Shown here: positions 1 to 58,297 of the stretch, in pieces | Layout of the letters: each line of letters begins with the position of its first letter | How positions within the stretch are numbered: position 1 is the stretch's first letter | Source: a virus | Direction: 5' to 3' (one strand) | Length of the DNA stretch: 58,297 nt | Virus record (IMG/VR): IMGVR_UViG_3300024255_002562 | Location: 1 to 58,297 of that record | The notes under the pieces: generated by a model | Database searches by the model: none | Seen by the model: the letters and a program-made list of their open reading frames with translations, nothing else | What the model was told of the DNA's origin: nothing | Translations under genes and position numbers: made by a program

Positions 1-880
1 AGCCATATGTTTTTGGATACTTTATTGGTATTATACTATCATACCTACATGATAAAGACTGAAACTTATCATCATATAGCTTGAACTGCTTTTCTTTTAT
101 TAGTTCTATAAAATCTGGAGAATGATCGAACGGATCAGCCTGAGAAAAACAAGTAAAATTAGGAAGATCGTCGTAACATTCTATTATAAAGTCTATATAT
201 CCGGACGATTCTCTACCTTTATTATAAGTGTTAACATTGATGACCTTATTGTCACAAAAATTAAGCTTATTATTATTTTTGTCGATAACAACTATTTTGT
301 CAATATTATTATTTTCCTTAGAAACATTTTTAATCCAATCAATATTTTCTTTATACCTACTTATGAGAAGACAGAAATTCGATCCAGAAACATGGTCTTT
401 TATTTTTTTCTGATCAAGACTAAAGTTTTGAGTTATTTTTAAAAACCTTTCTTTTTCGCTCGATATTACTGATAAAATATTTTTAGACGACGAAACATAC
501 CTATAGGGGTCTTCTTTTGAGAAGAATACGGTTTTTTCTGACTGCTCTAGACAAGCGTTGTCAAAACTATACCCCATTTTTATGGCAGATATATTATCAT
601 ACTCATCACTTAAATCATTAAAAATTATTGTTAGTAAATACTCTTCATCGAACCGATTCCTGTCTCTATTACATGAATTGACGAATGTTATGCTTTTCGT
701 TTTATCTTCTTTATTAAAAAATTTCTTTGACGCTTGATTAATTGTTATTTTTTTTATATGATTTTTCATACTTATATCTTCAGGGTTGTCCCAAAAATAA
801 AAGAATATATCGCCATCAAGTTCTACTTTCTTATAATCATCATTGTAATCACCATAAAAAACTATAGCATTCTTTTTCAT
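1..880 (-). CDS. DUF3431-like glycosyltransferase-type protein, partial at left edge
   Basis: An open frame of 293 codons begins with ATG at 880 and runs off the left edge without a stop. Residues 219-233 (YNKGRESSGYIDFII) and 245-257 (FSQADPFDHSPDF) resemble the N-GRE ... YD-LP ... F-Q--P--H core of DUF3431 proteins, which are found in sugar-transfer gene neighbourhoods; that assignment is from memory of the family. It starts 2 nt after the preceding stop and closes a run of sugar genes. The first 200 residues match nothing I recognise. Confidence 0.6.
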   Translation of the reverse strand, partial: MKKNAIVFYGDYNDDYKKVELDGDIFFYFWDNPEDISMKNHIKKITINQASKKFFNKEDKTKSITFVNSCNRDRNRFDEEYLLTIIFNDLSDEYDNISAIKMGYSFDNACLEQSEKTVFFSKEDPYRYVSSSKNILSVISSEKERFLKITQNFSLDQKKIKDHVSGSNFCLLISRYKENIDWIKNVSKENNNIDKIVVIDKNNNKLNFCDNKVINVNTYNKGRESSGYIDFIIECYDDLPNFTCFSQADPFDHSPDFIELIKEKQFKLYDDKFQSLSCRYDSIIPIKYPKTYG

Positions 881-882
881 AC

Positions 883-1101
883 TTAGGTCATTTCTTGATA
901 AGTGGCAATACCAAGCATCATAGAATCCAGATAAGCAACATCAAGAGCTATAAAGTGAACGTGATCAGCTACTTCTTGCCTTAGTATTGGTTTATCCCAT
1001 TTTATTTTTTGAAACTCTTCAATATCCATTTCTTGTGACAGTATATCCGAAAACATCACTTTGCCATCTTCTTTTTTAAAAATAAGTCTATAATAATTCA
1101 T
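883..1101 (-). CDS. small hypothetical protein in sugar operon
   Basis: A 72-residue protein with no recognisable family. It overlaps the end of the UDP-galactopyranose mutase gene by 14 nt and is followed after 2 nt by the DUF3431-like gene, so it is almost certainly translated from the same message. The sequence is mildly acidic, with no signal peptide or membrane segment. Confidence 0.55.
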   Translation of the reverse strand: MNYYRLIFKKEDGKVMFSDILSQEMDIEEFQKIKWDKPILRQEVADHVHFIALDVAYLDSMMLGIATYQEMT

Positions 1102-2182
1102 TTTCTACAGCTTTCATTGCTAATAATATTGTTTTGTCCATATCTAAATATTTGTACGATCCGAACCGACCTCCAATTATAAAATTACCCGGAATTCTTT
1201 CTAAGTATTTTTTATGCAACTCCTTGTTGTCTGCGTCGTTTATAGGATACATTTTCTCTTTACCTTCCACCCATTCTTCAGAATACTCTTTTGTTATTAT
1301 TGTGCTTTTCTTTTTAATTGTTGTTGGGCTAAAAAACTTATGCTCTATAACTCTAGTATAGTCTTCTGAAAGACTTGGATAGTTTACTATAGGATTACCT
1401 TGATAAGACCCTTCTAAACTACTGTGGACGAACCTACTTGATCTCCATCTCATCTTACCAATATCATAATCGAACAACTCGTCTACTGATCCAGAATAAA
1501 CTATTTTTTTAGAAATGTTTTTTATTTTTTGTTCTTTCTTAAAATCAACATTTAAAACAACTTCTATTTTTTTAAGCATACTTTCAAACATAGAGGTATA
1601 TCCTTCAGATGGAATTCCTTGATATGTTGAATTATAATAATTGTTGTTAAACTCGTATCGTATTGGTACTCTTTTTGCTATATTGAATGATAGGTTTTTA
1701 GGTTCTGTTCCCCATTGTTTCTTAGTATAACCATAAAAGAACCTATAGTAAATCTCTTCTCCTAATTGACTTATTACCCATTCCTCAAAATTTTGCGGGT
1801 TATCTATTTTTACAATTTTTTCTTTTAAAAGAGAAAATGCTTCATTTGGAGTAACTACTCCCCATAGTTCATAGAATGTGTTCATATTAATAGGAAGTGA
1901 ATATAGCTTTCCCCCACTTTTTGATTTTATATTATTCTGAAATTGATTGAAGTTGCTATATTTATTAACAAAGTCCCATACCTTTTTTGAAGTAGTGTGA
2001 AAAATATGAGGTCCGTATTTATGGACTTCTATACCGCATTCATTGTAAGAATAACAATTTCCGCCTATATGGTTTCTTCTTTCTAGTATTATACATTTTT
2101 TACCATGATCTGTCATCATTCTTGCAAATACAGAACCAAACAACCCACAACCAACTATACAATAATCATACATATTTTTCAC
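1088..2182 (-). CDS. glf: UDP-galactopyranose mutase
   Basis: Flavoenzyme that interconverts UDP-galactopyranose and UDP-galactofuranose in the cytoplasm, the donor step for galactofuranose glycans. The 364-residue length is typical. The N-terminus has the dinucleotide fold (DYCIVGCGLFGSVFARM, then IILERRNHIGGNCY), followed by the YGPHIFHT motif near residue 55, FFYGYTKKQWG near 150 and GRFGSYKYLDMD near the C-terminus, all hallmarks of Glf. It begins a block with DUF3431-like and hypothetical genes and lies just downstream of a terminator, so it probably has its own promoter. A phage-encoded Glf implies galactofuranose in a phage-directed glycan. Confidence 0.93.
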   Translation of the reverse strand: MKNMYDYCIVGCGLFGSVFARMMTDHGKKCIILERRNHIGGNCYSYNECGIEVHKYGPHIFHTTSKKVWDFVNKYSNFNQFQNNIKSKSGGKLYSLPINMNTFYELWGVVTPNEAFSLLKEKIVKIDNPQNFEEWVISQLGEEIYYRFFYGYTKKQWGTEPKNLSFNIAKRVPIRYEFNNNYYNSTYQGIPSEGYTSMFESMLKKIEVVLNVDFKKEQKIKNISKKIVYSGSVDELFDYDIGKMRWRSSRFVHSSLEGSYQGNPIVNYPSLSEDYTRVIEHKFFSPTTIKKKSTIITKEYSEEWVEGKEKMYPINDADNKELHKKYLERIPGNFIIGGRFGSYKYLDMDKTILLAMKAVENELL

Positions 2183-2186
2183 ACAT

Positions 2187-2224
2187 AAAAAAGAGAGAGG
2201 AGGATCATTTAAAACCCACCTCTC
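2187..2224 (-). terminator. rho-independent terminator after gene 2267-2869
   Basis: On the minus strand GAGAGG (2224-2219) pairs with CCTCTC (2200-2195), followed by TCTC and a run of six T (2192-2187). It separates the upstream 203-residue-protein gene from glf. Confidence 0.7.
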
Positions 2225-2266
2225 CCTCGCAAATCACTATCATTCGAATCAGAAACTTAAGAGATT

Positions 2267-2869
2267 TTATTGATTAATATACGGCTCTAGCTTATCATTA
2301 GCAAAGTCGTCAGCCTGATTTGCCAACTCTTCGTCAGCTTCAACAAAAGTGAATGTAGGAGCGTAAAACTTTACAGCACCTTTCTTTTGTTGCTCGCCTT
2401 TTTGTCCAGTTATAATATAGCTATAGATGTTTGTACGTCCATGTTCGTTGATGAACTCAATCCAATTAGTCATACTGCCACCTGAAAGATCAATTCTAAC
2501 AGGAACGTAATCGCCTTCAATCATAGCCAATGCAAAAATGCTTGCAGTGAATTTACCTCCAAGACCTTTAATCTCATCTTTGTCTTCGGAATAACTTCCT
2601 GTAAGTGCAACTTTGCCATCACTATACCTAACTACAACTTCATCCTTAGTTGACTTAAATAAGTTCGAATAGATGGATTTTTGATGTTCGTCACTCCATC
2701 CACTAATAGACGATAGAATATCCAGCACGACAAAGTCTAGACTTTCTAAAGTTACTTCCTTCTCTTCCTCTTTATTCCAGTACGACCACACTCCTTCATT
2801 TCCTTTGAATTTTACTCTGTGCTGTACTGGTGAGGCTACTCGTTCTTGTTCTGTTGTTCTTGACATCAT
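2267..2869 (-). CDS. hypothetical protein, possible DNA-metabolism protein
   Basis: About 200 residues. The start is taken as ATG at 2869, which overlaps the preceding stop as ATGA, with GGAG just upstream; an in-frame TTG lies three codons earlier. The protein is mixed alpha/beta with an acidic tail (ANQADDFANDKLEPYINQ), an arrangement seen in phage single-stranded-DNA-binding proteins, but I see no family motif. It is paired with the next gene upstream (2866-3531) and followed by a terminator, suggesting a two-gene unit. Function not assigned. Confidence 0.6.
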   Translation of the reverse strand: MMSRTTEQERVASPVQHRVKFKGNEGVWSYWNKEEEKEVTLESLDFVVLDILSSISGWSDEHQKSIYSNLFKSTKDEVVVRYSDGKVALTGSYSEDKDEIKGLGGKFTASIFALAMIEGDYVPVRIDLSGGSMTNWIEFINEHGRTNIYSYIITGQKGEQQKKGAVKFYAPTFTFVEADEELANQADDFANDKLEPYINQ

Positions 2870-3531
2870 TTTCTCCAATTTGTTTTGTAACTCTTTATAG
2901 AGTCAGGTATAGTATCTGTTTCGTTCGTAAATTTATTTAGTTTTTTAATCATTTTGATAGCAAGGTCTTTTTCTACCTCATGAATACTTTCATATATTTT
3001 ATCAACTGAAATGAATTTTTCAACATCAATATCTAAACTTTGACATTTTTTATCAATTAAATTCACTTGCTGTGGCTGAATTCTTGTTTCGGAATTCTTA
3101 GCTACTATCTGAGAAGCATTATCTTTACTATGAAGCTCCTCCGCAGAAACTGCTTTCAGTTTTAAAGCCTTCCGTAAGGCTCTAGCTTCCGCTCTCGTTG
3201 ACGCCATCGCCGGAGCATGTACTAGGAATATATCGTCAGTATTACCTTCCCAAGCGTCTGCTACGTCCCCATACCGCTTCTCCGTGCCATTCTTAGTGAG
3301 AAAAGCAACTTCATATCTAACTGAAGCTCTGCCAGCGGCGTCACCTTTTACCCACTGGGTATCTACAGGTGAACTAAAAATAATTTCTCCAATAAACTTT
3401 TCTGCTAATCTTCTCAATCCATGAACCAACGGATTACCGTCTCTCATTTCATCTTCGCTTAAAAGAGAAAGCACATAGTCGCTCCATTCCGGAGAAAGCA
3501 TATCCGGCTTAGATTCTTCTCGTTCTACCAT
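2866..3531 (-). CDS. hypothetical protein with annealase-like RAEARALRKAL segment
   Basis: A 221-residue protein with a strong ribosome site (GAGG, 6 nt before ATG 3531). Residues around 40-60 (HGLRRLAEKFIGEIIFSSPV) and 110-125 (ASTRAEARALRKALKL) resemble the conserved segments of phage recombination/annealing-type proteins where a TRAE-RALR-AL helix ends the core domain; this is a pattern impression only. The C-terminal 80 residues are lysine-rich and probably flexible. It overlaps the upstream endonuclease gene by 23 nt and the downstream gene by 4 nt. Confidence 0.55.
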   Translation of the reverse strand: MVEREESKPDMLSPEWSDYVLSLLSEDEMRDGNPLVHGLRRLAEKFIGEIIFSSPVDTQWVKGDAAGRASVRYEVAFLTKNGTEKRYGDVADAWEGNTDDIFLVHAPAMASTRAEARALRKALKLKAVSAEELHSKDNASQIVAKNSETRIQPQQVNLIDKKCQSLDIDVEKFISVDKIYESIHEVEKDLAIKMIKKLNKFTNETDTIPDSIKSYKTNWRK

Positions 3532-4309
3532 CTTTTACCTCAATTTCAATAAGTCTTTGTCCAGATTTCGGAAATTTCTTTTTTATCTTATTTATTTCCT
3601 CAACCACAATATCTAAAAGCATGTTCATTTTTGTAAGAGAAATACTCTTGTCAACTTGACGTATTCTCAGCACAGCGTAACCAGTTTTTAGAAGAATCCC
3701 CTGCTTTATTATATCTGAATTTTTCTGCTTTTGTAACTTTTCTTCACCCCAAATTGGCAAAAAATGTCCGGGTCCATCTATTTCTATAGCGGTTTTTAAT
3801 TCCGGCAAAAACAGGTCTATTTCAAGCTTACTACTAGCTATGACATTTTTATGGAACTCAACTCTTACCCCTATTTCCTCTAGCTTATTTTTTAAGTGTC
3901 TTTCTGTTTTAGACCCCTCTTTACTAGCACGTCTGACCGCCTCCATAGCTAAACTAGAAAGATTATCTTTTTGTTCTTGAGACATTTTATCCCAATTATC
4001 CTTACTTGTTTTAGAGACCTTTTCTCTTTCCAAGTCCGTCATGCGATCCCAAGCTTTAGCTCTTTCTATTCCTATTTTTCTTTTATGTTCTTCTGATAGG
4101 GTTTTTCCTTCTGTTGGATGTTCCGCCCTGCCATTTTCTATAGCCATAATCTGTGCTTCTTTATAGTCACGCTTTTCAACTCCAAGATAAGTTAAAGCCC
4201 TCAGTATCTTAGTTGAGTACGTATCTAATTCTTCAGCTATTTGATAACTGCTATGTCCATCAGCGTATAGCTCTTTTATTCTTTTTCCGTTTCTTTTAGC
4301 AAATTCCAT
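3509..4309 (-). CDS. homing-type endonuclease, HTH + NUMOD3 + Vsr-like nuclease
   Basis: A 266-residue protein. Residues 8-35 form a helix-turn-helix (ELYADGHSSYQIAEELDTY), residues about 60-80 a NUMOD3-like DNA-contact element (HPTEGKTLSEEHKRKIG), and residues 135-235 a Vsr/EDxHD-type nuclease domain (FHKNVIASSKLEIDLFLPE, AIEIDGPGHFLPIWGEEK, then GYAVLRIRQ). The D-E-GPGH pattern is that of very-short-patch-repair-like homing endonucleases. It overlaps both neighbours, which looks like an invasion of the sugar/DNA operon by a free-standing homing gene. GGAG precedes ATG 4309. Confidence 0.8.
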   Translation of the reverse strand: MEFAKRNGKRIKELYADGHSSYQIAEELDTYSTKILRALTYLGVEKRDYKEAQIMAIENGRAEHPTEGKTLSEEHKRKIGIERAKAWDRMTDLEREKVSKTSKDNWDKMSQEQKDNLSSLAMEAVRRASKEGSKTERHLKNKLEEIGVRVEFHKNVIASSKLEIDLFLPELKTAIEIDGPGHFLPIWGEEKLQKQKNSDIIKQGILLKTGYAVLRIRQVDKSISLTKMNMLLDIVVEEINKIKKKFPKSGQRLIEIEVKDGRTRRI

Positions 4310-4746
4310 ATCGACTCCAAGTTAAATTTTTCAAATGTTTGTGTTTTTTTGCCAACTATATTTTTCAGTATTTTGCTATGACTCTCTGATCTAGTAATTA
4401 CAGTTAACTCTTCATTTTGCAGAATAGAAAACAATTCTTTGTATTGTATTTTTTTATAGAACCATTCAATATCCCATAGATAAAGGACTTTTTTAGAGTT
4501 CGTCTTTGACGAAAGAATATCCTTGGTTGACTGTATGTCTAAAGCTACAAGAACCCCATCATCAAAAGAATCAATTTCCGTAGGATTCATGACAGCAAAC
4601 TTAGTATTAATGACTTTTTCGCTAAAATTCATGACTGCCACAGAAACGTCATGAATACTATTATCTATTACATCATTCACTTCCTTTATCAGTTCATAAT
4701 TAGACTCAGAGAACCTCAAATTATCTACAACTATCATCGTTTTCAT
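4276..4746 (-). CDS. hypothetical protein in sugar operon
   Basis: 156 residues when started at ATG 4746, which overlaps the upstream stop as ATGA; a longer reading from 4773 is less likely. No signal peptide, membrane segment or known motif is visible. The alternating strand/helix composition (VLVALDIQSTKDI, KKVLYLWDIEW, LTVITRSESHSKI) suggests a Rossmann-like or GT-B-like fold, and it sits among glycan genes, but no catalytic residues can be assigned. Confidence 0.55.
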   Translation of the reverse strand: MKTMIVVDNLRFSESNYELIKEVNDVIDNSIHDVSVAVMNFSEKVINTKFAVMNPTEIDSFDDGVLVALDIQSTKDILSSKTNSKKVLYLWDIEWFYKKIQYKELFSILQNEELTVITRSESHSKILKNIVGKKTQTFEKFNLESIWNLLKETEKE

Positions 4747-5174
4747 ACATAAGCTCCAACAAAATCCCCACAAACCCCAAGTATATCCATATTTTTTATT
4801 TTTTCATAAGGCTCGTTTTCCGGAAAAAACACTATAGTCTTATCTGTAGCAGATGATCCATGACTTATAGGAATGCCCTTACTTGTAAAAGAAAATTTAG
4901 AACCGTCAGTAAACCCATGAAAACCGTTTTCTATAATATAAGAAAAAGCAGCACTGTTTCTTGTTTGAAATAAAATTTTTGATGGATTCAAAATATCATT
5001 AAAGCTAATTTTATAAGAAGGGTAATTCTCTCCAGAACACATTTTACCGTTAATGACCCATAAGTCAACCTTTACAAGAAAGCCAGCTTTTATAGCTTCT
5101 TCCAGATATTCTTGTGTGTTTTCAACGCTTTCTATTACGCCGAATAAGTTCCCTTTATTTGCTATTTTAATCAT
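4743..5174 (-). CDS. hypothetical protein in sugar operon
   Basis: 143 residues, starting 8 nt inside the end of the preceding gene. It shows glycine-rich turns and beta strands, with no motif I recognise. The position between two glycan-type genes with overlapping stops argues for a real, co-translated product. Confidence 0.5.
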   Translation of the reverse strand: MIKIANKGNLFGVIESVENTQEYLEEAIKAGFLVKVDLWVINGKMCSGENYPSYKISFNDILNPSKILFQTRNSAAFSYIIENGFHGFTDGSKFSFTSKGIPISHGSSATDKTIVFFPENEPYEKIKNMDILGVCGDFVGAYV

Positions 5175-5889
5175 TGATATATTTTCCTTTCAATGATTTG
5201 AGTTTTGCTCCCATAGCAGATAGTCCATTTATTTTTAAGACATTAGCCATTTTGTCAAACGCTGTTTTTTCTTTCAGAACGGATTGCCTAAGTGTATTGT
5301 CTATCGTCTTTTTGTTTTTTATAGAATCCTCTATTTCGGCATGAAACTGCTCTCTATTTTTGAAAACAATAGGAGTTCCTCCAGCAGCTATAATATCTAG
5401 CTCCCTAAAACCTAAATCTTTTTCAGGGACAAGGGATACTCTCGATTTGTTATAGGCGTTAAAAATATCAAACTTACTTATGGTTCCGCAGTAACTAAAA
5501 AACGGAAGAGGCTTTTCATAGAATAATTTAAAATTGTAGTCTTCATTAAAGTATCTATACAACTCTATGCCAAAATCATCCGGAGAACCAATGTAACTAA
5601 TGTCAGAAGTGAACGATTCGTCGTCAGTTATAAATTCGCTCAAGTACGAAGTGAATGGACCTATTTTTTTATAAACATCGTCGTCAATTTGTATTTCAGC
5701 AAAACTGTCTTCGTTACTTTTTATTTTAGAATTGATGTCATGAATTAATATATCTGGAGCAAACCTCACAATATCTTCTTTGCTCACTGTTCCTTCTATA
5801 AGACCTAATTCAATATCTAGTGATGACAAACATTTGGTTAATGACAAAAACCTAAAATCTTTATTGTTATTGTAAACTAAAATTTTCAT
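5167..5889 (-). CDS. probable glycosyltransferase, GT-B type (weak)
   Basis: 240 residues. The C-terminal half (NAYNKSRVSLVPEKDLGFRE, then LDIIAAGGTPIVFKNREQF) resembles the C-terminal Rossmann domain of GT-B glycosyltransferases of the CgeB/GT4 kind, where a serine-tyrosine/arginine strand is followed by an E-hinge-AAGGTPI motif. The N-terminal domain (ILVYNNNKDFRFLSL) is compatible with that. It overlaps neighbours by 4 and 8 nt. Confidence 0.55.
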   Translation of the reverse strand: MKILVYNNNKDFRFLSLTKCLSSLDIELGLIEGTVSKEDIVRFAPDILIHDINSKIKSNEDSFAEIQIDDDVYKKIGPFTSYLSEFITDDESFTSDISYIGSPDDFGIELYRYFNEDYNFKLFYEKPLPFFSYCGTISKFDIFNAYNKSRVSLVPEKDLGFRELDIIAAGGTPIVFKNREQFHAEIEDSIKNKKTIDNTLRQSVLKEKTAFDKMANVLKINGLSAMGAKLKSLKGKYIND

Positions 5890-6581
5890 ATAATACCTTT
5901 TGATGCGATCACATCAATTATTTTTCCTTTTTTATGTTCTTGAATCTTAAACTTAGTTTTTTCAATCAAAACATTCACCAATTTATGGATGTCCTCATAC
6001 GAATTCGCTTGTCTTATATTTTTCTGAATTTCCTTAATACGCTCTCTTGGTATAAAAAGCATTTCTGACCATTCATTTTTAAGACCATAGGATAAATGCT
6101 TGGCATCTTCTTTCTGATGGAGAACTCCTATGTTATACCCCTGCTTATGATTGCCGGGATGAATAAAAACTATTGGAGACTTATCATCGTTAACACAAAA
6201 AGATTCTTTGCTGAAAAATCGATTGCCATGAAAAACATAAAGATTTGAGTCAGTTATTAAGTTGACAGCTAGTTTTAAACTGCCAGCCGAGGTCATGTCT
6301 TTAAAATTTACATTCTCTATTATTTTTACTGATTTGTGTTTTGAATGCACATAACTTATAACATCATCCGAAAGAAAACCAACAACTAAAAAAATAGAAC
6401 CGTCCTTATCAAATTTTCTTATAGCATTGACTTGATAATCTATTAATTTATTATTGCCTATTTTTATTAAACTCTCCGGCGTCGAGTATCTTTTTCTCAC
6501 TCCACATCCAGCGGAAAGTATTATAAAAGAATTATGGCAATTTTCTTCTTTCAGATTGTGTATGTAATTACTTTTTGACAT
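5886..6581 (-). CDS. sugar or choline-phosphate nucleotidyltransferase-like protein
   Basis: 231 residues with the nucleotidyltransferase signature near the N-terminus: ILSAGCGVRKR, then PESLIKIGNNKLIDYQVNAI, and later FLVVGFLSDDV. This matches the LicC/GlmU-like NTP_transferase superfamily that activates sugar phosphates or choline phosphate. The usual L-A-G-x-G-x-R loop is present as LSAGCGVR. It overlaps the upstream gene by 14 nt. The precise substrate cannot be told from the sequence. Confidence 0.7.
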   Translation of the reverse strand: MSKSNYIHNLKEENCHNSFIILSAGCGVRKRYSTPESLIKIGNNKLIDYQVNAIRKFDKDGSIFLVVGFLSDDVISYVHSKHKSVKIIENVNFKDMTSAGSLKLAVNLITDSNLYVFHGNRFFSKESFCVNDDKSPIVFIHPGNHKQGYNIGVLHQKEDAKHLSYGLKNEWSEMLFIPRERIKEIQKNIRQANSYEDIHKLVNVLIEKTKFKIQEHKKGKIIDVIASKGII

Positions 6582-7107
6582 TTATTTTGTTTTTATATAG
6601 TTGATGAGGAATATGTCTGGATATATAGTTCGACAAAAGAGATTTTTCAATTTTATCATTAGACTCTATCTCTAAATATTTATCTGCATTACACACAATT
6701 AAAGGAATAGCAACTGGGGATGGCATCGAACTCAAATACACCGGAAATTCAGTTTCGTCGATGACACCAAAATAATCAGAATACATACAGGCAACTAATT
6801 CGTCATCAAATGCTTTATCAATATAGTCAAGAAAATTATCTAAGAGAGAAATATTAGCTCCGTCGATATTGCATAAAAACTCTGCCTTATGATTTATGCT
6901 CTCTTCTTTTATTAGTTGCTGCAAATTATCAAAATCTTCGAAACTAAAATAAAGAACTTTATAGTCTGTATCTATAGCCTCTTTTTTATCTTCACCACGC
7001 CTAAAGTCGTAAATAACAACGTCTACTTTATCTTGATCTAACTTTTGTATAGACTCTATCAATAATGGGTTTATTTTAAATCTAACCAAAACGTTAATTA
7101 ACAGCAT
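6568..7107 (-). CDS. hypothetical GT-A-like protein
   Basis: 179 residues. Segments EFLCNIDGANISLLDNFLDY and ELVACMYSDYFG recall the nucleotide-binding and D-x-D-adjacent strands of GT-A glycosyltransferases, but no clear DxD is present and the protein is short for a full enzyme. It overlaps its neighbours by 14 nt on each side within the glycan operon. Confidence 0.45.
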   Translation of the reverse strand: MLLINVLVRFKINPLLIESIQKLDQDKVDVVIYDFRRGEDKKEAIDTDYKVLYFSFEDFDNLQQLIKEESINHKAEFLCNIDGANISLLDNFLDYIDKAFDDELVACMYSDYFGVIDETEFPVYLSSMPSPVAIPLIVCNADKYLEIESNDKIEKSLLSNYISRHIPHQLYKNKINVKK

Positions 7108-7873
7108 AAGTTTTTACTTCCTCCCAAGTCATAATGCCATTATCACAATCTGCCGATTTAGCCATTATATTAATTTTGTTTTCAATTTCATCTAACTTAT
7201 TCCCCTTAAGTAACTTATACAAAGGAGCCATGCATACCATTTGATGAATTTCTCCATCTACTGGCGGAACATAAAGAAGTCTTTTCATGAATATATTTAC
7301 TGTTGAATTAAGATCATCTAACACAGAATCATCAAAATCTTTATCCGAATCAATAAAATATAGATAACCATTCTTAGCTCTCTTAAAAGCTTCATCAGCA
7401 ACTGACCTTAAATTTATTTGACCATCAGAAATGCTTTCAGAAAAAATCTGCATCACAGTATAATCGTCCGCATCGTATTCTTCTAATACACTCAAAACGC
7501 TCGATCTTTGCACATTTTCCAGATGAACTATTACTTTTTTGAATTTATGGGAATTTTTAATGCCATTTATTTTTTTCAAAACTTCATCTAACTTACTAGT
7601 GTCGTTTTTACATATGACGATTATCGTTCCAGATATATAGACTTCATCAATCAGTTTTTCTAAAGAGTCATAGTCTTCATACGGTTTATCTAAATCAGAC
7701 CAGTTGTCGTCTCTTTTATATGCACAAACCCTATCGACGACAGTGTTTCCGTTTTCTTTTGTTATAGAAGCTCCCGCCTCTTCAAAAGCCTCTAAAGCAT
7801 AAACCTTACACTCATCATCTTCAAAAAATACGCAATCATTGCACTTAGTACCTAATTTTATCATCTCAGCCAT
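7094..7873 (-). CDS. GT-A-like protein with N-terminal cysteine cluster
   Basis: 259 residues. The first 55 residues carry four cysteines (CNDCVFFEDDECKVY and later VCAYKRD), a probable metal-binding knob. The remainder looks like a GT2-type GT-A domain: GTIIVICKNDTSKLDEVL near residue 82 and a DSD acidic motif in GYLYFIDSDKDFDDSVLDDL around residue 170. It is part of the minus-strand glycan operon, overlapping the upstream GT4 gene by 8 nt. Confidence 0.6.
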   Translation of the reverse strand: MAEMIKLGTKCNDCVFFEDDECKVYALEAFEEAGASITKENGNTVVDRVCAYKRDDNWSDLDKPYEDYDSLEKLIDEVYISGTIIVICKNDTSKLDEVLKKINGIKNSHKFKKVIVHLENVQRSSVLSVLEEYDADDYTVMQIFSESISDGQINLRSVADEAFKRAKNGYLYFIDSDKDFDDSVLDDLNSTVNIFMKRLLYVPPVDGEIHQMVCMAPLYKLLKGNKLDEIENKINIMAKSADCDNGIMTWEEVKTYAVN

Positions 7874-9482
7874 TTTTACTATTCCTTATGTTTTCCCAAT
7901 GGTTTATTAACTTACCCATTTCTTTTATCATTTTTAAAACCGTCTCTCTATTGATAGGTCTTTCTTGTATTTTTCCGTGGGCGGACATATCCGAATAAAA
8001 ATACCCGCCAAAACCGCCCTTTGTTCTCCCCATATTCAAGTCTCTAAGCAGAGACCTAGCAAAATAAGAATTGACTTTTGTCTCATCTGCATATTTAGAC
8101 ATAGCCCATTCTATAAACCCCTTATTACTTATATTTTCTGGAGGTTTTTCATTATTAATATCTTTGATTTTTGGAGGGGTGGACCAATCAGCAAAAGGCA
8201 TACTGTCTACAGCATCCATCCATACCTTCGCGGACTTGTCCCAACTATAGTGTTCATCAAAAGCTTGTTTTGTTTCCATCCCTTTCTTTTTTATTAGTTC
8301 TAGAGGTTTACTAAAGAACTTTTCAAAATAATCAGCAAGGGCGTCCGGATCAACAACGGCTCTATCGCATCCAGTTTCTAATTCTTTGTAGAGAGTGTAT
8401 TTTATAGGATCAGCATTTAACTTAGAGACTATATCACTCATTGCAGAATAGTCAACAGTAGCTATTGGAACCCCACAAGCAGCAGCTTCAACTTGAGGAA
8501 GACCAAATCCTTCACTAGAAGCACATTGCACATAAAGGTCAAACAAGTTGTATATCTCAGAAAGAGTTTCAGAAGAAACGCCGTTTGAAACAGAAACAGG
8601 TAAAGAAGAAAATCTATTACAAGCACTGCATTGTTTGCACGCATCGTGGAATTTGCATATCTCTAAGTTATTGCAGGACTTACACATGTACGAAAAAATA
8701 ACCCTTGAGGATATCTCATTCTCATGAAGCAGCGTCCCTATATCCCATCCATTATCAGGATAACTAGTGTGGCAATACAAAAAAGTCTTTGTGTCTTTTG
8801 TTTTCTTTAAATATTTTCCGAAAGCTTCGAATAATGCTGGGAATAATTTTCTTCTTTGATTCCTCATTACCGTTCCAATGATATTCATAGATGGGTCCAT
8901 TCCCAATTTTCTTTTGTGATCCTCTTTATTTAATGGCTTAAAGCACTCAGATGCCGATGGAGGAGCCGCTGACAAGAAATTGGTACTATCAGTCATTTGT
9001 TTTTTGAGCGAATCTAACGCCCAATCAGAGTACGTGATGATGCCATCCATACTTCCATAGACGTGAAGCCACTCTTTGTTTTGTGGATAGGCATCAACAG
9101 TAGGCATCCATATGGATTTAAATATACGTCGATACGGAGACTTATAAACAAAAGAATCCATCCAATAATCCCGAATTAGAAGGACGACATCAGCTTTAAA
9201 ATCTAAACACACTTGTTCAAAACGCCATGATCCAAATTGATGTTCAGGAGAACTTGAATAAAACTCTGTTTCTTTTTTATTAGTTTTGTCCGGCATGTTC
9301 GGGTAGTTTTTCCACCGCATACCTTTTCTCTCGACAGCATCTTCTGCACCATAAATGGAAAATTCAGCTATTTCATATTTTCCAGAATCATAGAGTCTGT
9401 CAAGTATTTGCTTTGCATAAGTGGCATACCCTGTACTTAAATAAGTAGCCTCCGTCAAGAATAACACTCTTTTTTTTCTCAT
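7866..9482 (-). CDS. GT4-type glycosyltransferase with cysteine-rich insertion
   Basis: 538 residues. The GT-B fold is seen in LSTGYATYAKQILDRL at the N-terminus, IGTVMRNQRRKLFPALFEAF for the start of the second domain, and YVQCASSEGFGLPQVEAAAC with CGVPIATVDYSAM for the EX7E-like donor site. Between them, near residues 265-290, is a cysteine knot (CKSCNNLEICKFHDACKQC) with seven cysteines within about 30 residues, not standard for GT4 and probably zinc- or disulphide-stabilised. A long C-terminal extension of about 100 residues follows. It starts 4 nt inside the sigma-like gene. Confidence 0.85.
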   Translation of the reverse strand: MRKKRVLFLTEATYLSTGYATYAKQILDRLYDSGKYEIAEFSIYGAEDAVERKGMRWKNYPNMPDKTNKKETEFYSSSPEHQFGSWRFEQVCLDFKADVVLLIRDYWMDSFVYKSPYRRIFKSIWMPTVDAYPQNKEWLHVYGSMDGIITYSDWALDSLKKQMTDSTNFLSAAPPSASECFKPLNKEDHKRKLGMDPSMNIIGTVMRNQRRKLFPALFEAFGKYLKKTKDTKTFLYCHTSYPDNGWDIGTLLHENEISSRVIFSYMCKSCNNLEICKFHDACKQCSACNRFSSLPVSVSNGVSSETLSEIYNLFDLYVQCASSEGFGLPQVEAAACGVPIATVDYSAMSDIVSKLNADPIKYTLYKELETGCDRAVVDPDALADYFEKFFSKPLELIKKKGMETKQAFDEHYSWDKSAKVWMDAVDSMPFADWSTPPKIKDINNEKPPENISNKGFIEWAMSKYADETKVNSYFARSLLRDLNMGRTKGGFGGYFYSDMSAHGKIQERPINRETVLKMIKEMGKLINHWENIRNSKNG

Positions 9483-9925
9483 AAATTTTCTTTTACTTTG
9501 TTCAGTTCTTTTTTAACAAAATTCTTTGACCTCTTAACCGTATTGCATATTTCTTTGTTTGAGGCTTTATCTATCTTTAAATTAATTATCTTTTGAACTA
9601 CAGTTGGATAACTTTGGATAATGTCGTCAATATAGATTTCATCTTCATATGATTTTTTCGACAACATACCTTCGTTTATTGTTAAGTGACCAGTATGTTT
9701 TCGTAGTTTTTTTATATACTTGATCATATCGTTATTCATGCACGTCGTGATATATGTTGATATCTTTGATTTTTTTGAATCGTACTTGTCTAAGTTTTTC
9801 CACATAGACATATTTCCAACCTGCATCAAGTCTTCGTAGTCATATGATGGATCAAACCGTGAATACTTTAAAGCCAATTTTGATATCAGCCCCTGATTTT
9901 CGTTTATGTATTTTTCTTTATTCAT
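9479..9925 (-). CDS. sigma-70-family factor, short phage type
   Basis: 148 residues. Region 2 is recognisable: LISKLALKYSRFDPSYDYEDLMQVGNM matches the 2.1-2.2 core-binding segment (YEDLxQxG), followed by KISTYITTCMNNDMIKYIKK for 2.3-2.4. The C-terminus (KASNKEICNTVKRSKNFVKK) is a small helix-turn-helix consistent with region 4. It is likely to redirect host RNA polymerase to phage promoters, for example the GGTGTA-type promoters described in this window; that link is inference. Confidence 0.8.
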   Translation of the reverse strand: MNKEKYINENQGLISKLALKYSRFDPSYDYEDLMQVGNMSMWKNLDKYDSKKSKISTYITTCMNNDMIKYIKKLRKHTGHLTINEGMLSKKSYEDEIYIDDIIQSYPTVVQKIINLKIDKASNKEICNTVKRSKNFVKKELNKVKENL

Positions 9926-9926
9926 T

Positions 9927-10655
9927 TTATATTTGAAATATGGATTCTATGATAAAAGATTTTCTTGTCTTGTCTTTTATTTCACCAGACATTAAAACTG
10001 TAGATTCTTCATATATTATATCCTTGTGTTGCCCATATAACTCCGTAAATATAACAATATTTTCTAATTCTCCAGATTCATCTTCTATTGAAAGGAATGC
10101 CATAATATCACCTTTTGTTGTTTTGTGAGTTTTGACTCTTTTTATAATGACCGCTAACGTTGATTTTGAGGTCTTTCCTTCTGATACCTCTTTACAGGTA
10201 GTATCGGCAAAGCTTGCGTCACTACATGCACTAAGTTGAGAGTGGTTAATTTCAACCCCAAGTAGTTTTTCTTCTGCCCTAGCATAAATGGCAGGATCAT
10301 CAGATAAAGACCTTCCGGGGTTTTTCAATTGAGATAACAGCATTTTCACTTTATCTCGCCTTCTGTCGGACGATATAAAACCGCCCTCTTTTTTTGTACC
10401 TTTACTTAGCAAGTTTTCAACATGCATAAATATAGGATCGTTTTTATTGTCTTCATTTATCAAGGAAACTAACCCCTCTAACTCCTTTTTGGTCATAGCT
10501 CCTTTTGCAGTGATAAGAGATGACACATGATGTGACATTTCAGACCTACTAACTCCAAATAAAGACATCGCTCCTGACTCTATCAAGTTTTTAGACATCG
10601 TTTTATTCAAACCGGGAATTACCTTGAATAGCATTTCACTCCAAGTGATATTCAT
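9927..10655 (-). CDS. DNA polymerase III alpha C-terminal module: HhH and OB-fold as a separate protein
   Basis: 242 residues. The C-terminal 80 residues match the OB domain at the end of bacterial DnaE: TKGDIMAFLSIEDESGELEN, then IVIFTELYGQHKDII and VLMSGEIKD. The N-terminal part (VIPGLNKTMSKNLIESGAM) resembles the helix-hairpin-helix region that precedes it. It follows the fingers-domain gene with a 4-nt overlap, so it probably assembles with that protein and the palm protein. It could serve as a single-strand-DNA-holding subunit. No catalytic residues are expected here. Confidence 0.75.
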   Translation of the reverse strand: MNITWSEMLFKVIPGLNKTMSKNLIESGAMSLFGVSRSEMSHHVSSLITAKGAMTKKELEGLVSLINEDNKNDPIFMHVENLLSKGTKKEGGFISSDRRRDKVKMLLSQLKNPGRSLSDDPAIYARAEEKLLGVEINHSQLSACSDASFADTTCKEVSEGKTSKSTLAVIIKRVKTHKTTKGDIMAFLSIEDESGELENIVIFTELYGQHKDIIYEESTVLMSGEIKDKTRKSFIIESIFQI

Positions 10656-11488
10656 AATAGCTCCTTCATTATTCCAACGTACTTGTCCAGATGTGCTTTT
10701 CCGATACTTTTAATATCACATATCCCAAAATATAAATCATTATTAACTATTTCGAAAGTTTCATGCGGATGTTTTAGAGTTGGTCCAAATACTTTTATAT
10801 CATCAGACTTTGCAGACAGGACTAACATCTTCTTATATAAATCCGGTTTTATCTTATGTTTCGCGTTTCTAAGTGAATGTTTATAAAACACTATCGATCT
10901 ATTGCATTTTCTGTAAGCGGACGCATAAGCCATCAAAGCGTAACCTACAGCGTGGGACTTATTGAACGAATAGCGATTCGATTTTTCGATAATGCCAAAT
11001 ACTTCATGAATCTTTTCCTCTGGTACATTATTTGATCGACAGCCTGTGACAAACTTTTCTTTTACCTGCTTCATCAAATCAGCTTGTTTTTTTCCAATAG
11101 CTTTTCTAAGGGAATCAGCCTCTTCTAGTGTAAAACCAGCCATTACTTCTGCAATTTTCATAGCTTGTTCTTGATATACGATCACTCCGTAAGTTGGCTC
11201 AATGATATGATCAATTGACTTATATAAACTTTTTACTTCTTCTGTCTCATGTTTTCCATCGACGTAAATCTGAGCCATATTCTTTCCGTTGACTTTGTTA
11301 GCAAGACACCCCGGACGAATGATGGATATAACGTCCGCTAATTCTGCAATAGTTCTAGGTTGTGCTTTTTGACACCAAGTTTTACCAAGATATCCTTCTA
11401 TTTGAAAACACCCTTTTGTTTTTCCTTCACAGATCATATCCCACACATTAGTGTCGTTTTTGTTTTCATCTAGAAAAATATTCTTCAT
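10652..11488 (-). CDS. dnaE: DNA polymerase III alpha, fingers-domain fragment as a separate protein
   Basis: 278 residues corresponding to the DnaE region just after the third catalytic aspartate. Residues 5-35 (WDMICEGKTKGCFQIEG) match the DnaE D-ML--G-T-GVFQ-E segment; SIIRPGCLANKVNGKNMAQI, PTYGVIVYQEQAMKIAEVMA, and SNRYSFNKSHAVGYALMAY follow as in the canonical enzyme. The YSFNKSH site where cyanobacterial DnaE carries a split intein is intact. Translation is coupled to the exonuclease gene by TAATG. It must work with the palm protein encoded two genes upstream. Confidence 0.88.
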   Translation of the reverse strand: MKNIFLDENKNDTNVWDMICEGKTKGCFQIEGYLGKTWCQKAQPRTIAELADVISIIRPGCLANKVNGKNMAQIYVDGKHETEEVKSLYKSIDHIIEPTYGVIVYQEQAMKIAEVMAGFTLEEADSLRKAIGKKQADLMKQVKEKFVTGCRSNNVPEEKIHEVFGIIEKSNRYSFNKSHAVGYALMAYASAYRKCNRSIVFYKHSLRNAKHKIKPDLYKKMLVLSAKSDDIKVFGPTLKHPHETFEIVNNDLYFGICDIKSIGKAHLDKYVGIMKELL

Positions 11489-12180
11489 TAAGCACCTTTT
11501 GACTTAAATACGTTCTTAAAATCTTTTTTAGCCGCAATCCCTCTAATCATTTTTTGGTAACGAATAAACACTTCCGCAGTCATAATAACGTCAGACATAG
11601 CATCGTGTGCAGTTCCTTTAGCGTATCCCATATGTTTCCTAATAAGATTATCAGCACTTAAAGAATTAACATCCTTATCGTTTTCAAATAAAGTGAACAT
11701 CTGATCGTATACGTCTATTGATGTAATTGGATTAAAGATTCCTTGCGTTTTGAATTTTTTATCAACGGGACCGAAGTTATATGGATCAGACATACATAAT
11801 CTCTTAACTATAGGATTATCAAAATTCTTAATATTATAACCAACAGCAATAGGTGCTGTAAAGCTATTTCCTTTATAGTTATATTGATTAACATAATCTA
11901 CAAAGTTTCTCCAAACGGATTCAGTCTCTGGTGCATCTTCTAGAATTTCTCTAGTTTTTCCGTGAACAGCTACCGCTCCCGGTTGAAGTGGGTCAAGCCC
12001 AAGCTTTTCGCACTCGTCTTCGTCGAAAATAGGTTTCATTAGTGATTCAAATTCACTTCCCGGTATAATTTCTAATTTACGAGAATGGATAGCTACGGCA
12101 GCAATTTGCACAGGCTGTGTGCGGGTCGGGTCTGCTGATGAAGTCTCGAAATCAAATACGATAAAACTCTTATAATTCAT
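11488..12180 (-). CDS. DnaQ-like DEDDh 3'-5' exonuclease
   Basis: About 230 residues when started at ATG 12180, which has AAGGAG 6 nt upstream; a longer start at 12210 lacks such a site. The three exonuclease motifs are present: FIVFDFETSSAD (ExoI), AVGYNIKNFDNPIVKRLC (ExoII) and GTAHDAMSDVIMTAEVF (ExoIII with the DEDDh histidine). It is most likely the proofreading subunit for the divided polymerase, because it lies between the palm and fingers genes, overlapping the former by 11 nt and the latter by 1 nt (TAATG). Confidence 0.9.
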   Translation of the reverse strand: MNYKSFIVFDFETSSADPTRTQPVQIAAVAIHSRKLEIIPGSEFESLMKPIFDEDECEKLGLDPLQPGAVAVHGKTREILEDAPETESVWRNFVDYVNQYNYKGNSFTAPIAVGYNIKNFDNPIVKRLCMSDPYNFGPVDKKFKTQGIFNPITSIDVYDQMFTLFENDKDVNSLSADNLIRKHMGYAKGTAHDAMSDVIMTAEVFIRYQKMIRGIAAKKDFKNVFKSKGA

Positions 12181-13972
12181 ATTTTTCTCCTTCGATGACG
12201 TAAGGGTCATCGTCTATGTCCGTCAGGACTTTAAGTAAGTTAACTCCTAAAATATCTACTTTTACTCCACCACAAGCTTCGAGGTCTTCCATCTGCATAC
12301 TTGCTATCAATTCTTCGCTATTTTTTTGACGAATCATCGGGCATATTTCAACAATAGGATCGCATGAAATGACAACTCCAGCAGCATGTTTACCTTGAGT
12401 CTTGTATATGCCTTCCATCCTGATAGCTTGTTCAAATTCTCTAGCGAAATCCCCTTTGATTTTATCTCCTTCGAGCCAACAATAATCAGCTAAAGAATCC
12501 GGATCATTCTCTAGTGACCACATTATCACAGATGGATCATCCATTTCTTCCAGTAAATCGGAAATGTCTGCTTCAGCTACTATCTTTTTTGTTATTTCGT
12601 TCATTTGATCAGGAGAGCATGATTCATTAGCACGAAAAACTTCTTTAAGAATAGATCGACCAGCCATTTTTCCATATGTGATCATCTGACAAACATTTTC
12701 GCTGCCGTATTTTTCACGAATATAGTTAATAACATCCTCTCTCACATTAGGAGGAAAGTCAATATCAATATCTGGTAACGATATATTGTCTACGGTATTT
12801 CTTCCTTTATTATAAAACCTTTCAAAGATTAAGTCAAACTCAATTGGGTCAATTAACGTAATTCCAGATAAATAACAGACTAAAGAACCTCCACTCGACC
12901 CTCTTCCCGGAGCTATAAGTACGCCTTGTTTTGCAAAGTGATTAACATAATCTTGTACGATCAAAAAATAGCCAGATAACTTTGCTTCTTTAATAACTTC
13001 TATTTCGTGATTAAATCTTTTTTCATACTTTTCTTGATTTTCATCAGGCACAAGCCTGTTCCAATTACTTTTACATAATTCTATCAAGTAATCTATTTCA
13101 GATTGACCTTCTGGAGTTTTAAATCGAGGTAATTTTGGGGAAGAAAGAACGTTAAATTCCTCACACTTAGAAACTAACGAATCCATATTATCTAATAGCC
13201 AAGATTGATAAGCTTCAGAAATGCTTTCAGGCTTTTTGATATAGTAGTTTACATTCCTGATAAACTTCATCATTTCAGGTCTGTTCTCTATTTTACTGAC
13301 AAGTTTGTTCAGCGTTGAATGAGTTTCAACACACATCAAAATTTTATGATCAATATTATCTTTTCTCTTAGGATAGTATGTTTCACTAGACGGTATTACG
13401 TTTAGGTATCCAGAGTCTAATATCAAGTCAGCCATAATAGAAGCTTCTTCATACTCCTCAGATGCCATTAAGTCTATCTCAAGGTAGTAATTATCGCCAA
13501 ACATATCACATAGTAGACTTATATGGTCATTTACTATCTCTTTTTTTTCTTGTTCTTTTGCTTCACTAATACAATTAAAAAGAAAGCTACCAATATATCC
13601 ATCTATACAAATGAAGTTGCTGCAATCAATTAGACTGAATAGTTCTTCTTTTGGAATCATTGCGTGAGTCGTATAATGCTTCTCGCTATTAGCGACAGAG
13701 ATTACTTTTAGTAAGTCTTTCCATGCCTTTTTGTTTTTACATATTAGTGTAATCTTAGAATCATCTTCAAAGACTACGTCCAATCCAATAATTGGAGTGA
13801 TATCATTTTTTTTACAGCTTTTGATAAACTTAATACATCCGCTAATGCTAAGAATATCTGTAATTCCGGCGTACTTATACCCATACTCTTTACAATGCTC
13901 AACAATCTTCTCGCATTTTGATGTTGCTTTTAATAATGAGTAATGAGAGTGATTTCTAATTGGGTGATACAT
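12170..13972 (-). CDS. dnaE: DNA polymerase III alpha, PHP and palm domains as a separate protein
   Basis: 600 residues. The N-terminal PHP domain starts with HPIRNHSHYSLLKAT, but the second motif reads AGITDILSISG, lacking the usual TDH histidine, so PHP metal binding is probably impaired. The C-family palm is clear: GVLIAPGRGSSGGSLVCYLS, SLPDIDIDFPPNVREDVINY (two catalytic aspartates), and near the C-terminus GGVKVDILGVNLLKVL with the third. The protein ends about 20 residues after that aspartate, where a normal alpha subunit continues into the fingers; those are encoded two genes downstream. Confidence 0.92.
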   Translation of the reverse strand: MYHPIRNHSHYSLLKATSKCEKIVEHCKEYGYKYAGITDILSISGCIKFIKSCKKNDITPIIGLDVVFEDDSKITLICKNKKAWKDLLKVISVANSEKHYTTHAMIPKEELFSLIDCSNFICIDGYIGSFLFNCISEAKEQEKKEIVNDHISLLCDMFGDNYYLEIDLMASEEYEEASIMADLILDSGYLNVIPSSETYYPKRKDNIDHKILMCVETHSTLNKLVSKIENRPEMMKFIRNVNYYIKKPESISEAYQSWLLDNMDSLVSKCEEFNVLSSPKLPRFKTPEGQSEIDYLIELCKSNWNRLVPDENQEKYEKRFNHEIEVIKEAKLSGYFLIVQDYVNHFAKQGVLIAPGRGSSGGSLVCYLSGITLIDPIEFDLIFERFYNKGRNTVDNISLPDIDIDFPPNVREDVINYIREKYGSENVCQMITYGKMAGRSILKEVFRANESCSPDQMNEITKKIVAEADISDLLEEMDDPSVIMWSLENDPDSLADYCWLEGDKIKGDFAREFEQAIRMEGIYKTQGKHAAGVVISCDPIVEICPMIRQKNSEELIASMQMEDLEACGGVKVDILGVNLLKVLTDIDDDPYVIEGEKYEL

Positions 13973-13973
13973 A

Positions 13974-15005
13974 TTATATTTTTGGTCCTACTTCTGAACT
14001 GTCATCTTTAGCTAACACTCCTCCGCCATCACCATAAATTTTTAACTTCTTAATGTTTCCATATTTCTCAGTAACGGCATCTACTCCTTCAGATTTTATC
14101 ATCTGATGATACTCATTGCAAGTGGAAGTTCCAGTTTCTTCGTTTATTTTAGAAAAAGCACAAAGATATTTGCATTTCCAGTGAGTTTGATCCCTAGATA
14201 TCTGCTTAGGAACTTGAACATTTTTTATGTACTGGAATTTTTGCTTGATCATATTCTCAGCTTTTTTGAAATCATCATCATCAAAAGCTATGTCAAATAT
14301 ACCGCCATCATTTACATAATAGATACTGATATAGAATTCACGTTCCGGAAATTTCCGTTTGAGAGCATAGTAGTATAATAACAACTGCGGGTCTTTAGTC
14401 AAGCATTCGTAGGTTTTTTCTTTGCCTGTTGCCCAATTTAACCTCTTCCCCGATTTATAATCTAGGATTCTAAAGTATACATCGCTTTCTTTAATTACAA
14501 CATCTACTGTTCCTTTTATAGATAAATATCCAGATACCTCCTCTTCTTTTATTTTGTATTTGTACTTCGCCCAGTCTTCCTTTATTTCTATGTCAAAAAA
14601 TAATTCCGTATCAATAATTTCTTGATTTCGTGGGTCTAAACTACAATTATTATAAGTGATGGCTTTGTTAACCCATCTGATGCACTGCCTCAAGTCCGCT
14701 GGAGTTAGGTCTACGTCTGTCTCATGTGCTTTATAGTGATTGAAGCTAATAGTTGTAATATAATCAATATCGTCGCATTGCTTTAGCGTCAAGTCTTCAA
14801 TGTCGTCATTCTTGACTTTTCTTTTATTGTTATTTTGAGCTATTTTCTTATCCCCCAAAATTTGTAAAGCCCTATGCATTATTGTACCAAGAACAGCTTT
14901 CTTGTTAGTCTTACCTCTAAAACCAAGAGTGTACTGAAAGAAATATTGCATTTCACACATTCCTAGTGTGCCTATAGAGGAACTTCGGAGGTAGCATACT
15001 ATCAT
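13974..15005 (-). CDS. Cas4/AddB-like PD-(D/E)XK exonuclease
   Basis: 343 residues of the RecB/Cas4 nuclease group. The N-terminus has a lone cysteine in SSSIGTLGMCEMQYFFQYTL followed by GTIMHRALQILGDKK; the nuclease core is SIKGTVDVVIKESDVYFRIL then DYKSGKRL (D ... DYK), QLLLYYYALKRKFP follows as motif QxxxY. Late cysteines (HWKCKYLCAF and STCNEYH) complete a probable iron-sulphur cluster with the first one. Start ATG 15005 overlaps the upstream stop as ATGA. Likely role: recombination or DNA-end processing. Confidence 0.85.
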   Translation of the reverse strand: MIVCYLRSSSIGTLGMCEMQYFFQYTLGFRGKTNKKAVLGTIMHRALQILGDKKIAQNNNKRKVKNDDIEDLTLKQCDDIDYITTISFNHYKAHETDVDLTPADLRQCIRWVNKAITYNNCSLDPRNQEIIDTELFFDIEIKEDWAKYKYKIKEEEVSGYLSIKGTVDVVIKESDVYFRILDYKSGKRLNWATGKEKTYECLTKDPQLLLYYYALKRKFPEREFYISIYYVNDGGIFDIAFDDDDFKKAENMIKQKFQYIKNVQVPKQISRDQTHWKCKYLCAFSKINEETGTSTCNEYHQMIKSEGVDAVTEKYGNIKKLKIYGDGGGVLAKDDSSEVGPKI

Positions 15006-15871
15006 ACTTTCACCTGTTGCTTATTCATGCCTTCTGCGGGACTAATAACATTATTATCAAAAAGACCTTTCATAAGAGCATCGCACGACTCATGTATTGT
15101 CATTTCTCTATTGTCGATGACTAGATCATACTTCAAGTAATTATCACAGTTATTTTCGGAGTCATGAGATTGATTGAGTGGATTTCTTAATAAACGAACC
15201 AAGAACGCCCCTTTTTCTTTAAGAGTCTCTAATTCGTCTACAAACCTGCAATCTGATATGATTGATAACTCAGAAGATGATGCACTTATTCTTTCTACGC
15301 AATTGTCAATCCATACGTTTAAATACATCTTACGCATAATGTCAGTCCCAAAGAACTGAAGGACTTCACGAACAGTCATTTTTCCAGCTTCATGAAAAGT
15401 AAGACCGAGTTCTTTTTTAATATACTTTTTGTAGTCATCTAAAGAAAAACCATCCTTTCCAACTCCAGCATGAGCCATGTCAGTTTTACACGTTTCTGGA
15501 GTTACTACCGATGGCATGTTTTCCCATCTTAGATTTGTCTTTTTGTTTTTATCTTCATTAGTTCCATAAAGATCGTTAATATCTACATGAAATAATCCAG
15601 AGACAATCTCTTTCAAAGAGTCAGCCATGCTAAATTTTTTCACAAAAGGATAAATGTAATTCTCTGCATAACTAACAAACTCTGCCGTTTTTTTATTTAG
15701 GTTGACTATTCCCATTTCGTCATTACCAACGTCAACAACTAACTGACCATCCTTTGAGATAAAATACTTAGTTATAACATCATTTCTTACTAATTCATAT
15801 CCATGTAAAAAATTTGATAGCGTATCTTTTCCTGATTGTGCTTTTCCTGATATTGCAATAATTTTACTCAT
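15002..15871 (-). CDS. deoxynucleoside monophosphate kinase-like P-loop protein
   Basis: 289 residues beginning with a P-loop, IIAISGKAQSGKDTLSNFL, typical of T4 gp1-type dNMP kinases. A lid/substrate region includes EVLQFFGTDIMRKMYLNVW near residue 170 and SIISDCRFVDELETLKEKG near 200, both characteristic of this family. It would phosphorylate dNMPs to dNDPs for phage DNA synthesis. It overlaps the primase gene by 8 nt and the nuclease gene by 4 nt. Confidence 0.85.
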   Translation of the reverse strand: MSKIIAISGKAQSGKDTLSNFLHGYELVRNDVITKYFISKDGQLVVDVGNDEMGIVNLNKKTAEFVSYAENYIYPFVKKFSMADSLKEIVSGLFHVDINDLYGTNEDKNKKTNLRWENMPSVVTPETCKTDMAHAGVGKDGFSLDDYKKYIKKELGLTFHEAGKMTVREVLQFFGTDIMRKMYLNVWIDNCVERISASSSELSIISDCRFVDELETLKEKGAFLVRLLRNPLNQSHDSENNCDNYLKYDLVIDNREMTIHESCDALMKGLFDNNVISPAEGMNKQQVKV

Positions 15872-16838
15872 TTATTATTCTTTCTATTTCTGGTTTTATT
15901 GTTTTATGTATTTCTTCAACAGACATATCCTCTATGTCATTATTAGTCGATCTTAAGTCGTGTATATCAAACTGATAGCTTAGTCTATCATGAATATCTT
16001 CCCTGCATCTTTCTCCAGCTTTGTCATTGTCTGTAATAATTATTAATTTGTCAACATTCATTTTTTGAAGTAGAAATTCCTGAACGTCACTCAACTTAGA
16101 ACCAAACAAACCGACAGCATTCTTAATACCAGATTCCCATAATCGAAGAACTCCGCCCTGTCCTTCCACTATAACAACGGTAGATGTTTGTGCTATTGTA
16201 TCCAAAGCTCGGCTATGATTGTATAAATAATTTCTAATATTGAAGTTTTTTTGATTCCTCCATCTAAAAGAATCATCTGTACTGCGACCGACACATCCTA
16301 CCATTAAGTCACCAGACTCGTTATATACAGGAAAAACTACCCTATTATACATTTCCGAGTTAGGCATTGTACAAAGACCGACATCAAATTCATCTAAAGT
16401 TTCTTTTTTAAATCCTCTATTGATATATTCCTTAGAGGGTATTTCTAAAAATTTTCTTATATGATCTTTTGTGTTCTTTTTATTAACTGTTGATACAGAT
16501 TTTTGCATAGGTTTTTTAATTCTCTTTGTCTTTTTTTTGCTTTTGCAAAACGACTCAACAAATAGAACCATATCACGAAATGAGCATTTTTTATTAGTTT
16601 TGTTAGACAGTAAAGCCTGAATTAAAGATAAAATATCTCTTCCATGACACTCATGACACTTCTTCGTGTTACAAAACCATATTCCATAGAACTCGCTGTC
16701 CTCATTAATATTTATATTGAAAGCCGAAAAATTATCTCCATCATGCACAGGGCATGTAGAAACAAGCAACTCGCCACTTTGATAGTAATTATTGACTTCA
16801 AAGAAATCTAATAAATCAAAAATCCTCTCCATCGCCAT
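15864..16838 (-). CDS. dnaG: DnaG-like primase (zinc finger + TOPRIM)
   Basis: About 324 residues. Zinc-binding residues CPVH and CNTKKCHECHGRDILSLIQ lie in the first 80 residues, as in bacterial/phage primases. The TOPRIM domain is seen in TVVIVEGQGGVLRLWESGIK with the catalytic glutamate, then KLIIITDNDKAGERCREDI with the DxD-type acidic motif. The start is uncertain: ATG 16838 and 16832 both lie inside the end of the helicase gene, and a longer reading to 16895 would overlap by 80 nt. It is short for DnaG and lacks an obvious C-terminal helicase-binding domain. Confidence 0.87.
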   Translation of the reverse strand: MAMERIFDLLDFFEVNNYYQSGELLVSTCPVHDGDNFSAFNININEDSEFYGIWFCNTKKCHECHGRDILSLIQALLSNKTNKKCSFRDMVLFVESFCKSKKKTKRIKKPMQKSVSTVNKKNTKDHIRKFLEIPSKEYINRGFKKETLDEFDVGLCTMPNSEMYNRVVFPVYNESGDLMVGCVGRSTDDSFRWRNQKNFNIRNYLYNHSRALDTIAQTSTVVIVEGQGGVLRLWESGIKNAVGLFGSKLSDVQEFLLQKMNVDKLIIITDNDKAGERCREDIHDRLSYQFDIHDLRSTNNDIEDMSVEEIHKTIKPEIERIINE

Positions 16839-18282
16839 CTGCTTCAAAAGGGCAATCTTCTTTATCTGGAAAGCCTTGCTGTATAGAGTTCTCATTATTT
16901 TTAAGGCTCCTTATTGTACCTATTTCTTTTACTTTTGCCAACGATCCGTGGACTTCTAAACAAACATATCCTTCGTCCTCCATTCCCGGACCATGCCTTG
17001 ATGCCACAATTATCAATTTTTTGTTTCCATTTCTATGTCCATCCGTGTTTATCTCATCCTGAGTCTTGTCTTTAAAGATAGTAAAGCTAGTACATAGCCA
17101 AACAAGCCTATCTGAGCCAGAAGCCACATCCGATGTTTCTTTTGTTATTCCATCTCTATTTAGCTGGACAAAAGCTACGCAAGGGCAATCATGCTCTACG
17201 CAGAAATTATGTAAAGCAGTAATCTGAAAGCCCAGCACTTGAAATTCAGCAAGGTTTCCGTTGATGCTAGATGAATCCATAAGCTTCAAATAATCAAAAA
17301 CAATTAGACAGTCGTTCAAGACCCCATTTTCATCATATCCGACTTCTTTAAGAACCCACCTTCTAGCAGTAGAAAGTATTTCATCAAACTGTTTTCCAGC
17401 GATACTAATATAAGAATACGGAATAGAATCTATCTTATTACTAGCTTCAAGAACTCTATTAATATGCTCTTGATTACCTTGAAAGCTCCCGTCACTGATT
17501 TGATTAATTTCCACTCCACTTAAGTTAGACAACAATCTATTATGGTGATCGGTTTTGCTCATTTCTGTATCCAGCATAAGAACTGGAATATTCAAATTGG
17601 AACTAATATTTAAGGCAAAATTATCAGCTAAAATACTTTTTCCCGTTTTTGGACGCGCTCCTATCAGGTCAACGCATTTTCTTCGAAACCCACCTCCGAT
17701 AGCTTTGTCATATTCGCTCAGTCCGCTTGGTATTCCAGCAGGTTTTGGTTTATTTTCTAGAAGAGATTTTACATATTCATGTATGTCGGAGCCAATTAAC
17801 TGTGGGGTAGTCTCTTCTTCCTTCATGTAAGACAGAGATATTTTTTGAAAAGGAGCCTCAGCTAACGAAAATATTTCACTAAGCTTTTCGTCTCCAGAAA
17901 CTTTTCCTATATTTTCATAGATATTCTTGCATTCAGACTGCATTTTTCTAGCAAATTCAAGTCTGCTTATTTTCTTTCCATGATCTCTTATAGAATCAAG
18001 ACCAACAGAAAGATTAAACAATGAATCTAGTTTATCAGAAAATCCATCCCTTTTAAAAATTTCATCTAATCCTAGAGTTTGAGAAGAAGACCTAATCATA
18101 GAATAGTCTATCTTATCGCAATCCTTCTTAAAGGCATTCTCTAGGCATTTAAAAATTACTTTATTATCATTATTTACAAAAGTGCTTTCCTGAACAAATC
18201 CATCAATATCAATAAATGCTTCTGTTCCATACTGAATCAATCCAGACAAAACGGCATCTTCTGAAGCTAAATTCGTTATCAT
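16816..18282 (-). CDS. dnaB: DnaB-like replicative helicase
   Basis: About 488 residues from ATG 18282, which overlaps the preceding stop as ATGA. The N-terminal DnaB domain is seen in SEDAVLSGLIQYGTEAF. The RecA-like ATPase has Walker A VDLIGARPKTGKSILADNF, the following IPVLMLDTEMSKTDHHNRLL, Walker B CLIVFDYLKLMD, and a terminal arginine-finger region (HRNGNKKLIIVASRHGPG). The hexameric ring would unwind the phage replication fork and pair with the primase encoded just downstream. Confidence 0.92.
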   Translation of the reverse strand: MITNLASEDAVLSGLIQYGTEAFIDIDGFVQESTFVNNDNKVIFKCLENAFKKDCDKIDYSMIRSSSQTLGLDEIFKRDGFSDKLDSLFNLSVGLDSIRDHGKKISRLEFARKMQSECKNIYENIGKVSGDEKLSEIFSLAEAPFQKISLSYMKEEETTPQLIGSDIHEYVKSLLENKPKPAGIPSGLSEYDKAIGGGFRRKCVDLIGARPKTGKSILADNFALNISSNLNIPVLMLDTEMSKTDHHNRLLSNLSGVEINQISDGSFQGNQEHINRVLEASNKIDSIPYSYISIAGKQFDEILSTARRWVLKEVGYDENGVLNDCLIVFDYLKLMDSSSINGNLAEFQVLGFQITALHNFCVEHDCPCVAFVQLNRDGITKETSDVASGSDRLVWLCTSFTIFKDKTQDEINTDGHRNGNKKLIIVASRHGPGMEDEGYVCLEVHGSLAKVKEIGTIRSLKNNENSIQQGFPDKEDCPFEADGDGEDF

Positions 18283-18743
18283 CCAATTTCCTTGTACGCA
18301 CATCTTTCACATTTGTATATATCGCCTTCTCTTAAGTATTTAAGATAGACTTTTCGTTCTTTCTGGCAAGAGGCACACTTCATAATTCTAGATGGTGACT
18401 TTCCTCTTTTAGATGTTATTACGGAAGAGTCATCAATATGACTAGCTCCATCTTCTTCAGTTTTTATAGATTTAGCAATTTTATCGTTAAAACTATTACC
18501 CTTGAAAGAAACCGATTCTCTTCCCTTCTTTTTTGTAGCAGAAACAATAACATCTTCTTCTTCTTCTTTGGCTGGTTGAGAGGTAACGGCAGGCTTCTTC
18601 TTGGGTCTCCCCCTCTTCTTTTTTACTGGTTTTTCTACTTCTTCACCTAACATATTGCACAACAGAACAAAAGCCTCGTCGTTTTTACCATTTTTCATTT
18701 TCACATGAATAGCTCTTAACTCTTTTAAAAAATCACCTAGCAT
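18279..18743 (-). CDS. AT-hook and zinc-ribbon hypothetical protein
   Basis: 154 residues. A basic KKKRGRPKKKPAV segment around residues 38-50 is a textbook AT-hook, preferring the minor groove of AT-rich DNA. The C-terminus carries four cysteines, CASCQKERK and YKCERC, in a zinc-ribbon arrangement. The middle is low-complexity and charged. Located directly before the helicase, it may be a helicase or replisome accessory protein; that role is inference. Confidence 0.6.
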   Translation of the reverse strand: MLGDFLKELRAIHVKMKNGKNDEAFVLLCNMLGEEVEKPVKKKRGRPKKKPAVTSQPAKEEEEDVIVSATKKKGRESVSFKGNSFNDKIAKSIKTEEDGASHIDDSSVITSKRGKSPSRIMKCASCQKERKVYLKYLREGDIYKCERCAYKEIG

Positions 18744-19227
18744 TATAATAACTCCTTGTTTTCCCTAAATCTTGAAATAATGATACCTTCTTTTTTATAT
18801 CTTTGCACGAATTTTCTAATAAATTTATACCAGACTTCATTTTATGATAAGCTTCGTCCAACAATTGACCATAAGAATCAGCGGCAAGGATAGATTGTTT
18901 TCTAACATCTGAGGTTAAAAATTTATCATAATTGTACCATTGTTCTTTGTAAAGGATGTTCATTAACCTATTACACCACTCAAATTCGCTTCTAATTGAA
19001 TCGAGCCTAGACTGAAGAAGAGAAGCATAATTCATTAGCACTAGAGCGTTAGCGTAGCATTCTTCTGACGTGAGACCCATGATCTCATCATAACTCATGA
19101 CCAGCACAGAGTCAACTTCATCGTGAAACTCATAAGAAGGAAGGTTATTCTCTTTTAAAAAACCCTTAATCCATAGCTTGAACTCTTCTATTGGATTGGT
19201 CGTACTTTCTGTAATATCTCTTTCCAT
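18733..19227 (-). CDS. hypothetical helical protein, possible recombination mediator
   Basis: 164 residues, almost entirely alpha-helical (LMNYASLLQSRLDSIRSEFE; NILYKEQWYNYDKFLT; MKSGINLLENSCKDIKKKVS). Length, helix pattern and placement near recA resemble UvsY-type recombination mediators, which load recombinase on SSB-coated DNA, but I cannot align a diagnostic motif. A good ribosome site (AGGA) precedes ATG 19227; the gene starts 40 nt inside the upstream nuclease gene. Confidence 0.5.
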   Translation of the reverse strand: MERDITESTTNPIEEFKLWIKGFLKENNLPSYEFHDEVDSVLVMSYDEIMGLTSEECYANALVLMNYASLLQSRLDSIRSEFEWCNRLMNILYKEQWYNYDKFLTSDVRKQSILAADSYGQLLDEAYHKMKSGINLLENSCKDIKKKVSLFQDLGKTRSYYNAR

Positions 19228-19619
19228 TCTTTTTTCCTATTATATGGCAACTCTATTACTTCTATGCCGTTGTTTTCACACCACTCTATCTTATCTTTAT
19301 CTCTTTTTTTACACTGATAAAAATGAAGAACGGATTTATGAAAAAAAGAACTATATTCGTAATGTTGCTGCCCATGAACTTCAACAACTAAAGCTAAATC
19401 TGGAATGTAGAAGTCCGCAAACAATAAAGACTGTTTGACTGCCCTTTTTGATCCCGGAAGTGTTATCTCTTCATAAACAGAATATTGAGAAAATAACTCT
19501 TTTATCAACTCCCTAGCTTTTATATGTAAGGAGGATTTATTTGTGTCGTATTTTCTTTTATTATGTTTTGAATAATTGAACACATGCTCTTTATTATCAA
19601 ACCCAATGACTTTAAACAA
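19188..19619 (-). CDS. PD-(D/E)XK-like small endonuclease
   Basis: 143 residues. The core reads SLLFADFYIPDLALVVEVHG, then GQQHYEY, KKRDKDKIEWCENNGIEVIE, which is the D ... E-V-x-G-QQH ... K-RD-K--WC arrangement of Vsr-like/DUF559-like endonucleases. It lies between recA and the UvsY-like candidate, overlapping both. It may be a homing endonuclease or a DNA-repair nuclease; the absence of a separate DNA-binding module favours a repair or resolvase-type activity. Confidence 0.7.
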   Translation of the reverse strand: MFKVIGFDNKEHVFNYSKHNKRKYDTNKSSLHIKARELIKELFSQYSVYEEITLPGSKRAVKQSLLFADFYIPDLALVVEVHGQQHYEYSSFFHKSVLHFYQCKKRDKDKIEWCENNGIEVIELPYNRKKEWKEILQKVRPIQ

Positions 19620-20643
19620 AAATTTCCTTTATCTTTTCTAGCATTAGCTTATAAACGTCGTCTCTTGAACTGATGAAATTATAAAGCTTTGCTTGACCTT
19701 GATATTTTGGCGGCTCTGTAAACTCGAATTGATTTTCTAAGAAGTCAACCTTGTACCACGATCCGCCCTTTTCTATTATACCAAATAACTCCGCTAATTC
19801 AATCATTTCTTGGACTTTATCTATACCTATTCCATATCTAAGGTAACTCTGAGCCTCAGTTCCGGAAGCACCGAGAGACGAACATCCTATATTCCAAATG
19901 ACCTTTTGTCCAACCTTTTTTCCGTCTTCTTCCCAATTTTCTATTTTTGAAATATCTAATCGAGTGTCCGCTTGATACTGAACCATCACACCGCAATCTG
20001 GTATTTTTATTTTTCCATAGCCAGAAGTGTTTGTTATATAATGAGTTATGATGATTACTATTATTTTATTTTGAGTTACGCTGTGAGCGTTTTTCTTCAC
20101 CCAATGCGAAAGTAGTTTTGGCAAACTAGCCCTGAGAGTAGCAGATGGGTCTTCTTCTAGCTCGGCTCTTGGAACCAAAGAAGAACAGGAATCAATTACA
20201 CACACTGCTCCTTTGTTCTTAGGCATCTTAAACATTGATTCAGCAATTTTCAAAAAATCTTCCGCAGCTAATGCGTCCCCTTCATCTTCTCCATGAACAA
20301 CCTGAAACTCATCGAGATTCAAACCCTGCACTCCAACAAGGTTATAATCCTTCAAGCGACTCTCAGCGTCAAGGTAGATGACATTACGACCTTCATCTTG
20401 TGCATTTTTGCAAATTTGTAGAGCCGTCGTGCTTTTTCCGCCTTTTGGATTACCGCTAATTATAGTCCAAGTTCCTTCTAACAGCCCGCCGTTAAGAGCT
20501 AAATCAAGATTTGGACTAACTGATAATGTTTTATAATCCTTCTTTTTTACTCTTAACTCTGACCCCGTTGAGATCACTTTACCAAAATGTTTTTTTATAG
20601 CGGCTTCAGTGCTTAGGTCTGTTTTCTTTTTATCTTTTGCCAT
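19612..20643 (-). CDS. recA: RecA/UvsX-type recombinase
   Basis: 343 residues, the usual RecA length. Walker A is IISGNPKGGKSTTALQIC near residue 65, followed by NVIYLDAESRL and Walker B GAVCVIDSCSSLVP. The DNA-binding loop region includes IVIIITHYITNTSGYGK and CGVMVQYQADTR. It would catalyse strand exchange in recombination-dependent replication and repair. It has 8 nt overlap with the downstream nuclease gene and sits directly after a hypothetical gene. Confidence 0.88.
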   Translation of the reverse strand: MAKDKKKTDLSTEAAIKKHFGKVISTGSELRVKKKDYKTLSVSPNLDLALNGGLLEGTWTIISGNPKGGKSTTALQICKNAQDEGRNVIYLDAESRLKDYNLVGVQGLNLDEFQVVHGEDEGDALAAEDFLKIAESMFKMPKNKGAVCVIDSCSSLVPRAELEEDPSATLRASLPKLLSHWVKKNAHSVTQNKIIVIIITHYITNTSGYGKIKIPDCGVMVQYQADTRLDISKIENWEEDGKKVGQKVIWNIGCSSLGASGTEAQSYLRYGIGIDKVQEMIELAELFGIIEKGGSWYKVDFLENQFEFTEPPKYQGQAKLYNFISSRDDVYKLMLEKIKEIFV

Positions 20644-21096
20644 TTACAGCTCTCCGAATAGATTTTTTTTCTTACTCAATGGTTTTCTTGGTTTTTCCAT
20701 TATCTTCTCTTCCTTGGTTATTTCTTTTTCTTTATAGTTTTTCTCATACTCTTCTATTAACGGAACAAGTTTCTCATTCTGTAGCTTTAAGATAAAATTA
20801 GCCCTGTTGTCACGCAGGGCTTTAATTATTGAGGAATCTCTATATTTTTTTAAAAGACGGTTCGCGGCTATAACCTGACCCTTGAACTGACCTGTATACT
20901 TTTTATCGTTCCAAAAGTTCTCCGGCAATTTACCAGAGTTAAAAGCTATACTTCTTTTTTCAAAAATGATTTCTGAAATATAAGCACCTTTTGTTATATA
21001 TCCCTCTTTGTAAATAGACTTATAAGGTCTACTGTCGCTCCTAGAGCTTGTGGATCGAGGCTGCTGGTCCGTTTGGTTCGACTTTTTGTTTGGCAT
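20644..21096 (-). CDS. hypothetical basic protein upstream of recA
   Basis: 150 residues, lysine/arginine-rich with a disordered N-terminus (SNQTDQQPRSTSSRSDSRPY). The ribosome site AAGGA precedes ATG 21096. The stop is adjacent to the recA start, so the two are probably translationally coupled. It overlaps the preceding gene by 56 nt in another frame. No family recognised. Confidence 0.5.
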   Translation of the reverse strand: MPNKKSNQTDQQPRSTSSRSDSRPYKSIYKEGYITKGAYISEIIFEKRSIAFNSGKLPENFWNDKKYTGQFKGQVIAANRLLKKYRDSSIIKALRDNRANFILKLQNEKLVPLIEEYEKNYKEKEITKEEKIMEKPRKPLSKKKNLFGEL

Positions 21097-21343
21097 AAGA
21101 CTGTCCTTTTTCAGACGCTTCTTTAGTCATAATAACAACTCCGTACTCTTCGTTCTTTGTCATCATATCATTTGCTTTTTTTGGTGTATTAGCTTCCGCA
21201 TGATAGGTTTCAAACAACGCTTTAATATCATCGACTGGTCTTCCAAGGTCAGAAGCTATAGACTCAAGACCCTTTTCGATATTACCTCTGATATAAAAGT
21301 TTTCGATCTCAGTTATCTTCTTTAGTTTTTTTACGTTAGACAT
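21041..21343 (-). CDS. hypothetical protein
   Basis: 100 residues from ATG 21343 with AGGAG upstream; the ATG lies inside the end of the preceding gene. The N-terminal half (NFYIRGNIEKGLESIASDLG, then RPVDDIKALFETYH) could be a helix-turn-helix-like module of the kind that scans for short DNA sites, but nothing conclusive is visible. C-terminal half is low-complexity. Confidence 0.5.
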   Translation of the reverse strand: MSNVKKLKKITEIENFYIRGNIEKGLESIASDLGRPVDDIKALFETYHAEANTPKKANDMMTKNEEYGVVIMTKEASEKGQSYAKQKVEPNGPAASIHKL

Positions 21344-21587
21344 CAATTGTACTCCTAGATTTTTCGAGATTGTGATTTTTTCTTGCTTTTAAATACTCTA
21401 AATAGTATTCGTAAGATTGTGATGATACGGCTCTTAATTTGTAAGTCGTATCGTTTTTCTTATATTCATCTAAGTCAATAGGATAAACCCCATCACATAG
21501 AACGTAGTAGTTGTTACCAATATTTTTAGCGAAAACAACATCTTCTTCATCGCACAGGTTTCCGCATTTATTAAATCTTCCCTTCAT
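21336..21587 (-). CDS. hypothetical small protein
   Basis: 83 residues from ATG 21587, chosen because AAAGG lies 7 nt upstream and the resulting overlap with the preceding gene is only 17 nt; a longer frame to 21710 would bury the FmdB-like gene. Two cysteines (NKCGNLCDEEDV) near the N-terminus. It resembles small phage proteins of unknown function. Confidence 0.5.
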   Translation of the reverse strand: MKGRFNKCGNLCDEEDVVFAKNIGNNYYVLCDGVYPIDLDEYKKNDTTYKLRAVSSQSYEYYLEYLKARKNHNLEKSRSTIDV

Positions 21588-21912
21588 TGATATACCTTTC
21601 TCTTTTACTGTCATCTGCCTTGCCGATTTTTCTGTAAAGCTCTTTTTTAGCCTGATCCATAGGCGCTTTTTTGTTTTCCCTATCCTTAAGGTCTCTCTCC
21701 TGAACTTCATTTCGACCTAACCTTTTAGAATTACGTTCAGCCTGTTGTCCAACAGTAGTCACTTCAGGTCTAACAAAAGCAGACGGTGGAGCTAAAAAAT
21801 ATCTTTCTAGTTTGTTTTTTCCGCAAGAAGGGCATTTTTTTTTCAATTGATTCATTCTATGATTTATTTCATGGACGGTTTCACATGAAGAACACTTGTA
21901 ATCATACAGCAT
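21571..21912 (-). CDS. FmdB-family zinc-ribbon protein
   Basis: 113 residues. The N-terminus is a two-CxxC zinc ribbon: MLYDYKCSSCETVHEINHRM then KKCPSCGKNKLERYFLAPPS, which is the FmdB/CxxC_CXXC_SSSS regulatory family pattern. The remainder is charged and helical. Small zinc-ribbon proteins of this kind are common beside phage replication genes; the molecular role is unknown. Confidence 0.75.
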   Translation of the reverse strand: MLYDYKCSSCETVHEINHRMNQLKKKCPSCGKNKLERYFLAPPSAFVRPEVTTVGQQAERNSKRLGRNEVQERDLKDRENKKAPMDQAKKELYRKIGKADDSKRERYINEGKI

Positions 21913-22384
21913 AAAGGATTAGCTCCTTATTGCTTAGTACATATTTTTCTACATTGTTGATATCTTTTTCTAAATCGTGAAGCATATTTGTATGGTCTTT
22001 ATTAATTAAATCTTTTATTTTTTTCGCTTCTTCTGTAGTAATTCCGGGTGGCGATTTTAATAAACTAAGAACGGTCACTACCATACTATTTCGAACATCG
22101 CCATTATGTCCTTTTTTATTAGTATAAAAACCATTCCAAGAACTGTATGAATACAAATTTATTGATTCACAAAACCTTTCATTAATCTCACGTTTTATAA
22201 TTTTTCCATTAAAATACATGGGCTTGCATTTGCTTTTATCTATAATAGTTGTAGCTAGATTATGCATAAAATTTTTAGACATTTTTTCTTCTAGCGTTGG
22301 CTGCTTTCCTATTTTAAAATAAAAATAAGGAGCTAAGAATACAGAACTTAAAATTTTTATAACGCTTCTTCTATTAATTGTCAT
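21902..22384 (-). CDS. hypothetical exported protein with twin-arginine-like signal
   Basis: 160 residues. The N-terminus MTINRRSVIKILSSVFLAPY has a twin arginine followed by a hydrophobic stretch, resembling a Tat or short signal-anchor sequence. The rest is helical with a C-terminal LSNKELILYAV. A second protein in the window (51412-51888) has the same layout, including an RR-hydrophobic N-terminus and a similar C-terminal D/N-x-ELxxxA end, suggesting paralogues. It overlaps the PhoH gene by 11 nt. Confidence 0.6.
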   Translation of the reverse strand: MTINRRSVIKILSSVFLAPYFYFKIGKQPTLEEKMSKNFMHNLATTIIDKSKCKPMYFNGKIIKREINERFCESINLYSYSSWNGFYTNKKGHNGDVRNSMVVTVLSLLKSPPGITTEEAKKIKDLINKDHTNMLHDLEKDINNVEKYVLSNKELILYAV

Positions 22385-23036
22385 TTTCTACTGCCTCTAA
22401 AAAAGATGCCAATATTCCATTTCTTTGAATATCGCTTTTTCCAAGTTCAGAAATACCTATTCCGGGTACTCCGTCAACTTCGTGAATAACTTGCATAAGA
22501 CCACTATTTCTTATGTCATACTGTTTTACATCACCATTAATTAATACTTTAGAATTTTGACCCATTCTTGTTACAAGCATAACGATCTGTTCTTTTGTAC
22601 AGTTTTGGGCTTCATCAAGTAATATGATTGAATCATTATATGTTTCTCCACGCATAAGCTCAAGGGCTTCACAATGGATTTGTTTTAAATTTGTGTACTG
22701 TCCGAAAAATGGTCCCAAAAAATGAATGAGATTCTTTTTTATCGGCTTTAGATAAGGATCAATTTTGTCGCCCAGTTCTCCCGGCAATGCCCCTATTTTT
22801 TCTCCAGCAGAAACCAATGGTCTAGCTATAACTATGTTCATCGTATCACCTCTATGAAGCATACTAGATGCAATACCAGCAGCAATAAACGACTTTCCTG
22901 ATCCAGCAGGACCAGTGCAAAAAATTATATCATTTTCAATAATGTTTCTGATATAATCTTTTTGATTTTCAGTTTTTCCAGTTAATGTTTTTACTGACGG
23001 TTCTTCTCTTCTCTGACTTTTTCTTCTTTTAGTCAT
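22374..23036 (-). CDS. phoH: PhoH-like P-loop ATPase
   Basis: 220 residues. The PhoH signature is present: Walker A FCTGPAGSGKSFIAAGIA, then VIARPLVSAGEKIGALPGEL, Walker B DSIILLDEAQNCTKEQIVML and GDVKQYDIR. These proteins are widespread in phages; host members are RNA helicase or nuclease-linked ATPases. Located between dUTPase and the exported protein, overlapping both slightly. The basic N-terminus (RRKSQRREE) suggests nucleic-acid binding. Confidence 0.92.
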   Translation of the reverse strand: MTKRRKSQRREEPSVKTLTGKTENQKDYIRNIIENDIIFCTGPAGSGKSFIAAGIASSMLHRGDTMNIVIARPLVSAGEKIGALPGELGDKIDPYLKPIKKNLIHFLGPFFGQYTNLKQIHCEALELMRGETYNDSIILLDEAQNCTKEQIVMLVTRMGQNSKVLINGDVKQYDIRNSGLMQVIHEVDGVPGIGISELGKSDIQRNGILASFLEAVENDN

Positions 23037-23455
23037 AATCCAGAACTCCCAAACCCTTTTTCACCCCTGTCGCCTTCTGGTAATTTCTTAACTTCCACTA
23101 CCTCAACTTCAGGAATTGGTAATATTACTAACTGAGCTACTCTATCGCCCTTTTTGCCCGAAAATACCTCAAAGCCAGTATTGTGCATTATAACGCCGAC
23201 TTCTCCTGTATATCCATAGTCAATTACTCCACCCAATATATTTATGCCATGTTTTTTAGACAATCCGCTTCTAGATTTTATAATTCCAACATAATTTTCA
23301 GGAATTGCAATGGCTATATCAGTATGAATTAATTTTCTTTCATCGACACCTAAAGAAAAAGGTTCAGAGGAATACAAATCTAACCCTGCATCTGTTGAAT
23401 TTTCCTTCGTCGGAAGAGTCCCTTTTTTGCTAAGTAACTGCACTTGTATTTTCAT
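23033..23455 (-). CDS. dut: dUTP diphosphatase
   Basis: 140 residues, the length of a trimeric dUTPase. Five motifs are visible: DAGLDLYS, IKSRSGLSKKHGINILGG, VIDYGYTGEVGVIMHN, DRVAQLVILP and the C-terminal arm GEKGFGSSGL. It converts dUTP to dUMP, preventing uracil incorporation and supplying ThyX with substrate. It overlaps phoH by 4 nt and lies 1 nt after the RNR gene's stop. Confidence 0.95.
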   Translation of the reverse strand: MKIQVQLLSKKGTLPTKENSTDAGLDLYSSEPFSLGVDERKLIHTDIAIAIPENYVGIIKSRSGLSKKHGINILGGVIDYGYTGEVGVIMHNTGFEVFSGKKGDRVAQLVILPIPEVEVVEVKKLPEGDRGEKGFGSSGL

Positions 23456-23456
23456 T

Positions 23457-25724
23457 TTATATCCTAGTTATTTCACATTGACCACCAGAACAACTCATTG
23501 CCCCGAACTCGCTTACGTTCTTGTATGTTGGTTTCTCTAAAATTTCACCAAGGTCAACTTCTTTTATTTGTCTCAAAACCGTACCCCATTTATGACATAG
23601 ATGAACATCTTTTAAACAATATATCAAATCATTCATGTCTCCTTTAAAGTAGTTTTTAGAAAACATTTTAGCTCTTTTGAGCCAATATTTCTTCAATAAA
23701 ACTTGCTCTTTAGTTCCATCTAACTTTATGTCTTTCTTAGACAAGGCATCACATGCAGACCATAAATTATTGTCAAAGTAATGCAGAGCATCAACGATCA
23801 ACCCTGACACAAATAATGATCCATCACCATATCTATCATATATTTCATCAACGGTAAGAACAGAAGTGAATGGAGCCTGATTAAAGTCTTTATCGCCAAA
23901 ATCGGAAAGAAAACTAACGGCTGTAAAATCCTGCCTATTGTCCCATATATAATCTATTATATCCTTCATATTGTCTATAATAACAGTACAGCTACAATTA
24001 TGAGTTGTTTTTTCACAAATACCTAGCTCTGGTCGTGTCCCCGGAACAACCCAATTTTGCTGAACCATTTTTATTATCTCTAAATGTTTCACGCCCTTCA
24101 TATCTTTTTTGAATAGTCCGTTTTTATCATTAACTATCGGAACAAAGACAACATAATCTGAATTGGTTGAACTCCACACGCTTTCCTCTAATAGATAAGG
24201 CATGTTTTCTTTTAACCATACAGCAACATCGGATTCCTTGTTTAATTGCATTACACGAAAGAATCTCTCAGAATGATCCGGATGTATTCCAGAAGCTGTA
24301 CACAGAACAACGCTGGCGTTTCCTGATGGTTTTACACAAGTGGTTCTAGCTGCTACATTTATACCAATGATACCTGCTATTTTTTTATTTGTCTCTTTGA
24401 CTAACTCAGCACCCTCTCTTAACCATTTTTCATTAAACAGCTTTGGGTTATTCATCCATCCAGTAATGCTGACGCCTAATAGAGCCTCACGCTCCACAAG
24501 CGACTCTGTACGCGATCCTAAGTACGGAAATGAAGTGTACCCTGCCTGTAGAGTGCCAACGACAGCGGCATCCTCACAAGCCCTTAAAAACGCTTCTTTT
24601 GTTTTGCATTTTTCGGCATTAATCTCATTTAGATTACAGCATTGCACGCCAAATAGGTCAATGTTTTTCTTAGACCATTCTTCTATTTCATCATACTTTA
24701 TTTTAGAAACATCTTCGTAAGTGTCTACTGGTGTAAAATTTATTTCAAAACAAGGATTTAGTACATCAAAATAAGTGTTCCCAAAAACAAAGCCAATATC
24801 ACTATCTCCTTCGTTTATTTCAACTATTTTCTGAAAGTAGTCTCTATCATTTTCGCTTCTTTGTATTAATACAGAGTTGTTTGACCTGCCTCTTTGTGGA
24901 TTTTCCTCTCGCCAATTTCCAACTTTAGCATTAATCATCTCTTCATCGTTTGAATCGACTATCATAGATAACGCCGAACGTCTTACTCCACCACTTAAAA
25001 CCGCATCTGATGAATGACAAATAATATCATACGCTAAAATAGGTTCTATCGTATTTCCTCTTGTAGCTATCCAGTTTTTTATCAGCTTTTCAATTCTTTC
25101 AAGAGACTGCTTCAAACCATCTGGACCCGGAGCTTTGAAGCCGCCAGATATTTTTGCGTTTTTAGGTCTAATTAAAGAATAGTCAAACTTAATTTCATAA
25201 CCACTGTATTCTGGAAATGGATGATCTGAACAGAAGTAGGAGGAGAGAAGAACGCCTAATGCATCAGACCAACCCTCTATAGTATCCTGTACGACAAAAG
25301 TTTTTGTACCATTACTCCTACCCTTTATTTTGGGCAAAAGATTAACGAAAGGCTTTAATAAAGAAATACCTACTCCGCATCCAGATAGACCTAGATATAG
25401 TATTTTTTGAAAGAATTCTGGCTTAGTTAAGTGCAAGACGGTGCAATTAAACATCCTAGAATTATGCTGCATAACCTGCTCATGCCTGAACTGAAGATTA
25501 CGCTGAGAGGCTAGAACCGTTTGCGTTTTTAAAGAAGTTGACGCTGCCTCAAGATATTGATCTAATTTTTTGTTATTGTATTTTTTTCGATGACCATCGA
25601 TAATACTGTCACAAGCTTCTTCCCAGTTTTCATAACGTCCTTTTTCTTCATTCCACTTAAAATAGTCGGAGTATAATTTTAGATTTGATAGAAATTTTTT
25701 ACCTATAAGTTCCGCTTTATTCAT
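23457..25724 (-). CDS. nrdJ: adenosylcobalamin-dependent (class II) ribonucleotide reductase
   Basis: 755 residues, matching the monomeric RTPR type. Key elements: SRMFNCTVLHL near residue 90 (first redox cysteine), NPCFEINF near 327 (radical cysteine between N and E), SFPYLGSR and CVKPSGNASVVLCTASGIHP for the substrate loop, and the C-terminal CSGGQCEITRI redox pair. It reduces ribonucleotides using B12 and an external reductant such as thioredoxin. A GGTGTATAATAC promoter precedes it, with AAGG before ATG 25724. No metal-subunit partner gene is needed. Confidence 0.93.
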   Translation of the reverse strand: MNKAELIGKKFLSNLKLYSDYFKWNEEKGRYENWEEACDSIIDGHRKKYNNKKLDQYLEAASTSLKTQTVLASQRNLQFRHEQVMQHNSRMFNCTVLHLTKPEFFQKILYLGLSGCGVGISLLKPFVNLLPKIKGRSNGTKTFVVQDTIEGWSDALGVLLSSYFCSDHPFPEYSGYEIKFDYSLIRPKNAKISGGFKAPGPDGLKQSLERIEKLIKNWIATRGNTIEPILAYDIICHSSDAVLSGGVRRSALSMIVDSNDEEMINAKVGNWREENPQRGRSNNSVLIQRSENDRDYFQKIVEINEGDSDIGFVFGNTYFDVLNPCFEINFTPVDTYEDVSKIKYDEIEEWSKKNIDLFGVQCCNLNEINAEKCKTKEAFLRACEDAAVVGTLQAGYTSFPYLGSRTESLVEREALLGVSITGWMNNPKLFNEKWLREGAELVKETNKKIAGIIGINVAARTTCVKPSGNASVVLCTASGIHPDHSERFFRVMQLNKESDVAVWLKENMPYLLEESVWSSTNSDYVVFVPIVNDKNGLFKKDMKGVKHLEIIKMVQQNWVVPGTRPELGICEKTTHNCSCTVIIDNMKDIIDYIWDNRQDFTAVSFLSDFGDKDFNQAPFTSVLTVDEIYDRYGDGSLFVSGLIVDALHYFDNNLWSACDALSKKDIKLDGTKEQVLLKKYWLKRAKMFSKNYFKGDMNDLIYCLKDVHLCHKWGTVLRQIKEVDLGEILEKPTYKNVSEFGAMSCSGGQCEITRI

Positions 25725-25761
25725 ATGTACCTTTGCCTTTAATGTTTATAGTGACAAAGGT

Positions 25762-25774
25762 ATTATACACCAAT
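25762..25774 (-). promoter_or_regulatory. promoter for RNR, GGTGTATAATAC type
   Basis: On the minus strand the sequence TTGGTGTATAATACC contains a perfect TATAAT (25767-25762), placing initiation about 30 nt before the RNR start. The same TGGTGTA-(TA)-TAATA context recurs at 30382 and 54325, so it is likely a phage promoter class. No convincing -35 element is seen here. Confidence 0.55.
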
Positions 25775-26086
25775 CTCGCTGTACATCAAGGTAAAATCTG
25801 GAAACTTTTCAATCAAAAACACAACTTTGTCTTTGTAAAAGGAAACGCCGATCAGCTTTCGCGTGATATTAGGTTTCATTATTACCTTACGTCCTACTTT
25901 AACTTCATGAGTATAATTAACAAGAGGCAGACCTGCTTTATCATCAAAAATTAACGATAAGTCAGATTCGCCTGCCCTTATAATCATGATAGAGGGATTC
26001 GTTATTTTTATATTGATATTGTCGTATGTATATCCATTGTTTGTAAAAATCTGTCTTATCAGATCAAACTGTTTACTCAAGTCCAT
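25763..26086 (-). CDS. hypothetical protein
   Basis: 107 residues, beta-rich (NIKITNPSIMIIRAG; SLIFDDKAGLPLVNYTHEVK). No family recognised. It overlaps the upstream fusion gene by 14 nt and its end contains the RNR promoter. Confidence 0.5.
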   Translation of the reverse strand: MDLSKQFDLIRQIFTNNGYTYDNINIKITNPSIMIIRAGESDLSLIFDDKAGLPLVNYTHEVKVGRKVIMKPNITRKLIGVSFYKDKVVFLIEKFPDFTLMYSEIGV

Positions 26087-27203
26087 TAGATATCTCCAAT
26101 ATGTTTTTTAATAAAAATTCCGCACTTTGGTATCCTTGGTGAGTCGCAAGTATTTTTTCGTTTTCAATATCGCAAATCATAAAACTAGGAAGTGATAAAA
26201 TATTATACTTTTTAAGTATGTCGTTGTTAGTATCAGCATCTATTTCAGTTATCTTTACGCCACTATCTGTTAGTGTTTTTCTCTCTATATTGTTCCAACT
26301 AATGCATGGAGTACACCAATCCGCCGTAAACTTAATAATGTAGTATTTTTTATATATCTCGTTTAACGAACGGGTGTTGTTTTGAAAAAAAAAGTTATTG
26401 CCAATTTGAGTTGTTTGTAAATTTGGAATATCATGATATACAGAAACAATACGACCTATGCCATCGAAGTTGATGGACTTTAGTAGGTCCGGATATAGAT
26501 AGACATAAGCTGCGGTAATCCCTCTTGCACTAAAATCAAACTTAGTAGCGTCAACTTCAATAATCTCAATCCTACTATCCAGTCCAGCACGACGAATATT
26601 TGAGCGAGCTTCGTTCGCTTTAATTGGGTCAATTTCAATCCCAATAGCTGACTTAACGCCGTAACGCTTAACGGCTTCAATAAGGACATTTCCATCCCCA
26701 CATCCAATATCTGCAAATATATCGTTTTGACCTAACTTTAATTGAGCTAAGGCTTTGTCTCTTTCTTCTACTGGGGAAGAAGCTTGCGGATTAGGGCTTT
26801 GATTTTCGAGAATTTTTTTTTGATATTGAACGTAACACATTCCACAACTGGGGTTTGAGCAAATTGGTTTTTTACCCCATCCAGTTCCGGCGATTGGAAC
26901 TAAAACAGTTTTTACTGGAGCAGAACCAGTTCCTGCGGAGCAGTTACAATTATCGCCACACTGACAACGAGTTAAGTTTCCATCCCCACCATTATCAACG
27001 TACTTTGATCCATTACACTTACATTCAGAAACAACCTCTTTTTCTTTTTCCTGCTTTATATCAGAATTAACGATATGAGCAACATAACCTTCAGCCGCTA
27101 AAATGTCAGTTGACCTAACATTTTTCTCAGCTTCGACTTTCGGTAACTGTATAAATAACAGTAGAAATATAGCGACAAACATTAAAGAATAATAATCTTT
27201 CAT
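26073..27203 (-). CDS. membrane-anchored methyltransferase-thioredoxin fusion
   Basis: 376 residues with four parts. Residues 3-25 are a hydrophobic signal/anchor (SLMFVAIFLLLFIQLP). Residues about 60-135 are cysteine-rich (SECKCNGSKY, RCQCGDNCNCSAG, CSNPSCGMCYV). Residues about 150-250 are a class I SAM methyltransferase: FADIGCGDGNVLIEAVKRYG and AIGIEIDPIKANEARS. The C-terminal 100 residues are thioredoxin-like with active site KFTADWCTPCISW and the cis-proline loop LSLPSFMI. The stop overlaps the next gene by 14 nt. Substrate unknown; the anchor suggests the membrane or periplasm. Confidence 0.85.
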   Translation of the reverse strand: MKDYYSLMFVAIFLLLFIQLPKVEAEKNVRSTDILAAEGYVAHIVNSDIKQEKEKEVVSECKCNGSKYVDNGGDGNLTRCQCGDNCNCSAGTGSAPVKTVLVPIAGTGWGKKPICSNPSCGMCYVQYQKKILENQSPNPQASSPVEERDKALAQLKLGQNDIFADIGCGDGNVLIEAVKRYGVKSAIGIEIDPIKANEARSNIRRAGLDSRIEIIEVDATKFDFSARGITAAYVYLYPDLLKSINFDGIGRIVSVYHDIPNLQTTQIGNNFFFQNNTRSLNEIYKKYYIIKFTADWCTPCISWNNIERKTLTDSGVKITEIDADTNNDILKKYNILSLPSFMICDIENEKILATHQGYQSAEFLLKNILEISNGLE

Positions 27204-28108
27204 TAGTAAATCCTAGCGTTTATTTTCTGCGGTTTAAATCCTTCGTATCCACTAATAGCCCAGCAGTCTCCACTGCGTAATACACGTCTTTCTATTTCAC
27301 TAGCATCAACCCAAAAAGAACCTATAGGTTGGTTATGTCTTACCGGACCTGAATTCCAAGCTCCCCAAGAATTTTGCACTAAAACTCCGGGTCTTTTAAA
27401 TGAATCGTCTACTCCTAATATACACATCTGATGCGCCCAACTACCTTCAGGTTTAGCAAATCCGTCTTTATCTCTTCTTGATGAAAAACCTTGATTACTA
27501 GCTATTGTAACGGCGTATCCATTTGAAACAAGGTCTCTTACCTCGTTGTATGATTTTACTTGTGAGGCGGTTATTATGGGGTGCTGTTTTGCAATATCTA
27601 CAAATGACTGAGGAAGCATAAACCCTCTTCGCCCCCAACTTCTAGCTTTCGCACCAGAATAAGTAGTTAAATCAATGTCGCCGTATTTACCTCTAGGCAA
27701 AGCTCCATAGTCAGTAAGATACTTAGCCATCCAAGCACCAATAGAACCATCAGAGTTGCCAAGCCTTCCTTGACCTATAATATTTCTACTACCCCAATAT
27801 AAATCTTCAGTAGAAGTCTCAGCGACCCATAACTCAAAGTCTTTATTAACATAGATATCAACAGCTTTTGAAGCATCTACAGCGTAAGCACCACCTTGAC
27901 TTACACAATCTCCAACTGTTTGATGTCTATTAGGAAATAAACCACTATTAACCTTTCGGATAATGTCGTACAATAATGTAACTTTTCCTTTACCTGTATC
28001 TTTAATAGGAGTCCATACATCAGAAAAAACAGGAAACGGAAGTTGATTCATTACATCTTCCACGCCCTGTTTGTCATCAACCCACCCTTGTAGTTGTGAG
28101 TAATTCAT
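27203..28108 (-). CDS. papain-like (C1-type) cysteine peptidase
   Basis: 301 residues. The catalytic cysteine is in HQTVGDCVSQGGAYAVDASK near residue 66, the histidine in EGSWAHQMCILGVDD near 228 and the asparagine in VLVQNSWGAWNSG, together the C1A triad order. No signal peptide. Its neighbours are an anchored fusion protein and small membrane/lipoprotein genes, so it may mature a virion or act on the cell envelope; that is inference. It starts with ATG 28108, 3 nt after the lipoprotein gene's stop. Confidence 0.85.
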   Translation of the reverse strand: MNYSQLQGWVDDKQGVEDVMNQLPFPVFSDVWTPIKDTGKGKVTLLYDIIRKVNSGLFPNRHQTVGDCVSQGGAYAVDASKAVDIYVNKDFELWVAETSTEDLYWGSRNIIGQGRLGNSDGSIGAWMAKYLTDYGALPRGKYGDIDLTTYSGAKARSWGRRGFMLPQSFVDIAKQHPIITASQVKSYNEVRDLVSNGYAVTIASNQGFSSRRDKDGFAKPEGSWAHQMCILGVDDSFKRPGVLVQNSWGAWNSGPVRHNQPIGSFWVDASEIERRVLRSGDCWAISGYEGFKPQKINARIY

Positions 28109-28111
28109 ATT

Positions 28112-28537
28112 TTATTCCTTTACTTTAATAGCATTAGATAATCCATTAAAGATATTTGAAAGCCACAGTCTGTCTTCTTCTGAATCTAGCTGCCTCGGAT
28201 TATCAAACCCTTGCTCTATTAGATATTTTTCAACAGCACTTGAAAATTCAGGATATCTATCAACATCCCAACCAAAATCGGAACGAACACGACCAACTAT
28301 AGAGCTAAACTCTGAGGTACTGTGAACATTTCTTGCCTTCATTACGAATAATTCAGCACCAACAATTTGCTTATATATGCTATCCTGATCAGCTTCATCC
28401 ATCTTATTAAACTCAGTCCTCACTTCACGCAAAGAATCTGTTAGAACAAAATTGTCTTCTACAACAATTGTTGGTTTATCAACGGGTCTATCACAGCCGA
28501 CAAATAAAATTAAAGTAACAATCATTATTTTATTCAC
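28112..28537 (-). CDS. putative lipoprotein
   Basis: 141 residues with N-terminus MNKIMIVTLILFVGCDRPVD: a short basic start, hydrophobic core and a lipobox-like FVGC, predicting signal peptidase II processing and lipidation of the cysteine. The mature part is acidic and helical. Together with the following small membrane genes it resembles a spanin/lysis-type group, but no coiled-coil spanin partner is evident. Confidence 0.6.
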   Translation of the reverse strand: MNKIMIVTLILFVGCDRPVDKPTIVVEDNFVLTDSLREVRTEFNKMDEADQDSIYKQIVGAELFVMKARNVHSTSEFSSIVGRVRSDFGWDVDRYPEFSSAVEKYLIEQGFDNPRQLDSEEDRLWLSNIFNGLSNAIKVKE

Positions 28538-28889
28538 TTGTAGTCTCCGTATATTCTAAATCCTTACTAAATAAAATCGCATTCAATTCTTTTATGGTAT
28601 CTAGACCTTTATTTGAGTTGAGCGAGTTCATTCTCTTTTTAAGATATATAAGTGCTTCAAAGTCTTTTTGTTCTAGAGTTGATGGAGTTAGTTTTTCTTT
28701 TTTTCTTGTAACTGGAATTTTAATTACTTTTAAAAGTTCATACAAGAGAGTACCAATACCAGCAATACCGGATACTGACACCTTAGTCCAAAACAACCAA
28801 TTGGCTGCAAAGTCTGGAGTAAAATACCAATACCCGTATAAACCGGCTGACACCAACAATAAGAAAAATCCTATTATTTTATTAAGCAT
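28530..28889 (-). CDS. small two-segment membrane protein
   Basis: 119 residues. Two hydrophobic segments (IIGFFLLLVSAGLYGYWYF and VSVSGIAGIGTLLYELLKVI) precede a charged, helical cytoplasmic tail. Gene order in this cluster (membrane, membrane, membrane, lipoprotein) suggests envelope or lysis function. It overlaps its neighbours by 8 nt on both sides. Confidence 0.6.
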   Translation of the reverse strand: MLNKIIGFFLLLVSAGLYGYWYFTPDFAANWLFWTKVSVSGIAGIGTLLYELLKVIKIPVTRKKEKLTPSTLEQKDFEALIYLKKRMNSLNSNKGLDTIKELNAILFSKDLEYTETTSE

Positions 28890-29097
28890 CTGTGTTATCC
28901 TTCGCCCACTTAATAATTGCGTTTATTGAAGGGACAGCGACAGCAACAATTAATGGACCATACACGCCCATATCTAAATTACTTATATGTGATGTAAAAT
29001 ATGTAAGACCTGCAACAATAGCTACCAACCCTGTGTTTTTAGCAATGTCAACATAATCATTTTTATTCAATTCTTTTGCTTTTGATTTATCCATCAT
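28882..29097 (-). CDS. holin-like small membrane protein (candidate)
   Basis: 71 residues with two predicted membrane segments, NTGLVAIVAGLTYFTSHIS and YGPLIVAVAVPSINAIIKW, and a charged N-terminus. Size and topology fit a holin, but so do other small phage membrane proteins. ATGATG offers two starts (29097 or 29094). It overlaps the preceding coiled-coil membrane protein by 11 nt. Confidence 0.5.
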   Translation of the reverse strand: MMDKSKAKELNKNDYVDIAKNTGLVAIVAGLTYFTSHISNLDMGVYGPLIVAVAVPSINAIIKWAKDNTDA

Positions 29098-29623
29098 TTT
29101 CTCCAGTGTTTAATTTATCTATTTTTAAGTGATACTCTAAAATTCTTTGAATTTCTCCTACCATGACTCTAGATTCATTAATAATTCCTTCATTTCTTAA
29201 AAATCTTTTTTCAATAAATTCGTTTTCATATCTAAAATCATCTTTTGTCATTATATTATTTCCGCTCTCTACGAACTTCAAGTGATCCGCAATAGACCTA
29301 TCTCCTTGATCAGATAACACTCTCATGTATTCCGATCTTTCTTTAGCTATGACTGCGTTATTATTCATTATAACGCCAATCAAAGAAGCCCCCATACCAA
29401 CAAGAATTACTACAAAACCACATACACTCAATAAGAGACTGTAGTTAGGTTTATTTCTTTCTTGACTATTAGAGACAATAGTATCTATTTTATTTATAAG
29501 TTTATCCAACGATCCGTCAATGGAAGAAAAACGCTGATCCGTGCTTTTTACGAATGACAAAAATTCATCTTTATGAACGGCATTCTCAATACCTATTGTT
29601 TTTTTAGCAACAGCAGTCGTCAT
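29087..29623 (-). CDS. membrane protein with coiled-coil flanks
   Basis: 178 residues. One membrane segment (LLLSVCGFVVILVGMGASLIGVI) around residues 62-87 separates a helical N-terminal domain (DQRFSSIDGSLDKLINKIDT) from a long helical C-terminal domain. A layout like this is seen in phage structural or lysis-control proteins; no family recognised. It follows the terminator after the virion-type gene, suggesting its own transcription start or read-through. Confidence 0.55.
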   Translation of the reverse strand: MTTAVAKKTIGIENAVHKDEFLSFVKSTDQRFSSIDGSLDKLINKIDTIVSNSQERNKPNYSLLLSVCGFVVILVGMGASLIGVIMNNNAVIAKERSEYMRVLSDQGDRSIADHLKFVESGNNIMTKDDFRYENEFIEKRFLRNEGIINESRVMVGEIQRILEYHLKIDKLNTGENDG

Positions 29624-29642
29624 ATCGATACCCCTTTATGTG

Positions 29643-29673
29643 AAAAAGCACCCCTCATTAATAAACAAGGGGT
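29643..29673 (-). terminator. rho-independent terminator after gene 29688-30314
   Basis: Minus-strand ACCCCT (29673-29668) pairs with AGGGGT (29655-29650), followed by GC and five T (29647-29643). It closes the transcript that begins at the 30382 promoter. Confidence 0.8.
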
Positions 29674-29687
29674 TTAACTCGCCAGAA

Positions 29688-30314
29688 TTATCCAGTGATT
29701 GCTTTATATTCATCTTGAAGAGGGTCAATAGCACCGTACATGTAAATCAATTCACCCGGAACTGTTCTATATGTAACGAAGATAGCTTGATCGTCAGCAG
29801 CAGTAGTGTTGTCAGTTGGAAGGTAGTAAGTTCCAGTAGCTGAAACTGGTGCTGTACTCCAGTTTGTTCTTTGACCGGAAATACCAAGAGGATTCCAATA
29901 TCCAGCAACCATAGCAGATACTGTTTTAGCACCTTTTTGTTGTAGTGTAATCGCTCTACGCTTAATGCTTCCTTCATTACCATTATTAAAGATAGAAAGA
30001 TTAGTGATGTTATTAATTTTATTAGCAATACCACGAATCATAAACTGTGATTGCTTGTAATTAAATGTTCCAGCACCATTAATGATCTGAGCGTTATAAG
30101 CGTGTCCATCACCAGTAGCAGAAACTACAAAACCAGCATCAGCATTAATTTCTATAGAGTTTTGTGTAATTGGAAAAGTCTGAGTCAAGGGACTACCATT
30201 AGTAACAGTTGTCGCACTTGTGATACCAACAACAACTCCACCATTTACTTTTTCTGTAGGTGAGCTATCATTGCCAGTTGTACCGTAAATCTTTGTGTTT
30301 GGAAGTAAAGCCAT
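29688..30314 (-). CDS. probable virion or decoration protein
   Basis: 208 residues, glycine/threonine/asparagine-rich and beta-strand heavy (VVVGITSATTVTNGSPLTQT; NAQIINGAGTFNYKQSQFMI; TGTYYLPTDNTTAADDQAIF). Composition is less lysine-rich than its neighbours, as in abundant structural proteins. It has its own strong-looking promoter (TATAAT at 30387-30382) and a tight terminator, the hallmarks of a highly expressed monocistronic gene. No homology asserted. Confidence 0.6.
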   Translation of the reverse strand: MALLPNTKIYGTTGNDSSPTEKVNGGVVVGITSATTVTNGSPLTQTFPITQNSIEINADAGFVVSATGDGHAYNAQIINGAGTFNYKQSQFMIRGIANKINNITNLSIFNNGNEGSIKRRAITLQQKGAKTVSAMVAGYWNPLGISGQRTNWSTAPVSATGTYYLPTDNTTAADDQAIFVTYRTVPGELIYMYGAIDPLQDEYKAITG

Positions 30315-30381
30315 TTTATAATCTCCGAATAACTTTATTACTTTTCCATTATTATCCCGTATATTTTAGTCCATTCCTACT

Positions 30382-30396
30382 ATTATATACACCATT
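30382..30396 (-). promoter_or_regulatory. promoter for gene 29688-30314, GGTGTATATAATA type
   Basis: Minus strand TGGTGTATATAATAGTAGG with TATAAT at 30387-30382, about 68 nt before the ATG. It shares TGGTGTATATAATA with the tmRNA promoter at 54325. Confidence 0.6.
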
Positions 30397-30949
30397 AAAT
30401 AGGTTCTGATGTAATCACACTACCGTTTTTCATTTCTTTTAACTCATTTACCTTCTTTTCGTAGTCTTCGTCACTCATACTCTTCTGCACAACGCTTTTT
30501 CTAGTTCCGTCATTTCCTAAAAACATACTCCACTTTCCATCTTTCATTTTTAAATGATCTGGATGTTTGCATATTTTTTTATCTATCTCTATTCTTACTT
30601 TCTTAAATTCAAACATTTTAGCAATACCTACGAAAAATCTATATCTGGACATTGATTTAAATTGTTCAATTCCATCTATTTCATTTTCTAATACATTAAC
30701 GTCCGAATCCATTAATCTAAAATTAGTATGACCTACCCAACAATCATACATTTTACTTGGAGATAAAGGTTCATTATATTCATAAGTGCCTAGAGGAGTA
30801 TTTACTTTCAAAGGAAGCATTTCAAACATGCCACCTACAAATAAACCGTCTTCATCTTCAATTTCAACTTCATCCTCATAAGATTCTTCATTAGCCACAT
30901 CTTCCGGATCAATATCTATCCATTTTTCCCAAGTTATAGATCGTTTCAT
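30395..30949 (-). CDS. hypothetical acidic protein
   Basis: 184 residues with a very acidic stretch near the N-terminus (EESYEDEVEIEDEDG). No recognised fold. It overlaps the GT4 gene upstream by 4 nt (ATGA-type) and thus belongs to that transcript; the promoter for the virion-type gene lies at its end. Confidence 0.5.
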   Translation of the reverse strand: MKRSITWEKWIDIDPEDVANEESYEDEVEIEDEDGLFVGGMFEMLPLKVNTPLGTYEYNEPLSPSKMYDCWVGHTNFRLMDSDVNVLENEIDGIEQFKSMSRYRFFVGIAKMFEFKKVRIEIDKKICKHPDHLKMKDGKWSMFLGNDGTRKSVVQKSMSDEDYEKKVNELKEMKNGSVITSEPI

Positions 30950-32007
30950 AAAAATGCCTTTACTATTTTTTCAGCAGAATTATTCCATGTATAATTTTTA
31001 ACGCTTTCTATTCCGCTGCTATTAATTCCTAAGTTGTTTGATTGATTTAGTTTATGAATTTTTCGCATATGTTCGATCATTTGATCTTCTTCATTTTTAC
31101 CTATTTTCAGCCATCTATGTTGACCATTAAAAAACTTACCATCATAGGCTGATTCATAACCAGACTGCATATTAATCAACATGGAATTTTCTGAATTACA
31201 AAACTCCGTGTGTCCAGTGCAATTAGTTATTATCAAATGTTTTCCAGACGCGAGTAGTTCGAGTGCTTCTAGATTCCACCCCTCCGCTCTTGATGGAAAA
31301 ATGCCGCAATGAACGTTTTTCATAATATTATACACCATATTATGAGATTCAACCCTGTTAATAAACTTAATCTTATCACCAAGAGGAGTATTAGTAAAGC
31401 TTTTTACCCATCTATTTGTCTCATTTTGGTTTAGAAAAAAATTATGAGGCATCATAACCAGTTCTACATTATCGTCTTTAGTAAACGCTTTATTGAATAC
31501 ATCCGGAAGAACGTCATGCCCTTTCCTTATTTCAAATTTACCAAAATTAGCGAATATTGTTTTTTCATTACTTGGCATCTCTGATGGCTTAAAAATTTCC
31601 GGATCATATCCTAGAGGCACGACCTTAATATCATCATGAATCCATTCTTGTTCAAGAGCATGTTTAGCCCATTTAGAACAAACGATCAAAGTATCAGGAT
31701 GACCTAATGATATTCTCTCAGTTTCAGAAAAAGTTTCTAACTCAAATATCGGAAAACCAATGTTGCGTTCATTAGTTCTAAACATAACGCTAGAGAGATC
31801 ATGCTGATGCCAAATTTTCAATGAAGTAGCGGGACTATAAAAATCGCTATTCTCAAACACCTTCTTGTCAAACATCACATCTGGAGAATGGTTTGATATC
31901 CCCATATGATATACATCAACACCTAGATTCTTAAGTTCTTTTAGAATATAGGACGAGACATAACCATAAGATGTTTGATTAATAGGAGCGTGCAAATTAA
32001 GCTTCAT
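30946..32007 (-). CDS. GT4-type glycosyltransferase
   Basis: 353 residues. N-terminal APINQTSYGYVSSYILKEL matches GT-B acceptor-domain entry; the second domain begins IFANFGKFEIRKGHDVLPDV, and the donor motif is HCGIFPSRAEGWNLEALELL with the EX7E pair. It is a retaining transferase of family 4 by pattern. Donor sugar cannot be determined. It overlaps the small lysine-rich gene upstream by 11 nt. Confidence 0.85.
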   Translation of the reverse strand: MKLNLHAPINQTSYGYVSSYILKELKNLGVDVYHMGISNHSPDVMFDKKVFENSDFYSPATSLKIWHQHDLSSVMFRTNERNIGFPIFELETFSETERISLGHPDTLIVCSKWAKHALEQEWIHDDIKVVPLGYDPEIFKPSEMPSNEKTIFANFGKFEIRKGHDVLPDVFNKAFTKDDNVELVMMPHNFFLNQNETNRWVKSFTNTPLGDKIKFINRVESHNMVYNIMKNVHCGIFPSRAEGWNLEALELLASGKHLIITNCTGHTEFCNSENSMLINMQSGYESAYDGKFFNGQHRWLKIGKNEEDQMIEHMRKIHKLNQSNNLGINSSGIESVKNYTWNNSAEKIVKAFL

Positions 32008-32131
32008 TCTTTAGCTTTTCTATTTCTTTTAATAGTTTACGTTCTTCCACCCGCCTCTTCTCGCGAAGTTTCTTTTTTTCGTCTTTGTCTTTTTTCTTTT
32101 TTCTTATCTTTTGACTCTCTTTTCTACTCAT
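31997..32131 (-). CDS. 44-residue lysine-rich small protein
   Basis: A short frame, ATG 32131 to TAA 31997, encoding an extremely charged helix (RKKKKDKDEKKKLREKRRVE). The start lies in ATGATG inside the end of ssb and the stop overlaps the GT4 start by 11 nt, filling an otherwise empty gap, which supports it as a real translated gene. Possible nucleic-acid-binding peptide. Confidence 0.5.
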   Translation of the reverse strand: MSRKESQKIRKKKKDKDEKKKLREKRRVEERKLLKEIEKLKNEA

Positions 32132-32483
32132 CATACCAGCCACCATCCACTTTCTCTTCTTTAACTTGAGCGACTGGTCTAGCTATTTTTCTAACCCAAC
32201 TAGCAATGATTTCGTATTTTACTATTTTCACATCATCCTTAACATATGAGTTTTCCACCAACCTGCCCTCTATTGAGATACGGTCGCCTTTTTGTATATC
32301 GTAATACTGAGCATCCGAAAGAGCATTACCAAATAGTTTCACATTAATAAATAGTGTTTCTTTTTTATCCTTATAACCGTTATCAATAGCTATTCTAGTT
32401 ACGCCAAACGGTTTTCCGTTGTCAATGATTTCAATCTCATTAACTACATTCCCCATTAATCTACAAACATTATTTTCAAACAT
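32124..32483 (-). CDS. ssb: single-stranded DNA-binding protein
   Basis: 119 residues, an OB fold of the bacterial SSB type: CRLMGNVVNEIEIIDNGK, FINVKLFGNALSDAQYYDIQ, KGDRISIEGRLVENS and a short acidic C-terminal tip (EKVDGGWYDE) for partner binding. It is separated from the main replication operon by 7 kb. AAAAGGAAT precedes ATG 32483. Confidence 0.87.
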   Translation of the reverse strand: MFENNVCRLMGNVVNEIEIIDNGKPFGVTRIAIDNGYKDKKETLFINVKLFGNALSDAQYYDIQKGDRISIEGRLVENSYVKDDVKIVKYEIIASWVRKIARPVAQVKEEKVDGGWYDE

Positions 32484-32493
32484 ATTATTCCTT

Positions 32494-32664
32494 TTAGCAA
32501 CTGCTTTGAATATTAGGAAAGGTAACGAATGATGTCAAGGTATCTTTCTTTAGAACTAATGCTAAATGTTCTTTTATTATTTTAACCTGTTGTTCATCTA
32601 TCGATTTAACTTCATTAAGCTCAAAGAACCCTTGAAGCCAATATACAAAATTTTCTTCAGTCAT
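32494..32664 (-). CDS. hypothetical small protein
   Basis: 56 residues from ATG 32664, preferred because AGGAG lies 9 nt upstream; earlier starts at 32703/32706 overlap the preceding gene. Helical, acidic N-terminus (EENFVYWLQGFFELNEVKSI). No family recognised. Confidence 0.5.
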   Translation of the reverse strand: MTEENFVYWLQGFFELNEVKSIDEQQVKIIKEHLALVLKKDTLTSFVTFPNIQSSC

Positions 32665-32702
32665 CTTTTTCTTCTCCTCATAAGTTGATGTTCTGTTTAA
32701 CA

Positions 32703-33005
32703 TCAAGAGAGAATCTTTAACATTTGCCCTCTGATTATTTGAGCATGTCCTCTGTTTGAGTCCGACAGCATAGCTTTAGTAAGTTCCTCGCTAACCCCAA
32801 GCTTACTAGCAGCAAACAAAGTGCCGCTCTCGCTTACACTGCTGTCGCAAAGTTTTAGGGTTCGAGCCAGTGCTGTAATTGGATTGTAGTAGCTTCCTCT
32901 TTTTTTTCCATACTTGGCAATACCAATTAATTGATTATTGAGATACATCCATTTGTATGAGTTCTTGACTGCATTAAGTTGTTGCACGAATTGAGTTTGT
33001 GTCAT
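32703..33005 (-). CDS. hypothetical protein, first gene of the leftward transcript
   Basis: 100 residues, helical with a serine-rich middle (LKLCDSSVSESGTLFAASKL). The ribosome site GGAGAT precedes ATG 33005 and a TATAAT lies 43 nt upstream, so this is the first gene of the minus-strand transcript from the 33.0 kb divergent region. Possibly an early regulatory or host-takeover peptide; not recognised. Confidence 0.55.
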   Translation of the reverse strand: MTQTQFVQQLNAVKNSYKWMYLNNQLIGIAKYGKKRGSYYNPITALARTLKLCDSSVSESGTLFAASKLGVSEELTKAMLSDSNRGHAQIIRGQMLKILS

Positions 33006-33047
33006 TTCTGATCTCCGCTAAAGTTAAAAAAGTTTAGTTCCGCTTTA

Positions 33048-33053
33048 ATTATA
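33048..33053 (-). promoter_or_regulatory. leftward promoter -10 element
   Basis: Minus strand GGATATAATTAAAG contains TATAAT at 33053-33048, 43 nt from the first leftward gene. It differs from the GGTGTA class and may be read by host sigma factor. No clear -35. Confidence 0.45.
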
Positions 33054-33109
33054 TCCGGCTTTTTTCTCGGTTGATCCAAAAAAATGCTCGGTTTCTGATT
33101 TTTTTTGAA

Positions 33110-33115
33110 TATAAT
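33110..33115 (+). promoter_or_regulatory. rightward promoter -10 element
   Basis: TTTTTTTGAATATAATACC on the plus strand includes TATAAT at 33110-33115 with a near-extended -10 TG. It would start a leader of about 360 nt before the rightward glycan cluster. Confidence 0.4.
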
Positions 33116-33119
33116 ACCT

Positions 33120-33478
33120 AAGTCGGTTGCTGTTCATCCGGCTTACATAGTCAATTATTCGACACTAAAAAACAGCTACTAATTAACCGTAGGCGAAATA
33201 TATCAGGTAAAGAACCTCCAACGGCAACTAATTCCTTCGGGTTTCATGTAGGTGAATAATGATGGTTGTCACGTTAGTTAGTAAAAAAATTTTTCAGAGC
33301 AAAAACGCCTCTGAACCTTTTAAAATTTAAACTTTGTAAAACATAAACAAGTAAAAGAAAAGATGTGTTATTAAGAAGCTATAGTTCCCTTTATGGGAAC
33401 TTGATTGGTTTCTAACCACAGACCCCAAGGGGTCGTGGTGAATTAACGAGTTGCCTTTATTACCAAACTGGAGAAAAA
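33120..33478 (+). ncRNA. structured untranslated leader or small RNA in divergent region
   Basis: No gene lies between 33006 and 33481. The plus strand can form: AGTTCCC/GGGAACT (33383-33401), CCAC-GACCCC/GGGGTC-GTGG (33416-33438) and TCAGAG/CTCTGA (33294-33314). Between 33120 and 33290 several shorter pairings are possible (GTTGC/GCAAC, AACTAA/TTAGTT, CC-TTCG-GG). The perfect helices imply a structured RNA; whether it is a separate RNA or a 5' leader cannot be told. GGAG precedes ATG 33482. Confidence 0.35.
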
Positions 33479-33481
33479 AAC

Positions 33482-34333
33482 ATGAATTTCCTTTTTATTA
33501 GTGACTACTCCCTTGAACACACAATCGGGGGTGCTCAACGTAGTAACGACATAATTCTAAAAGAAGGTGTGAAGCGAGGTCATTCTATAACGGTACTAAA
33601 TATAGATACAGAAGAGAAAGAAATACTTGACAAAGAATATGATTATGTTATAAGCTCTAACTTAGAAGCGTTCAACAGATTTAAGCCTCACGTAATTAAA
33701 TATATACAGGAGTCAACAAGTCATATACGGCTAGAACACGACATGTGTAGGTATCTAACTTCTAAAGATAGAGCCTTGTTGTACAAGAATTGTACCATAA
33801 GTTTCTTCCTAACTGAATATCATTATGATATATTTAAGGAGCAATATGGAAATATATTCACTAATGTAGAAATTGTATCCGATCCTATTGATGTTTCCAT
33901 TTTTTACGACATGAAGCTAGAAAGAAAAGACAGAATACTATATGCTGGCTTCTTGCATCCACTAAAAGGGACTGATAATTTTTGCAAATTTGTTCATGAT
34001 AATCCTCAGTTGAATTTTGACGTTGCTGGATGGGGTGATCCTAAATATGAGGACTTCTTTAAGAATAGTGAGAATGTTGAGTTTTTGGGAAAGGTCGATT
34101 ACTCAGAAATGCCGGAACTGTTTAATTCCTACCTTTCTTTTTATTATGTTCCTGTTATAAGTGAGCCATTCTGTAGAACATTTGCTGAAGCTCATCTATG
34201 TGGAATACAGAACTTATACTGCAATGAAATAATCGGAAGTCTACATGATATAAAGACTTACGGAAATGAAGAATTTAAAAACAGGTGCGGGAAAGCACAA
34301 GAAACTTTTTGGGAGAAAATAGAAGATGAATAA
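33482..34333 (+). CDS. GT4-type glycosyltransferase
   Basis: 283 residues. IGGAQRSNDIILKEGVKRG at the N-terminus is the GGA-x-R acceptor loop; ILYAGFLHPLKGTDNFCKFV starts the second domain and YVPVISEPFCRTFAEAHLCG is the E-x7-E donor motif. It opens the rightward cluster with a ribosome site CTGGAG 9 nt before ATG. The protein is shorter than most GT4 enzymes but motif-complete. Confidence 0.85.
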   Translation: MNFLFISDYSLEHTIGGAQRSNDIILKEGVKRGHSITVLNIDTEEKEILDKEYDYVISSNLEAFNRFKPHVIKYIQESTSHIRLEHDMCRYLTSKDRALLYKNCTISFFLTEYHYDIFKEQYGNIFTNVEIVSDPIDVSIFYDMKLERKDRILYAGFLHPLKGTDNFCKFVHDNPQLNFDVAGWGDPKYEDFFKNSENVEFLGKVDYSEMPELFNSYLSFYYVPVISEPFCRTFAEAHLCGIQNLYCNEIIGSLHDIKTYGNEEFKNRCGKAQETFWEKIEDE

Positions 34334-35240
34334 TATTGTTTACACTTACTTTATACAATCAAAAAACGGCGGTAATATTAAGATAGGGTCTTCTAATAAT
34401 CCCGTTAGTAGACTTTCGCAACTTCAGACTGGAAGTCCTGTAGAACTAAGACTTGTAGGAGTCATTAATAAAAATATTGAATCAGAATTACATACTCGTT
34501 TTTATAAACATAGGCATCATAGAGAATGGTTTTATCCAGATAAAGAGATTTTAGATTTTATAAAAAGTTCGTGTAGTGATGATTATTCAAAATATATTTC
34601 AAAAAACCTTCTAAAGCTTAAAGGAAAAACCGTAGAGCTAGATATAGTGCATAATCTAAATATAGGAACAAATTCTAAGGCACAGTTAAGTTTTCAGCAT
34701 GTTTTTGATATGAATAATTTTGATGACTGGTGTGATAGTATTGATATATATAATTTGTTTGAGGATAAAATTTTTGATATAGATTATGAAGATGAAGATA
34801 TTGATGAAATAAGGAGTATTGATGATGAGATTGAAGATAGGGCATCTTATCCAGAATGCGAGTATGATGTAATTGATAGAATGTTATTATATATGGATGA
34901 GTCAAATAATGAAAAAACTTATTTTAATACAAGTAACAATTTTTTTGATAAAGTATGTATAAATACTGATGATTGTTATTTTTGTATAACGTGTGGACCT
35001 TGTAGTTCTTCTAACAGACGTGAGATAGTAAAAGGACTATCAGATATAGTTGATGAGATGGATGAATTTACTGGAGCTTGGGCATTCTTTTTGGTTTTTG
35101 ATGGTGATGAAGATAGAATCCTTGATTTAATGCAGTATAATATATATAATAGATGTAAAAGTATGCATAATTTAACTGACGATTTTTTTATGGTTGATCC
35201 TAAACTACTAATGAAAGATAAGACTACTAATAATGATTAG
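34326..35240 (+). CDS. GIY-YIG-like (T5orf172/MUG113) nuclease-domain protein with acidic C-terminal domain
   Basis: 304 residues. Residues 5-90 are a T5orf172/MUG113-type GIY-YIG domain: VYTYFIQSKNGGNIKIGSSN, SRLSQLQTGSPVELRLVGVI, then ESELHTRFYKHRHHREWFYP. The remaining 200 residues are very acidic (DIDYEDEDIDEIRSIDDEIE) and low-complexity with a cysteine group (DDCYFCITCGPC). Domain fusion of a nuclease with a DNA-mimic-like acidic region is unusual. It overlaps the GT4 gene by 8 nt. Confidence 0.75.
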   Translation: MNNIVYTYFIQSKNGGNIKIGSSNNPVSRLSQLQTGSPVELRLVGVINKNIESELHTRFYKHRHHREWFYPDKEILDFIKSSCSDDYSKYISKNLLKLKGKTVELDIVHNLNIGTNSKAQLSFQHVFDMNNFDDWCDSIDIYNLFEDKIFDIDYEDEDIDEIRSIDDEIEDRASYPECEYDVIDRMLLYMDESNNEKTYFNTSNNFFDKVCINTDDCYFCITCGPCSSSNRREIVKGLSDIVDEMDEFTGAWAFFLVFDGDEDRILDLMQYNIYNRCKSMHNLTDDFFMVDPKLLMKDKTTNND

Positions 35241-35383
35241 TTTGCTATGCCCAACTAGAAATAGGGTAAAAATGTTAGAAAGGATGTGGTCGTCGGGGGT
35301 ACGAATATCATGCTTTTGAAAATGATGAGGTTGGGATTTGGATTTTTCATATTAAAAGAGTATTACCAAGAACGAAAGAGTAA
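35233..35383 (+). pseudogene. remnant of a glycosyltransferase gene
   Basis: ATG 35233 opens 28 codons (ISLLCPTRNRVKMLERMWSS) identical in style to the N-terminus of phage glycosyltransferases, then stops at 35319. From 35298 a second frame continues (GYEYHAFENDEVGIWIFHIK) to a stop at 35383, just before the next gene. Together they look like the two ends of one gene with the middle deleted. This fills the only gap of this cluster. Confidence 0.6.
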
Positions 35384-35385
35384 TC

Positions 35386-35973
35386 ATGATAAAAGTTTTA
35401 ACTGCTTTCTTTTTACTTGTCTGCACCGTAGGTGCATATGCTGAATCACCTTATGTTCAAGTAATAGATGAAGAATGGAGAAATCATTCTGGTGTGGTTA
35501 TTAAGTCAGGAAAGATTATAAAAGTATTAACTTGCTCTCATATGGTTATGCTTCATGGATCGAAGCAAATTAATGTAAAGTTTTACTACGGAGATACTTA
35601 CATCAGTTTGCCAGCTAAAATTAAGAAGATTGATCACGGTAAAGACTTGATGCTCTTAGAGGTGAGTAATGTAGCTAATATTAAAATCACTGAAGTTAAG
35701 GTAGCCGACTCTGTTGAAAATATCAATTGTATTATTAACGGTTATGTGTTTAAAAATAAACAAATTATATACTGTGTTTTCGATAATTCCGTAGTTACAA
35801 CTAGTCAAGATGGAAGTGAAATTTATAATTTTAAAGGAAAAGGGGTTTCCGGCATGTCTGGTTCCGCGATTCTTTCAAATAATAAGATAGTTGCTATTCA
35901 GTCTGCTGGATCGAATCGTATAATTGGGGCTAGTTTTGTGGTTATTAAGAACTTTATCGGAGATAAGGAATGA
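35386..35973 (+). CDS. secreted trypsin-like serine protease
   Basis: 195 residues. A signal peptide (IKVLTAFFLLVCTVGAYA, cut before ES) is followed by a chymotrypsin-fold protease: VLTCSHMVMLHG carries the catalytic histidine, KDLMLLEVSN the aspartate and GVSGMSGSAILSNNKIVAIQ the serine. The family is DegP/trypsin-like, usually larger with PDZ domains, which are absent. Export of a phage-encoded protease suggests periplasmic or envelope action. ATGA coupling to the next gene. Confidence 0.85.
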   Translation: MIKVLTAFFLLVCTVGAYAESPYVQVIDEEWRNHSGVVIKSGKIIKVLTCSHMVMLHGSKQINVKFYYGDTYISLPAKIKKIDHGKDLMLLEVSNVANIKITEVKVADSVENINCIINGYVFKNKQIIYCVFDNSVVTTSQDGSEIYNFKGKGVSGMSGSAILSNNKIVAIQSAGSNRIIGASFVVIKNFIGDKE

Positions 35974-36164
35974 AACTTAAACCCTGTCCATTTTGTAACG
36001 GTAAACCAAAAATAACATTTTGTGAAGAAGAATGTTGTGGAGCTAAGCCAAGGTGGGTTAGATGTAAATGTGGATTTTTTTTGTTTGCAACATGCGATAC
36101 AGAAGAAGAAGCTATTAAAATTTGGAATACTAGATATGAGGTAAAAGATGTTGATGATGAATAA
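35970..36164 (+). CDS. Lar-like restriction-alleviation zinc ribbon
   Basis: 64 residues with the Lar family pattern: LKPCPFCNGKPKI, RWVRCKCGFFLFATCDTEEE, AIKIWNTRYE (CPFCG ... RC-CG ... TEEEAI--WN-R). Family members such as Rac prophage Lar reduce type I restriction of incoming DNA. ATGA overlap with the protease gene. Confidence 0.85.
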   Translation: MKLKPCPFCNGKPKITFCEEECCGAKPRWVRCKCGFFLFATCDTEEEAIKIWNTRYEVKDVDDE

Positions 36165-36645
36165 TCTGATTTTTCTTTTATTGCTGTCATCAACAGCATA
36201 TGCTGATAAAATTTACATTGCTCTTAACGATAGCGAGCCTAGTAAAAATATTCGTAAATCTTTATATACTAATTATTTACAGTATGGTAGTGATGACGTT
36301 TGGCTCGATCTAGACTTTAGAAGAAATCAGATATTAGATAGTGTAGTTGTAATTAATGATTTTGCAATACATGAACAATTTCAATGTCCTCAGATAAAAC
36401 TAAGAGAACTGGATTATTGGCAGAGGGTTCCCGGAAATTTGCCGGATTTTGTTCTTTGGCTTGATTTTTTTGAGTATTGTATAGATGAAAAGACCTATAA
36501 TAATAGAGTAGAAAAGTGGGAACAATTCGAGAGGTTAAAAATGAGATTCTTCTATTATACTTTTGATTACGAAAAATTTTTCTTTAAACGATCTATGACT
36601 AGACCAGATATACGAAAACCGCCAATGGAGTTTAAATTAAAATGA
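36148..36645 (+). CDS. exported hypothetical protein
   Basis: 165 residues. GAGG 6 nt before ATG 36148 decides the start. The N-terminus MMNNLIFLLLLSSTAYADK is a signal peptide with cleavage after TAYA. The mature part is aromatic-rich (DFVLWLDFFEYCIDEKTYNN) with no family recognised. It starts 17 nt inside the Lar-like gene. Confidence 0.6.
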   Translation: MLMMNNLIFLLLLSSTAYADKIYIALNDSEPSKNIRKSLYTNYLQYGSDDVWLDLDFRRNQILDSVVVINDFAIHEQFQCPQIKLRELDYWQRVPGNLPDFVLWLDFFEYCIDEKTYNNRVEKWEQFERLKMRFFYYTFDYEKFFFKRSMTRPDIRKPPMEFKLK

Positions 36646-37280
36646 ATATAGACATTAGAAATGTTCCGAGCTACTGGATGACCTGTGATAAAAGCATAGG
36701 GGAGAGGCAGGATGGCTTTGTAGAGATGCAAAAAAGCATAGGCATGAACTCAGAAAAGATGAGCGGGGCAATTACAGAAAATTATTGCATTGGCGTTGCT
36801 GAAGAATATATTAAAGCACTCACGAAAAATCCGGTTCCTTTTTTGATACTTGAAGATGACGCTAGAGTAAACCCGAACCTTGTTGATTTTCCATACACTT
36901 ATGATGTTGATGAGGATGTTGACGCTTTATATATAGGTACTTCAATTGTTGGCAGAATTAATAAAAAGACAGTCATAGGAGTTGCTGCTCAGGACAGAGG
37001 TGATTATTTTCAGATATACAATATGCTTTCATTCCATGCTGTGATTTATACTAGTCAGGAGTATGTTGATAACTGCGTTAAGATTCTCGAAGAGTATATC
37101 GTTAATCCAGTTGGTTCTTGTGACGACCCACTAGCTGAGGACATGAGTCGCTGGAAAGTGATGGCTGTTAAGACTCCTGTGTTCTATCAAAATGATGGAA
37201 GAAATGAGGGCATGACCCTAACTCCATTGACAGAAACAGGTATTAAAAGAGAGAATACATATTTTGGACCACCTTTGTGA
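36642..37280 (+). CDS. GT25-like glycosyltransferase
   Basis: 212 residues. The core PFLILEDDARVNPNLVDFPY contains the E-D-D motif of LPS-biosynthesis GT25 enzymes, and DALYIGTSIVGRINKK follows. The C-terminus carries SCDDPLAEDMSRWKVMAVKT, similar to the family's D-x-L--D segment. ATGA overlap with the previous gene. Confidence 0.75.
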   Translation: MNIDIRNVPSYWMTCDKSIGERQDGFVEMQKSIGMNSEKMSGAITENYCIGVAEEYIKALTKNPVPFLILEDDARVNPNLVDFPYTYDVDEDVDALYIGTSIVGRINKKTVIGVAAQDRGDYFQIYNMLSFHAVIYTSQEYVDNCVKILEEYIVNPVGSCDDPLAEDMSRWKVMAVKTPVFYQNDGRNEGMTLTPLTETGIKRENTYFGPPL

Positions 37281-38149
37281 TTCATATTTCTTGTGTTTCT
37301 GATTTTGGTTTTTTGGCAAAAGGTCTAGCTCTTTACGAATCTATAGGTAGGTTTGATAGCGATTTTACTTTGCACTACTTGTGTTTAGATGATAGTTCTT
37401 TTGATATCATAAAAGAGCTAGACGGAAACATAATAGCATATTCATTGAGTGATTTACGAAGTCAAGACAAAACGCTTAATAACCTAGCAAAGCAGGATTA
37501 CAAATATCTTTGTTGGTCTTTAGCTTCGTACTTTACAAACTATTTAATGAATACGATTAATGAAGACATTACTTATATTGATAGTGATGTCTTTTTTCAT
37601 GATAGTATATATACTGTGCTGAATGAAGTAGGAGACAAAGATGTCGGTCTTTTTAGACATAGGCAGTACCCACTATCTTATCCAAACAGTAATGGCTGGT
37701 TCAACGTTGGCGTAGTACACTTTAAGAATTCGGATTTGGGAAAAAAACTTCTGTCTTGGTGGGCTGACGCTGTACTGCACAAAAAATATCCGGAACTAGC
37801 TACTTGTGGTGATCAACGGTATCTTGATGCATTTGTTGAGTTTTCGTCGAATCTATTTATAGATGGTAATATAGGACATGCCGCTCCTTGGCATTGGCAG
37901 TTATACGATTATTCAAGTTACTTTGAAGACGGTTGTATATTATGGAATAATCAAAAGCAAAAATTAATATTTTCTCATTTTTCTAATTTTGATTATAACT
38001 TATCTGAAAATAAATATGTTCCAGCATTAAGGCATAGTCCATATACTCCACAGCGAATGTATGTTGATATTCCGGAGTTGAAGTTTATACATGATGATTA
38101 TTTTGATCATTTAAAATGTATTCACATAAAATATCTATTGGGTAATTAA
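37277..38149 (+). CDS. GT-A glycosyltransferase, DSD type (GT8-like)
   Basis: 290 residues starting at GTG 37277 (GTGA overlap). Sequence: CVSDFGFLAKGLALYESIG, then DITYIDSDVFFHDSIYTVLN with the D-x-D divalent-metal motif near residue 95, NSNGWFNVGVVHFKNSDLGK and CGDQRYLDAFV. Such an arrangement matches GT8/nucleotide-diphospho-sugar transferases that use UDP-sugars. Confidence 0.78.
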   Translation: MIHISCVSDFGFLAKGLALYESIGRFDSDFTLHYLCLDDSSFDIIKELDGNIIAYSLSDLRSQDKTLNNLAKQDYKYLCWSLASYFTNYLMNTINEDITYIDSDVFFHDSIYTVLNEVGDKDVGLFRHRQYPLSYPNSNGWFNVGVVHFKNSDLGKKLLSWWADAVLHKKYPELATCGDQRYLDAFVEFSSNLFIDGNIGHAAPWHWQLYDYSSYFEDGCILWNNQKQKLIFSHFSNFDYNLSENKYVPALRHSPYTPQRMYVDIPELKFIHDDYFDHLKCIHIKYLLGN

Positions 38150-38748
38150 TGAATTGGCAGCAAGTACAGAGTGAACAGATAAAAAAATTGTGTCATCATG
38201 ATTGGCACTTTGCAGATATTGGGGCATGTGTTGGAGAAGTTTTAGGTACTCTTGAGTCTATTATGTCTTTTGGCTATGCATTTGAAGCTAACAAAAGTAG
38301 TTATGATTATCTAATTGACGTTTATCGAAAATCCAATTTAGTTATAGAGAATTTAGCTATTGCTAATAAAAATGGGTCTATAGAATTCTACAACGGTCCA
38401 AGTACACATGAGGGTAATTTATTGGGTCACGACATGAGTTACAATAATCTTGATGCTTATAATGTTGTTAATTGTTGTACTCTAGATTCTTACTTTAAAG
38501 ACAAAAGAATTGACTTCATTAAGATGGATGTAGAGGGGGCTGAATGGAAGGTGTTTGAGGGGGCAGGCGAACTTTTAAGAGATAGAAATGTTTTATGGCA
38601 GGTTGAATTTCATTTGGATGAAGATTGGCATAATAGGGAAATGTTATTTAAGCATGGTTATAATATTTTTGATTTAAATTTTAAAAAATTAGGAATAGAT
38701 GATCCGAGACCTTATCAAGCTTTTTTGTTTAAAGGTGATACATTATGA
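38149..38748 (+). CDS. FkbM-family methyltransferase
   Basis: 199 residues. FADIGACVGEVLGTLES is the SAM-binding loop, YGYAFEANKSSYDYLID-like follows (here FGYAFEANKSSYDYL), and RIDFIKMDVEGAEWKVFEGA is the diagnostic FkbM motif. O-methylation of a sugar or peptide hydroxyl is the family reaction. It starts in a TAATG with the preceding gene. Confidence 0.85.
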   Translation: MNWQQVQSEQIKKLCHHDWHFADIGACVGEVLGTLESIMSFGYAFEANKSSYDYLIDVYRKSNLVIENLAIANKNGSIEFYNGPSTHEGNLLGHDMSYNNLDAYNVVNCCTLDSYFKDKRIDFIKMDVEGAEWKVFEGAGELLRDRNVLWQVEFHLDEDWHNREMLFKHGYNIFDLNFKKLGIDDPRPYQAFLFKGDTL

Positions 38749-39617
38749 AAATAGCATTTGGTATGATAGTTTTTGAGGGCGATTATGTTCTTAGACAATG
38801 CTTGGAACAAGTATATCCTTTTGCTGATCAAATATTGATAGCAGAGGGTCCAGTTACATACTGGCAGAACAAAGGCTTTTCTACGTCTACGGATAATACT
38901 AATAAAATTTTGGACGAATTTCCAGACCCGGAAAACAAAATCAAGATTGTACATGGGCAATTCAAGGAAAAGGATGACCAATGTCAATCCTATATGAACT
39001 TTATAAATGATGACATTGATTACCTTTGGAACTTAGATTCTGACGAAGTATATAAGACGCAAGACTTAGAAAATATTGTTGAATTCCTAAAGCATGAAAA
39101 ACCAACAAGTCTTGGCGTTAGAAGTTGTTCGTTTTATGGTGGTTTTGATAGATATCTTACTGGATTTGAGCTTAATACCGATAACTTCCTTAGAATATTT
39201 AAAGTCACAAAAGGGGCAAAGTGGTTAACACATAGACCTCCGACCATAAAGTATCCTGATGGGTATTCTGTGCAGCGTAATCATATAAATAGCGATCAAC
39301 TTTATGAAGCTCTTGGTTTTCAAATGTATCATTATTCCTATGTGTTCCCCAATCAGGTTTACAAAAAGATATCTTACTATAAAGAAAGTTTGAATAAGCA
39401 TAATTGTATAGAAAATTATTTTGATAACGTGTATCTGCCGTGGGTAGCTGGAGATAGATCGGGTATAGAGAATCGTTTTAGGGGTGTTCATGAGTTTAAG
39501 GTGAGGGGTGACTGCTATACAGCAGAGTTCACTGGCGAGCATCCAGAAAGCATTAATAGAAGTTTAAAAGAATTAGATCGTGAATTTTTACGGCAATTAG
39601 AGGGGTACAAGAGTTGA
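38745..39617 (+). CDS. GT2/GT-A-like glycosyltransferase
   Basis: 290 residues. MIVFEGDYVLRQCLEQVYPF and YADQILIAEGPV-like (FADQILIAEGPVTYWQ) begin a GT-A domain; DDIDYLWNLDSDEVYKTQDL gives the DSD-E metal site near residue 100. The lower half is tyrosine/aromatic-rich (MYHYSYVFPNQVYKKISYYK). ATGA overlap upstream. Confidence 0.72.
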   Translation: MKIAFGMIVFEGDYVLRQCLEQVYPFADQILIAEGPVTYWQNKGFSTSTDNTNKILDEFPDPENKIKIVHGQFKEKDDQCQSYMNFINDDIDYLWNLDSDEVYKTQDLENIVEFLKHEKPTSLGVRSCSFYGGFDRYLTGFELNTDNFLRIFKVTKGAKWLTHRPPTIKYPDGYSVQRNHINSDQLYEALGFQMYHYSYVFPNQVYKKISYYKESLNKHNCIENYFDNVYLPWVAGDRSGIENRFRGVHEFKVRGDCYTAEFTGEHPESINRSLKELDREFLRQLEGYKS

Positions 39618-40540
39618 TAGATATTAATCTAAAAGAAAATTTTGAATTATTTACAGATTATGTAAAATGCTTAGAGTTTTTAAAAACCGTAGATTCAGAT
39701 TCTTATCCAGAAGCAGTGACTAATTTTCATGTTTACTCGGAGATGAAAACTGATAAAGAGTTGCTTTGTATAGAGTCTTTTTTGGCGACACAAAACATAG
39801 AAAAGACAAATCTAATTTTATGGTCAGATTATGATGTGTCCGATAATCGCCTGCTAGAGCCTTACAAAGAGTTAATAGACTTCAGGGTTTACCGCTCCGA
39901 AGAAGAGTCCGTAGGAACAGCATTAGAAGGCTGTGAAAAATGGATAGGGGCTAGTGACAGTAAACATTATATGAAGAGTGGTGTACTGAGATTTTTAGTT
40001 ACTCATAAATATGGTGGAATTTGGGCTGACATGGATATGGTTTTTCTAAGAGATTTTAAGTCGATTCTTGATCAAGAGTGGGCATATATGTGGGGAGCAG
40101 AATTAGATTTTTATAATTTTGGTCCGTGTGCTGCTATGATGAATATACATAAGGATAGTCCACACTCAAATCTCTGTATTGAAGAGATCGTAAACTCAGA
40201 ACCTTTAGCTGATAGCACCGTATTGGATCATGTGTTACTGGCAAAAGTCTATACTAAAAAACAATTCACCGTATTTCCCTCGACGTTTTTTAATACAGAA
40301 TGGCAGATGAATACTGAATATAAAGATGGGATAAAGGATTATAATCCAAACGGGCTTGGATCGCAAATAGAAAGTGGTTGGTTTAAAAAAAATGAATTCA
40401 GTGATCATCTTTTTGAAGGTGCTTTCGCTTGGCATTGGCATAACTCGTCTTATAAAAATCATAAAATAGAAAGTGGGTCTAAGTTTGACCTACTAATGAA
40501 ATTAAACAAGAAAATTTTAAAGCAAAAAGGTATTTTGTGA
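39614..40540 (+). CDS. GT32-like glycosyltransferase
   Basis: 308 residues from TTG 39614, which overlaps the previous stop as TTGA; no ATG lies close, and GAGGGG is upstream. The middle has LRFLVTHKYGGIWADMDMVF, a GT32 DXD region (YGG-x-x-x-D-x-D), and GPCAAMMNIHKDSPHSNLC follows. Retaining transfer from a nucleotide sugar is expected. Confidence 0.8.
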   Translation: MIDINLKENFELFTDYVKCLEFLKTVDSDSYPEAVTNFHVYSEMKTDKELLCIESFLATQNIEKTNLILWSDYDVSDNRLLEPYKELIDFRVYRSEEESVGTALEGCEKWIGASDSKHYMKSGVLRFLVTHKYGGIWADMDMVFLRDFKSILDQEWAYMWGAELDFYNFGPCAAMMNIHKDSPHSNLCIEEIVNSEPLADSTVLDHVLLAKVYTKKQFTVFPSTFFNTEWQMNTEYKDGIKDYNPNGLGSQIESGWFKKNEFSDHLFEGAFAWHWHNSSYKNHKIESGSKFDLLMKLNKKILKQKGIL

Positions 40541-41460
40541 AAATTAAAATACTGGATTACAAAGCAATATTGGAAGAGCTGTCGATTTCTTTAGTAGCTT
40601 TGAAAGAATATCTCGATGGTGGCAGAAAAGATGTCTTGCATAATACTGATATCTTCTGTGAAAACGTGCGGACAATAAATTTAGTAGAAAAAGACTTTTC
40701 GTTATTCAGTAGAGTGGACTCTATCGATAGTGATACGGTCGTCGTTTTTCCGATTTATTTAGAGTTGTTTGAGTTTCTTGGTTTGCATGAAAATGTAAAA
40801 CGCTCTATAGAGATTTATTCGAGTAGGTATCCCGATAACAAGGTTGTGTTCTTTTGGAATCACGATAGGGATTTTAAGGATTATAACGAGACGACGCTTA
40901 AGAATAAAAACTGTAGAGTTATCAATTATAACACGTCTGAAAAAACTGGCAATGATATTGTAGTTCCATTTTGGACGATGGAAGACATAGCTCCAATAAA
41001 AGAAGAAAAGCAAATATATTGTTCTTTTATTGGAAGAATGACTCATGAGACAAGACGACTAATCGCAAGAAAAATAATAGAGTACGATTCTCCAAAATTT
41101 CAATACTTTAATTCGTTGGCGTATAATGAATATAGAAAAAAGCTGTCACAAACGAAATTTAGCTTATGCCCCCGTGGTGCAGGCTTGTCTAGCTATAGAT
41201 TTTTTGAATGTATTCACGCTAATACTATTCCAGTTCTTATAGCTGATAGTGTCGTACTGCCATATCAAGATGAATTGGACTATTCGAAGTTTTCCGTTAG
41301 AGTTCTAGAAAAGGATGCAGGTAATCTGGAGTTGATGTATTCTTCCTTTAAGAGTTTAGATTACGATTCTTTGATGATGAACTTAAATCAGGTAAGGAAT
41401 AATTTTTCATTACCATTCATACAAAAATATATACATGATGAACTAAGGAAAAGCAAATGA
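40537..41460 (+). CDS. exostosin-like (GT47) glycosyltransferase
   Basis: 307 residues starting at GTG 40537 (GTGA overlap). The C-terminal region KFSLCPRGAGLSSYRFFECI and ANTIPVLIADSVVLPYQDEL is the exostosin signature (SKF-LCPRG-G--S-R--E-i--G-IPVi---). The N-terminal domain is unremarkable. GT47 enzymes are inverting transferases, mostly known from eukaryotes and some bacterial/phage glycan clusters. Confidence 0.83.
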   Translation: MKIKILDYKAILEELSISLVALKEYLDGGRKDVLHNTDIFCENVRTINLVEKDFSLFSRVDSIDSDTVVVFPIYLELFEFLGLHENVKRSIEIYSSRYPDNKVVFFWNHDRDFKDYNETTLKNKNCRVINYNTSEKTGNDIVVPFWTMEDIAPIKEEKQIYCSFIGRMTHETRRLIARKIIEYDSPKFQYFNSLAYNEYRKKLSQTKFSLCPRGAGLSSYRFFECIHANTIPVLIADSVVLPYQDELDYSKFSVRVLEKDAGNLELMYSSFKSLDYDSLMMNLNQVRNNFSLPFIQKYIHDELRKSK

Positions 41461-42275
41461 TTCCTGTGATTTTAATCCATAAAGGATATCAAAGTTATTT
41501 ACAGTACAGTTTAAAACAGGCTTCACAAAAAAATCCGGTATTCTTCGTTGGAGATACAGAACCGAAGATAGATGGTTGTGATTTCAACTATGTTGCACAG
41601 TCTGAGCTAATGGATGGGTTAAGTGAATTTAGTAATATATACGTGCATCTAAACACGACTCCTCCAGATTATGAGCTGTTTTGTTATACCAGATGGTTCA
41701 TATTAAGAAATTTCATGAAGATTTATGGGTTTTCAAAAGTATTCTATATAGATTCTGATGTTTTGTTTTTTGAGAACGCTGAAAAAGAATGGAGTAAGTT
41801 TGATCAGTATGATATGACTTTATTACATAGAACGGCTGGGATTTCGTCTTTTGTAACCTTAGAAGGTATTGATAATTTTTGCAATATGTTAATGGAAATT
41901 TATTCAAAAAAAGAAGGATATCACTTTAATAAAATACGATCTCATGCAGATGTAAGACGTAGATTCGGACTTCCCGGAGGCGTTTGCGATATGACATTAT
42001 TAGAATATTTTCATTATCATTCAGAGTTTGGCGGTGGACCGGGAAGGGTAGGAGAGATGATGACGATAATCGAAGGATCAACATATGATCATAATGTGAA
42101 TGTTCCAGATCAAGGATTTGAGTTCGAGAACGGTATGAAAAAACTTAAAGTGCTTGACGGAGAAGTTTTTGTTTACAATCACAGACTTAAGCAAAATATT
42201 AAATTTAATTCTATTCACTTTCAAGGTGGAGCAAAAAGTAATATGGGAGATATTTATGACCGCATGGTACGATGA
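41457..42275 (+). CDS. GT-A glycosyltransferase, DSD type
   Basis: 272 residues. MIPVILIHKGYQSYLQYSLK begins the GT-A fold; FSKVFYIDSDVLFFENAEKE provides the DSD metal motif around residue 100. The C-terminal half includes GGVCDMTLLEYFHYHSE and QNIKFNSIHFQGGAK, a histidine-containing acceptor-side motif. ATGA overlap with the previous gene. Confidence 0.78.
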   Translation: MIPVILIHKGYQSYLQYSLKQASQKNPVFFVGDTEPKIDGCDFNYVAQSELMDGLSEFSNIYVHLNTTPPDYELFCYTRWFILRNFMKIYGFSKVFYIDSDVLFFENAEKEWSKFDQYDMTLLHRTAGISSFVTLEGIDNFCNMLMEIYSKKEGYHFNKIRSHADVRRRFGLPGGVCDMTLLEYFHYHSEFGGGPGRVGEMMTIIEGSTYDHNVNVPDQGFEFENGMKKLKVLDGEVFVYNHRLKQNIKFNSIHFQGGAKSNMGDIYDRMVR

Positions 42276-42846
42276 AAAAATGCCAGAAAAAATGATGCAG
42301 ACTAATTTTCCACATATCTTAGATTCTGATCACTTTGGTCCACTAGTGAGGTGTATTAATTCAATTCCTGTCGATGTTAGTAATTTAGTTGATTTAGGAT
42401 GTGGTAAGGCTGAAATTTCCGATGTATTTTTAGAATATGAATATTTCGGTGCTGATCTTCCTCATATTATTAAAAATGTTTCAAAAGTATTAAAACCTTC
42501 GTTAAATTACATTGAGTTTGACGCTATAATAGATAGCATGGATTTTGTTTCTTCTTTTGATGTAGTTCTCATGAATAGTTTTTTGAGCGAGATCGAATCT
42601 GCCGACGATGTGTTACGCAAAGTTTTAAAGCACGCACCAAGATATGTTGTAATACATCGGCAAGAAATAGAGGATAAAATGGGAATAGAAGAGTATATAA
42701 CGTATGGCGGACTAAAGACGATAAAATACATTTTTGGAAAACGTCAGCTTGAGGAAATACTTGAGGAATATGGGTTCAACATTTTTTTTGAAACGAAGTT
42801 TTTGTATACTATGAATAGTTTTGTATTAGAAAGGATATCACAGTGA
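42256..42846 (+). CDS. SAM-dependent methyltransferase
   Basis: 196 residues from ATG 42256, chosen because GGGAG lies 6 nt upstream and the overlap with the preceding gene falls to 20 nt. SAM motif I is NLVDLGCGKAEISDVFLEYE, followed by YFGADLPHIIKNVSK; motif IV region is SSFDVVLMNSFLSEIE. Substrate is probably a sugar in this cluster. Confidence 0.78.
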   Translation: MTAWYDEKMPEKMMQTNFPHILDSDHFGPLVRCINSIPVDVSNLVDLGCGKAEISDVFLEYEYFGADLPHIIKNVSKVLKPSLNYIEFDAIIDSMDFVSSFDVVLMNSFLSEIESADDVLRKVLKHAPRYVVIHRQEIEDKMGIEEYITYGGLKTIKYIFGKRQLEEILEEYGFNIFFETKFLYTMNSFVLERISQ

Positions 42847-43559
42847 CAGAGCTTTTAAAAGAGTTTGCCGCTTTATATGAGTCTCGTCCGATAAAGGATA
42901 ATGATGGCGGCATGAAGTCCGGACATATGTTTCATGCTTGGTCTATTGTTAAAAAATTGCAGCCAAAAACTTTAATTGAAAGTGGTGTATGGAAGGGGTT
43001 AGGGACTTGGTTTTTTGAACAAGCTAGTCCATCCACTAATATAATTTCAATAGACCCTGATTTATCAAATAGGCAATACATTAGTCCGACAGTTGACTAC
43101 AGGACAGAGGATTTTTTGACTACGGATTGGTCAGAAATAGACAAAGAAAATTCTCTTGTATTTTTTGACGATCATCAGAATTGTATTCCAAGATTAAAAA
43201 AATGTAAAGAGCTTGGGTTTAAGAAAATTGTCATTGAGGATAATTACCCTTGGCAGCAAGGTGATTGTTATTCACCTAAAAAAATATATTCAAATAGAGA
43301 CTACATTATAGATAGTGGCGGCATTAGAAAAACTCATAAAAGAAAAGTAGATGATTATAAGTTTTTAATAGATAATATTAAAGTGTATAAAGAAATGCCT
43401 CCAATTTTTAAACCTCAAAAGACTAGATGGGGTGATGACTGGAATGATGAATATCCAACACCTTCTCCGGTATTAGAGTTATCTACCTCTAATGAGTACC
43501 CAGTATTTTTCGATGAGAGATTTGACTATACTTGGATTTGTTATTTGGAGTTAGTATGA
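42843..43559 (+). CDS. class I methyltransferase-like protein
   Basis: 238 residues from GTG 42843 (GTGA). TLIESGVWKGLGTWFFEQAS and NIISIDPDLSNRQY resemble the SAM site of cephalosporin-hydroxylase/TylF-like methyltransferases, with SLVFFDDHQNCIPRLKKCKE as the metal-binding acidic segment. Possible O-methylation of the glycan; the substrate cannot be told. Confidence 0.65.
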   Translation: MTELLKEFAALYESRPIKDNDGGMKSGHMFHAWSIVKKLQPKTLIESGVWKGLGTWFFEQASPSTNIISIDPDLSNRQYISPTVDYRTEDFLTTDWSEIDKENSLVFFDDHQNCIPRLKKCKELGFKKIVIEDNYPWQQGDCYSPKKIYSNRDYIIDSGGIRKTHKRKVDDYKFLIDNIKVYKEMPPIFKPQKTRWGDDWNDEYPTPSPVLELSTSNEYPVFFDERFDYTWICYLELV

Positions 43560-44464
43560 TCAGTTTGTTTAATATAAATAATTATATGGTAGATACTAAC
43601 TTGTTTAGTAATTTACTGCATGACGAAATAGTTTTTGATTTTGAGCAAAATTTTGCAGAATACGTAGGAGCTAAGTATGCTTGTTTTGCGAATAGTGCTT
43701 CTAGTTTATTATTCTTATCTTTGTTAAATCGCGATACGACGATACGACTGCCAAGTACGATACCTCCAGTAGTTCCAAATATAGTGGTCAATACTGGCAA
43801 CGAGATACAGTTTTATGATAATATTGAATGGGTAGGGAGTTCATATCATTTGCATGAAAATATTTTTGATTCAGCACAAGAAGTTACACGGAATCAGTAT
43901 AAGAAAATGAACGATCCTAATGCGTTAGTTGTATTTAGTTTTTACCCAACTAAGCCAGTAGGAGGATGTGATGGAGGAATGATTGTTTCTGACAATAAAG
44001 AATTGATTGACTGGTATCGTATGATGGTACTTAATGGGATGAGTCACTCAAATAACAACTGGGAAAGAAGACAGGTTACTGCTGGATACAAAATGCATGG
44101 AACTTCAATTCAAGCTTATATAGCGAATGAGAACCTTAAAAAACTAGACGATAAGAACAATAGGTTGGACGAAATAAGGGGTTTATACAACAAACATCTT
44201 GGGTATGAGAATACAAGTAGGCATCTTTATAGAATAAGAGTAAAGGATAATGCTTCTTTTTTACTGTTTATGAAACAGAAGGGTATCGTGTGTGGAATTC
44301 ATTATAAACATTGTCACGAAAAACCATTTTATGGAAAATTTCAGGACTTGCAATTATCAAGAATGGAATCAAATAGAACAGTAAGTATACCATATCATGA
44401 GAAATTAACAAGCGTCCAAATAAAAAAGGTTATAGAATATGTTAACAAATTTAAAAATAATTAA
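43556..44464 (+). CDS. DegT/DnrJ/EryC1-type aminotransferase
   Basis: 302 residues from ATG 43556 (GGAG 6 nt upstream; ATGA overlap). PLP features: EYVGAKYACFANSASSLLFL at residues about 30-50, and VVFSFYPTKPVGGCDGGMIV with the Schiff-base lysine. QVTAGYKMHGTSIQAYIANE matches the GYN-R---QAA segment. It is slightly short for the family. Acting with the adjacent FdtA-like ketoisomerase it would make an amino sugar nucleotide. Confidence 0.85.
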   Translation: MISLFNINNYMVDTNLFSNLLHDEIVFDFEQNFAEYVGAKYACFANSASSLLFLSLLNRDTTIRLPSTIPPVVPNIVVNTGNEIQFYDNIEWVGSSYHLHENIFDSAQEVTRNQYKKMNDPNALVVFSFYPTKPVGGCDGGMIVSDNKELIDWYRMMVLNGMSHSNNNWERRQVTAGYKMHGTSIQAYIANENLKKLDDKNNRLDEIRGLYNKHLGYENTSRHLYRIRVKDNASFLLFMKQKGIVCGIHYKHCHEKPFYGKFQDLQLSRMESNRTVSIPYHEKLTSVQIKKVIEYVNKFKNN

Positions 44465-44819
44465 AGATAATGATGGGACTCTCGTTCCAATAGAGTTTAG
44501 CGACCTACCTTTTGATCCAAAGAGAATTTTTTATGTAAGTGATGTTCCAAAAGGAGAAGAAAGAGGATGTCATGCTCATTTTGAGACACGTCAGCTACTA
44601 ATCTGCTTACAAGGGGTGATTTTGGTTAAGCTCCATGATGGTAAAGAGTTAAGAGATTTTAAACTTTATCCTAACGAGTCAGTATTGGTAGAAAAAATGA
44701 TATGGGATTCACAAGTGTTCAAAACTGGTAGAGATGTTCTTCTTTCGATTTGTTCGACTAACTATGATCCATCTGATTACATAGAGGATTTTAAAGAATT
44801 TTTAAGGATTAGCAAATGA
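44439..44819 (+). CDS. FdtA/WxcM-like sugar 3,4-ketoisomerase
   Basis: 126 residues with the cupin signature of dTDP-sugar ketoisomerases: GEERGCHAHFETRQLLICLQ, GVILVKLHDGKELRDFKLYP, then NESVLVEKMIW and STNYDPSDYIEDFKEF. It likely converts a 4-keto sugar nucleotide to the 3-keto isomer used by the preceding aminotransferase. It overlaps that gene by 26 nt. Confidence 0.85.
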   Translation: MLTNLKIIKDNDGTLVPIEFSDLPFDPKRIFYVSDVPKGEERGCHAHFETRQLLICLQGVILVKLHDGKELRDFKLYPNESVLVEKMIWDSQVFKTGRDVLLSICSTNYDPSDYIEDFKEFLRISK

Positions 44820-45733
44820 AAATTTTATTAACAGGAGCAACAGGTTTTGTTGGGAATAATGTACTTAAAAGATTAATTAGTGAGAACAGAGATGTTACTC
44901 CAGTTGGTTCTAGACGTTATGATCTAAGGAGACAATGCGAGGTTGAAATGATGTTTAATCGAGTCAAACCATCGGTTGTCATTCATTTGGCGGGTTCTGT
45001 TGGGGGGATTGGTGCAAACAAAGAGAATCCCGGCAAATTTATGTATGATAATTTGATTATGGGAACTAATATGATTCATCAGGCATCAATAAGTAATGTA
45101 AAAAAATTTATACAAATAGGAACCGTATGTGCTTATCCTAAAATAACGCCTATCCCATTTAAGGAAAATAATCTTTGGAACGGATATCCTGAAGAAACTA
45201 ATGCTCCATACGGATTAGCTAAAAGAGTAATGGGTATATTACTTAAATCATATAATGAACAATATAGTTTTCAAGGAACTCATCTTATACCTGTAAATAT
45301 GTATGGTCCATATGATCATTTTAATCTTACATCGAGTCATGTAATTCCTGCTCTTATTTTAAAAGTTCATCAAGCTATTAATAATGGAGACAAAGAGATA
45401 ACGTTATGGGGAACAGGAGTAGCTACAAGAGAGTTTTTGTATGTTGATGATTTTGCGGAAGCGATATCTCTTTCAATAGATACTCCTACAAACACTGATC
45501 CTATTAACATTGGGACAGGTAAAGAAATAAGCATTGACTCTTTGATTAAGACAATATGTGATGTAATGAACTACGATGGCAATATTGTTTATGACACATC
45601 TAAACCAGATGGTCAACCAAGAAGATGTTTAGATACGTCAGAAGCAAAAAGTCGTATGGGATTTACAGCCAAAACAGGACTTAGAGAAGGTTTGATTAAA
45701 ACAGTAGAATACTTTAGGAGAACAAATGCTTGA
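44816..45733 (+). CDS. GDP-L-fucose synthase-like epimerase/reductase
   Basis: 305 residues. NAD(P) loop MKILLTGATGFVGNNVLKRL; SVGGIGANKENPGKFMYDNL, IQIGTVCAYPKITPIPFKEN and APYGLAKRVMGILLKSYNEQ with the Y-x3-K catalytic pair; the NMYGPYDHFNLTSSHVIPAL motif is the GDP-fucose synthase hallmark. It reduces GDP-4-keto-6-deoxymannose after double epimerisation. The GMD partner enzyme is not in the window. Confidence 0.88.
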   Translation: MKILLTGATGFVGNNVLKRLISENRDVTPVGSRRYDLRRQCEVEMMFNRVKPSVVIHLAGSVGGIGANKENPGKFMYDNLIMGTNMIHQASISNVKKFIQIGTVCAYPKITPIPFKENNLWNGYPEETNAPYGLAKRVMGILLKSYNEQYSFQGTHLIPVNMYGPYDHFNLTSSHVIPALILKVHQAINNGDKEITLWGTGVATREFLYVDDFAEAISLSIDTPTNTDPINIGTGKEISIDSLIKTICDVMNYDGNIVYDTSKPDGQPRRCLDTSEAKSRMGFTAKTGLREGLIKTVEYFRRTNA

Positions 45734-45845
45734 AAAAATAAAAACAGCAGCAATATTGATACTGTTTCTACCTTTCATTATTTTTAGTGGAGTAGTGTTC
45801 TATTCATTCGCGTTGATAGACTGGATAAAGGGTAATCGTATCTAA
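45726..45845 (+). CDS. 39-residue membrane peptide
   Basis: ATG 45726 lies inside the end of the previous gene and 39 codons end at TAA 45843-45845. The middle (AAILILFLPFIIFSGVVFYS) is a strong membrane segment. It is the last gene of the rightward cluster and meets the leftward operon by a 4-nt convergent overlap. Single-span membrane peptide of unknown role. Confidence 0.5.
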   Translation: MLEKIKTAAILILFLPFIIFSGVVFYSFALIDWIKGNRI

Positions 45846-46183
45846 TCTTTGATCATATTCTCTAAAATCTTAGCGACAACCCATTTAATAATATAAGAAA
45901 TAATCCAACTAATAACCCAAGCTTGAACAAACCCTACAGGCTGTCCTTCATCGTCCTTGTAATAGTCATTGAGGTTTCGTTCGATGTATGCGGTTGCTTC
46001 TCTTCGTAATTCCTTTTTCTTGCTTCTTCTTTTACCTGTTACTCTATTAGACCATACGCATCCAAGCTTTGCAACGTCTTTTAGAATAGTAGTCTTTAGT
46101 TCAGAGTCTTTTCCGGAAACAACATCATGGATTCCTGCGTCCATTAGGATTTCTCTGTATAGTTCTTCGTTATATAATTCCAT
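45842..46183 (-). CDS. hypothetical membrane-attached protein
   Basis: 113 residues. The N-terminal two thirds are soluble and helical (DVVSGKDSELKTTILKDVAK; KKELRREATAYIERNLNDYY). The C-terminal segment (GFVQAWVISWIISYIIKWVV) is hydrophobic and would insert in a membrane or form an amphipathic anchor. It overlaps the dCMP deaminase gene by 14 nt. No family recognised. Confidence 0.55.
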   Translation of the reverse strand: MELYNEELYREILMDAGIHDVVSGKDSELKTTILKDVAKLGCVWSNRVTGKRRSKKKELRREATAYIERNLNDYYKDDEGQPVGFVQAWVISWIISYIIKWVVAKILENMIKD

Positions 46184-46616
46184 CTTCTTCTACCTCTATT
46201 AGTTGAATGTGAGCTTCTTTTAGTAATTTTCTTGATTTTGCGAATGATTCTTCCCATTTGCCACCTTTGTAGATAGGGCAGATAATCTTAGTTATTCCTG
46301 ATTGAATGATTATAGGGGAGCATTTATGACATGGCATCATGGGGTATGTGTAGAGCGTATTGAATGTTAAATATCTTTTTGCTCGTAAAATAGCGTTCAT
46401 TTCTGCATGTATGACCAATTCGAGTTTTTCTTCCCTCAAGTCCAGCCTATGATCGTCTTCAACACCCTCTGGAAATCCATTAAATCCTAGTGATATAAGT
46501 TCTTTTCCGTCAGCGATGACCGCACCAACCTGTGTCGATGGGTCTTTTGACCAATCGCTTACTTCTTTAGCCAGCTTGAGCCATCTTTTATGCCACTTGT
46601 TTAATTCATCTGTCAT
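46170..46616 (-). CDS. dCMP deaminase
   Basis: 148 residues. The zinc site motifs are present: LELVIHAEMNAILRAKRYL (HAE) and TYPMMPCHKCSPIIIQSGIT (PC-x-x-C), with WSKDPSTQVGAVIADGKELI upstream. Converts dCMP to dUMP, the ThyX substrate. It overlaps the cupin gene by 11 nt. Phage members are typically hexameric and dCTP-regulated. Confidence 0.9.
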   Translation of the reverse strand: MTDELNKWHKRWLKLAKEVSDWSKDPSTQVGAVIADGKELISLGFNGFPEGVEDDHRLDLREEKLELVIHAEMNAILRAKRYLTFNTLYTYPMMPCHKCSPIIIQSGITKIICPIYKGGKWEESFAKSRKLLKEAHIQLIEVEEDGII

Positions 46617-47160
46617 ACTTGTCCTCTAGTCTAACAATATCTTCTTCGTTACAAAACCCATACTGCATTTCTCGAATAATCAAAGTCTCTGTTCCTTCAT
46701 TTCTTACGTTATGAATGTGGTGCTTTAGAATGATAGTGCTGTCACCACTTTTGATAGGTCTCTCTTTGCCTTCTAGCTGCAAGACTCCCTCCCCTGACAC
46801 TACATGCCAAAACTCTCCTCGAAGTGCATGATACTGCAAGGAGAGCCGTTCTCCGGGGTCTACATGAATCTCTTTGAACACTGTTGCGTCATCTCGATAG
46901 AAGTCAATGTATTTTCCCCAAGGTTTTTTGATCGTTTTGTGTTGCCTTTTTCCCCACTCTGCAAAATGATTAACAATAACACCAAAGAGAAAAAAAACAA
47001 TTGCGGTCCTGATCATTTCTGCTGATCCACCTAAGTAATCTTGCATTTGATAGGTGATAGTATAGTTCTCATCATAAGTGTATGCTATAATATCAAGCAA
47101 CATCAATATGATTCCAGAGAAAGCGGCGAAAGCCATAAGTGAGGCTGGTTTAATTTTCAT
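46606..47160 (-). CDS. membrane-anchored cupin, mannose-6-phosphate isomerase type II-like
   Basis: 184 residues. Two N-terminal membrane segments (MAFAAFSGIILMLLDIIAY and TAIVFFLFGVIVNHF) precede a cupin: KPWGKYIDFYRDDATVFKEI, VDPGERLSLQYHALRGEFWH, GDSTIILKHHIHNVRNEG. The cupin matches the C-terminal isomerase half of ManC-type mannose-1-P guanylyltransferase/PMI II; the guanylyltransferase half is missing and replaced by the anchor, an unusual arrangement. Linked to GDP-mannose/fucose chemistry by analogy. Confidence 0.75.
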   Translation of the reverse strand: MKIKPASLMAFAAFSGIILMLLDIIAYTYDENYTITYQMQDYLGGSAEMIRTAIVFFLFGVIVNHFAEWGKRQHKTIKKPWGKYIDFYRDDATVFKEIHVDPGERLSLQYHALRGEFWHVVSGEGVLQLEGKERPIKSGDSTIILKHHIHNVRNEGTETLIIREMQYGFCNEEDIVRLEDKYDR

Positions 47161-47399
47161 ACCGTTTTCCCTTTTTCTTTATTATCTTTGATATCAAAGT
47201 ATTTATCCATGAATCTATCAAAGGTATTAGCGTGACGTAAGTTTTTTCTAATCATACTTAGTAACTCCTTTGGAAAGCATAGCATACCTTTTTCTTCGAA
47301 TTTTTCAAGACTAATTTGTTTATTAACACTTCCTTTATTGACAAAAACTCCGCTCTTTTTGAGAGACAGGGTCCAATCTTCCATTTTAACTTGAGACAT
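47157..47399 (-). CDS. hypothetical small protein
   Basis: 80 residues, basic, with SLEKFEEKGMLCFPKELLSM and LRHANTFDRFMDKYF. No family recognised. It overlaps both neighbours, 4 nt with the cupin gene and 14 nt with the HNH gene. Confidence 0.5.
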   Translation of the reverse strand: MSQVKMEDWTLSLKKSGVFVNKGSVNKQISLEKFEEKGMLCFPKELLSMIRKNLRHANTFDRFMDKYFDIKDNKEKGKTV

Positions 47400-47886
47400 A
47401 TTCCATCCATTCTTTTGGGGGGTTGTGTATGTTAAGCAAAGAAGATGGTTCTCTCGGCTTTCTAGTTAAAAACATTCCGCATTTTGCAATAGACTTATCT
47501 CCTTTGTTGTAGTTACAAGGCTTGCAGCAGGCGACCATGTTTTCCCAAGTGTTCGCTTCTTTTTTGTTTAAGAATTTACTTACAGGTGTAACATGATCAA
47601 TAGTTGCGTCTGACCTGTTTAAATCTATATTGCAATATTGACACTGATAGTTATCTCTAGAAAGAATCGTTCTCTTTGTAGGTATCCTGTTTTTGTGCGG
47701 ATTGATAAACTTTGGATAAACCATAACGGCAGGAAGGGCAAAACTTTTAGTTTCAGACCAGATGCTGTCTTCATAGTAAGAAAGGACTCTCATACCGTTA
47801 TCTTTAAAAGAAAGAAGAAGACCTCTTCTAACGTTAATAATGGTTAAAGGCTGGTAAGCCACATTTAAAATTAAAGTTCTTTTCAT
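47386..47886 (-). CDS. HNH endonuclease
   Basis: 166 residues. The HNH core is complete: RDNYQCQYCNIDLNRSDATI, DHVTPVSKFLNKKEANTWEN, MVACCKPCNYNKGDKS, with two CxxC zinc pairs around the catalytic histidine, as in the HNH_5-type family. A free-standing copy without a DNA-binding module; may be a homing or host-DNA-attacking nuclease. Confidence 0.87.
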   Translation of the reverse strand: MKRTLILNVAYQPLTIINVRRGLLLSFKDNGMRVLSYYEDSIWSETKSFALPAVMVYPKFINPHKNRIPTKRTILSRDNYQCQYCNIDLNRSDATIDHVTPVSKFLNKKEANTWENMVACCKPCNYNKGDKSIAKCGMFLTRKPREPSSLLNIHNPPKEWMEYVSS

Positions 47887-47897
47887 GCCTTTTTCTT

Positions 47898-48170
47898 TTA
47901 TTTGTATAGTTGGTACTTTTTAAGTTTGTCCCTAGTAGTTTGATCTATAATAGGTTCTGTTGCTATTGATGTTAATTGATTACCAATATCCGGCTCCCTA
48001 AATTCGAAGCATTTAATATTCTCACTTGTGAGGTATTCTTTGATCCTCTGAAGCCTTATTTCGCTCTTAGATTCGATCAGGATCACAGAAGGGTGTTCAC
48101 TCATCTTTTCTTTTGAAGCGACCTCAATGGCTGCGTGGCACGATTGTACAGCTATTTGAGACTTTGACAA
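47898..48170 (-). CDS. Pth2-like peptidyl-tRNA hydrolase, start codon uncertain
   Basis: The 90-residue frame from TTG 48170 has the Pth2 fold motif SQIAVQSCHAAIEVASKEK and the ending EFREPDIGNQLTSIATEPI. Family members in phages begin a few residues earlier with Y-I-F-x-R-K-D-L-S; that stretch (YIFTRKDL) is present in frame upstream, but no ATG, GTG or TTG exists between the NADAR stop at 48207 and the motif. ATT at 48194 or 48188 are the only near-c ognate choices. Either a rare start is used or the N-terminus is truncated. Confidence 0.7.
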   Translation of the reverse strand: MSKSQIAVQSCHAAIEVASKEKMSEHPSVILIESKSEIRLQRIKEYLTSENIKCFEFREPDIGNQLTSIATEPIIDQTTRDKLKKYQLYK

Positions 48171-48206
48171 GTCTTTTCTTGTAAAAATGTAAATATATGG
48201 ATGGTT

Positions 48207-48653
48207 CTATCGCATTTCTTTTCTCAATTTCATTAAACATTCCCCTAATAGGTTTTGACCCCAATCGTTTATATTATCTAAAGCTTCGTCTACTCCGAAT
48301 CCAATTCCCCATATTCTATCATACGGCGAAGCTTCTACAAGAATTTTATGTTCAGAAGCATCTAAAGCTTCTTTGAAAGGTTCACATTCTCTATATTTTC
48401 TTCTTAGAGAATTCATCATGGCTGTTTCTTTAAAGCCGTTCCATTCTTTTTCATTAAATCCGCTTACTTTTCTTCCTAATTTTTTAGCGTCTCTAGGATG
48501 AGAAGTTTTTATAATTGCTTTATACGAATCAGAGTCTTTAAAAAAAGCCGCTTTCTCTAGCATAAACCATTTTTCTGAAGTTTCTTTTGTGTCTACTTGG
48601 TAGAAGTTTGAAAAAACTCCTCCCCAAAAAAAGATGTAATTGTCTTTGTTCAT
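48207..48653 (-). CDS. NADAR-family ADP-ribose glycosidase
   Basis: 148 residues from ATG 48653, with AAGGAA 7 nt upstream favouring this over ATG 48668. Motifs: FFWGGVFSNFYQVDTKETSE, KWFMLEKAAFFKDSDSYKAI, and KILVEASPYDRIWGIGFG, matching YbiA/NADAR. Recent work links such proteins to removing ADP-ribose from guanine in DNA, reversing DarT-type toxins. Here it stands at the end of the 45.8-48.7 kb operon, next to the tRNA region. Confidence 0.9.
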   Translation of the reverse strand: MNKDNYIFFWGGVFSNFYQVDTKETSEKWFMLEKAAFFKDSDSYKAIIKTSHPRDAKKLGRKVSGFNEKEWNGFKETAMMNSLRRKYRECEPFKEALDASEHKILVEASPYDRIWGIGFGVDEALDNINDWGQNLLGECLMKLRKEMR

Positions 48654-48792
48654 AATCTTTCCTTGCATCCTGTTATAAAAACTAGTGTCTTTTTGTAAAA
48701 TGATTTGAATGTAAATCTTTGCCCACTATAGGCTTACGTTATATAGGGGTCAGATGGATTCCCCAATTGGTTCTTCCTTCATATTAATGTAT

Positions 48793-48815
48793 AAAAAAAG
48801 CCGCATTTCTGCGGC
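48793..48815 (-). terminator. rho-independent terminator at end of RNA cluster
   Basis: Minus strand GCCGCA (48815-48810) pairs with TGCGGC (48805-48800) around GAAA, followed by seven T (48799-48793). It ends the Ro60/tRNA transcript just after the Gly-type tRNA-like gene. Confidence 0.8.
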
Positions 48816-48819
48816 AAGT

Positions 48820-48889
48820 AGCGGAGGTGAGAATCGAACTCCTGTTTCTTGATAGGCAATCAAGCATAATACCATTATATCAATACTGC
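48820..48889 (-). tRNA. tRNA-Gly(GCC)-like, acceptor strands do not match
   Basis: Minus strand from 48889: D-arm ATAT-AATGGTAT, anticodon stem CTTGA/TCAAG with loop TTGCCTA (anticodon GCC), T-loop TTCGATT. But 5' strand GCAGTAT would need ATACTGC at the 3' end, where CACCTCCGC is found, and the T-stem AGGAG faces CTCAC. A short flanking match TAGCAG/CCGCTA exists. Either a pseudogene, an RNA needing 3' replacement, or a tRNA-like regulatory RNA. It is directly before a terminator. Confidence 0.55.
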
Positions 48890-48895
48890 TAAAAC

Positions 48896-48928
48896 TAGCC
48901 ACTTTTTTTGCTTTGCTGTAAGTGGCTA
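48896..48928 (-). repeat. helix-CAGCAA element 5, upstream of Gly-like tRNA
   Basis: Minus strand TAGCCACTT (48928-48920), then ACAGCAA (CAGCAA at 48918-48913), closed by AAGTGGCTA (48904-48896). Nine perfect pairs. Another hairpin, CCAATC-AAA-GATTGG, precedes it. Confidence 0.5.
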
Positions 48929-48957
48929 TATCCAATCTTTGATTGGTTTTAAAAACA

Positions 48958-49073
48958 GAACACTATCGTCTAAATGACCGCTAATTCCTTTTCAGGTTGG
49001 TTATTTTTATATTAGCTCGTTACAGTTAAGCACGTCTTAGGGTCGTCATTTTAATATTTTGCTGCAAGTGTTC
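48958..49073 (-). ncRNA. structured RNA with helix-CAGCAA element 4
   Basis: Minus strand GAACACT (49073-49067) pairs with AGTGTTC (48964-48958). After the first strand come TG then CAGCAA (49064-49059), then an inner helix AAATGAC/GTCATTT and a further GCTAAT/ATTAGC. Total about 116 nt between a tRNA and the Gly-like gene. Layout is compatible with a Y-RNA-like molecule for the nearby Ro60, but no known Ro60 motif was recognised. Confidence 0.4.
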
Positions 49074-49076
49074 TAA

Positions 49077-49146
49077 TGCCGGTAAGGGGAATTGAACCAC
49101 CTATCTCGCCCCTAGATGAGACGTGTTTTACTTACACTATACCGGC
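49077..49146 (-). tRNA. tRNA-like gene with matched acceptor, unusual anticodon loop CATCTAG
   Basis: Acceptor GCCGGTA (49146-49140) and TACCGGC (49084-49078) pair perfectly, discriminator A. D-arm GTGT/ACAC lacks the usual GG. Anticodon stem CGTCT/GGGCG (with GU pairs) encloses CATCTAG: position 33 is A, not U, and the triplet read as anticodon would be TCT (Arg). T-loop TTCAATT with stem GGTGG/CCCCT (one mismatch). Identity is therefore uncertain. It lies immediately downstream of the Ro60 gene. Confidence 0.6.
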
Positions 49147-49177
49147 TTGTGCTAGTCTCTCCTAGCAGTCACGTTTC

Positions 49178-50827
49178 TTATACTTCAACAAGTCGAAGAA
49201 GCTCTTGATCCATAGCTGCATTGAACAAGTCAGCAGCAGTCTCTACTTTTCCAGACATAATAAATTTCACGTTAGATGCTGAATATCCTGAAAGGTAGAA
49301 TACATTTTTAACATCACCATATGTTTCAAACTTAGTCTCACTTCGTGAACCATAGAATGAGTTAGGAATATTCCATAAAACAATCTTAAAGTTATTAATA
49401 TAATCTTCTGAAAAACCTGCTGATCTTAATTTACTTCTAGCGGATTCAACATTTGTCTTTCCAAGTTCGCTTGCATCAAATTCACCATCACTGATGCATA
49501 AAATGCCTTCTGGAAAATCTGACTCGCTAACTGTTTTCTTAAGGTTACAAAACAGATCAATAACACTTTGGAAGTTCGTTCCGCCATAAGCGTTTCCTAG
49601 ATCGTTAGTCCACTTTTGAGAAGGAGTTGATCCTTTCCATTTTACCATTTTGGCATTATCGTTAAATTCAATATAGTAATCCTTAAAATCACCATCAAGG
49701 AATTCATTGAAGTACAAGGCAATTGATTTTGCAATATCGTCTGAACTAAATTTAGTTCCAGTAGCTGTAGATTCCATTGATCCGGAAGTATCGCGAACTA
49801 CGATAAACTTTGAAACAACACCTTCTTTAGCTTTTGCTATTAACTCATAGAATTGCTTGTCAACAGTTTTAACAAAGTTACTTTCTCTGTTATTTCTTAG
49901 CTCACATAAACACTCATGAGCAAAGCCAGTGTACTTTACAGTCTCCTGTTTGTCAACCCATTCTGAGTATCTTTCTGACAGTCCTTGGTTTTTAAGGAAC
50001 TTACTTTTAACCAATAGATTTAAAGCACGACCATGAATTTTTCCAAAATCAATTCTGTCAAAACTTGACTGAGAGATTAGTTTTTGCCATTCATGTGCTG
50101 TTCCGCTTGCTTTTAACTTACGATATTTTCTATAACTTCCTGCGTCATTTTTTTTGCCAAAAAGATTTGAACAAATCCATTTCGCAATGATACAGTTAGC
50201 TTCCGCTTCAACAGTCTTAAGTTGTGTCTTAGAGCGGATTTGCGGCAAATACTTCTTCATTAAGTTAGATGTTTTATCATCAGACAGTAAAGAAAGAAGC
50301 AGATTAGAAAACCTTCCCCAATTTAATACCTTACCATCCCATCCGTGATAGACAAGATCATAACGCAACATAACAATCAAGTCCTTACAAGAACCGGCGG
50401 AGATAAACAGACCAATATTTTTCCAAAACAAATTTGGAGCAGTATTGTGTAGCCAAATCATCCGCATTGTTGATTCGTGCTTTAGTTCAGCACCAGATTG
50501 TACCGCTTCAGTCTTAATGCCCATACCAACGATATCAGTCTTACGACTAATCATTCTCATATAGATGGTAAACTTAACAAATGACTCCGGGTCTTCTGCG
50601 TACAGAATGCTACAGTCCTTTGCAATATCTGAATAACTACGAGGAGCTTTATACTCTCCGAGCTTTCCAAACTGATCAACAAATTCGTTGCCAGTCGTTT
50701 TGAATTTTTTAGCATTGTTGCCACTGACAGTTTCTGCGGACTTCTTAGATGCAGCACTGATAAAAGAGTTACCTTCTAGTGGTGCGTAAGTTTTAGTTCC
50801 GAGTGTTTTTTTCTTTGTTGTGAACAT
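49178..50827 (-). CDS. Ro60-type TROVE-vWA RNA-binding protein
   Basis: 549 residues. The TROVE ring region fills residues 60-330 (VDQFGKLGEYKAPRSYSDIA; SFVKFTIYMRMISRKTDIVG). The vWA domain at about 340-540 has the MIDAS motif FIVVRDTSGSMESTATGTKF and AYGGTNFQSVIDLFCNL with FPEGILCISDGEFDASELG. Bacterial Ro60 (Rsr) binds Y RNAs and misfolded RNA ends and works with PNPase and RNA-repair enzymes. Here the gene is flanked on both sides by tRNA-like RNAs, the expected neighbourhood. Start ATG 50827 follows GGAAAGCAC. Confidence 0.88.
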   Translation of the reverse strand: MFTTKKKTLGTKTYAPLEGNSFISAASKKSAETVSGNNAKKFKTTGNEFVDQFGKLGEYKAPRSYSDIAKDCSILYAEDPESFVKFTIYMRMISRKTDIVGMGIKTEAVQSGAELKHESTMRMIWLHNTAPNLFWKNIGLFISAGSCKDLIVMLRYDLVYHGWDGKVLNWGRFSNLLLSLLSDDKTSNLMKKYLPQIRSKTQLKTVEAEANCIIAKWICSNLFGKKNDAGSYRKYRKLKASGTAHEWQKLISQSSFDRIDFGKIHGRALNLLVKSKFLKNQGLSERYSEWVDKQETVKYTGFAHECLCELRNNRESNFVKTVDKQFYELIAKAKEGVVSKFIVVRDTSGSMESTATGTKFSSDDIAKSIALYFNEFLDGDFKDYYIEFNDNAKMVKWKGSTPSQKWTNDLGNAYGGTNFQSVIDLFCNLKKTVSESDFPEGILCISDGEFDASELGKTNVESARSKLRSAGFSEDYINNFKIVLWNIPNSFYGSRSETKFETYGDVKNVFYLSGYSASNVKFIMSGKVETAADLFNAAMDQELLRLVEV

Positions 50828-50860
50828 TGTGCTTTCCTTTTTAGGAGTCCTAAATAAAAC

Positions 50861-50917
50861 AGATTACGTTTTTAATTTTGTTGAAAAAAATTGTTTGTGA
50901 GTTGCTGATTGTAATCT
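50861..50917 (-). repeat. helix-CAGCAA element 1
   Basis: Minus strand AGATTAC (50917-50911), then AAT and CAGCAA (50907-50902), with GTAATCT (50867-50861) closing a 57-nt hairpin. It ends 33 nt before the Ro60 start and may form its leader. Confidence 0.5.
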
Positions 50918-50935
50918 TATGCGGATTTCGTTTTA

Positions 50936-51012
50936 CGTTGCTCTACCAGTTGAGCTACTTTGGTCTAGGACCAAAGATCAGATTCGAACTGATAACCTAC
51001 GGCTTAGAAGGC
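50936..51012 (-). tRNA. circularly permuted tRNA-Arg(UCU): 3' part encoded before 5' part
   Basis: Reading the minus strand, the T-half comes first: bases 30-73 (51012-50969), GCCTTCTAAGCCGT, T-stem ATCAG/CTGAT, 3' acceptor CTTTGGT (50976-50970). A 5-nt loop CCTAG (50969-50965) leads into the 5' half: ACCAAAG TA GCTC AACTGGTA GAGC A ACG (50964-50936). Joining 29 to 30 gives a perfect tRNA: anticodon stem ACGGC/GCCGT, loop CTTCTAA (UCU). The outer flanks GGATTTC (51036-51030) and GAAATCC (50929-50923) pair around the break. Confidence 0.85.
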
Positions 51013-51029
51013 TAATTAACTTGCTGTTT

Positions 51030-51036
51030 GAAATCC
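51030..51036 (-). repeat. helix-CAGCAA element 2, outer helix of permuted tRNA
   Basis: Minus strand GGATTTC (51036-51030) is followed by AAA and CAGCAA (51026-51021), then GTTAATTA and the tRNA 3' half. The partner strand GAAATCC is at 50929-50923, beyond the 5' half. The helix brings the two broken ends together. Confidence 0.55.
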
Positions 51037-51063
51037 TTTAACTTATTCGCGAAGCGAAAAAAC

Positions 51064-51130
51064 AAGTCTCTATACTAAAAGTTTGATATCAACAGTTTCA
51101 TTTTTATGTATAATTTGCTGTAAGAGACTT
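51064..51130 (-). repeat. helix-CAGCAA element 3
   Basis: Minus strand AAGTCTCT (51130-51123), then TACAGCAA (CAGCAA at 51120-51115), closed by AGAGACTT (51071-51064) 45 nt later. Eight perfect pairs. It lies between the Arg2-like gene and the permuted tRNA-Arg and is preceded by the GAGC-GTAA-GCTC hairpin and GCATA. Confidence 0.5.
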
Positions 51131-51150
51131 TATGCGAGCTTACGCTCAAT

Positions 51151-51219
51151 AATCAATAGTGGAATCGAACCACCAATCTCTCCTCTAGATGAGGAGTGCT
51201 TTTCTTAAGCTACAACGGC
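51151..51219 (-). tRNA. tRNA-like gene 'Arg2', loop CATCTAG, acceptor strands do not match
   Basis: 5' strand GCCGTTG (51219-51213), TA, D-stem GCTT/AAGC, anticodon stem CTCCT/AGGAG with loop CATCTAG (A33), T-stem GGTGG/CCACT with TTCGATT. The 3' strand is ATTGATT, where CAACGGC would be needed. Arms 2-4 are well paired, so the core folds, but the acceptor stem cannot form. The anticodon arm and variable/T region match the 49077-49146 gene closely. Confidence 0.5.
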
Positions 51220-51329
51220 TGAGTACCAACCCTACTGCGTTGTTATCTTATTATATCTTACTTGCTACCGCAAGTCAATCTCTTTTTTGAATACTTTCTC
51301 AAGTTTTTGCATCCCGATTGCGGGATGAG

Positions 51330-51403
51330 CGATCCTAATCGGATTTGAACCGAAATTTCTATGCCCCAAACATAGCGGGTTATCCAAGTTACCCTACACC
51401 CTC
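51330..51403 (-). tRNA. tRNA-Pro(UGG)-like, acceptor strands do not match
   Basis: 5' strand GAGGGTG (51403-51397), D-stem GGGT/ACCC, anticodon stem CTATG/CATAG with loop TTTGGGG (anticodon TGG), T-loop TTCAAAT. The 3' strand TAGGATC pairs only at its ends with GAGGGTG. Downstream lies a hairpin ATCCCG-CAAT-CGGGAT. Flanking ATGAG/CTCAT can pair around the tRNA. Confidence 0.5.
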
Positions 51404-51411
51404 ATGTGCGA

Positions 51412-51888
51412 TTAAATAGCGATTTCTTTTAACTCATCATCCGTTAGAATAAACCTATCTGTATTCAAATCCGTTATAAGTAATTCTACGTCAGCAGTAA
51501 TACAAGCAGCTATTTCTGTGCTTTCTTTTTTAAATTGTTTATTACTAGTAATTAAGGTGTGGCTAAAATAAGGACTACTGTAATCATCCATCCTTTTGTT
51601 TTTACCACGCAAACCAGTATTATATAACATTACATTTTCTTCTAACTCAATGACACGTACATTACAATCAATTCTCGCCCGACTGTCTTTAAAATGTTTC
51701 ATAAGTTTATCGTCGTAACTTTTCATCTTTAGGGCAAAGTCATGCATATATTTTTTTCTAATTTTTTCTTCTACAGAATCATATTGAATATCAACAGCAG
51801 AAGTAATATATCTCTTTTTTTGAGAAAAAGCACTTAAAGGAAAAAGCAATACACATGCAATTGATTGTACAAAGTTACGTCTTTTCAT
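51412..51888 (-). CDS. exported hypothetical protein with twin-arginine-like signal
   Basis: 158 residues. N-terminus MKRRNFVQSIACVLLFPLSA has RR and a hydrophobic stretch with a plausible cut after FSQ. The mature part is helical and basic (KKYMHDFALKMKSYDDKLMK), ending LTDDELKEIAI. Layout matches the protein at 21902-22384. Isolated between tRNA genes; no ribosome partner in an operon. Confidence 0.6.
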   Translation of the reverse strand: MKRRNFVQSIACVLLFPLSAFSQKKRYITSAVDIQYDSVEEKIRKKYMHDFALKMKSYDDKLMKHFKDSRARIDCNVRVIELEENVMLYNTGLRGKNKRMDDYSSPYFSHTLITSNKQFKKESTEIAACITADVELLITDLNTDRFILTDDELKEIAI

Positions 51889-51969
51889 AATTTATCCCCC
51901 ATCATCCATAAATCATAATGAGGAGATATTTCAACTATAGAATCGATATCCATTGTTTTTCCTAGTAAA

Positions 51970-52043
51970 TATTCCGAGCAAGATTCGAACTTGCGACCTA
52001 GTGGGTAGAAACCACTTGCTCTATTCCACTGAGCTACCGGAAC
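51970..52043 (-). tRNA. tRNA-Arg(TCT), canonical
   Basis: Acceptor GTTCCGG/TCGGAAT, D-arm GCTC-AGTGGAATA-GAGC, anticodon stem AGTGG/CCACT, loop TTTCTAC (anticodon TCT), T-arm GCAAG-TTCGAAT-CTTGC, discriminator A. All stems pair; no CCA encoded. It shares its anticodon with the permuted gene at 50936-51012, so the phage has two routes to AGA decoding. Confidence 0.9.
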
Positions 52044-52065
52044 TTGTTATGTTATTGTACTTTAC

Positions 52066-52644
52066 TTAGTCTTGAGCGTCAACTTTAAAATTGTTATGTT
52101 CAAGAATTTTTTTACAAAAATCAAGAAACTCATCAGGACTCATGTCATGTTTTGCTTGGTTTGCTGCTTTTATGCATATTCCAAGATTATCGATATCGTT
52201 TGACCCCCCTTTGCTGCGTGGGATTTTATGATCGAAAGCATAGCTTCTTGTTTTGTTAATATCTATATGTTCTCCAGTTAAGTAACATACTGGATTCTCA
52301 CCAAATTTATTAATAACATCCTGAACAGTAAAAGTGGGTTTGTTATATATTGTTTTCACTCTAAAAAAATTCCTTATCTTAATATGAAGTATGTCAGATG
52401 TTGTCTTCTTTGATTGTTTTATAGGGGTTTTATGAATGTAATCACCACTAAAACGCTCAATTTTCTTTTTATATTTATGCTGAAGTTTTACATTTTTTCT
52501 TCTTCTTAGACTATTTTTTTGTTTTTGACCTTTAGAGCAGTGATAAGATATTGTACTTTTTGAGCATTGCAATTCTTCTGAAATTTCCCTAAAGGACATC
52601 CCATTTTTACGCAATTCTAAAATTTGTTTTTTTAGTTCTGTCAT
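52066..52644 (-). CDS. HNH endonuclease with N-terminal helix-turn-helix
   Basis: 192 residues. Residues 1-40 form an HTH (ELKKQILELRKNGMSFREIS; EELQCSKSTISYHC). The C-terminal HNH reads FGENPVCYLTGEHIDINKTR, RSYAFDHKIPRSKGGSNDID, NLGICIKAANQAKHDMSPDE, with the D-H-K catalytic centre and N/H partners. A site-specific homing-type nuclease embedded in the tRNA region. Confidence 0.85.
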   Translation of the reverse strand: MTELKKQILELRKNGMSFREISEELQCSKSTISYHCSKGQKQKNSLRRRKNVKLQHKYKKKIERFSGDYIHKTPIKQSKKTTSDILHIKIRNFFRVKTIYNKPTFTVQDVINKFGENPVCYLTGEHIDINKTRSYAFDHKIPRSKGGSNDIDNLGICIKAANQAKHDMSPDEFLDFCKKILEHNNFKVDAQD

Positions 52645-52655
52645 TATTCAATCAT

Positions 52656-52964
52656 TTAGTCGTTAATAGCGACTACTTTTCCATAAACTTTATCTTCTGA
52701 AGTCCAGCCGTTGATTCTTTTTTTATTGTTTCCGATCTTGAAATAATACTTATCAGAATACTCTATTTCTTTAATAATGTGAACGTAATAAACTCCGTTT
52801 ACTTTACAGAAGACTATGTCTTCAACTCTTAAAGAAGAAAGCTCGACTTTTTCCAACGTAATCAACTGACCCGACTTTATTATCGGCTCCATGCTCCTAC
52901 CTTTTTGGCGAAAACTTACTGGCTTTTTTGATTTTAGAGCGTGCTTGTATTCTTCCCAATTCAT
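52656..52964 (-). CDS. S24/S26-type peptidase-like protein
   Basis: 102 residues. FRQKGRSMEPIIKSGQLITL is the serine motif (GxSMxP) of LexA/signal-peptidase-like proteases, followed by EDIVFCKVNGVYYVHIIKEI; the usual catalytic lysine position is replaced by H-I-I-K, so activity is uncertain. The end YGKVVAIND fits the family. Likely a phage regulator or maturation protease. Confidence 0.65.
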   Translation of the reverse strand: MNWEEYKHALKSKKPVSFRQKGRSMEPIIKSGQLITLEKVELSSLRVEDIVFCKVNGVYYVHIIKEIEYSDKYYFKIGNNKKRINGWTSEDKVYGKVVAIND

Positions 52965-53051
52965 AGTTACTCCTTATTAAATTTAAGCAGAAGGATGACA
53001 ACAACTGTGTTCAAAACAGCGACCAAAGCCATTTGATAATTTCTTCCGAAA

Positions 53052-53144
53052 CGAAAATGAAGAGAGTCGAACTCTTAATCCGACCCTTTCGGAGCGGATA
53101 CTGACTTAGCAGGTCAGCCGGAATAGCCACTTTCCATCACTTTC
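53052..53144 (-). tRNA. tRNA-Ser(GCT)
   Basis: Class II tRNA of about 93 nt. Acceptor GAAAGTG/CATTTTC with one GU, discriminator G as usual for Ser; D-arm GGAA/TTCC; anticodon stem CTGAC/GTCAG, loop CTGCTAA (anticodon GCT); long variable arm TCCGCTCC-GAAA-GGGTCGGA; T-arm AAGAG-TTCGACT-CTCTT. Confidence 0.88.
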
Positions 53145-53189
53145 GTGCGATCTTTTAATGTGGATCAGACATGCCTACGGAGGACCGTC

Positions 53190-53265
53190 TCCAAAACGAT
53201 GGGATCGAACCATCAATTAGCCATTCTCAGCAAACGAGTCGGAATTGAACCGACCTATTTTTCTT
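53190..53265 (-). tRNA. two tandem tRNA 3'-half units without 5' halves
   Basis: Two T-arms follow each other on the minus strand. Unit A (53265-53230): GTCGG-TTCAATT-CCGAC then TCGTTTG. Unit B (53230-53190): starts in an anticodon-loop-like CTGAGAA, TGGCT, AATT, GATGG-TTCGATC-CCATC then GTTTTGG and A. No 5' strands CAAACGA or CCAAAAC, nor D-arms, are nearby. They could be remnants, 3' pieces of split or permuted tRNAs, or acquired attachment-type fragments. Confidence 0.4.
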
Positions 53266-53724
53266 TTATCTGTTTCGGACATTCCTGATCTGCTTCAGCA
53301 GATATTTAAGTCCAATATCTTTATTATACCACCAAGTTACTTTGGTTCCTATTGTTTTTGAGGTTATATATCCGTATTGTATGATTCCATTATATTTTCT
53401 CCAGTGTGTTGGACGGTAGCCTGATTCAACAAAATGGCGTATATTGATTCGTTCAATTTTATGAGAAATTGTATTCTCTTCAAAATATTCCTCAAGATAC
53501 CATTCTGTGAAGTGTCTCCATTCTAATATAATAGAATGTTTTGTAAACCCCTCTTCTCTAATGTATTGGGTTTTTCTTTTACTCTTCCAAGATTTTTGAT
53601 GACGGATAGGTTTATCATCCCAATTGTCAGGTAAATTTCTTGGACTTCTTTTTCCTCTGTGCCAATTTTCTTGATTGGCTCTTTTTTCTTGAATGGTTTT
53701 TGGACTGCGATAGTAGTTTTTCAT
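53266..53724 (-). CDS. hypothetical basic protein
   Basis: 152 residues from ATG 53724, chosen for GGAG 6 nt upstream. Rich in arginine, lysine and tryptophan (WHRGKRSPRNLPDNWDDKPI; WRKYNGIIQYGYITSKTIG), suggesting nucleic-acid binding. Its stop is directly followed by tRNA-half unit A. No family recognised. Confidence 0.5.
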   Translation of the reverse strand: MKNYYRSPKTIQEKRANQENWHRGKRSPRNLPDNWDDKPIRHQKSWKSKRKTQYIREEGFTKHSIILEWRHFTEWYLEEYFEENTISHKIERINIRHFVESGYRPTHWRKYNGIIQYGYITSKTIGTKVTWWYNKDIGLKYLLKQIRNVRNR

Positions 53725-53805
53725 TTCGTTCTCCATTTTAAGTTAAGTTACTTAAAATACAGAACCTTTATAAATACTCATTAAAATACCTTTCGTAAAG
53801 TGCGT

Positions 53806-53829
53806 AAAAAAAGGAGACCCGAAGTCTCC
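53806..53829 (-). terminator. rho-independent terminator after tmRNA/tRNA-Phe
   Basis: Minus strand GGAGAC (53829-53824) pairs with GTCTCC (53818-53813) with loop TTCGG, followed by seven T (53812-53806). It ends the transcript that starts at the 54325 promoter. Confidence 0.85.
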
Positions 53830-53957
53830 CGATACATACACATACATCGAGAGTAGCTACGCCATAAGCGGACTATTCGTATAATCGGATTTTAAACTCT
53901 CTTGTCTCATGTTTACGTTCCGTAAGAAAACTAATAAAATAACTTCTCAAGTAAAAG

Positions 53958-54030
53958 TGCGTCAACTAGGAATCGAACCTAGATAACGAGTTCTTCAGAC
54001 TCGCGGCTTCCCAATATCGCCCATTGACGC
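53958..54030 (-). tRNA. tRNA-Phe(GAA)
   Basis: Acceptor GCGTCAA/TTGACGC, D-stem GGC/GCC, anticodon stem CGAGT/ACTCG with loop CTGAAGA (anticodon GAA), T-arm CTAGG-TTCGATT-CCTAG, discriminator A; no CCA encoded. It follows the tmRNA coding piece after about 5 nt and shares its transcript. Confidence 0.92.
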
Positions 54031-54034
54031 CTGC

Positions 54035-54318
54035 GTCTGAATTTGGTAATAAGGCTCAGACAAACCTCATGCCACTTTAAGCAGCAAGAGCAACATTTCT
54101 GTTTGCATTTACGTTTCGATAGATTTTTTCCGTAGCCCTTCTATCAACTACGACATGCAACTATTACTTCATTAGCCAATCGATACCTGTATCGCCCATA
54201 TAATTACTGTAAGTGGACGATAGCGGAGTTGAACCGCTGTCTTGATCTACTTCTATAATAGTCTCTACATGCTTGTCCGGCTTTATAAAACCGGCAAAAA
54301 CTTAACGAGGTCTTGACC
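54035..54318 (-). ncRNA. ssrA: circularly permuted tmRNA (acceptor piece first, tag piece second)
   Basis: The acceptor piece (about 54318-54214) contains the conserved AAGCATGTAG, T-arm AGCGG-TTCAACT-CCGCT and 3' acceptor ATCGTCC A. A 16-nt spacer (54213-54198, CTTACAGTAATTATAT) leads to the 5' end GGGCGAT (54197-54191), which pairs with ATCGTCC. CAGGTATCGATTGG, GTTGCATGTCGTAG and the resume codon GCA (54106) follow; the tag encodes ANRNVALAA then TAA (54079-54077). Hairpin GTCTGA/TCAGAC (54061-54035) ends it. Confidence 0.93.
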
Positions 54319-54324
54319 CGTAGT

Positions 54325-54352
54325 ATTATATACACCAAAAAACAAAAATCAA
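54325..54352 (-). promoter_or_regulatory. promoter of the tmRNA transcript
   Basis: -35 TTGATT (54352-54347), 16-nt spacer, -10 TATAAT (54330-54325) within GGTGTATATAATACTACG; predicted start about 54318. The GGTGTATATAATA context matches that before the 29688-30314 gene. Confidence 0.75.
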
Positions 54353-54353
54353 G

Positions 54354-54425
54354 TTATTTTATTACACTTTTTGAATATTCTTCCAAAACTGATCGAGTTT
54401 CTATAACGCTTTTGGAAGCTTTCAT
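54354..54425 (-). CDS. 23-residue small ORF
   Basis: ATG 54425 with AGGAAAGAG upstream, 23 codons (SKSVIETRSVLEEYSKSVIK) to TAA 54354, just before the tmRNA promoter. The strong ribosome site is the only support; could be a leader peptide. Confidence 0.35.
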   Translation of the reverse strand: MKASKSVIETRSVLEEYSKSVIK

Positions 54426-54492
54426 TCTCTTTCCTCAAATTCAATTTTCTTTTCTGCGACTAAAACATTATACCTGTTAGACTCAGGCTGTT

Positions 54493-55026
54493 TTACTTAA
54501 AACTAATCCACCTACAATAAGACTTAAACTTGTCTTTAATAGTTCTCTTCTGTTCATCAAAGATACTCCCTATTACAGTGAATCGATTTTTTGTATTTTT
54601 ACTTAACTGAAAGCCAGACGCCGGACGATCTATAATATCACCATTTTTGTCATAAGCAAATAAACAAAGACAGTTATCATCGGTATTTCTAACAACCACC
54701 CTTTTTCCTTTTACTTGTTTTGTGTAAGGAGAAATATTGCTATCTTTTAAAGAGAGTATGTCTCCTTCATATATTTCTTTACCTGTTTTATCAGTAAATC
54801 CAGTATATTGTTGGATAATAAATCTGTCAGGATCATCATTAAAGAAAGCATCTGAGGAATAAGAATAACATTGGTCAACCCCTTTTTCACAAGGAGTTAT
54901 CACCTGACCATATACTTGATTTTTTTCTTTTCTAACCATAGGAAGACAAGAAGAATGAGCTTTTAATTCGCCACAATAACAAAATGTTTTTAATTCTTTA
55001 TCCCAAAATCTAAATTTAATTTTCAT
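54493..55026 (-). CDS. YopX-family protein
   Basis: 177 residues. MKIKFRFWDKELKTFCYCGE is the YopX start; FIIQQYTGFTDKTGKEIYEG and GDILSLKDSNISPYTKQVKG are the family core. YopX proteins occur in many phages without a known role. A second copy lies at 55462-55947. Confidence 0.88.
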   Translation of the reverse strand: MKIKFRFWDKELKTFCYCGELKAHSSCLPMVRKEKNQVYGQVITPCEKGVDQCYSYSSDAFFNDDPDRFIIQQYTGFTDKTGKEIYEGDILSLKDSNISPYTKQVKGKRVVVRNTDDNCLCLFAYDKNGDIIDRPASGFQLSKNTKNRFTVIGSIFDEQKRTIKDKFKSYCRWISFK

Positions 55027-55189
55027 TTAATGTCCACCACATTTTACCGTCACAGTCTTCATGAGATTTTTCATTTTTTTCGTCATCTAATACAAACTGA
55101 AGTTCATATTCTTCTAAAATTGCATTAACTTTATCTACGACATTATCCAGATGATCATCATATTCAATCATAAGATATTCTTTACTCAT
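55016..55189 (-). CDS. 57-residue small acidic protein
   Basis: ATG 55189 to TAA 55016, overlapping the YopX start by 11 nt and the upstream gene's stop by 4 nt, so it is tightly coupled in an otherwise gene-free 160-nt gap. MIEYDDHLDNVVDKVNAILE and ending DGKMWWTLNEN. Not recognised. Confidence 0.55.
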   Translation of the reverse strand: MSKEYLMIEYDDHLDNVVDKVNAILEEYELQFVLDDEKNEKSHEDCDGKMWWTLNEN

Positions 55190-55404
55190 ACGTTATTTTT
55201 ACCCCTAGATTTTAACATAACTAAAGTAAATCTCATCTCCTCATAGAGACGATACAGTATCACCTGCATATCAGACCTATCGACGTTTTCTTCTTCCATT
55301 TTGTCGATCATTTCCCTGCCCCATTCTAGGGCTGCGTGGTAATGCTTAGGTTCATTAATTACATCACCGTCTATGTCGATGAGCCGCTTGGTCTTTTTCG
55401 TCAT
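55186..55404 (-). CDS. hypothetical protein with conserved histidine/helix core
   Basis: 72 residues from ATG 55404 (GGAG 8 nt upstream, ATGA with a 24-residue ORF's stop). EPKHYHAALEWGREMIDKME resembles small phage proteins of unknown function with a P-K-HY motif, common next to DNA-metabolism genes. A GTG start at 55410 is possible. Confidence 0.5.
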   Translation of the reverse strand: MTKKTKRLIDIDGDVINEPKHYHAALEWGREMIDKMEEENVDRSDMQVILYRLYEEMRFTLVMLKSRGKNNV

Positions 55405-55475
55405 ATCCACAGCTCCAGTGCTAAGCTGAAGCGATAAAAGCTCCTCTCTTCATCTTGATATTCATCCGGATGCAT
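55401..55475 (-). CDS. 24-residue leader ORF
   Basis: ATG 55475 lies inside the end of the second YopX gene; 24 codons (HPDEYQDEERSFYRFSLALE) end with TGA overlapping the next start as ATGA. The coupling supports translation even if the peptide has no function of its own. Confidence 0.35.
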   Translation of the reverse strand: MHPDEYQDEERSFYRFSLALELWI

Positions 55476-55947
55476 TAATTATCCCCTCAAATATATTTCC
55501 TACTACCTCATAATCGTCGATAGAGACGCCACAAACCCCGCAATTTTCTTCTTCAGGATAATTACCAACACTACGAATCCTATCTTTTTTCGCTGCAAAG
55601 CCATTAAAAATAAAGGAGTATTCAGATGTACCCATTCCACCATCTTCTATGTAACCAGAGTGATATATAATTTCTATATTAGTGATGTATTCTTTTTTAT
55701 CTGTACTCCATTTTATAAATTTACCACTCTCATCACGAATCTCATATGTGTCTTTATATCTTTTCTCAAGTACGTCTCCCTCGTATATTTCCTGATCGTT
55801 TTTATCAGTAAGTCCTGTGTATTGTTGGATGATAAAATCGTCCTGACACTGTTGTAGAATAGTGTTTACGTCAATATCAGACCTAAAACCCCAAGGTTGG
55901 TCAAACTTCTTTTTCTTTTTATCCCAAAATCTAAATTTAATATTCAT
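55462..55947 (-). CDS. YopX-family protein, second copy
   Basis: 161 residues. MNIKFRFWDKKKKKFDQPWG, then DFIIQQYTGLTDKNDQEIYE and GDVLEKRYKDTYEIRDESGK give the YopX pattern; an inserted 40-residue stretch contains IIYHSGYIEDGGMGTSEYSF. Paralogue of the 54493 gene but diverged, so not a recent duplicate. Confidence 0.87.
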   Translation of the reverse strand: MNIKFRFWDKKKKKFDQPWGFRSDIDVNTILQQCQDDFIIQQYTGLTDKNDQEIYEGDVLEKRYKDTYEIRDESGKFIKWSTDKKEYITNIEIIYHSGYIEDGGMGTSEYSFIFNGFAAKKDRIRSVGNYPEEENCGVCGVSIDDYEVVGNIFEGIINASG

Positions 55948-56131
55948 TTTTAAAATGCTCTTTCATATCTTTGTATGGTATACAAGCTACTTGGTCACAG
56001 CAGAAATTAATGTCTAGACATAAAGACTCTACATCTAAATCAAGGCTTGCCGAACTCCTATCTTCTTCATATTCTATTTTGCAATTTCGGACTTTTTCAC
56101 AATTATGTTTCTTCATTTTTAGCTTTTTCAT
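55937..56131 (-). CDS. hypothetical small cysteine-containing protein
   Basis: 64 residues, or 59 from ATG 56116. Contains SLCLDINFCCDQVACIPYKD and a repeated acidic stretch. It overlaps both neighbours; start uncertain. Not recognised. Confidence 0.45.
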   Translation of the reverse strand: MKKLKMKKHNCEKVRNCKIEYEEDRSSASLDLDVESLCLDINFCCDQVACIPYKDMKEHFKNEY

Positions 56132-56360
56132 AAACTTCTTTCAAAACCGCTTTCTGCTCATCATTTGAACAAAAAGGGAGAAGGTTCTTATACCAAGTAT
56201 CAGGTGAAGAATAAAATTTACTCATTTCTTCATCTATATCACAGCCTTCACATGGATAAGATTGTTTCTTAATACCAAGCTCTACAGGACAGTCATCATC
56301 ACAATATTTACAACCATGAGTTTTGCAACAATGTTCTGTGTGAACGCATTTATTCATCAT
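56103..56360 (-). CDS. hypothetical cysteine-rich protein
   Basis: 85 residues with many cysteines near the N-terminus (MNKCVHTEHCCKTHGCKYCD; DCPVELG) and a second pair (YPCEGCDIDEEM), typical of zinc-binding small phage proteins. A hydrophobic/aromatic middle follows. Not recognised. Confidence 0.55.
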   Translation of the reverse strand: MMNKCVHTEHCCKTHGCKYCDDDCPVELGIKKQSYPCEGCDIDEEMSKFYSSPDTWYKNLLPFCSNDEQKAVLKEVYEKAKNEET

Positions 56361-56372
56361 GTAATGCCTATA

Positions 56373-56576
56373 TCAGTTACTAGTATCATATTCCACCCTC
56401 ACTCCGAATACAGAAAACCATCCTTCATCATATATTTGATGGTGAGAACCACCGTCATCTGAATTTAGCCTGAATGTTCTTTTTGTTTTAAAATATTCCT
56501 TCTTAGGAAGAGTTACTAATTTTACATTGAGTCGATTGAGATTTCTAAAAGTTTGCTTTAATTCTGTGATATTCAT
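56373..56576 (-). CDS. hypothetical protein
   Basis: 67 residues, beta-rich (YFKTKRTFRLNSDDGGSHHQ; EGWFSVFGVRVEYDTSN). No motif recognised. Separated from its upstream neighbour by 16 nt. Confidence 0.5.
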   Translation of the reverse strand: MNITELKQTFRNLNRLNVKLVTLPKKEYFKTKRTFRLNSDDGGSHHQIYDEGWFSVFGVRVEYDTSN

Positions 56577-56592
56577 TTACATTCCATATGCA

Positions 56593-56880
56593 TTAATTAT
56601 TCCCTATATTATCATATACCGCTTTAGTTGGCAAGGTTATTTTGATTTTTTTTGTGACTTCCGTGACATCACAAGTTGTATTAGGTCTAAAATCAGACAT
56701 ATCTAAATCATCTCCCCATACTCCAATATCATTTTGTACTACAAAAAGATTAGCCTTTTTATCCTTAACCCTTAAAAAGAAAAGCCCAACAATAGACGAC
56801 TCGCATTTTAGATACTTATATTCGTCGTCTGGTTCGCATGTAACTTCTATAAATGGTGGAACTTTTTTAGTTATTATCAT
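56593..56880 (-). CDS. small paralogue family A protein
   Basis: 95 residues, sharing layout with the gene at 57112-57414: EVTCEPDDEYKYLKCESS near residue 15 and KKIKITLPTKAVYDNIGNN at the end. Beta-rich; probably the same fold as its paralogue. Confidence 0.55.
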   Translation of the reverse strand: MIITKKVPPFIEVTCEPDDEYKYLKCESSIVGLFFLRVKDKKANLFVVQNDIGVWGDDLDMSDFRPNTTCDVTEVTKKIKITLPTKAVYDNIGNN

Positions 56881-57112
56881 TGTCGCCCCTTAATGGTTGA
56901 TACGCTTCTTTTGAAACCCACCCCTCTGAAACATATCCACACCTTGGACAATCATAAATTCCCATACAAAAACAATGAGTGCCTTTTGCAGCCATTATAC
57001 AACCACATTCCTTACAGTCAATAGTTCCGAGACAGCCGCCTCCGGACTGATTTCTCCAACTGTAGTCGATTGGCTCAGTTCTGGTTTTACCTGTGTCTTC
57101 TATGAATTCCAT
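56867..57112 (-). CDS. zinc-ribbon hypothetical protein
   Basis: 81 residues. Several cysteine pairs: GTIDCKECGCIMAAKGTHCF, MGIYDCPRCGYVSEGW. It is wedged between the two paralogous genes. Probable metal-binding small protein; role unknown. Confidence 0.55.
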   Translation of the reverse strand: MEFIEDTGKTRTEPIDYSWRNQSGGGCLGTIDCKECGCIMAAKGTHCFCMGIYDCPRCGYVSEGWVSKEAYQPLRGDNDNN

Positions 57113-57414
57113 TAATTGTTATCCTTATTTAATTCAGCATAAGCTGCTTTTTTAGAAGGTAGTGTTATCTCTGTTTTTGATGTAACAATTATAATAATCA
57201 ATTTATCTTTATTTTGCATTTCACTAAAATTGAAGTCTCTAGAATCCCACTCAGACTTAGATACATTCCAAAAGTTAATTATGTCGCCACGTCTTCTAAT
57301 ATAGATATTAGAGTTATCAGTATAATTTTTACCATGTAGATATTCATAATTATCATCTGGCTCTACCTCTATTTTTATCCCAAATATTCCGAGGTCTGTT
57401 TGCTTAATGCCCAT
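57112..57414 (-). CDS. small paralogue family A protein, second copy
   Basis: 100 residues with KIEVEPDDNYEYLHGKNYTD near residue 14 and TSKTEITLPSKKAAYAELNK at the end, matching the 56593-56880 protein at both ends. A duplicated pair. Confidence 0.55.
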   Translation of the reverse strand: MGIKQTDLGIFGIKIEVEPDDNYEYLHGKNYTDNSNIYIRRRGDIINFWNVSKSEWDSRDFNFSEMQNKDKLIIIIVTSKTEITLPSKKAAYAELNKDNN

Positions 57415-57415
57415 A

Positions 57416-57802
57416 CTAGTCTATCTTCCTGCAAGCGAATTCACCATCAAAAGTTTTACAGTCTTCTTCTACAATAAAACTCATATCTCCATCACTAAGA
57501 TCAATCACCTTATTACAAAATATAAAGTTTTCATTGTTATCGTGGTAGGATACAACAGACTCACCATCAAGTCCAGTATATTCTGATCGAGGATGATAAA
57601 ATTCATCAAGTTTATACCCATTCTTCTGAGATATTGGCAAATGCTTCTGCTTCCACCACTCAATAAAATAATCAGCGGTTTCACTTGGGTTTGAGCAGCA
57701 AATAACAGCCGCACCATCACCACAGGACTCACCTATACAATCATAGAACCAATCCAATAAGAATTCTAAATGTATATTTTTAACTGTTACTGTGCTTTTC
57801 AT
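57416..57802 (-). CDS. hypothetical protein
   Basis: 128 residues. ETADYFIEWWKQKHLPISQK, and an N-terminal EFLLDWFYDCIGESCGDGAA; mixed fold with several aspartates. Located between the paralogues and the thyX region. Not recognised. Confidence 0.5.
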   Translation of the reverse strand: MKSTVTVKNIHLEFLLDWFYDCIGESCGDGAAVICCSNPSETADYFIEWWKQKHLPISQKNGYKLDEFYHPRSEYTGLDGESVVSYHDNNENFIFCNKVIDLSDGDMSFIVEEDCKTFDGEFACRKID

Positions 57803-57811
57803 TATCGTTCC

Positions 57812-58018
57812 TTACGCCATTTCTAAAATACATTTTCTAGCCAGTTTCCATCCTGTATCATCTGGTTTAAATCTTGCTATAACGGGATGGTCATCGTTAA
57901 GAAAATGAGGATCAAGCTCTTTTAGATTACTAAAATCTTTATTTCCTTTTAACAGCAATAACTTATGACCATTAAAAGTTGTACAACGTTTTCTATGTCG
58001 TAAAACCAAATGCCTCAA
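57812..58018 (-). CDS. hypothetical small protein with non-ATG start
   Basis: Up to 68 residues; no ATG, starts available are TTG 58018, which overlaps thyX by 26 nt, or a downstream TTG. The end (HPVIARFKPDDTGWKLARKC) is basic and tryptophan-containing. Start is uncertain; not recognised. Confidence 0.4.
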   Translation of the reverse strand: MRHLVLRHRKRCTTFNGHKLLLLKGNKDFSNLKELDPHFLNDDHPVIARFKPDDTGWKLARKCILEMA

Positions 58019-58297
58019 GTGTATACTTGAATGGATTACCTTCTATGTTTTTAACTGCTTCTAGCATATCGTTTGCTACTAATCGCGTTTCAAACTGAGT
58101 GTCATCTTTTAATCTAAGGGACCACATATGTAAAAAGGCTGCTAAAGAACCAGTCCATATAAACTGAGTTTCTAAACAAAGCGGCAGTATTATTCTAGCT
58201 TGTTCTTTTGCTACTCCAGCTTCACATAATGTTTTATACGTTTTTTTACATTTGTCAATAGTCTCATTGATTAATTTAATTAAATCTCTACCATCTT
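57993..58297 (-). CDS. thyX: flavin-dependent thymidylate synthase, C-terminal part (right edge)
   Basis: The frame enters from the right edge and ends at TAG 57995-57993. About 101 codons are seen: AGVAKEQARIILPLCLETQF then IWTGSLAAFLHMWSLRLKDD, TQFETRLVANDML. This corresponds to the ThyX segment EQAR-x-x-LP ... T-x-F-x-x-x-G/N-L---l-----R-----aQ-E-R, which carries FAD/dUMP-binding residues. It makes dTMP from dUMP, fitting the dUTPase and dCMP deaminase in the window. Confidence 0.8.
   Translation of the reverse strand, partial: DGRDLIKLINETIDKCKKTYKTLCEAGVAKEQARIILPLCLETQFIWTGSLAAFLHMWSLRLKDDTQFETRLVANDMLEAVKNIEGNPFKYTLEAFGFTT

Follow-up and report, generated by a model that had tools for sequence, protein, structure and literature searches.

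A DnaE-type DNA polymerase III alpha encoded as separate palm and fingers chains, with a proofreading exonuclease gene between them, in a clade of uncultured phages

To our knowledge, the palm and the fingers, which together form the heart of the polymerase active site, are nearly always carried by one chain. In cyanobacteria, alpha is encoded by two dnaE genes, the products of which are joined by protein trans-splicing at a YCFNKSH site inside the fingers. In PolC, the C-family polymerase of Gram-positive bacteria, the exonuclease is embedded in a single polymerase chain. A minimal split Pol III alpha has been described for the group 2.2 jumbo phages, in which the catalytic parts reside on two proteins that are proposed to reconstitute (Iyer et al. 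2021, PMC7824862). Furthermore, the polymerase of the T4-like Aeromonas phage 25 consists of two proteins, gp43A and gp43B, which are active and can be purified together (PMC2988022).

Here, we analysed a stretch of 58,297 nucleotides (positions 1 to 58,297 of the IMG/VR virus record IMGVR_UViG_3300024255_002562), which is referred to as the window. A preliminary description of the window had proposed that it encodes a Pol III alpha divided into three proteins, with the proofreading gene inside. The genes in question belong to a minus-strand operon with the order helicase (DnaB), primase, dNMP kinase, PD-(D/E)XK nuclease, PHP-palm, exonuclease, fingers, HhH/OB and sigma-like protein:

15002..18303, minus strand: genes for a dNMP kinase, a Toprim primase and a DnaB-type helicase of the same replication operon
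13974..15005, minus strand: PD-(D/E)XK nuclease (Cas4/Dna2-like), upstream of the palm gene (PF12705)
12170..13972, minus strand: PHP and palm chain of a DnaE-type Pol III alpha, 600 aa (ORF; Pfam PF02811 and PF07733)
11488..12180, minus strand: DnaQ-like DEDDh 3'-5' exonuclease, 230 aa, between palm and fingers (PF00929, E 2.4e-11)
10652..11488, minus strand: fingers chain of Pol III alpha, 278 aa (PF17657, E 1.7e-42)
9927..10655, minus strand: HhH/OB C-terminal part of Pol III alpha as a chain of its own, 242 aa (alignment with fused relatives)
9479..9925, minus strand: sigma-70 region 2 protein, the next gene of the operon (PF04542)

All four ORFs of the proposed polymerase are present at the positions originally assigned to them, and Pfam agrees with the assignments of PHP/palm, the RNase_T-type exonuclease and the finger domain. 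The exonuclease corresponds to phrog_192 ('DNA polymerase exonuclease subunit', 3.4e-29), and the three alpha pieces give consecutive, non-overlapping matches to phrog_405 (44-609, 625-884 and 907-1070 of 1190). The palm chain has the hallmarks of the DnaE type, namely PHP and palm domains with the three catalytic aspartates (PDIDxD, KxDxLG), and it stops 27 residues after Asp573, which bears out the earlier observation that it ends just past the third of these aspartates. The fingers chain has the RPG, YQEQ, GKK and FNKSH motifs, and its YSFNKSH site is indeed unbroken. The OB match in Pfam for the product of 9927-10655 is weak and below the cut-off, and tandem HhH and OB domains are present as judged by the alignment to fused relatives and by a structure model. 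Taken together, the four overlapping genes jointly carry a whole DnaE-type Pol III alpha and its proofreader. DnaE-type C-family polymerases are defined as single polypeptides, from which this locus departs; its sequence family is not in doubt, and the palm and fingers profiles fit DnaE much more closely than PolC.

The overlaps of starts and stops are as previously claimed. The palm and exonuclease genes overlap by 11 nt, the exonuclease and fingers genes by 1 nt (TAATG), and the fingers and OB genes by 4 nt (ATGA), so that in the window an overlapping ATG starts each of the exonuclease, the fingers and the OB part. The exonuclease and OB starts are preceded by AAGGAG and the fingers start by a weaker ribosome-binding site, AAAGGTG. 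One correction was needed here: the exonuclease gene does lie between palm and fingers, but its start had been placed at 12210, an ATG without such a site, whereas the ATG at 12180 has AAGGAG 6 nt upstream.

Three queries, namely the fingers protein and one alignment each of fingers and palm, were run against IMG/VR and yielded at least 191 loci, some of which represent the same contig reached twice; removal of near-duplicates left at least 90 split loci, the window included. The sample was seeded from the window sequence and the frequencies given below are therefore frequencies within the sample, not among all phages. Annotation of all ORFs with profiles revealed the order palm, exonuclease, fingers (with or without OB) in 166 of the 191 listed loci; a few further loci have variants of this order. 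When near-duplicates were left out, 89 of the 90 listed split loci proved to be related phages with the same gene order, the exonuclease lying between palm and fingers in each; the exception is L029. Synteny extends to the neighbouring genes: the PD-(D/E)XK nuclease upstream of the palm and the dNMP kinase, primase and helicase genes are kept in relatives, and a homologue of the sigma-70 region 2 protein is found downstream of the OB part in L002, L007, L008, L010 and L019. The members of this group are roughly 35-55% identical in sequence. No close isolate was found, the nearest isolate polymerases showing less than 40% identity, and a single-sequence search with the exonuclease against viral contigs and phages returned no relatives, this protein being found by position and profile only. 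The break between palm and fingers with the exonuclease inside is thus not an error but a property of the whole clade, whereas the break between fingers and OB is private to the window. The view that separate palm and fingers chains are very unusual holds in so far as they are rare overall; within this large clade of uncultured phages they are the rule, and a second origin is seen in an isolate.

In the 90 sequences, 0-27 residues (median about 4) follow the end of the palm model in the palm chain, and 3-63 residues precede the fingers model in the fingers chain. The palm and fingers profiles cover residues 7-635 and 651-900 of Taq alpha, and the fingers profile matches residues 592-844 of E. 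coli alpha. This coverage places the break in the short palm-fingers linker of about 15 residues and indicates that no domain is missing.

Trees of the joined palm and fingers place all split IMG/VR loci in one clade (SH-aLRT 100), with L029, which is split but lacks the exonuclease, as its deepest member; bacterial DnaE and the phage isolates sampled all fall outside. A single fission in the ancestor of this large phage clade is the probable origin of the arrangement. In the L022-type loci, palm and fingers are fused into a chain of 854 aa, and the exonuclease and the rest of the OB part follow downstream, the OB part itself being divided. In quick trees these loci nest within the split clade (SH-aLRT 96), which suggests a re-fusion, although an AU test allows their placement outside (p 0.149). 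With regard to the route of the fission, it is plausible that a mobile endonuclease was inserted at the linker and later lost. The window differs from endonuclease-split phage genes such as T4 43A/B and nrdA in having no homing endonuclease gene at the break of palm and fingers. What makes this route plausible is the presence of endonuclease genes in related arrangements: a LAGLIDADG gene lies inside the fingers gene of Alicyclobacillus phage MMB025, and L015, L020 and L021 have HNH or endonuclease VII-like genes between palm and exonuclease; Gordonia phage Madi, in which PHP is split from the rest, also belongs to these arrangements. Serratia phage KKP 3709, which is annotated with several polymerase pieces, was set aside as a possible sequencing error. 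The terminases of two relatives are very distant from those of known phages and fall near Slashvirus and SPbeta-like phages, with about 22-31% identity.

The residues of the catalytic triad (Asp401, Asp403, Asp573) are identical in all 90 palm sequences, and the same is true for Arg357, Ser359 and His529 of the palm. In the fingers, the Arg of RPG, the Gln of YQEQ, the Arg of LRKA, the Lys of GKK, and the Tyr and the His of YSFNKSH are likewise identical in 90 of 90 sequences; the Tyr of YQEQ is kept in 89 and the Lys of YSFNKSH in 85. The DEDDh residues of the exonuclease are conserved in every sequence that covers these columns, with one exception (N to G). Only about half of the 90 sequences retain the metal ligands of PHP, and those lost in the window include the first His (R6), the Asp (K15) and the His of TDH (I40), so that proofreading would be expected to come from the separate exonuclease. 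The PHP domain of E. coli alpha has also lost metal ligands. The AlphaFold model of the palm chain (pLDDT 90.6) has a complete PHP-palm fold that resembles E. coli alpha (2hnh, TMq 0.78), and that of the HhH/OB chain (pLDDT 93.1) has mycobacterial DnaE1 of Mtb (7pu7) as its best match in the PDB.

No second alpha was found in the window record, which has one PF07733 match and is probably a fragment. Exactly one PF07733 match was likewise obtained for each of eleven relatives, which are metagenomic and possibly incomplete contigs, and in ten records (the window and relatives of 107-244 kb) neither a family A nor a family B polymerase was detected. A full-length alpha gene elsewhere in the genome, which would have spoken against the division of alpha into three proteins, was thus encountered neither in the window record nor in relatives of up to 244 kb. 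The same ten records contain no beta clamp (PF02768), and use of the host clamp is therefore likely.

We consider it highly probable that these genes specify one DnaE-type polymerase, the alpha subunit of which is made as separate chains that assemble non-covalently. PHP and palm would form one chain and the fingers, in most relatives together with HhH and OB, another, with HhH/OB as a third chain in the window. On the same mRNA, coupled translation would yield the DnaQ-like proofreading exonuclease in between, and the overlaps of the genes may serve stoichiometry. Each chain would fold alone and dock non-covalently at the palm/fingers boundary, which would create an active site in which one chain provides the metal-binding aspartates and another the residues that bind nucleotide and template. 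This proposal is based on the domain content and its completeness, the kept gene order and catalytic residues, the position of the break in a linker, and the lack of a splicing element or an alternative polymerase. From the conservation we infer that the chains physically assemble and are active in polymerization, and docking of this kind would have a functional precedent by analogy with the co-purifying, active gp43A and gp43B of phage 25 (PMC2988022). The position of its gene suggests that the exonuclease acts on the alpha polymerase. A more speculative idea, to which we give limited credence, is that these phages have a distinct class of replicase in which the exonuclease bridges palm and fingers and thereby couples assembly to proofreading. 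The initial reading, an alpha divided into separate proteins with a proofreading gene inside, is supported by these results, and for the palm and fingers break neither a sequencing error nor a second, full-length alpha came to light.

The third chain is the least certain part of this reading. The HhH/OB ORF exists and has a strong ribosome-binding site of its own, but a separate HhH/OB chain is seen only in the window: in 173 other listed loci the fingers and HhH/OB form one chain (1 of 174 divided). The possibility has thus to be considered that a sequencing or assembly error created this junction and that the phage makes the longer chain. A single-base indel would give precisely such a 4-nt ATGA overlap of two frames that together match a fused protein; indeed, the fingers and OB frames of the window together reproduce nearly the complete fused protein of relatives, HhH/OB aligning end to end with the C-terminus of fused fingers-OB proteins (52-53% identity to L002). 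Against this stands the AAGGAG that is located 5 nt ahead of the ATG of OB; such a match precedes 0.8% of all minus-strand ATGs, and the exonuclease start has the same hexamer upstream. A search of other viral contigs for the junction pattern gave two matches, neither of which encodes any of the proteins. On balance, the break between fingers and OB appears likely to be real, and we regard an error at this position as rather unlikely.

A very improbable alternative to assembly among the phage-encoded chains is that they pair with host chains, for example by docking of the fingers/OB part on host alpha or by displacement of parts of it. Some components of the host replisome are probably used, given the lack of a phage beta clamp in the ten records, but in the whole clade the genes for the two halves of the polymerase are neighbours, and the halves are jointly complete.

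Covalent joining of the chains was considered at the levels of protein and RNA, and we give hardly any weight to either. Split intein halves might join palm and fingers as in cyanobacterial DnaE, and relatives do carry inteins in these genes: the YSFNK^SH site of L117 is occupied by a split intein, the N- and C-terminal halves of which flank a free-standing endonuclease gene; a contiguous intein that includes an HNH motif is found in L029 at RY^CFNK, the site used in cyanobacterial DnaE; and in L119 an intein lies at RPG^C. However, these inteins occupy sites other than the palm/fingers break, and the palm tails of at most 27 residues in the 90 sequences are too short for a usual N-intein half. 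With no Hint or intein domain reported by Pfam in the window, an intein at this break was rejected, in agreement with the earlier remark that no intein motifs flank the breaks. Alternatively, the exonuclease might lie inside an intron, with palm and fingers being spliced into one message. Such an arrangement has a parallel in L038 and L035, where intron-like interruptions with LAGLIDADG or HNH genes are found at NIS^LPDID of the palm; these interruptions are probably introns. In the window, however, the genes overlap, so that non-coding sequence in which an intron core could be accommodated is lacking, and palm and fingers have a stop and an ATG of their own, respectively. Rfam detected no intron in the window or in the tested loci, the L038 and L035 interruptions included, and for want of space and of an Rfam match the exonuclease-bearing intron was rejected as well. 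The palm/fingers break differs in kind from the inteins and introns of the relatives, as it is fixed across the clade and has no splicing element. With the covalent routes tested and rejected, non-covalent docking remains.

It is equally hard to credit that the alpha gene is broken and decayed and that the phage uses the host polymerase. The loss of PHP metal ligands in the window and in roughly half of the relatives does indicate that one part has lost its own activity, but the catalytic residues of polymerase and exonuclease are invariant across a divergent clade (apart from the one N to G exchange in the exonuclease), and all pieces remain in frame, ordered and overlapping. Lastly, a sequencing or assembly error as the origin of the palm/fingers break, the other finding that would have argued against a divided alpha, can practically be dismissed, since a 690-nt exonuclease gene sits inside this break and recurs there in nearly all listed split loci.

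If the assembly proposed here is true, docking of two chains is enough to build a C-family replicase, without splicing. The clade would then offer natural variants, including contiguous and split inteins, intron-like interruptions and fused, two-chain and three-chain forms, for studies on the splitting and re-fusion of genes, and also on how proofreading is coupled to polymerization. For annotation, it would mean that genes labelled 'DNA polymerase' in such phages encode halves of the enzyme and are not truncated pseudogenes.

With respect to known systems, the proposed enzyme is most like the cellular DnaE alpha subunits of E. coli (2hnh) and Taq (2hpi), with which it shares the domains and their order, the catalytic triad, the fingers motifs and a separate DnaQ-like proofreader. 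It differs from them in the division of alpha over two or three chains, in the position of the exonuclease gene between the pieces, and in sequence (about 25-35% identity). PolC is alike in that the proofreader is encoded within the span of the polymerase, but there all parts are in one chain. In comparison with the split DnaE of cyanobacteria, the site of trans-splicing is intact in the window and there is no intein. The closest counterpart among isolates is Rossellomorea phage phiT1 (PV767480), in which a palm chain (gp20, 573 aa) and a fingers-OB chain (gp18, 469 aa) are split at the same palm/fingers boundary. This phage falls outside the clade in the tree and has a 49-aa ORF in place of the exonuclease between the pieces; its split is an independent, convergent one. 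The two phiT1 pieces are annotated only as two 'alpha subunit' genes. The split gp43A/gp43B of the T4-like Aeromonas phages 25 and 44RR is likewise a replicative phage polymerase in separate chains, but it belongs to family B, and its break is associated with an endonuclease gene or untranslated sequence rather than a proofreading gene (PMC2988022). The arrangement of palm, exonuclease and fingers was not found in the literature searched, which had most subscription papers outside its reach. Split C-family phage polymerases as such have already been reported (PMC7824862). As described, the alpha of the jumbo phages is a minimal core encoded by distant genes beside a family B polymerase, whereas here a single operon holds all domains of the only polymerase found, with the exonuclease in between. 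To judge from the literature searched, what is new is a split polymerase with its full set of domains that is the sole polymerase found and has a proofreading gene inside, conserved in about 90 lineages.

The related loci L022-L026 and L031, all metagenomic contigs, encode a single 854-aa protein in which palm and fingers are fused, and the C-terminal OB part of Pol III alpha is a gene of its own downstream of the exonuclease gene. This layout is the same gene set as in the split loci, reshuffled. In many relatives the palm and exonuclease genes are also separated by a conserved ORF of about 75 aa that belongs to no known family and is retained beside the fused polymerase in L023. The window is without this palm-exonuclease ORF, whose product is a possible further subunit.

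About 75-aa ORF: L004:5071-5289, L006:5035-5244, L008:5062-5298, L028:4589-4819, L023:7028-7279

The palm gene is itself interrupted at NIS^LPDID, a catalytic motif, in two relatives (L038:3600-4290 and L035:4696-5803). The inserted stretch, which carries a LAGLIDADG or HNH gene, is probably an intron; Rfam reported no intron for this interruption. Further genes in the window are the following.

3509-4309, minus strand: HNH/homing-endonuclease-like gene
33482-45733, plus strand: opposite-strand gene block adjoining the replication genes
34326-35240, plus strand: GIY-YIG-like gene
49178-50827, minus strand: DUF7788/phrog_850 'RNA-binding protein' gene
53986-54305, minus strand: permuted tmRNA (RF04321 match at 54077-54272)

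By eye, several genes of the block look like glycosyltransferases, methyltransferases and sugar-nucleotide enzymes. The GIY-YIG-like gene is similar to one in L002 (2438-3421) that immediately precedes the palm gene. The DUF7788/phrog_850 gene adjoins tRNA genes and the tmRNA, the tag of which is ANRNVALAA and the end of which is overlapped by a tRNA-Phe call.

Lastly, inteins occur in fingers genes of relatives. In the phage fingers gene of L117 (9515-12340) a split intein lies at YSFNK^SH, a few residues from where cyanobacterial DnaE is split, and its two halves flank a free-standing endonuclease gene. The contiguous intein of the phage fingers gene in L029 (5830-8385), which has an HNH motif, lies at RY^CFNK, the same position as the cyanobacterial DnaE split site.

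What the first reader, a model, noticed from the sequence alone, without database searches (positions are those of the whole stretch)
50936..51036. Circularly permuted tRNA-Arg(UCU) with break between bases 29 and 30
The minus strand carries the tRNA's bases 30-73 first, a 5-nt loop, then bases 1-29. Rejoining gives perfect acceptor (ACCAAAG/CTTTGGT), D, anticodon (ACGGC/GCCGT) and T stems with a standard CTTCTAA loop. Permuted tRNAs are established in some algae and archaea, where a splicing endonuclease repairs them; bacteria and phages are not expected to have one. Flanking GGATTTC and GAAATCC pair, holding the broken ends together. It could be used as a two-piece tRNA, ligated, or self-processed.
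Basis: partly seen in the sequence, partly recalled or inferred. Interest (0 to 1): 0.93.

Follow-up and report, generated by a model that had tools for sequence, protein, structure and literature searches.

The report
Phage Y RNA carrying permuted tRNA mimic
The 'broken' tRNA is real, but it is not a tRNA in need of repair: it is the tRNA-mimic half of a small noncoding RNA next to a phage gene for a Ro60-fold protein, one of a widespread family of such RNAs that often stand in tandem arrays and closely resemble an RNA class so far reported only from social amoebae.

Summary
In detail: on the minus strand, 51036-50922, T arm, capped acceptor stem and D arm follow in permuted order inside a GGATTTC/GAAATCC stem. 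It is best read as a YrlA-like Y RNA, not a tRNA gene. Rfam YrlA matches exactly this order (37 bits, E=1.3e-6; below the 69-bit cut-off). The next gene encodes a DUF7788/DUF2828-type protein with a confident Ro60 fold (VIA Z 22.5 over 423 residues). In close relatives the acceptor is sealed by a 2-14 nt cap and the anticodon changes (UCU, UUC, none); no BHB motif is seen, and an ordinary tRNA-Arg(UCU) lies nearby. The wider result: the RNA is one of four units around this gene with the layout AAG-stem-ACAGCAA...stem-G. Such units, up to about nine in tandem, flank Ro60-like genes across phages and bacteria (full signature 115 sense versus 0 antisense in 80 cellular loci). The plain units match the Dictyostelium Class I RNA model near its threshold (39.3 of 41.5 bits), a class reported only from dictyostelids. 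Ro-protein binding and function are inferred, not shown. Verdict: new variant of a known kind.

The parts
50922..51036 (-). Unit b: YrlA-like Y RNA with the permuted tRNA module (the finding)
   Evidence: Rfam YrlA 37.1 bits over 51001-50934; pairings; same order in 11 other units
51030..51036 (-). 5' strand of the terminal stem (GGATTTC)
   Evidence: pairs with 50929-50923; 7 bp
50923..50929 (-). 3' strand of the terminal stem (GAAATCC), followed by the conserved G at 50922
   Evidence: G follows the 3' strand in 106/116 phage and 170/183 cellular stems
51021..51027 (-). ACAGCAA motif, fixed 10 nt from the start of the stem
50999..51012 (-). anticodon-arm 3' part: GC CTTCTAA GCCGT (tRNA 30-43)
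   Evidence: sequence; 27-29/41-43 pairing; loop not conserved in relatives
50977..50993 (-). T arm ATCAG(TTCGAAT)CTGAT
   Evidence: 5/5 bp; covariation in 12 sequences
50958..50976 (-). acceptor stem as a closed hairpin, CTTTGGT-CCTAG-ACCAAAG
   Evidence: 7/7 bp; different stems keep pairing in relatives
50940..50955 (-). D arm GCTC(AACTGGTA)GAGC
51063..51130 (-). Unit a: sister RNA, AAGTCTCT...ACAGCAA...AGAGACTT-G
   Evidence: Rfam Class I RNA hit E=0.004; same unit in L001
50860..50917 (-). Unit c: sister RNA, AGATTAC...CAGCAA...GTAATCT-G, in the 5' leader of the Ro60-like gene
   Evidence: same unit in L001
48956..49074 (-). Unit d: sister RNA downstream of the gene
   Evidence: Class I RNA hit E=0.012
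49178..50827 (-). Ro60-like protein gene, 549 aa, DUF7788 (vWA), PHROG 850 'RNA-binding protein'
   Evidence: AlphaFold pLDDT 87.4; Ro60 fold
51250..51278 (-). promoter-like TTGACT-17-TATAAT upstream of the RNA cluster
   Evidence: 11 of 12 matches; a consensus match only

Best explanation
The feature is a Y RNA of a phage Ro60-like ribonucleoprotein. The terminal stem with the ACAGCAA motif is the probable binding site of the Ro60-fold protein encoded 95 bases further on. The permuted tRNA is a tRNA-mimic domain carried in the loop, as in bacterial YrlA RNAs. Because the acceptor is sealed by a cap and the 'break' is where the Y RNA stem enters, the RNA works as transcribed and needs no splicing. 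The most likely job is that of a tether and gate: the stem holds the RNA on the Ro-like ring, and the tRNA-like end recruits or occupies a tRNA-binding partner such as a nuclease, a modifying enzyme or an anticodon nuclease. The three sister units are tRNA-less versions. Shown here: anatomy, conservation, genomic linkage, protein fold. Inferred: expression, binding, function (the exact function holds about 0.4 of my belief).
For: Rfam YrlA match in exactly this order. Permuted modules with covarying T and D arms, and acceptor hairpins of different sequence that still pair, in units next to homologous genes of seven other phages or viral contigs. The neighbour's fold: ranks 1-10 are all Ro60/TROVE structures, Z 22.5 to 13.9, including Ro60 of Thermus phage phiLo and D. 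radiodurans Rsr; the next rows, vWA domains only, are at 10.6. Linkage: in 12 held-out phage regions ACAGCAA near the gene is 26 sense to 0 antisense, with stems in 21/26 versus 16/53 elsewhere, p=2e-5. In 80 cellular loci near the gene CAGCAA with a stem is 185 sense to 9 antisense, and the full signature 115 to 0. Register: stems start at -10 far more often than at other offsets.
Against: The YrlA score is below Rfam's gathering cut-off (37 versus 69), and the outer part of that model does not match. No RNA sequencing or binding data exist for this virus. Units in some phages lie about 9-10 kb from the gene, inside tRNA clusters. Some units carry non-permuted tRNA-like parts (L007:914, L050:5936), so the permutation itself may not be essential.
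Confidence: 0.86

Rival explanations
1. A genuine permuted tRNA-Arg gene whose transcript is cut and ligated to a working tRNA.
For: Complete set of tRNA arms; UCU anticodon with U33 and A37; the order 3' half, intervening sequence, 5' half is that of known permuted genes (PMC3978253).
Against: Anticodon not kept in L001 or L002. No BHB motif: the break is an asymmetric 17/6-nt internal loop. Plain tRNA-Arg(UCU) at 52043-51970. Same permuted module in units of many phages, always under the ACAGCAA stem.
Confidence: 0.04
2. A decoy: the tRNA mimic titrates host anticodon nucleases or tRNA-targeting defences, with the Ro-like protein as stabiliser.
For: Phage setting; neighbouring tRNA genes; RtcB and RNA ligases near the homologue in Listeria phages; a competitive-inhibitor role of YrlA was proposed in PMC7790460.
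Against: Anticodon loop not conserved; most units carry no tRNA part; the same RNA family flanks the gene in many cellular genomes.
Confidence: 0.25
3. A cis-acting leader that lets the Ro-like protein regulate its own mRNA.
For: Units a-c lie in the leader of the gene; unit c ends 33 nt before the ATG.
Against: In many relatives the units lie after the gene or in distant tRNA clusters; units abut like separately processed RNAs.
Confidence: 0.1
4. A dead tRNA fragment or chance rearrangement.
For: Scores below cut-offs.
Against: Covariation and synteny over 45-74% protein identity; 0 of 100 resampled windows.
Confidence: 0.02

Closest known systems
YrlA bacterial Y RNA (Rfam RF02553; Chen et al. 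2014, known to me by citation)
   Same: T arm, capped acceptor hairpin and D arm in the same permuted order; closing CG/CG helix; gene next to a Ro60-fold protein; mycobacteriophages known to have them.
   Different: The Rfam consensus has an outer and an inner stem with AAUGC and ACUUGU around them; here there is one terminal stem with ACAGCAA at a fixed distance and G after the 3' strand. Score is under the cut-off. Several sister units without tRNA part, often in arrays.
Dictyostelid Class I RNA (Rfam RF01414; PMC7919456)
   Same: Start AAG, short covarying end stem, 11-nt motif ending in UUACAGCAA directly after it, CUG(U) at the 3' end, about 60 nt, variable loop, many copies.
   Different: Eukaryotic, own promoter element, reported partner is the RRM protein Rnp1A; stem register shifted by about one base; phage units score 19-39 bits, under the 41.5 cut-off; reported absent outside dictyostelids.
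Ro60 / Rsr / TROVE proteins
   Same: Whole-chain fold: helical ring plus vWA domain.
   Different: 10-13% identity; Pfam assigns DUF7788 (and DUF2828 in relatives), not TROVE.
Circularly permuted tRNA genes of algae and archaea (PMC3978253)
   Same: 3' half before 5' half with a short sequence between the acceptor ends.
   Different: No BHB motif, break inside the anticodon stem, variable or missing anticodon, standard tRNA present.

Membership tests
YrlA (RF02553) | tRNA-like domain with T arm, acceptor-like hairpin, D arm in this order | tested here: met
   model positions 23-87 aligned, E=1.3e-6
YrlA (RF02553) | score above the curated cut-off including the outer stems | tested here: not met
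   37.1 versus 69 bits; positions 1-22 and 88-114 unmatched
YrlA (RF02553) | encoded beside a Ro60 orthologue | tested here: met
   Ro60-fold protein 95 bases downstream; orthology itself not resolved
YrlA (RF02553) | bound by the Ro protein, tRNA-type modifications | not testable with these tools
   needs biochemistry
Ro60/TROVE protein | helical ring plus vWA fold | tested here: met
   Z 22.5, 423 residues, rmsd 4.1 to 1yvp_A
Ro60/TROVE protein | sequence match to Pfam TROVE | tested here: not met
   no TROVE hit in 10 members at E<=1; DUF7788 in all, DUF2828 in 8, vWA_Ro60 in one at 0.0014
Circularly permuted tRNA gene | BHB motif at the junction | tested here: not met
   17/6-nt internal loop at the break; definition from PMC3978253
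Circularly permuted tRNA gene | mature aminoacylated tRNA | not testable with these tools
   needs RNA from infected cells
Dictyostelid Class I RNA (RF01414) | end stem plus ACAGCAA-type motif and CUG end in the plain sister units | tested here: met
Dictyostelid Class I RNA (RF01414) | score above the curated cut-off | tested here: not met
   best 39.3 versus 41.5 (Leptolyngbya phage, E=2.8e-7); window units 19.7-27.4

The most novel reading that the evidence does not exclude
DUF2828/DUF7788 Ro60-fold proteins and ACAGCAA stem RNAs form one RNP system spread over phages, bacteria and perhaps an archaeon, with tandem RNA arrays of which the permuted tRNA mimic is one interchangeable module, and the Class I RNAs of social amoebae are its eukaryotic branch, so that a Ro60-like protein should be their missing partner.
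Probability: 0.33. Interest if true: 0.86.

Novelty: new variant of a known kind. Interest (0 to 1): 0.63.

Why it matters
It turns an apparent impossibility (a permuted tRNA in a phage) into a member of an abundant and largely unannotated family of small RNAs that flank Ro60-fold genes in well-studied phages such as Felix O1, P100 and mycobacteriophages, and in gut bacteria. It gives a testable RNA-binding signature (AAG-stem-ACAGCAA...stem-G) for proteins now called DUF2828 or 'RNA-binding protein', and a concrete hypothesis for the unexplained Class I RNAs of Dictyostelium.

Tried and rejected
Permuted tRNA gene with splicing: rejected on BHB, anticodon and relatives. Identifying the three highly transcribed regions of Listeria phage CKA15 (PMC12282133) with this RNA family: the one region whose coordinates I could map (26,236-26,727) corresponds to L011:1031-1522 and not to the ACAGCAA array, so I do not use it as expression evidence. 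The first AlphaFold run with three sequences was useless (pLDDT 40.5). The first parse of acceptor stems misread the window and L002 and was redone. MAFFT plus RNAalifold on whole units recovered only T and D arms because loop lengths differ; the end stems were counted in fixed register instead. In the stem scans the stem itself is a search criterion, so pair counts there are partly circular; the tests I rely on are those that did not require it (strand bias, position, register, the G after the 3' strand). The Dictyostelium link could not be tested further: no eukaryotic genomes are held. Literature: only open-licence papers could be searched; Chen et al. 2014 and the 2020 review of bacterial Ro60 were not readable, so earlier description of part of this family cannot be excluded. 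No held paper links DUF2828 to phages or to these RNAs.

Full report
What is there. The minus strand at 51036-50922 reads GGATTTC-AAACAGCAA-GTTAATTA-GC CTTCTAA GCCGT-AGGTT-ATCAG TTCGAAT CTGAT-CTTTGGT-CCTAG-ACCAAAG-TA-GCTC AACTGGTA GAGC-A-ACG-TAAAAC-GAAATCC-G. The T, acceptor and D stems pair completely, and the two outer strands pair over 7 bp. A T arm followed by a capped acceptor and a D arm occurs once in the window and never in 100 Markov-resampled windows.

What it is. Against all Rfam families the best match is YrlA, the 'Y RNA-like' family, over 51001-50934 with E=1.3e-6; the model's own order is T arm, capped hairpin, D arm. The score, 37 bits, is below the family's cut-off of 69, because the model's outer stems do not match. 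The gene 95 bases further on (50827-49178) is DUF7788 in Pfam and PHROG 850 'RNA-binding protein'; a homologue in Ochrobactrum phage is annotated as Ro sixty-related by HHpred. A 21-sequence AlphaFold model (pLDDT 87.4, pTM 0.87) matches Ro60/TROVE structures as its first six Foldseek hits and as ranks 1-10 by VIA-align, Z 22.5 over 423 residues for 1yvp_A; the unrelated vWA-only rows start at Z 10.6. The list includes Ro60 of Thermus phage phiLo. A Y RNA beside a Ro60-like gene is the expected arrangement: PMC12282133 and PMC7790460, citing Chen et al. 2014, state that bacterial Y RNAs are tRNA mimics and occur in mycobacteriophages. The mycobacteriophage MiniMac homologue indeed has a YrlA match just behind its 'Ro-like' gene, again under an ACAGCAA stem.

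Why not a tRNA precursor. In L001 (74% protein identity) the loop at the anticodon position reads ATTTCAC (UUC), and in L002 (66%) there is no such loop. The cap joining the acceptor strands is 5, 14 and 2 nt in these three. No bulge-helix-bulge is present, which defines known permuted tRNA genes (PMC3978253). An ordinary tRNA-Arg(UCU) lies at 52043-51970.

The wider family. The outer part, a 7-10 bp stem, then ACAGCAA exactly 10 nt from the stem start, then a variable loop, then the 3' strand followed by G, is found four times around this gene: 51130-51063, 51036-50922, 50917-50860 and 49074-48956. L001 has the same four. I noticed this in 13 phage loci and then tested it on loci not used to find it. 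In 12 further phage regions of about 20-31 kb, ACAGCAA within 1.5 kb of the Ro60-like gene occurs 26 times on the sense strand and never on the antisense strand; 21 of the 26 have a stem of 7 bp or more, against 16 of 53 elsewhere (p=2e-5). Felix O1 has four units, Listeria phages three, Staphylococcus phage two, Campylobacter phage one. In 26 IMG/VR loci the units often form tandem arrays directly behind the gene, about nine in L050, six in L049 and L055, separated only by a few bases. In 80 cellular loci (mostly Clostridia, also Treponema, Synergistes, a Richelia MAG and a Lokiarchaeota MAG) CAGCAA near the gene is 260 sense to 58 antisense, with a stem 185 to 9, with the full signature 115 to 0. 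The stem starts at -10 in 116 phage and 182 cellular cases against 17-48 at control offsets upstream (-16 to -11), and the next base after the 3' strand is G in 106/116 and 170/183, although this was not required. The 266 units in fixed register have 126 different stem strands.

The permuted tRNA as a module. Twelve units carry the permuted module; T and D arms show compensatory changes and the acceptor hairpins differ in sequence but pair. Other units carry only a T arm (Leptolyngbya phage), a non-permuted tRNA-like fold (L007:914, L050:5936) or no tRNA part at all. The tRNA mimic is thus an optional insert in the loop of a common carrier RNA.

Link to Dictyostelium Class I RNA. The plain units hit Rfam RF01414: E=2.8e-7 and 39.3 bits (cut-off 41.5) in the Leptolyngbya phage, and 10 of the 11 best hits over 13 viral records lie at units next to the Ro60-like gene; further hits of 32-37 bits fall on array units. 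PMC7919456 describes Class I RNAs as starting AAG, ending CUGU, with a short covarying stem, an 11-nt motif next to it, about 60 nt, and reports none outside dictyostelids. The resemblance in layout is detailed; common descent is not shown, as the motif is short and no eukaryotic genome could be searched.

Mechanism. Most likely the Ro-like ring binds the stem and ACAGCAA, and the tRNA mimic recruits or blocks a tRNA-binding partner, in analogy to the Deinococcus Rsr-Y RNA-PNPase particle (described in PMC12282133 and PMC7790460). The binding step and the partner are inference. A strong promoter-like site lies upstream of the cluster at 51278-51250, a consensus match only. The virus probably infects a cyanobacterium: nearest named relative is a Leptolyngbya phage (48% identity) and the window carries a permuted tmRNA match.

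Noticed in passing
window 54272-54077 (-): Permuted (two-piece type) tmRNA match, Rfam RF04321 85 bits, ARAGORN tag ANRNVALAA, overlapping or adjoining a tRNA-Phe at 54030-53957: a phage-borne permuted tmRNA.
   Followed up: no
window 51220-51150 (-): tRNA-like sequence called tRNA-Arg(tct) by ARAGORN, with truncated D loop and poor acceptor, just under Rfam's cut-off; upstream of the Y RNA cluster.
   Followed up: partly
L007:914 region and L050:5936-6040: Units of the same family whose loop holds a non-permuted tRNA-like fold (52.6 bits in L050).
   Followed up: partly
L011:1031-1522 (Listeria phage P100; CKA15 26,236-26,727): The most heavily transcribed region of phage CKA15 (PMC12282133) is a roughly 490-nt noncoding stretch upstream of the ACAGCAA array, with no assigned RNA family.
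   Followed up: no
L079:1422 and 1614: Units beside a Ro60-like gene on a contig binned as Lokiarchaeota; could be an archaeal or viral contig or misbinned.
   Followed up: no
L048:435-585: Hatchet ribozyme match (75 bits) on a viral contig near the Ro60-like gene.
   Followed up: no
L070:5540-5755 and 5191-5547: Group I intron next to a weak tmRNA match behind the RNA array: possibly an intron-bearing tmRNA.
   Followed up: no
L044 (Listeria phage LP-083-2): RtcB-type tRNA ligase and an RNA ligase within about 5 kb of the Ro60-like gene, suggesting an RNA repair neighbourhood.
   Followed up: no
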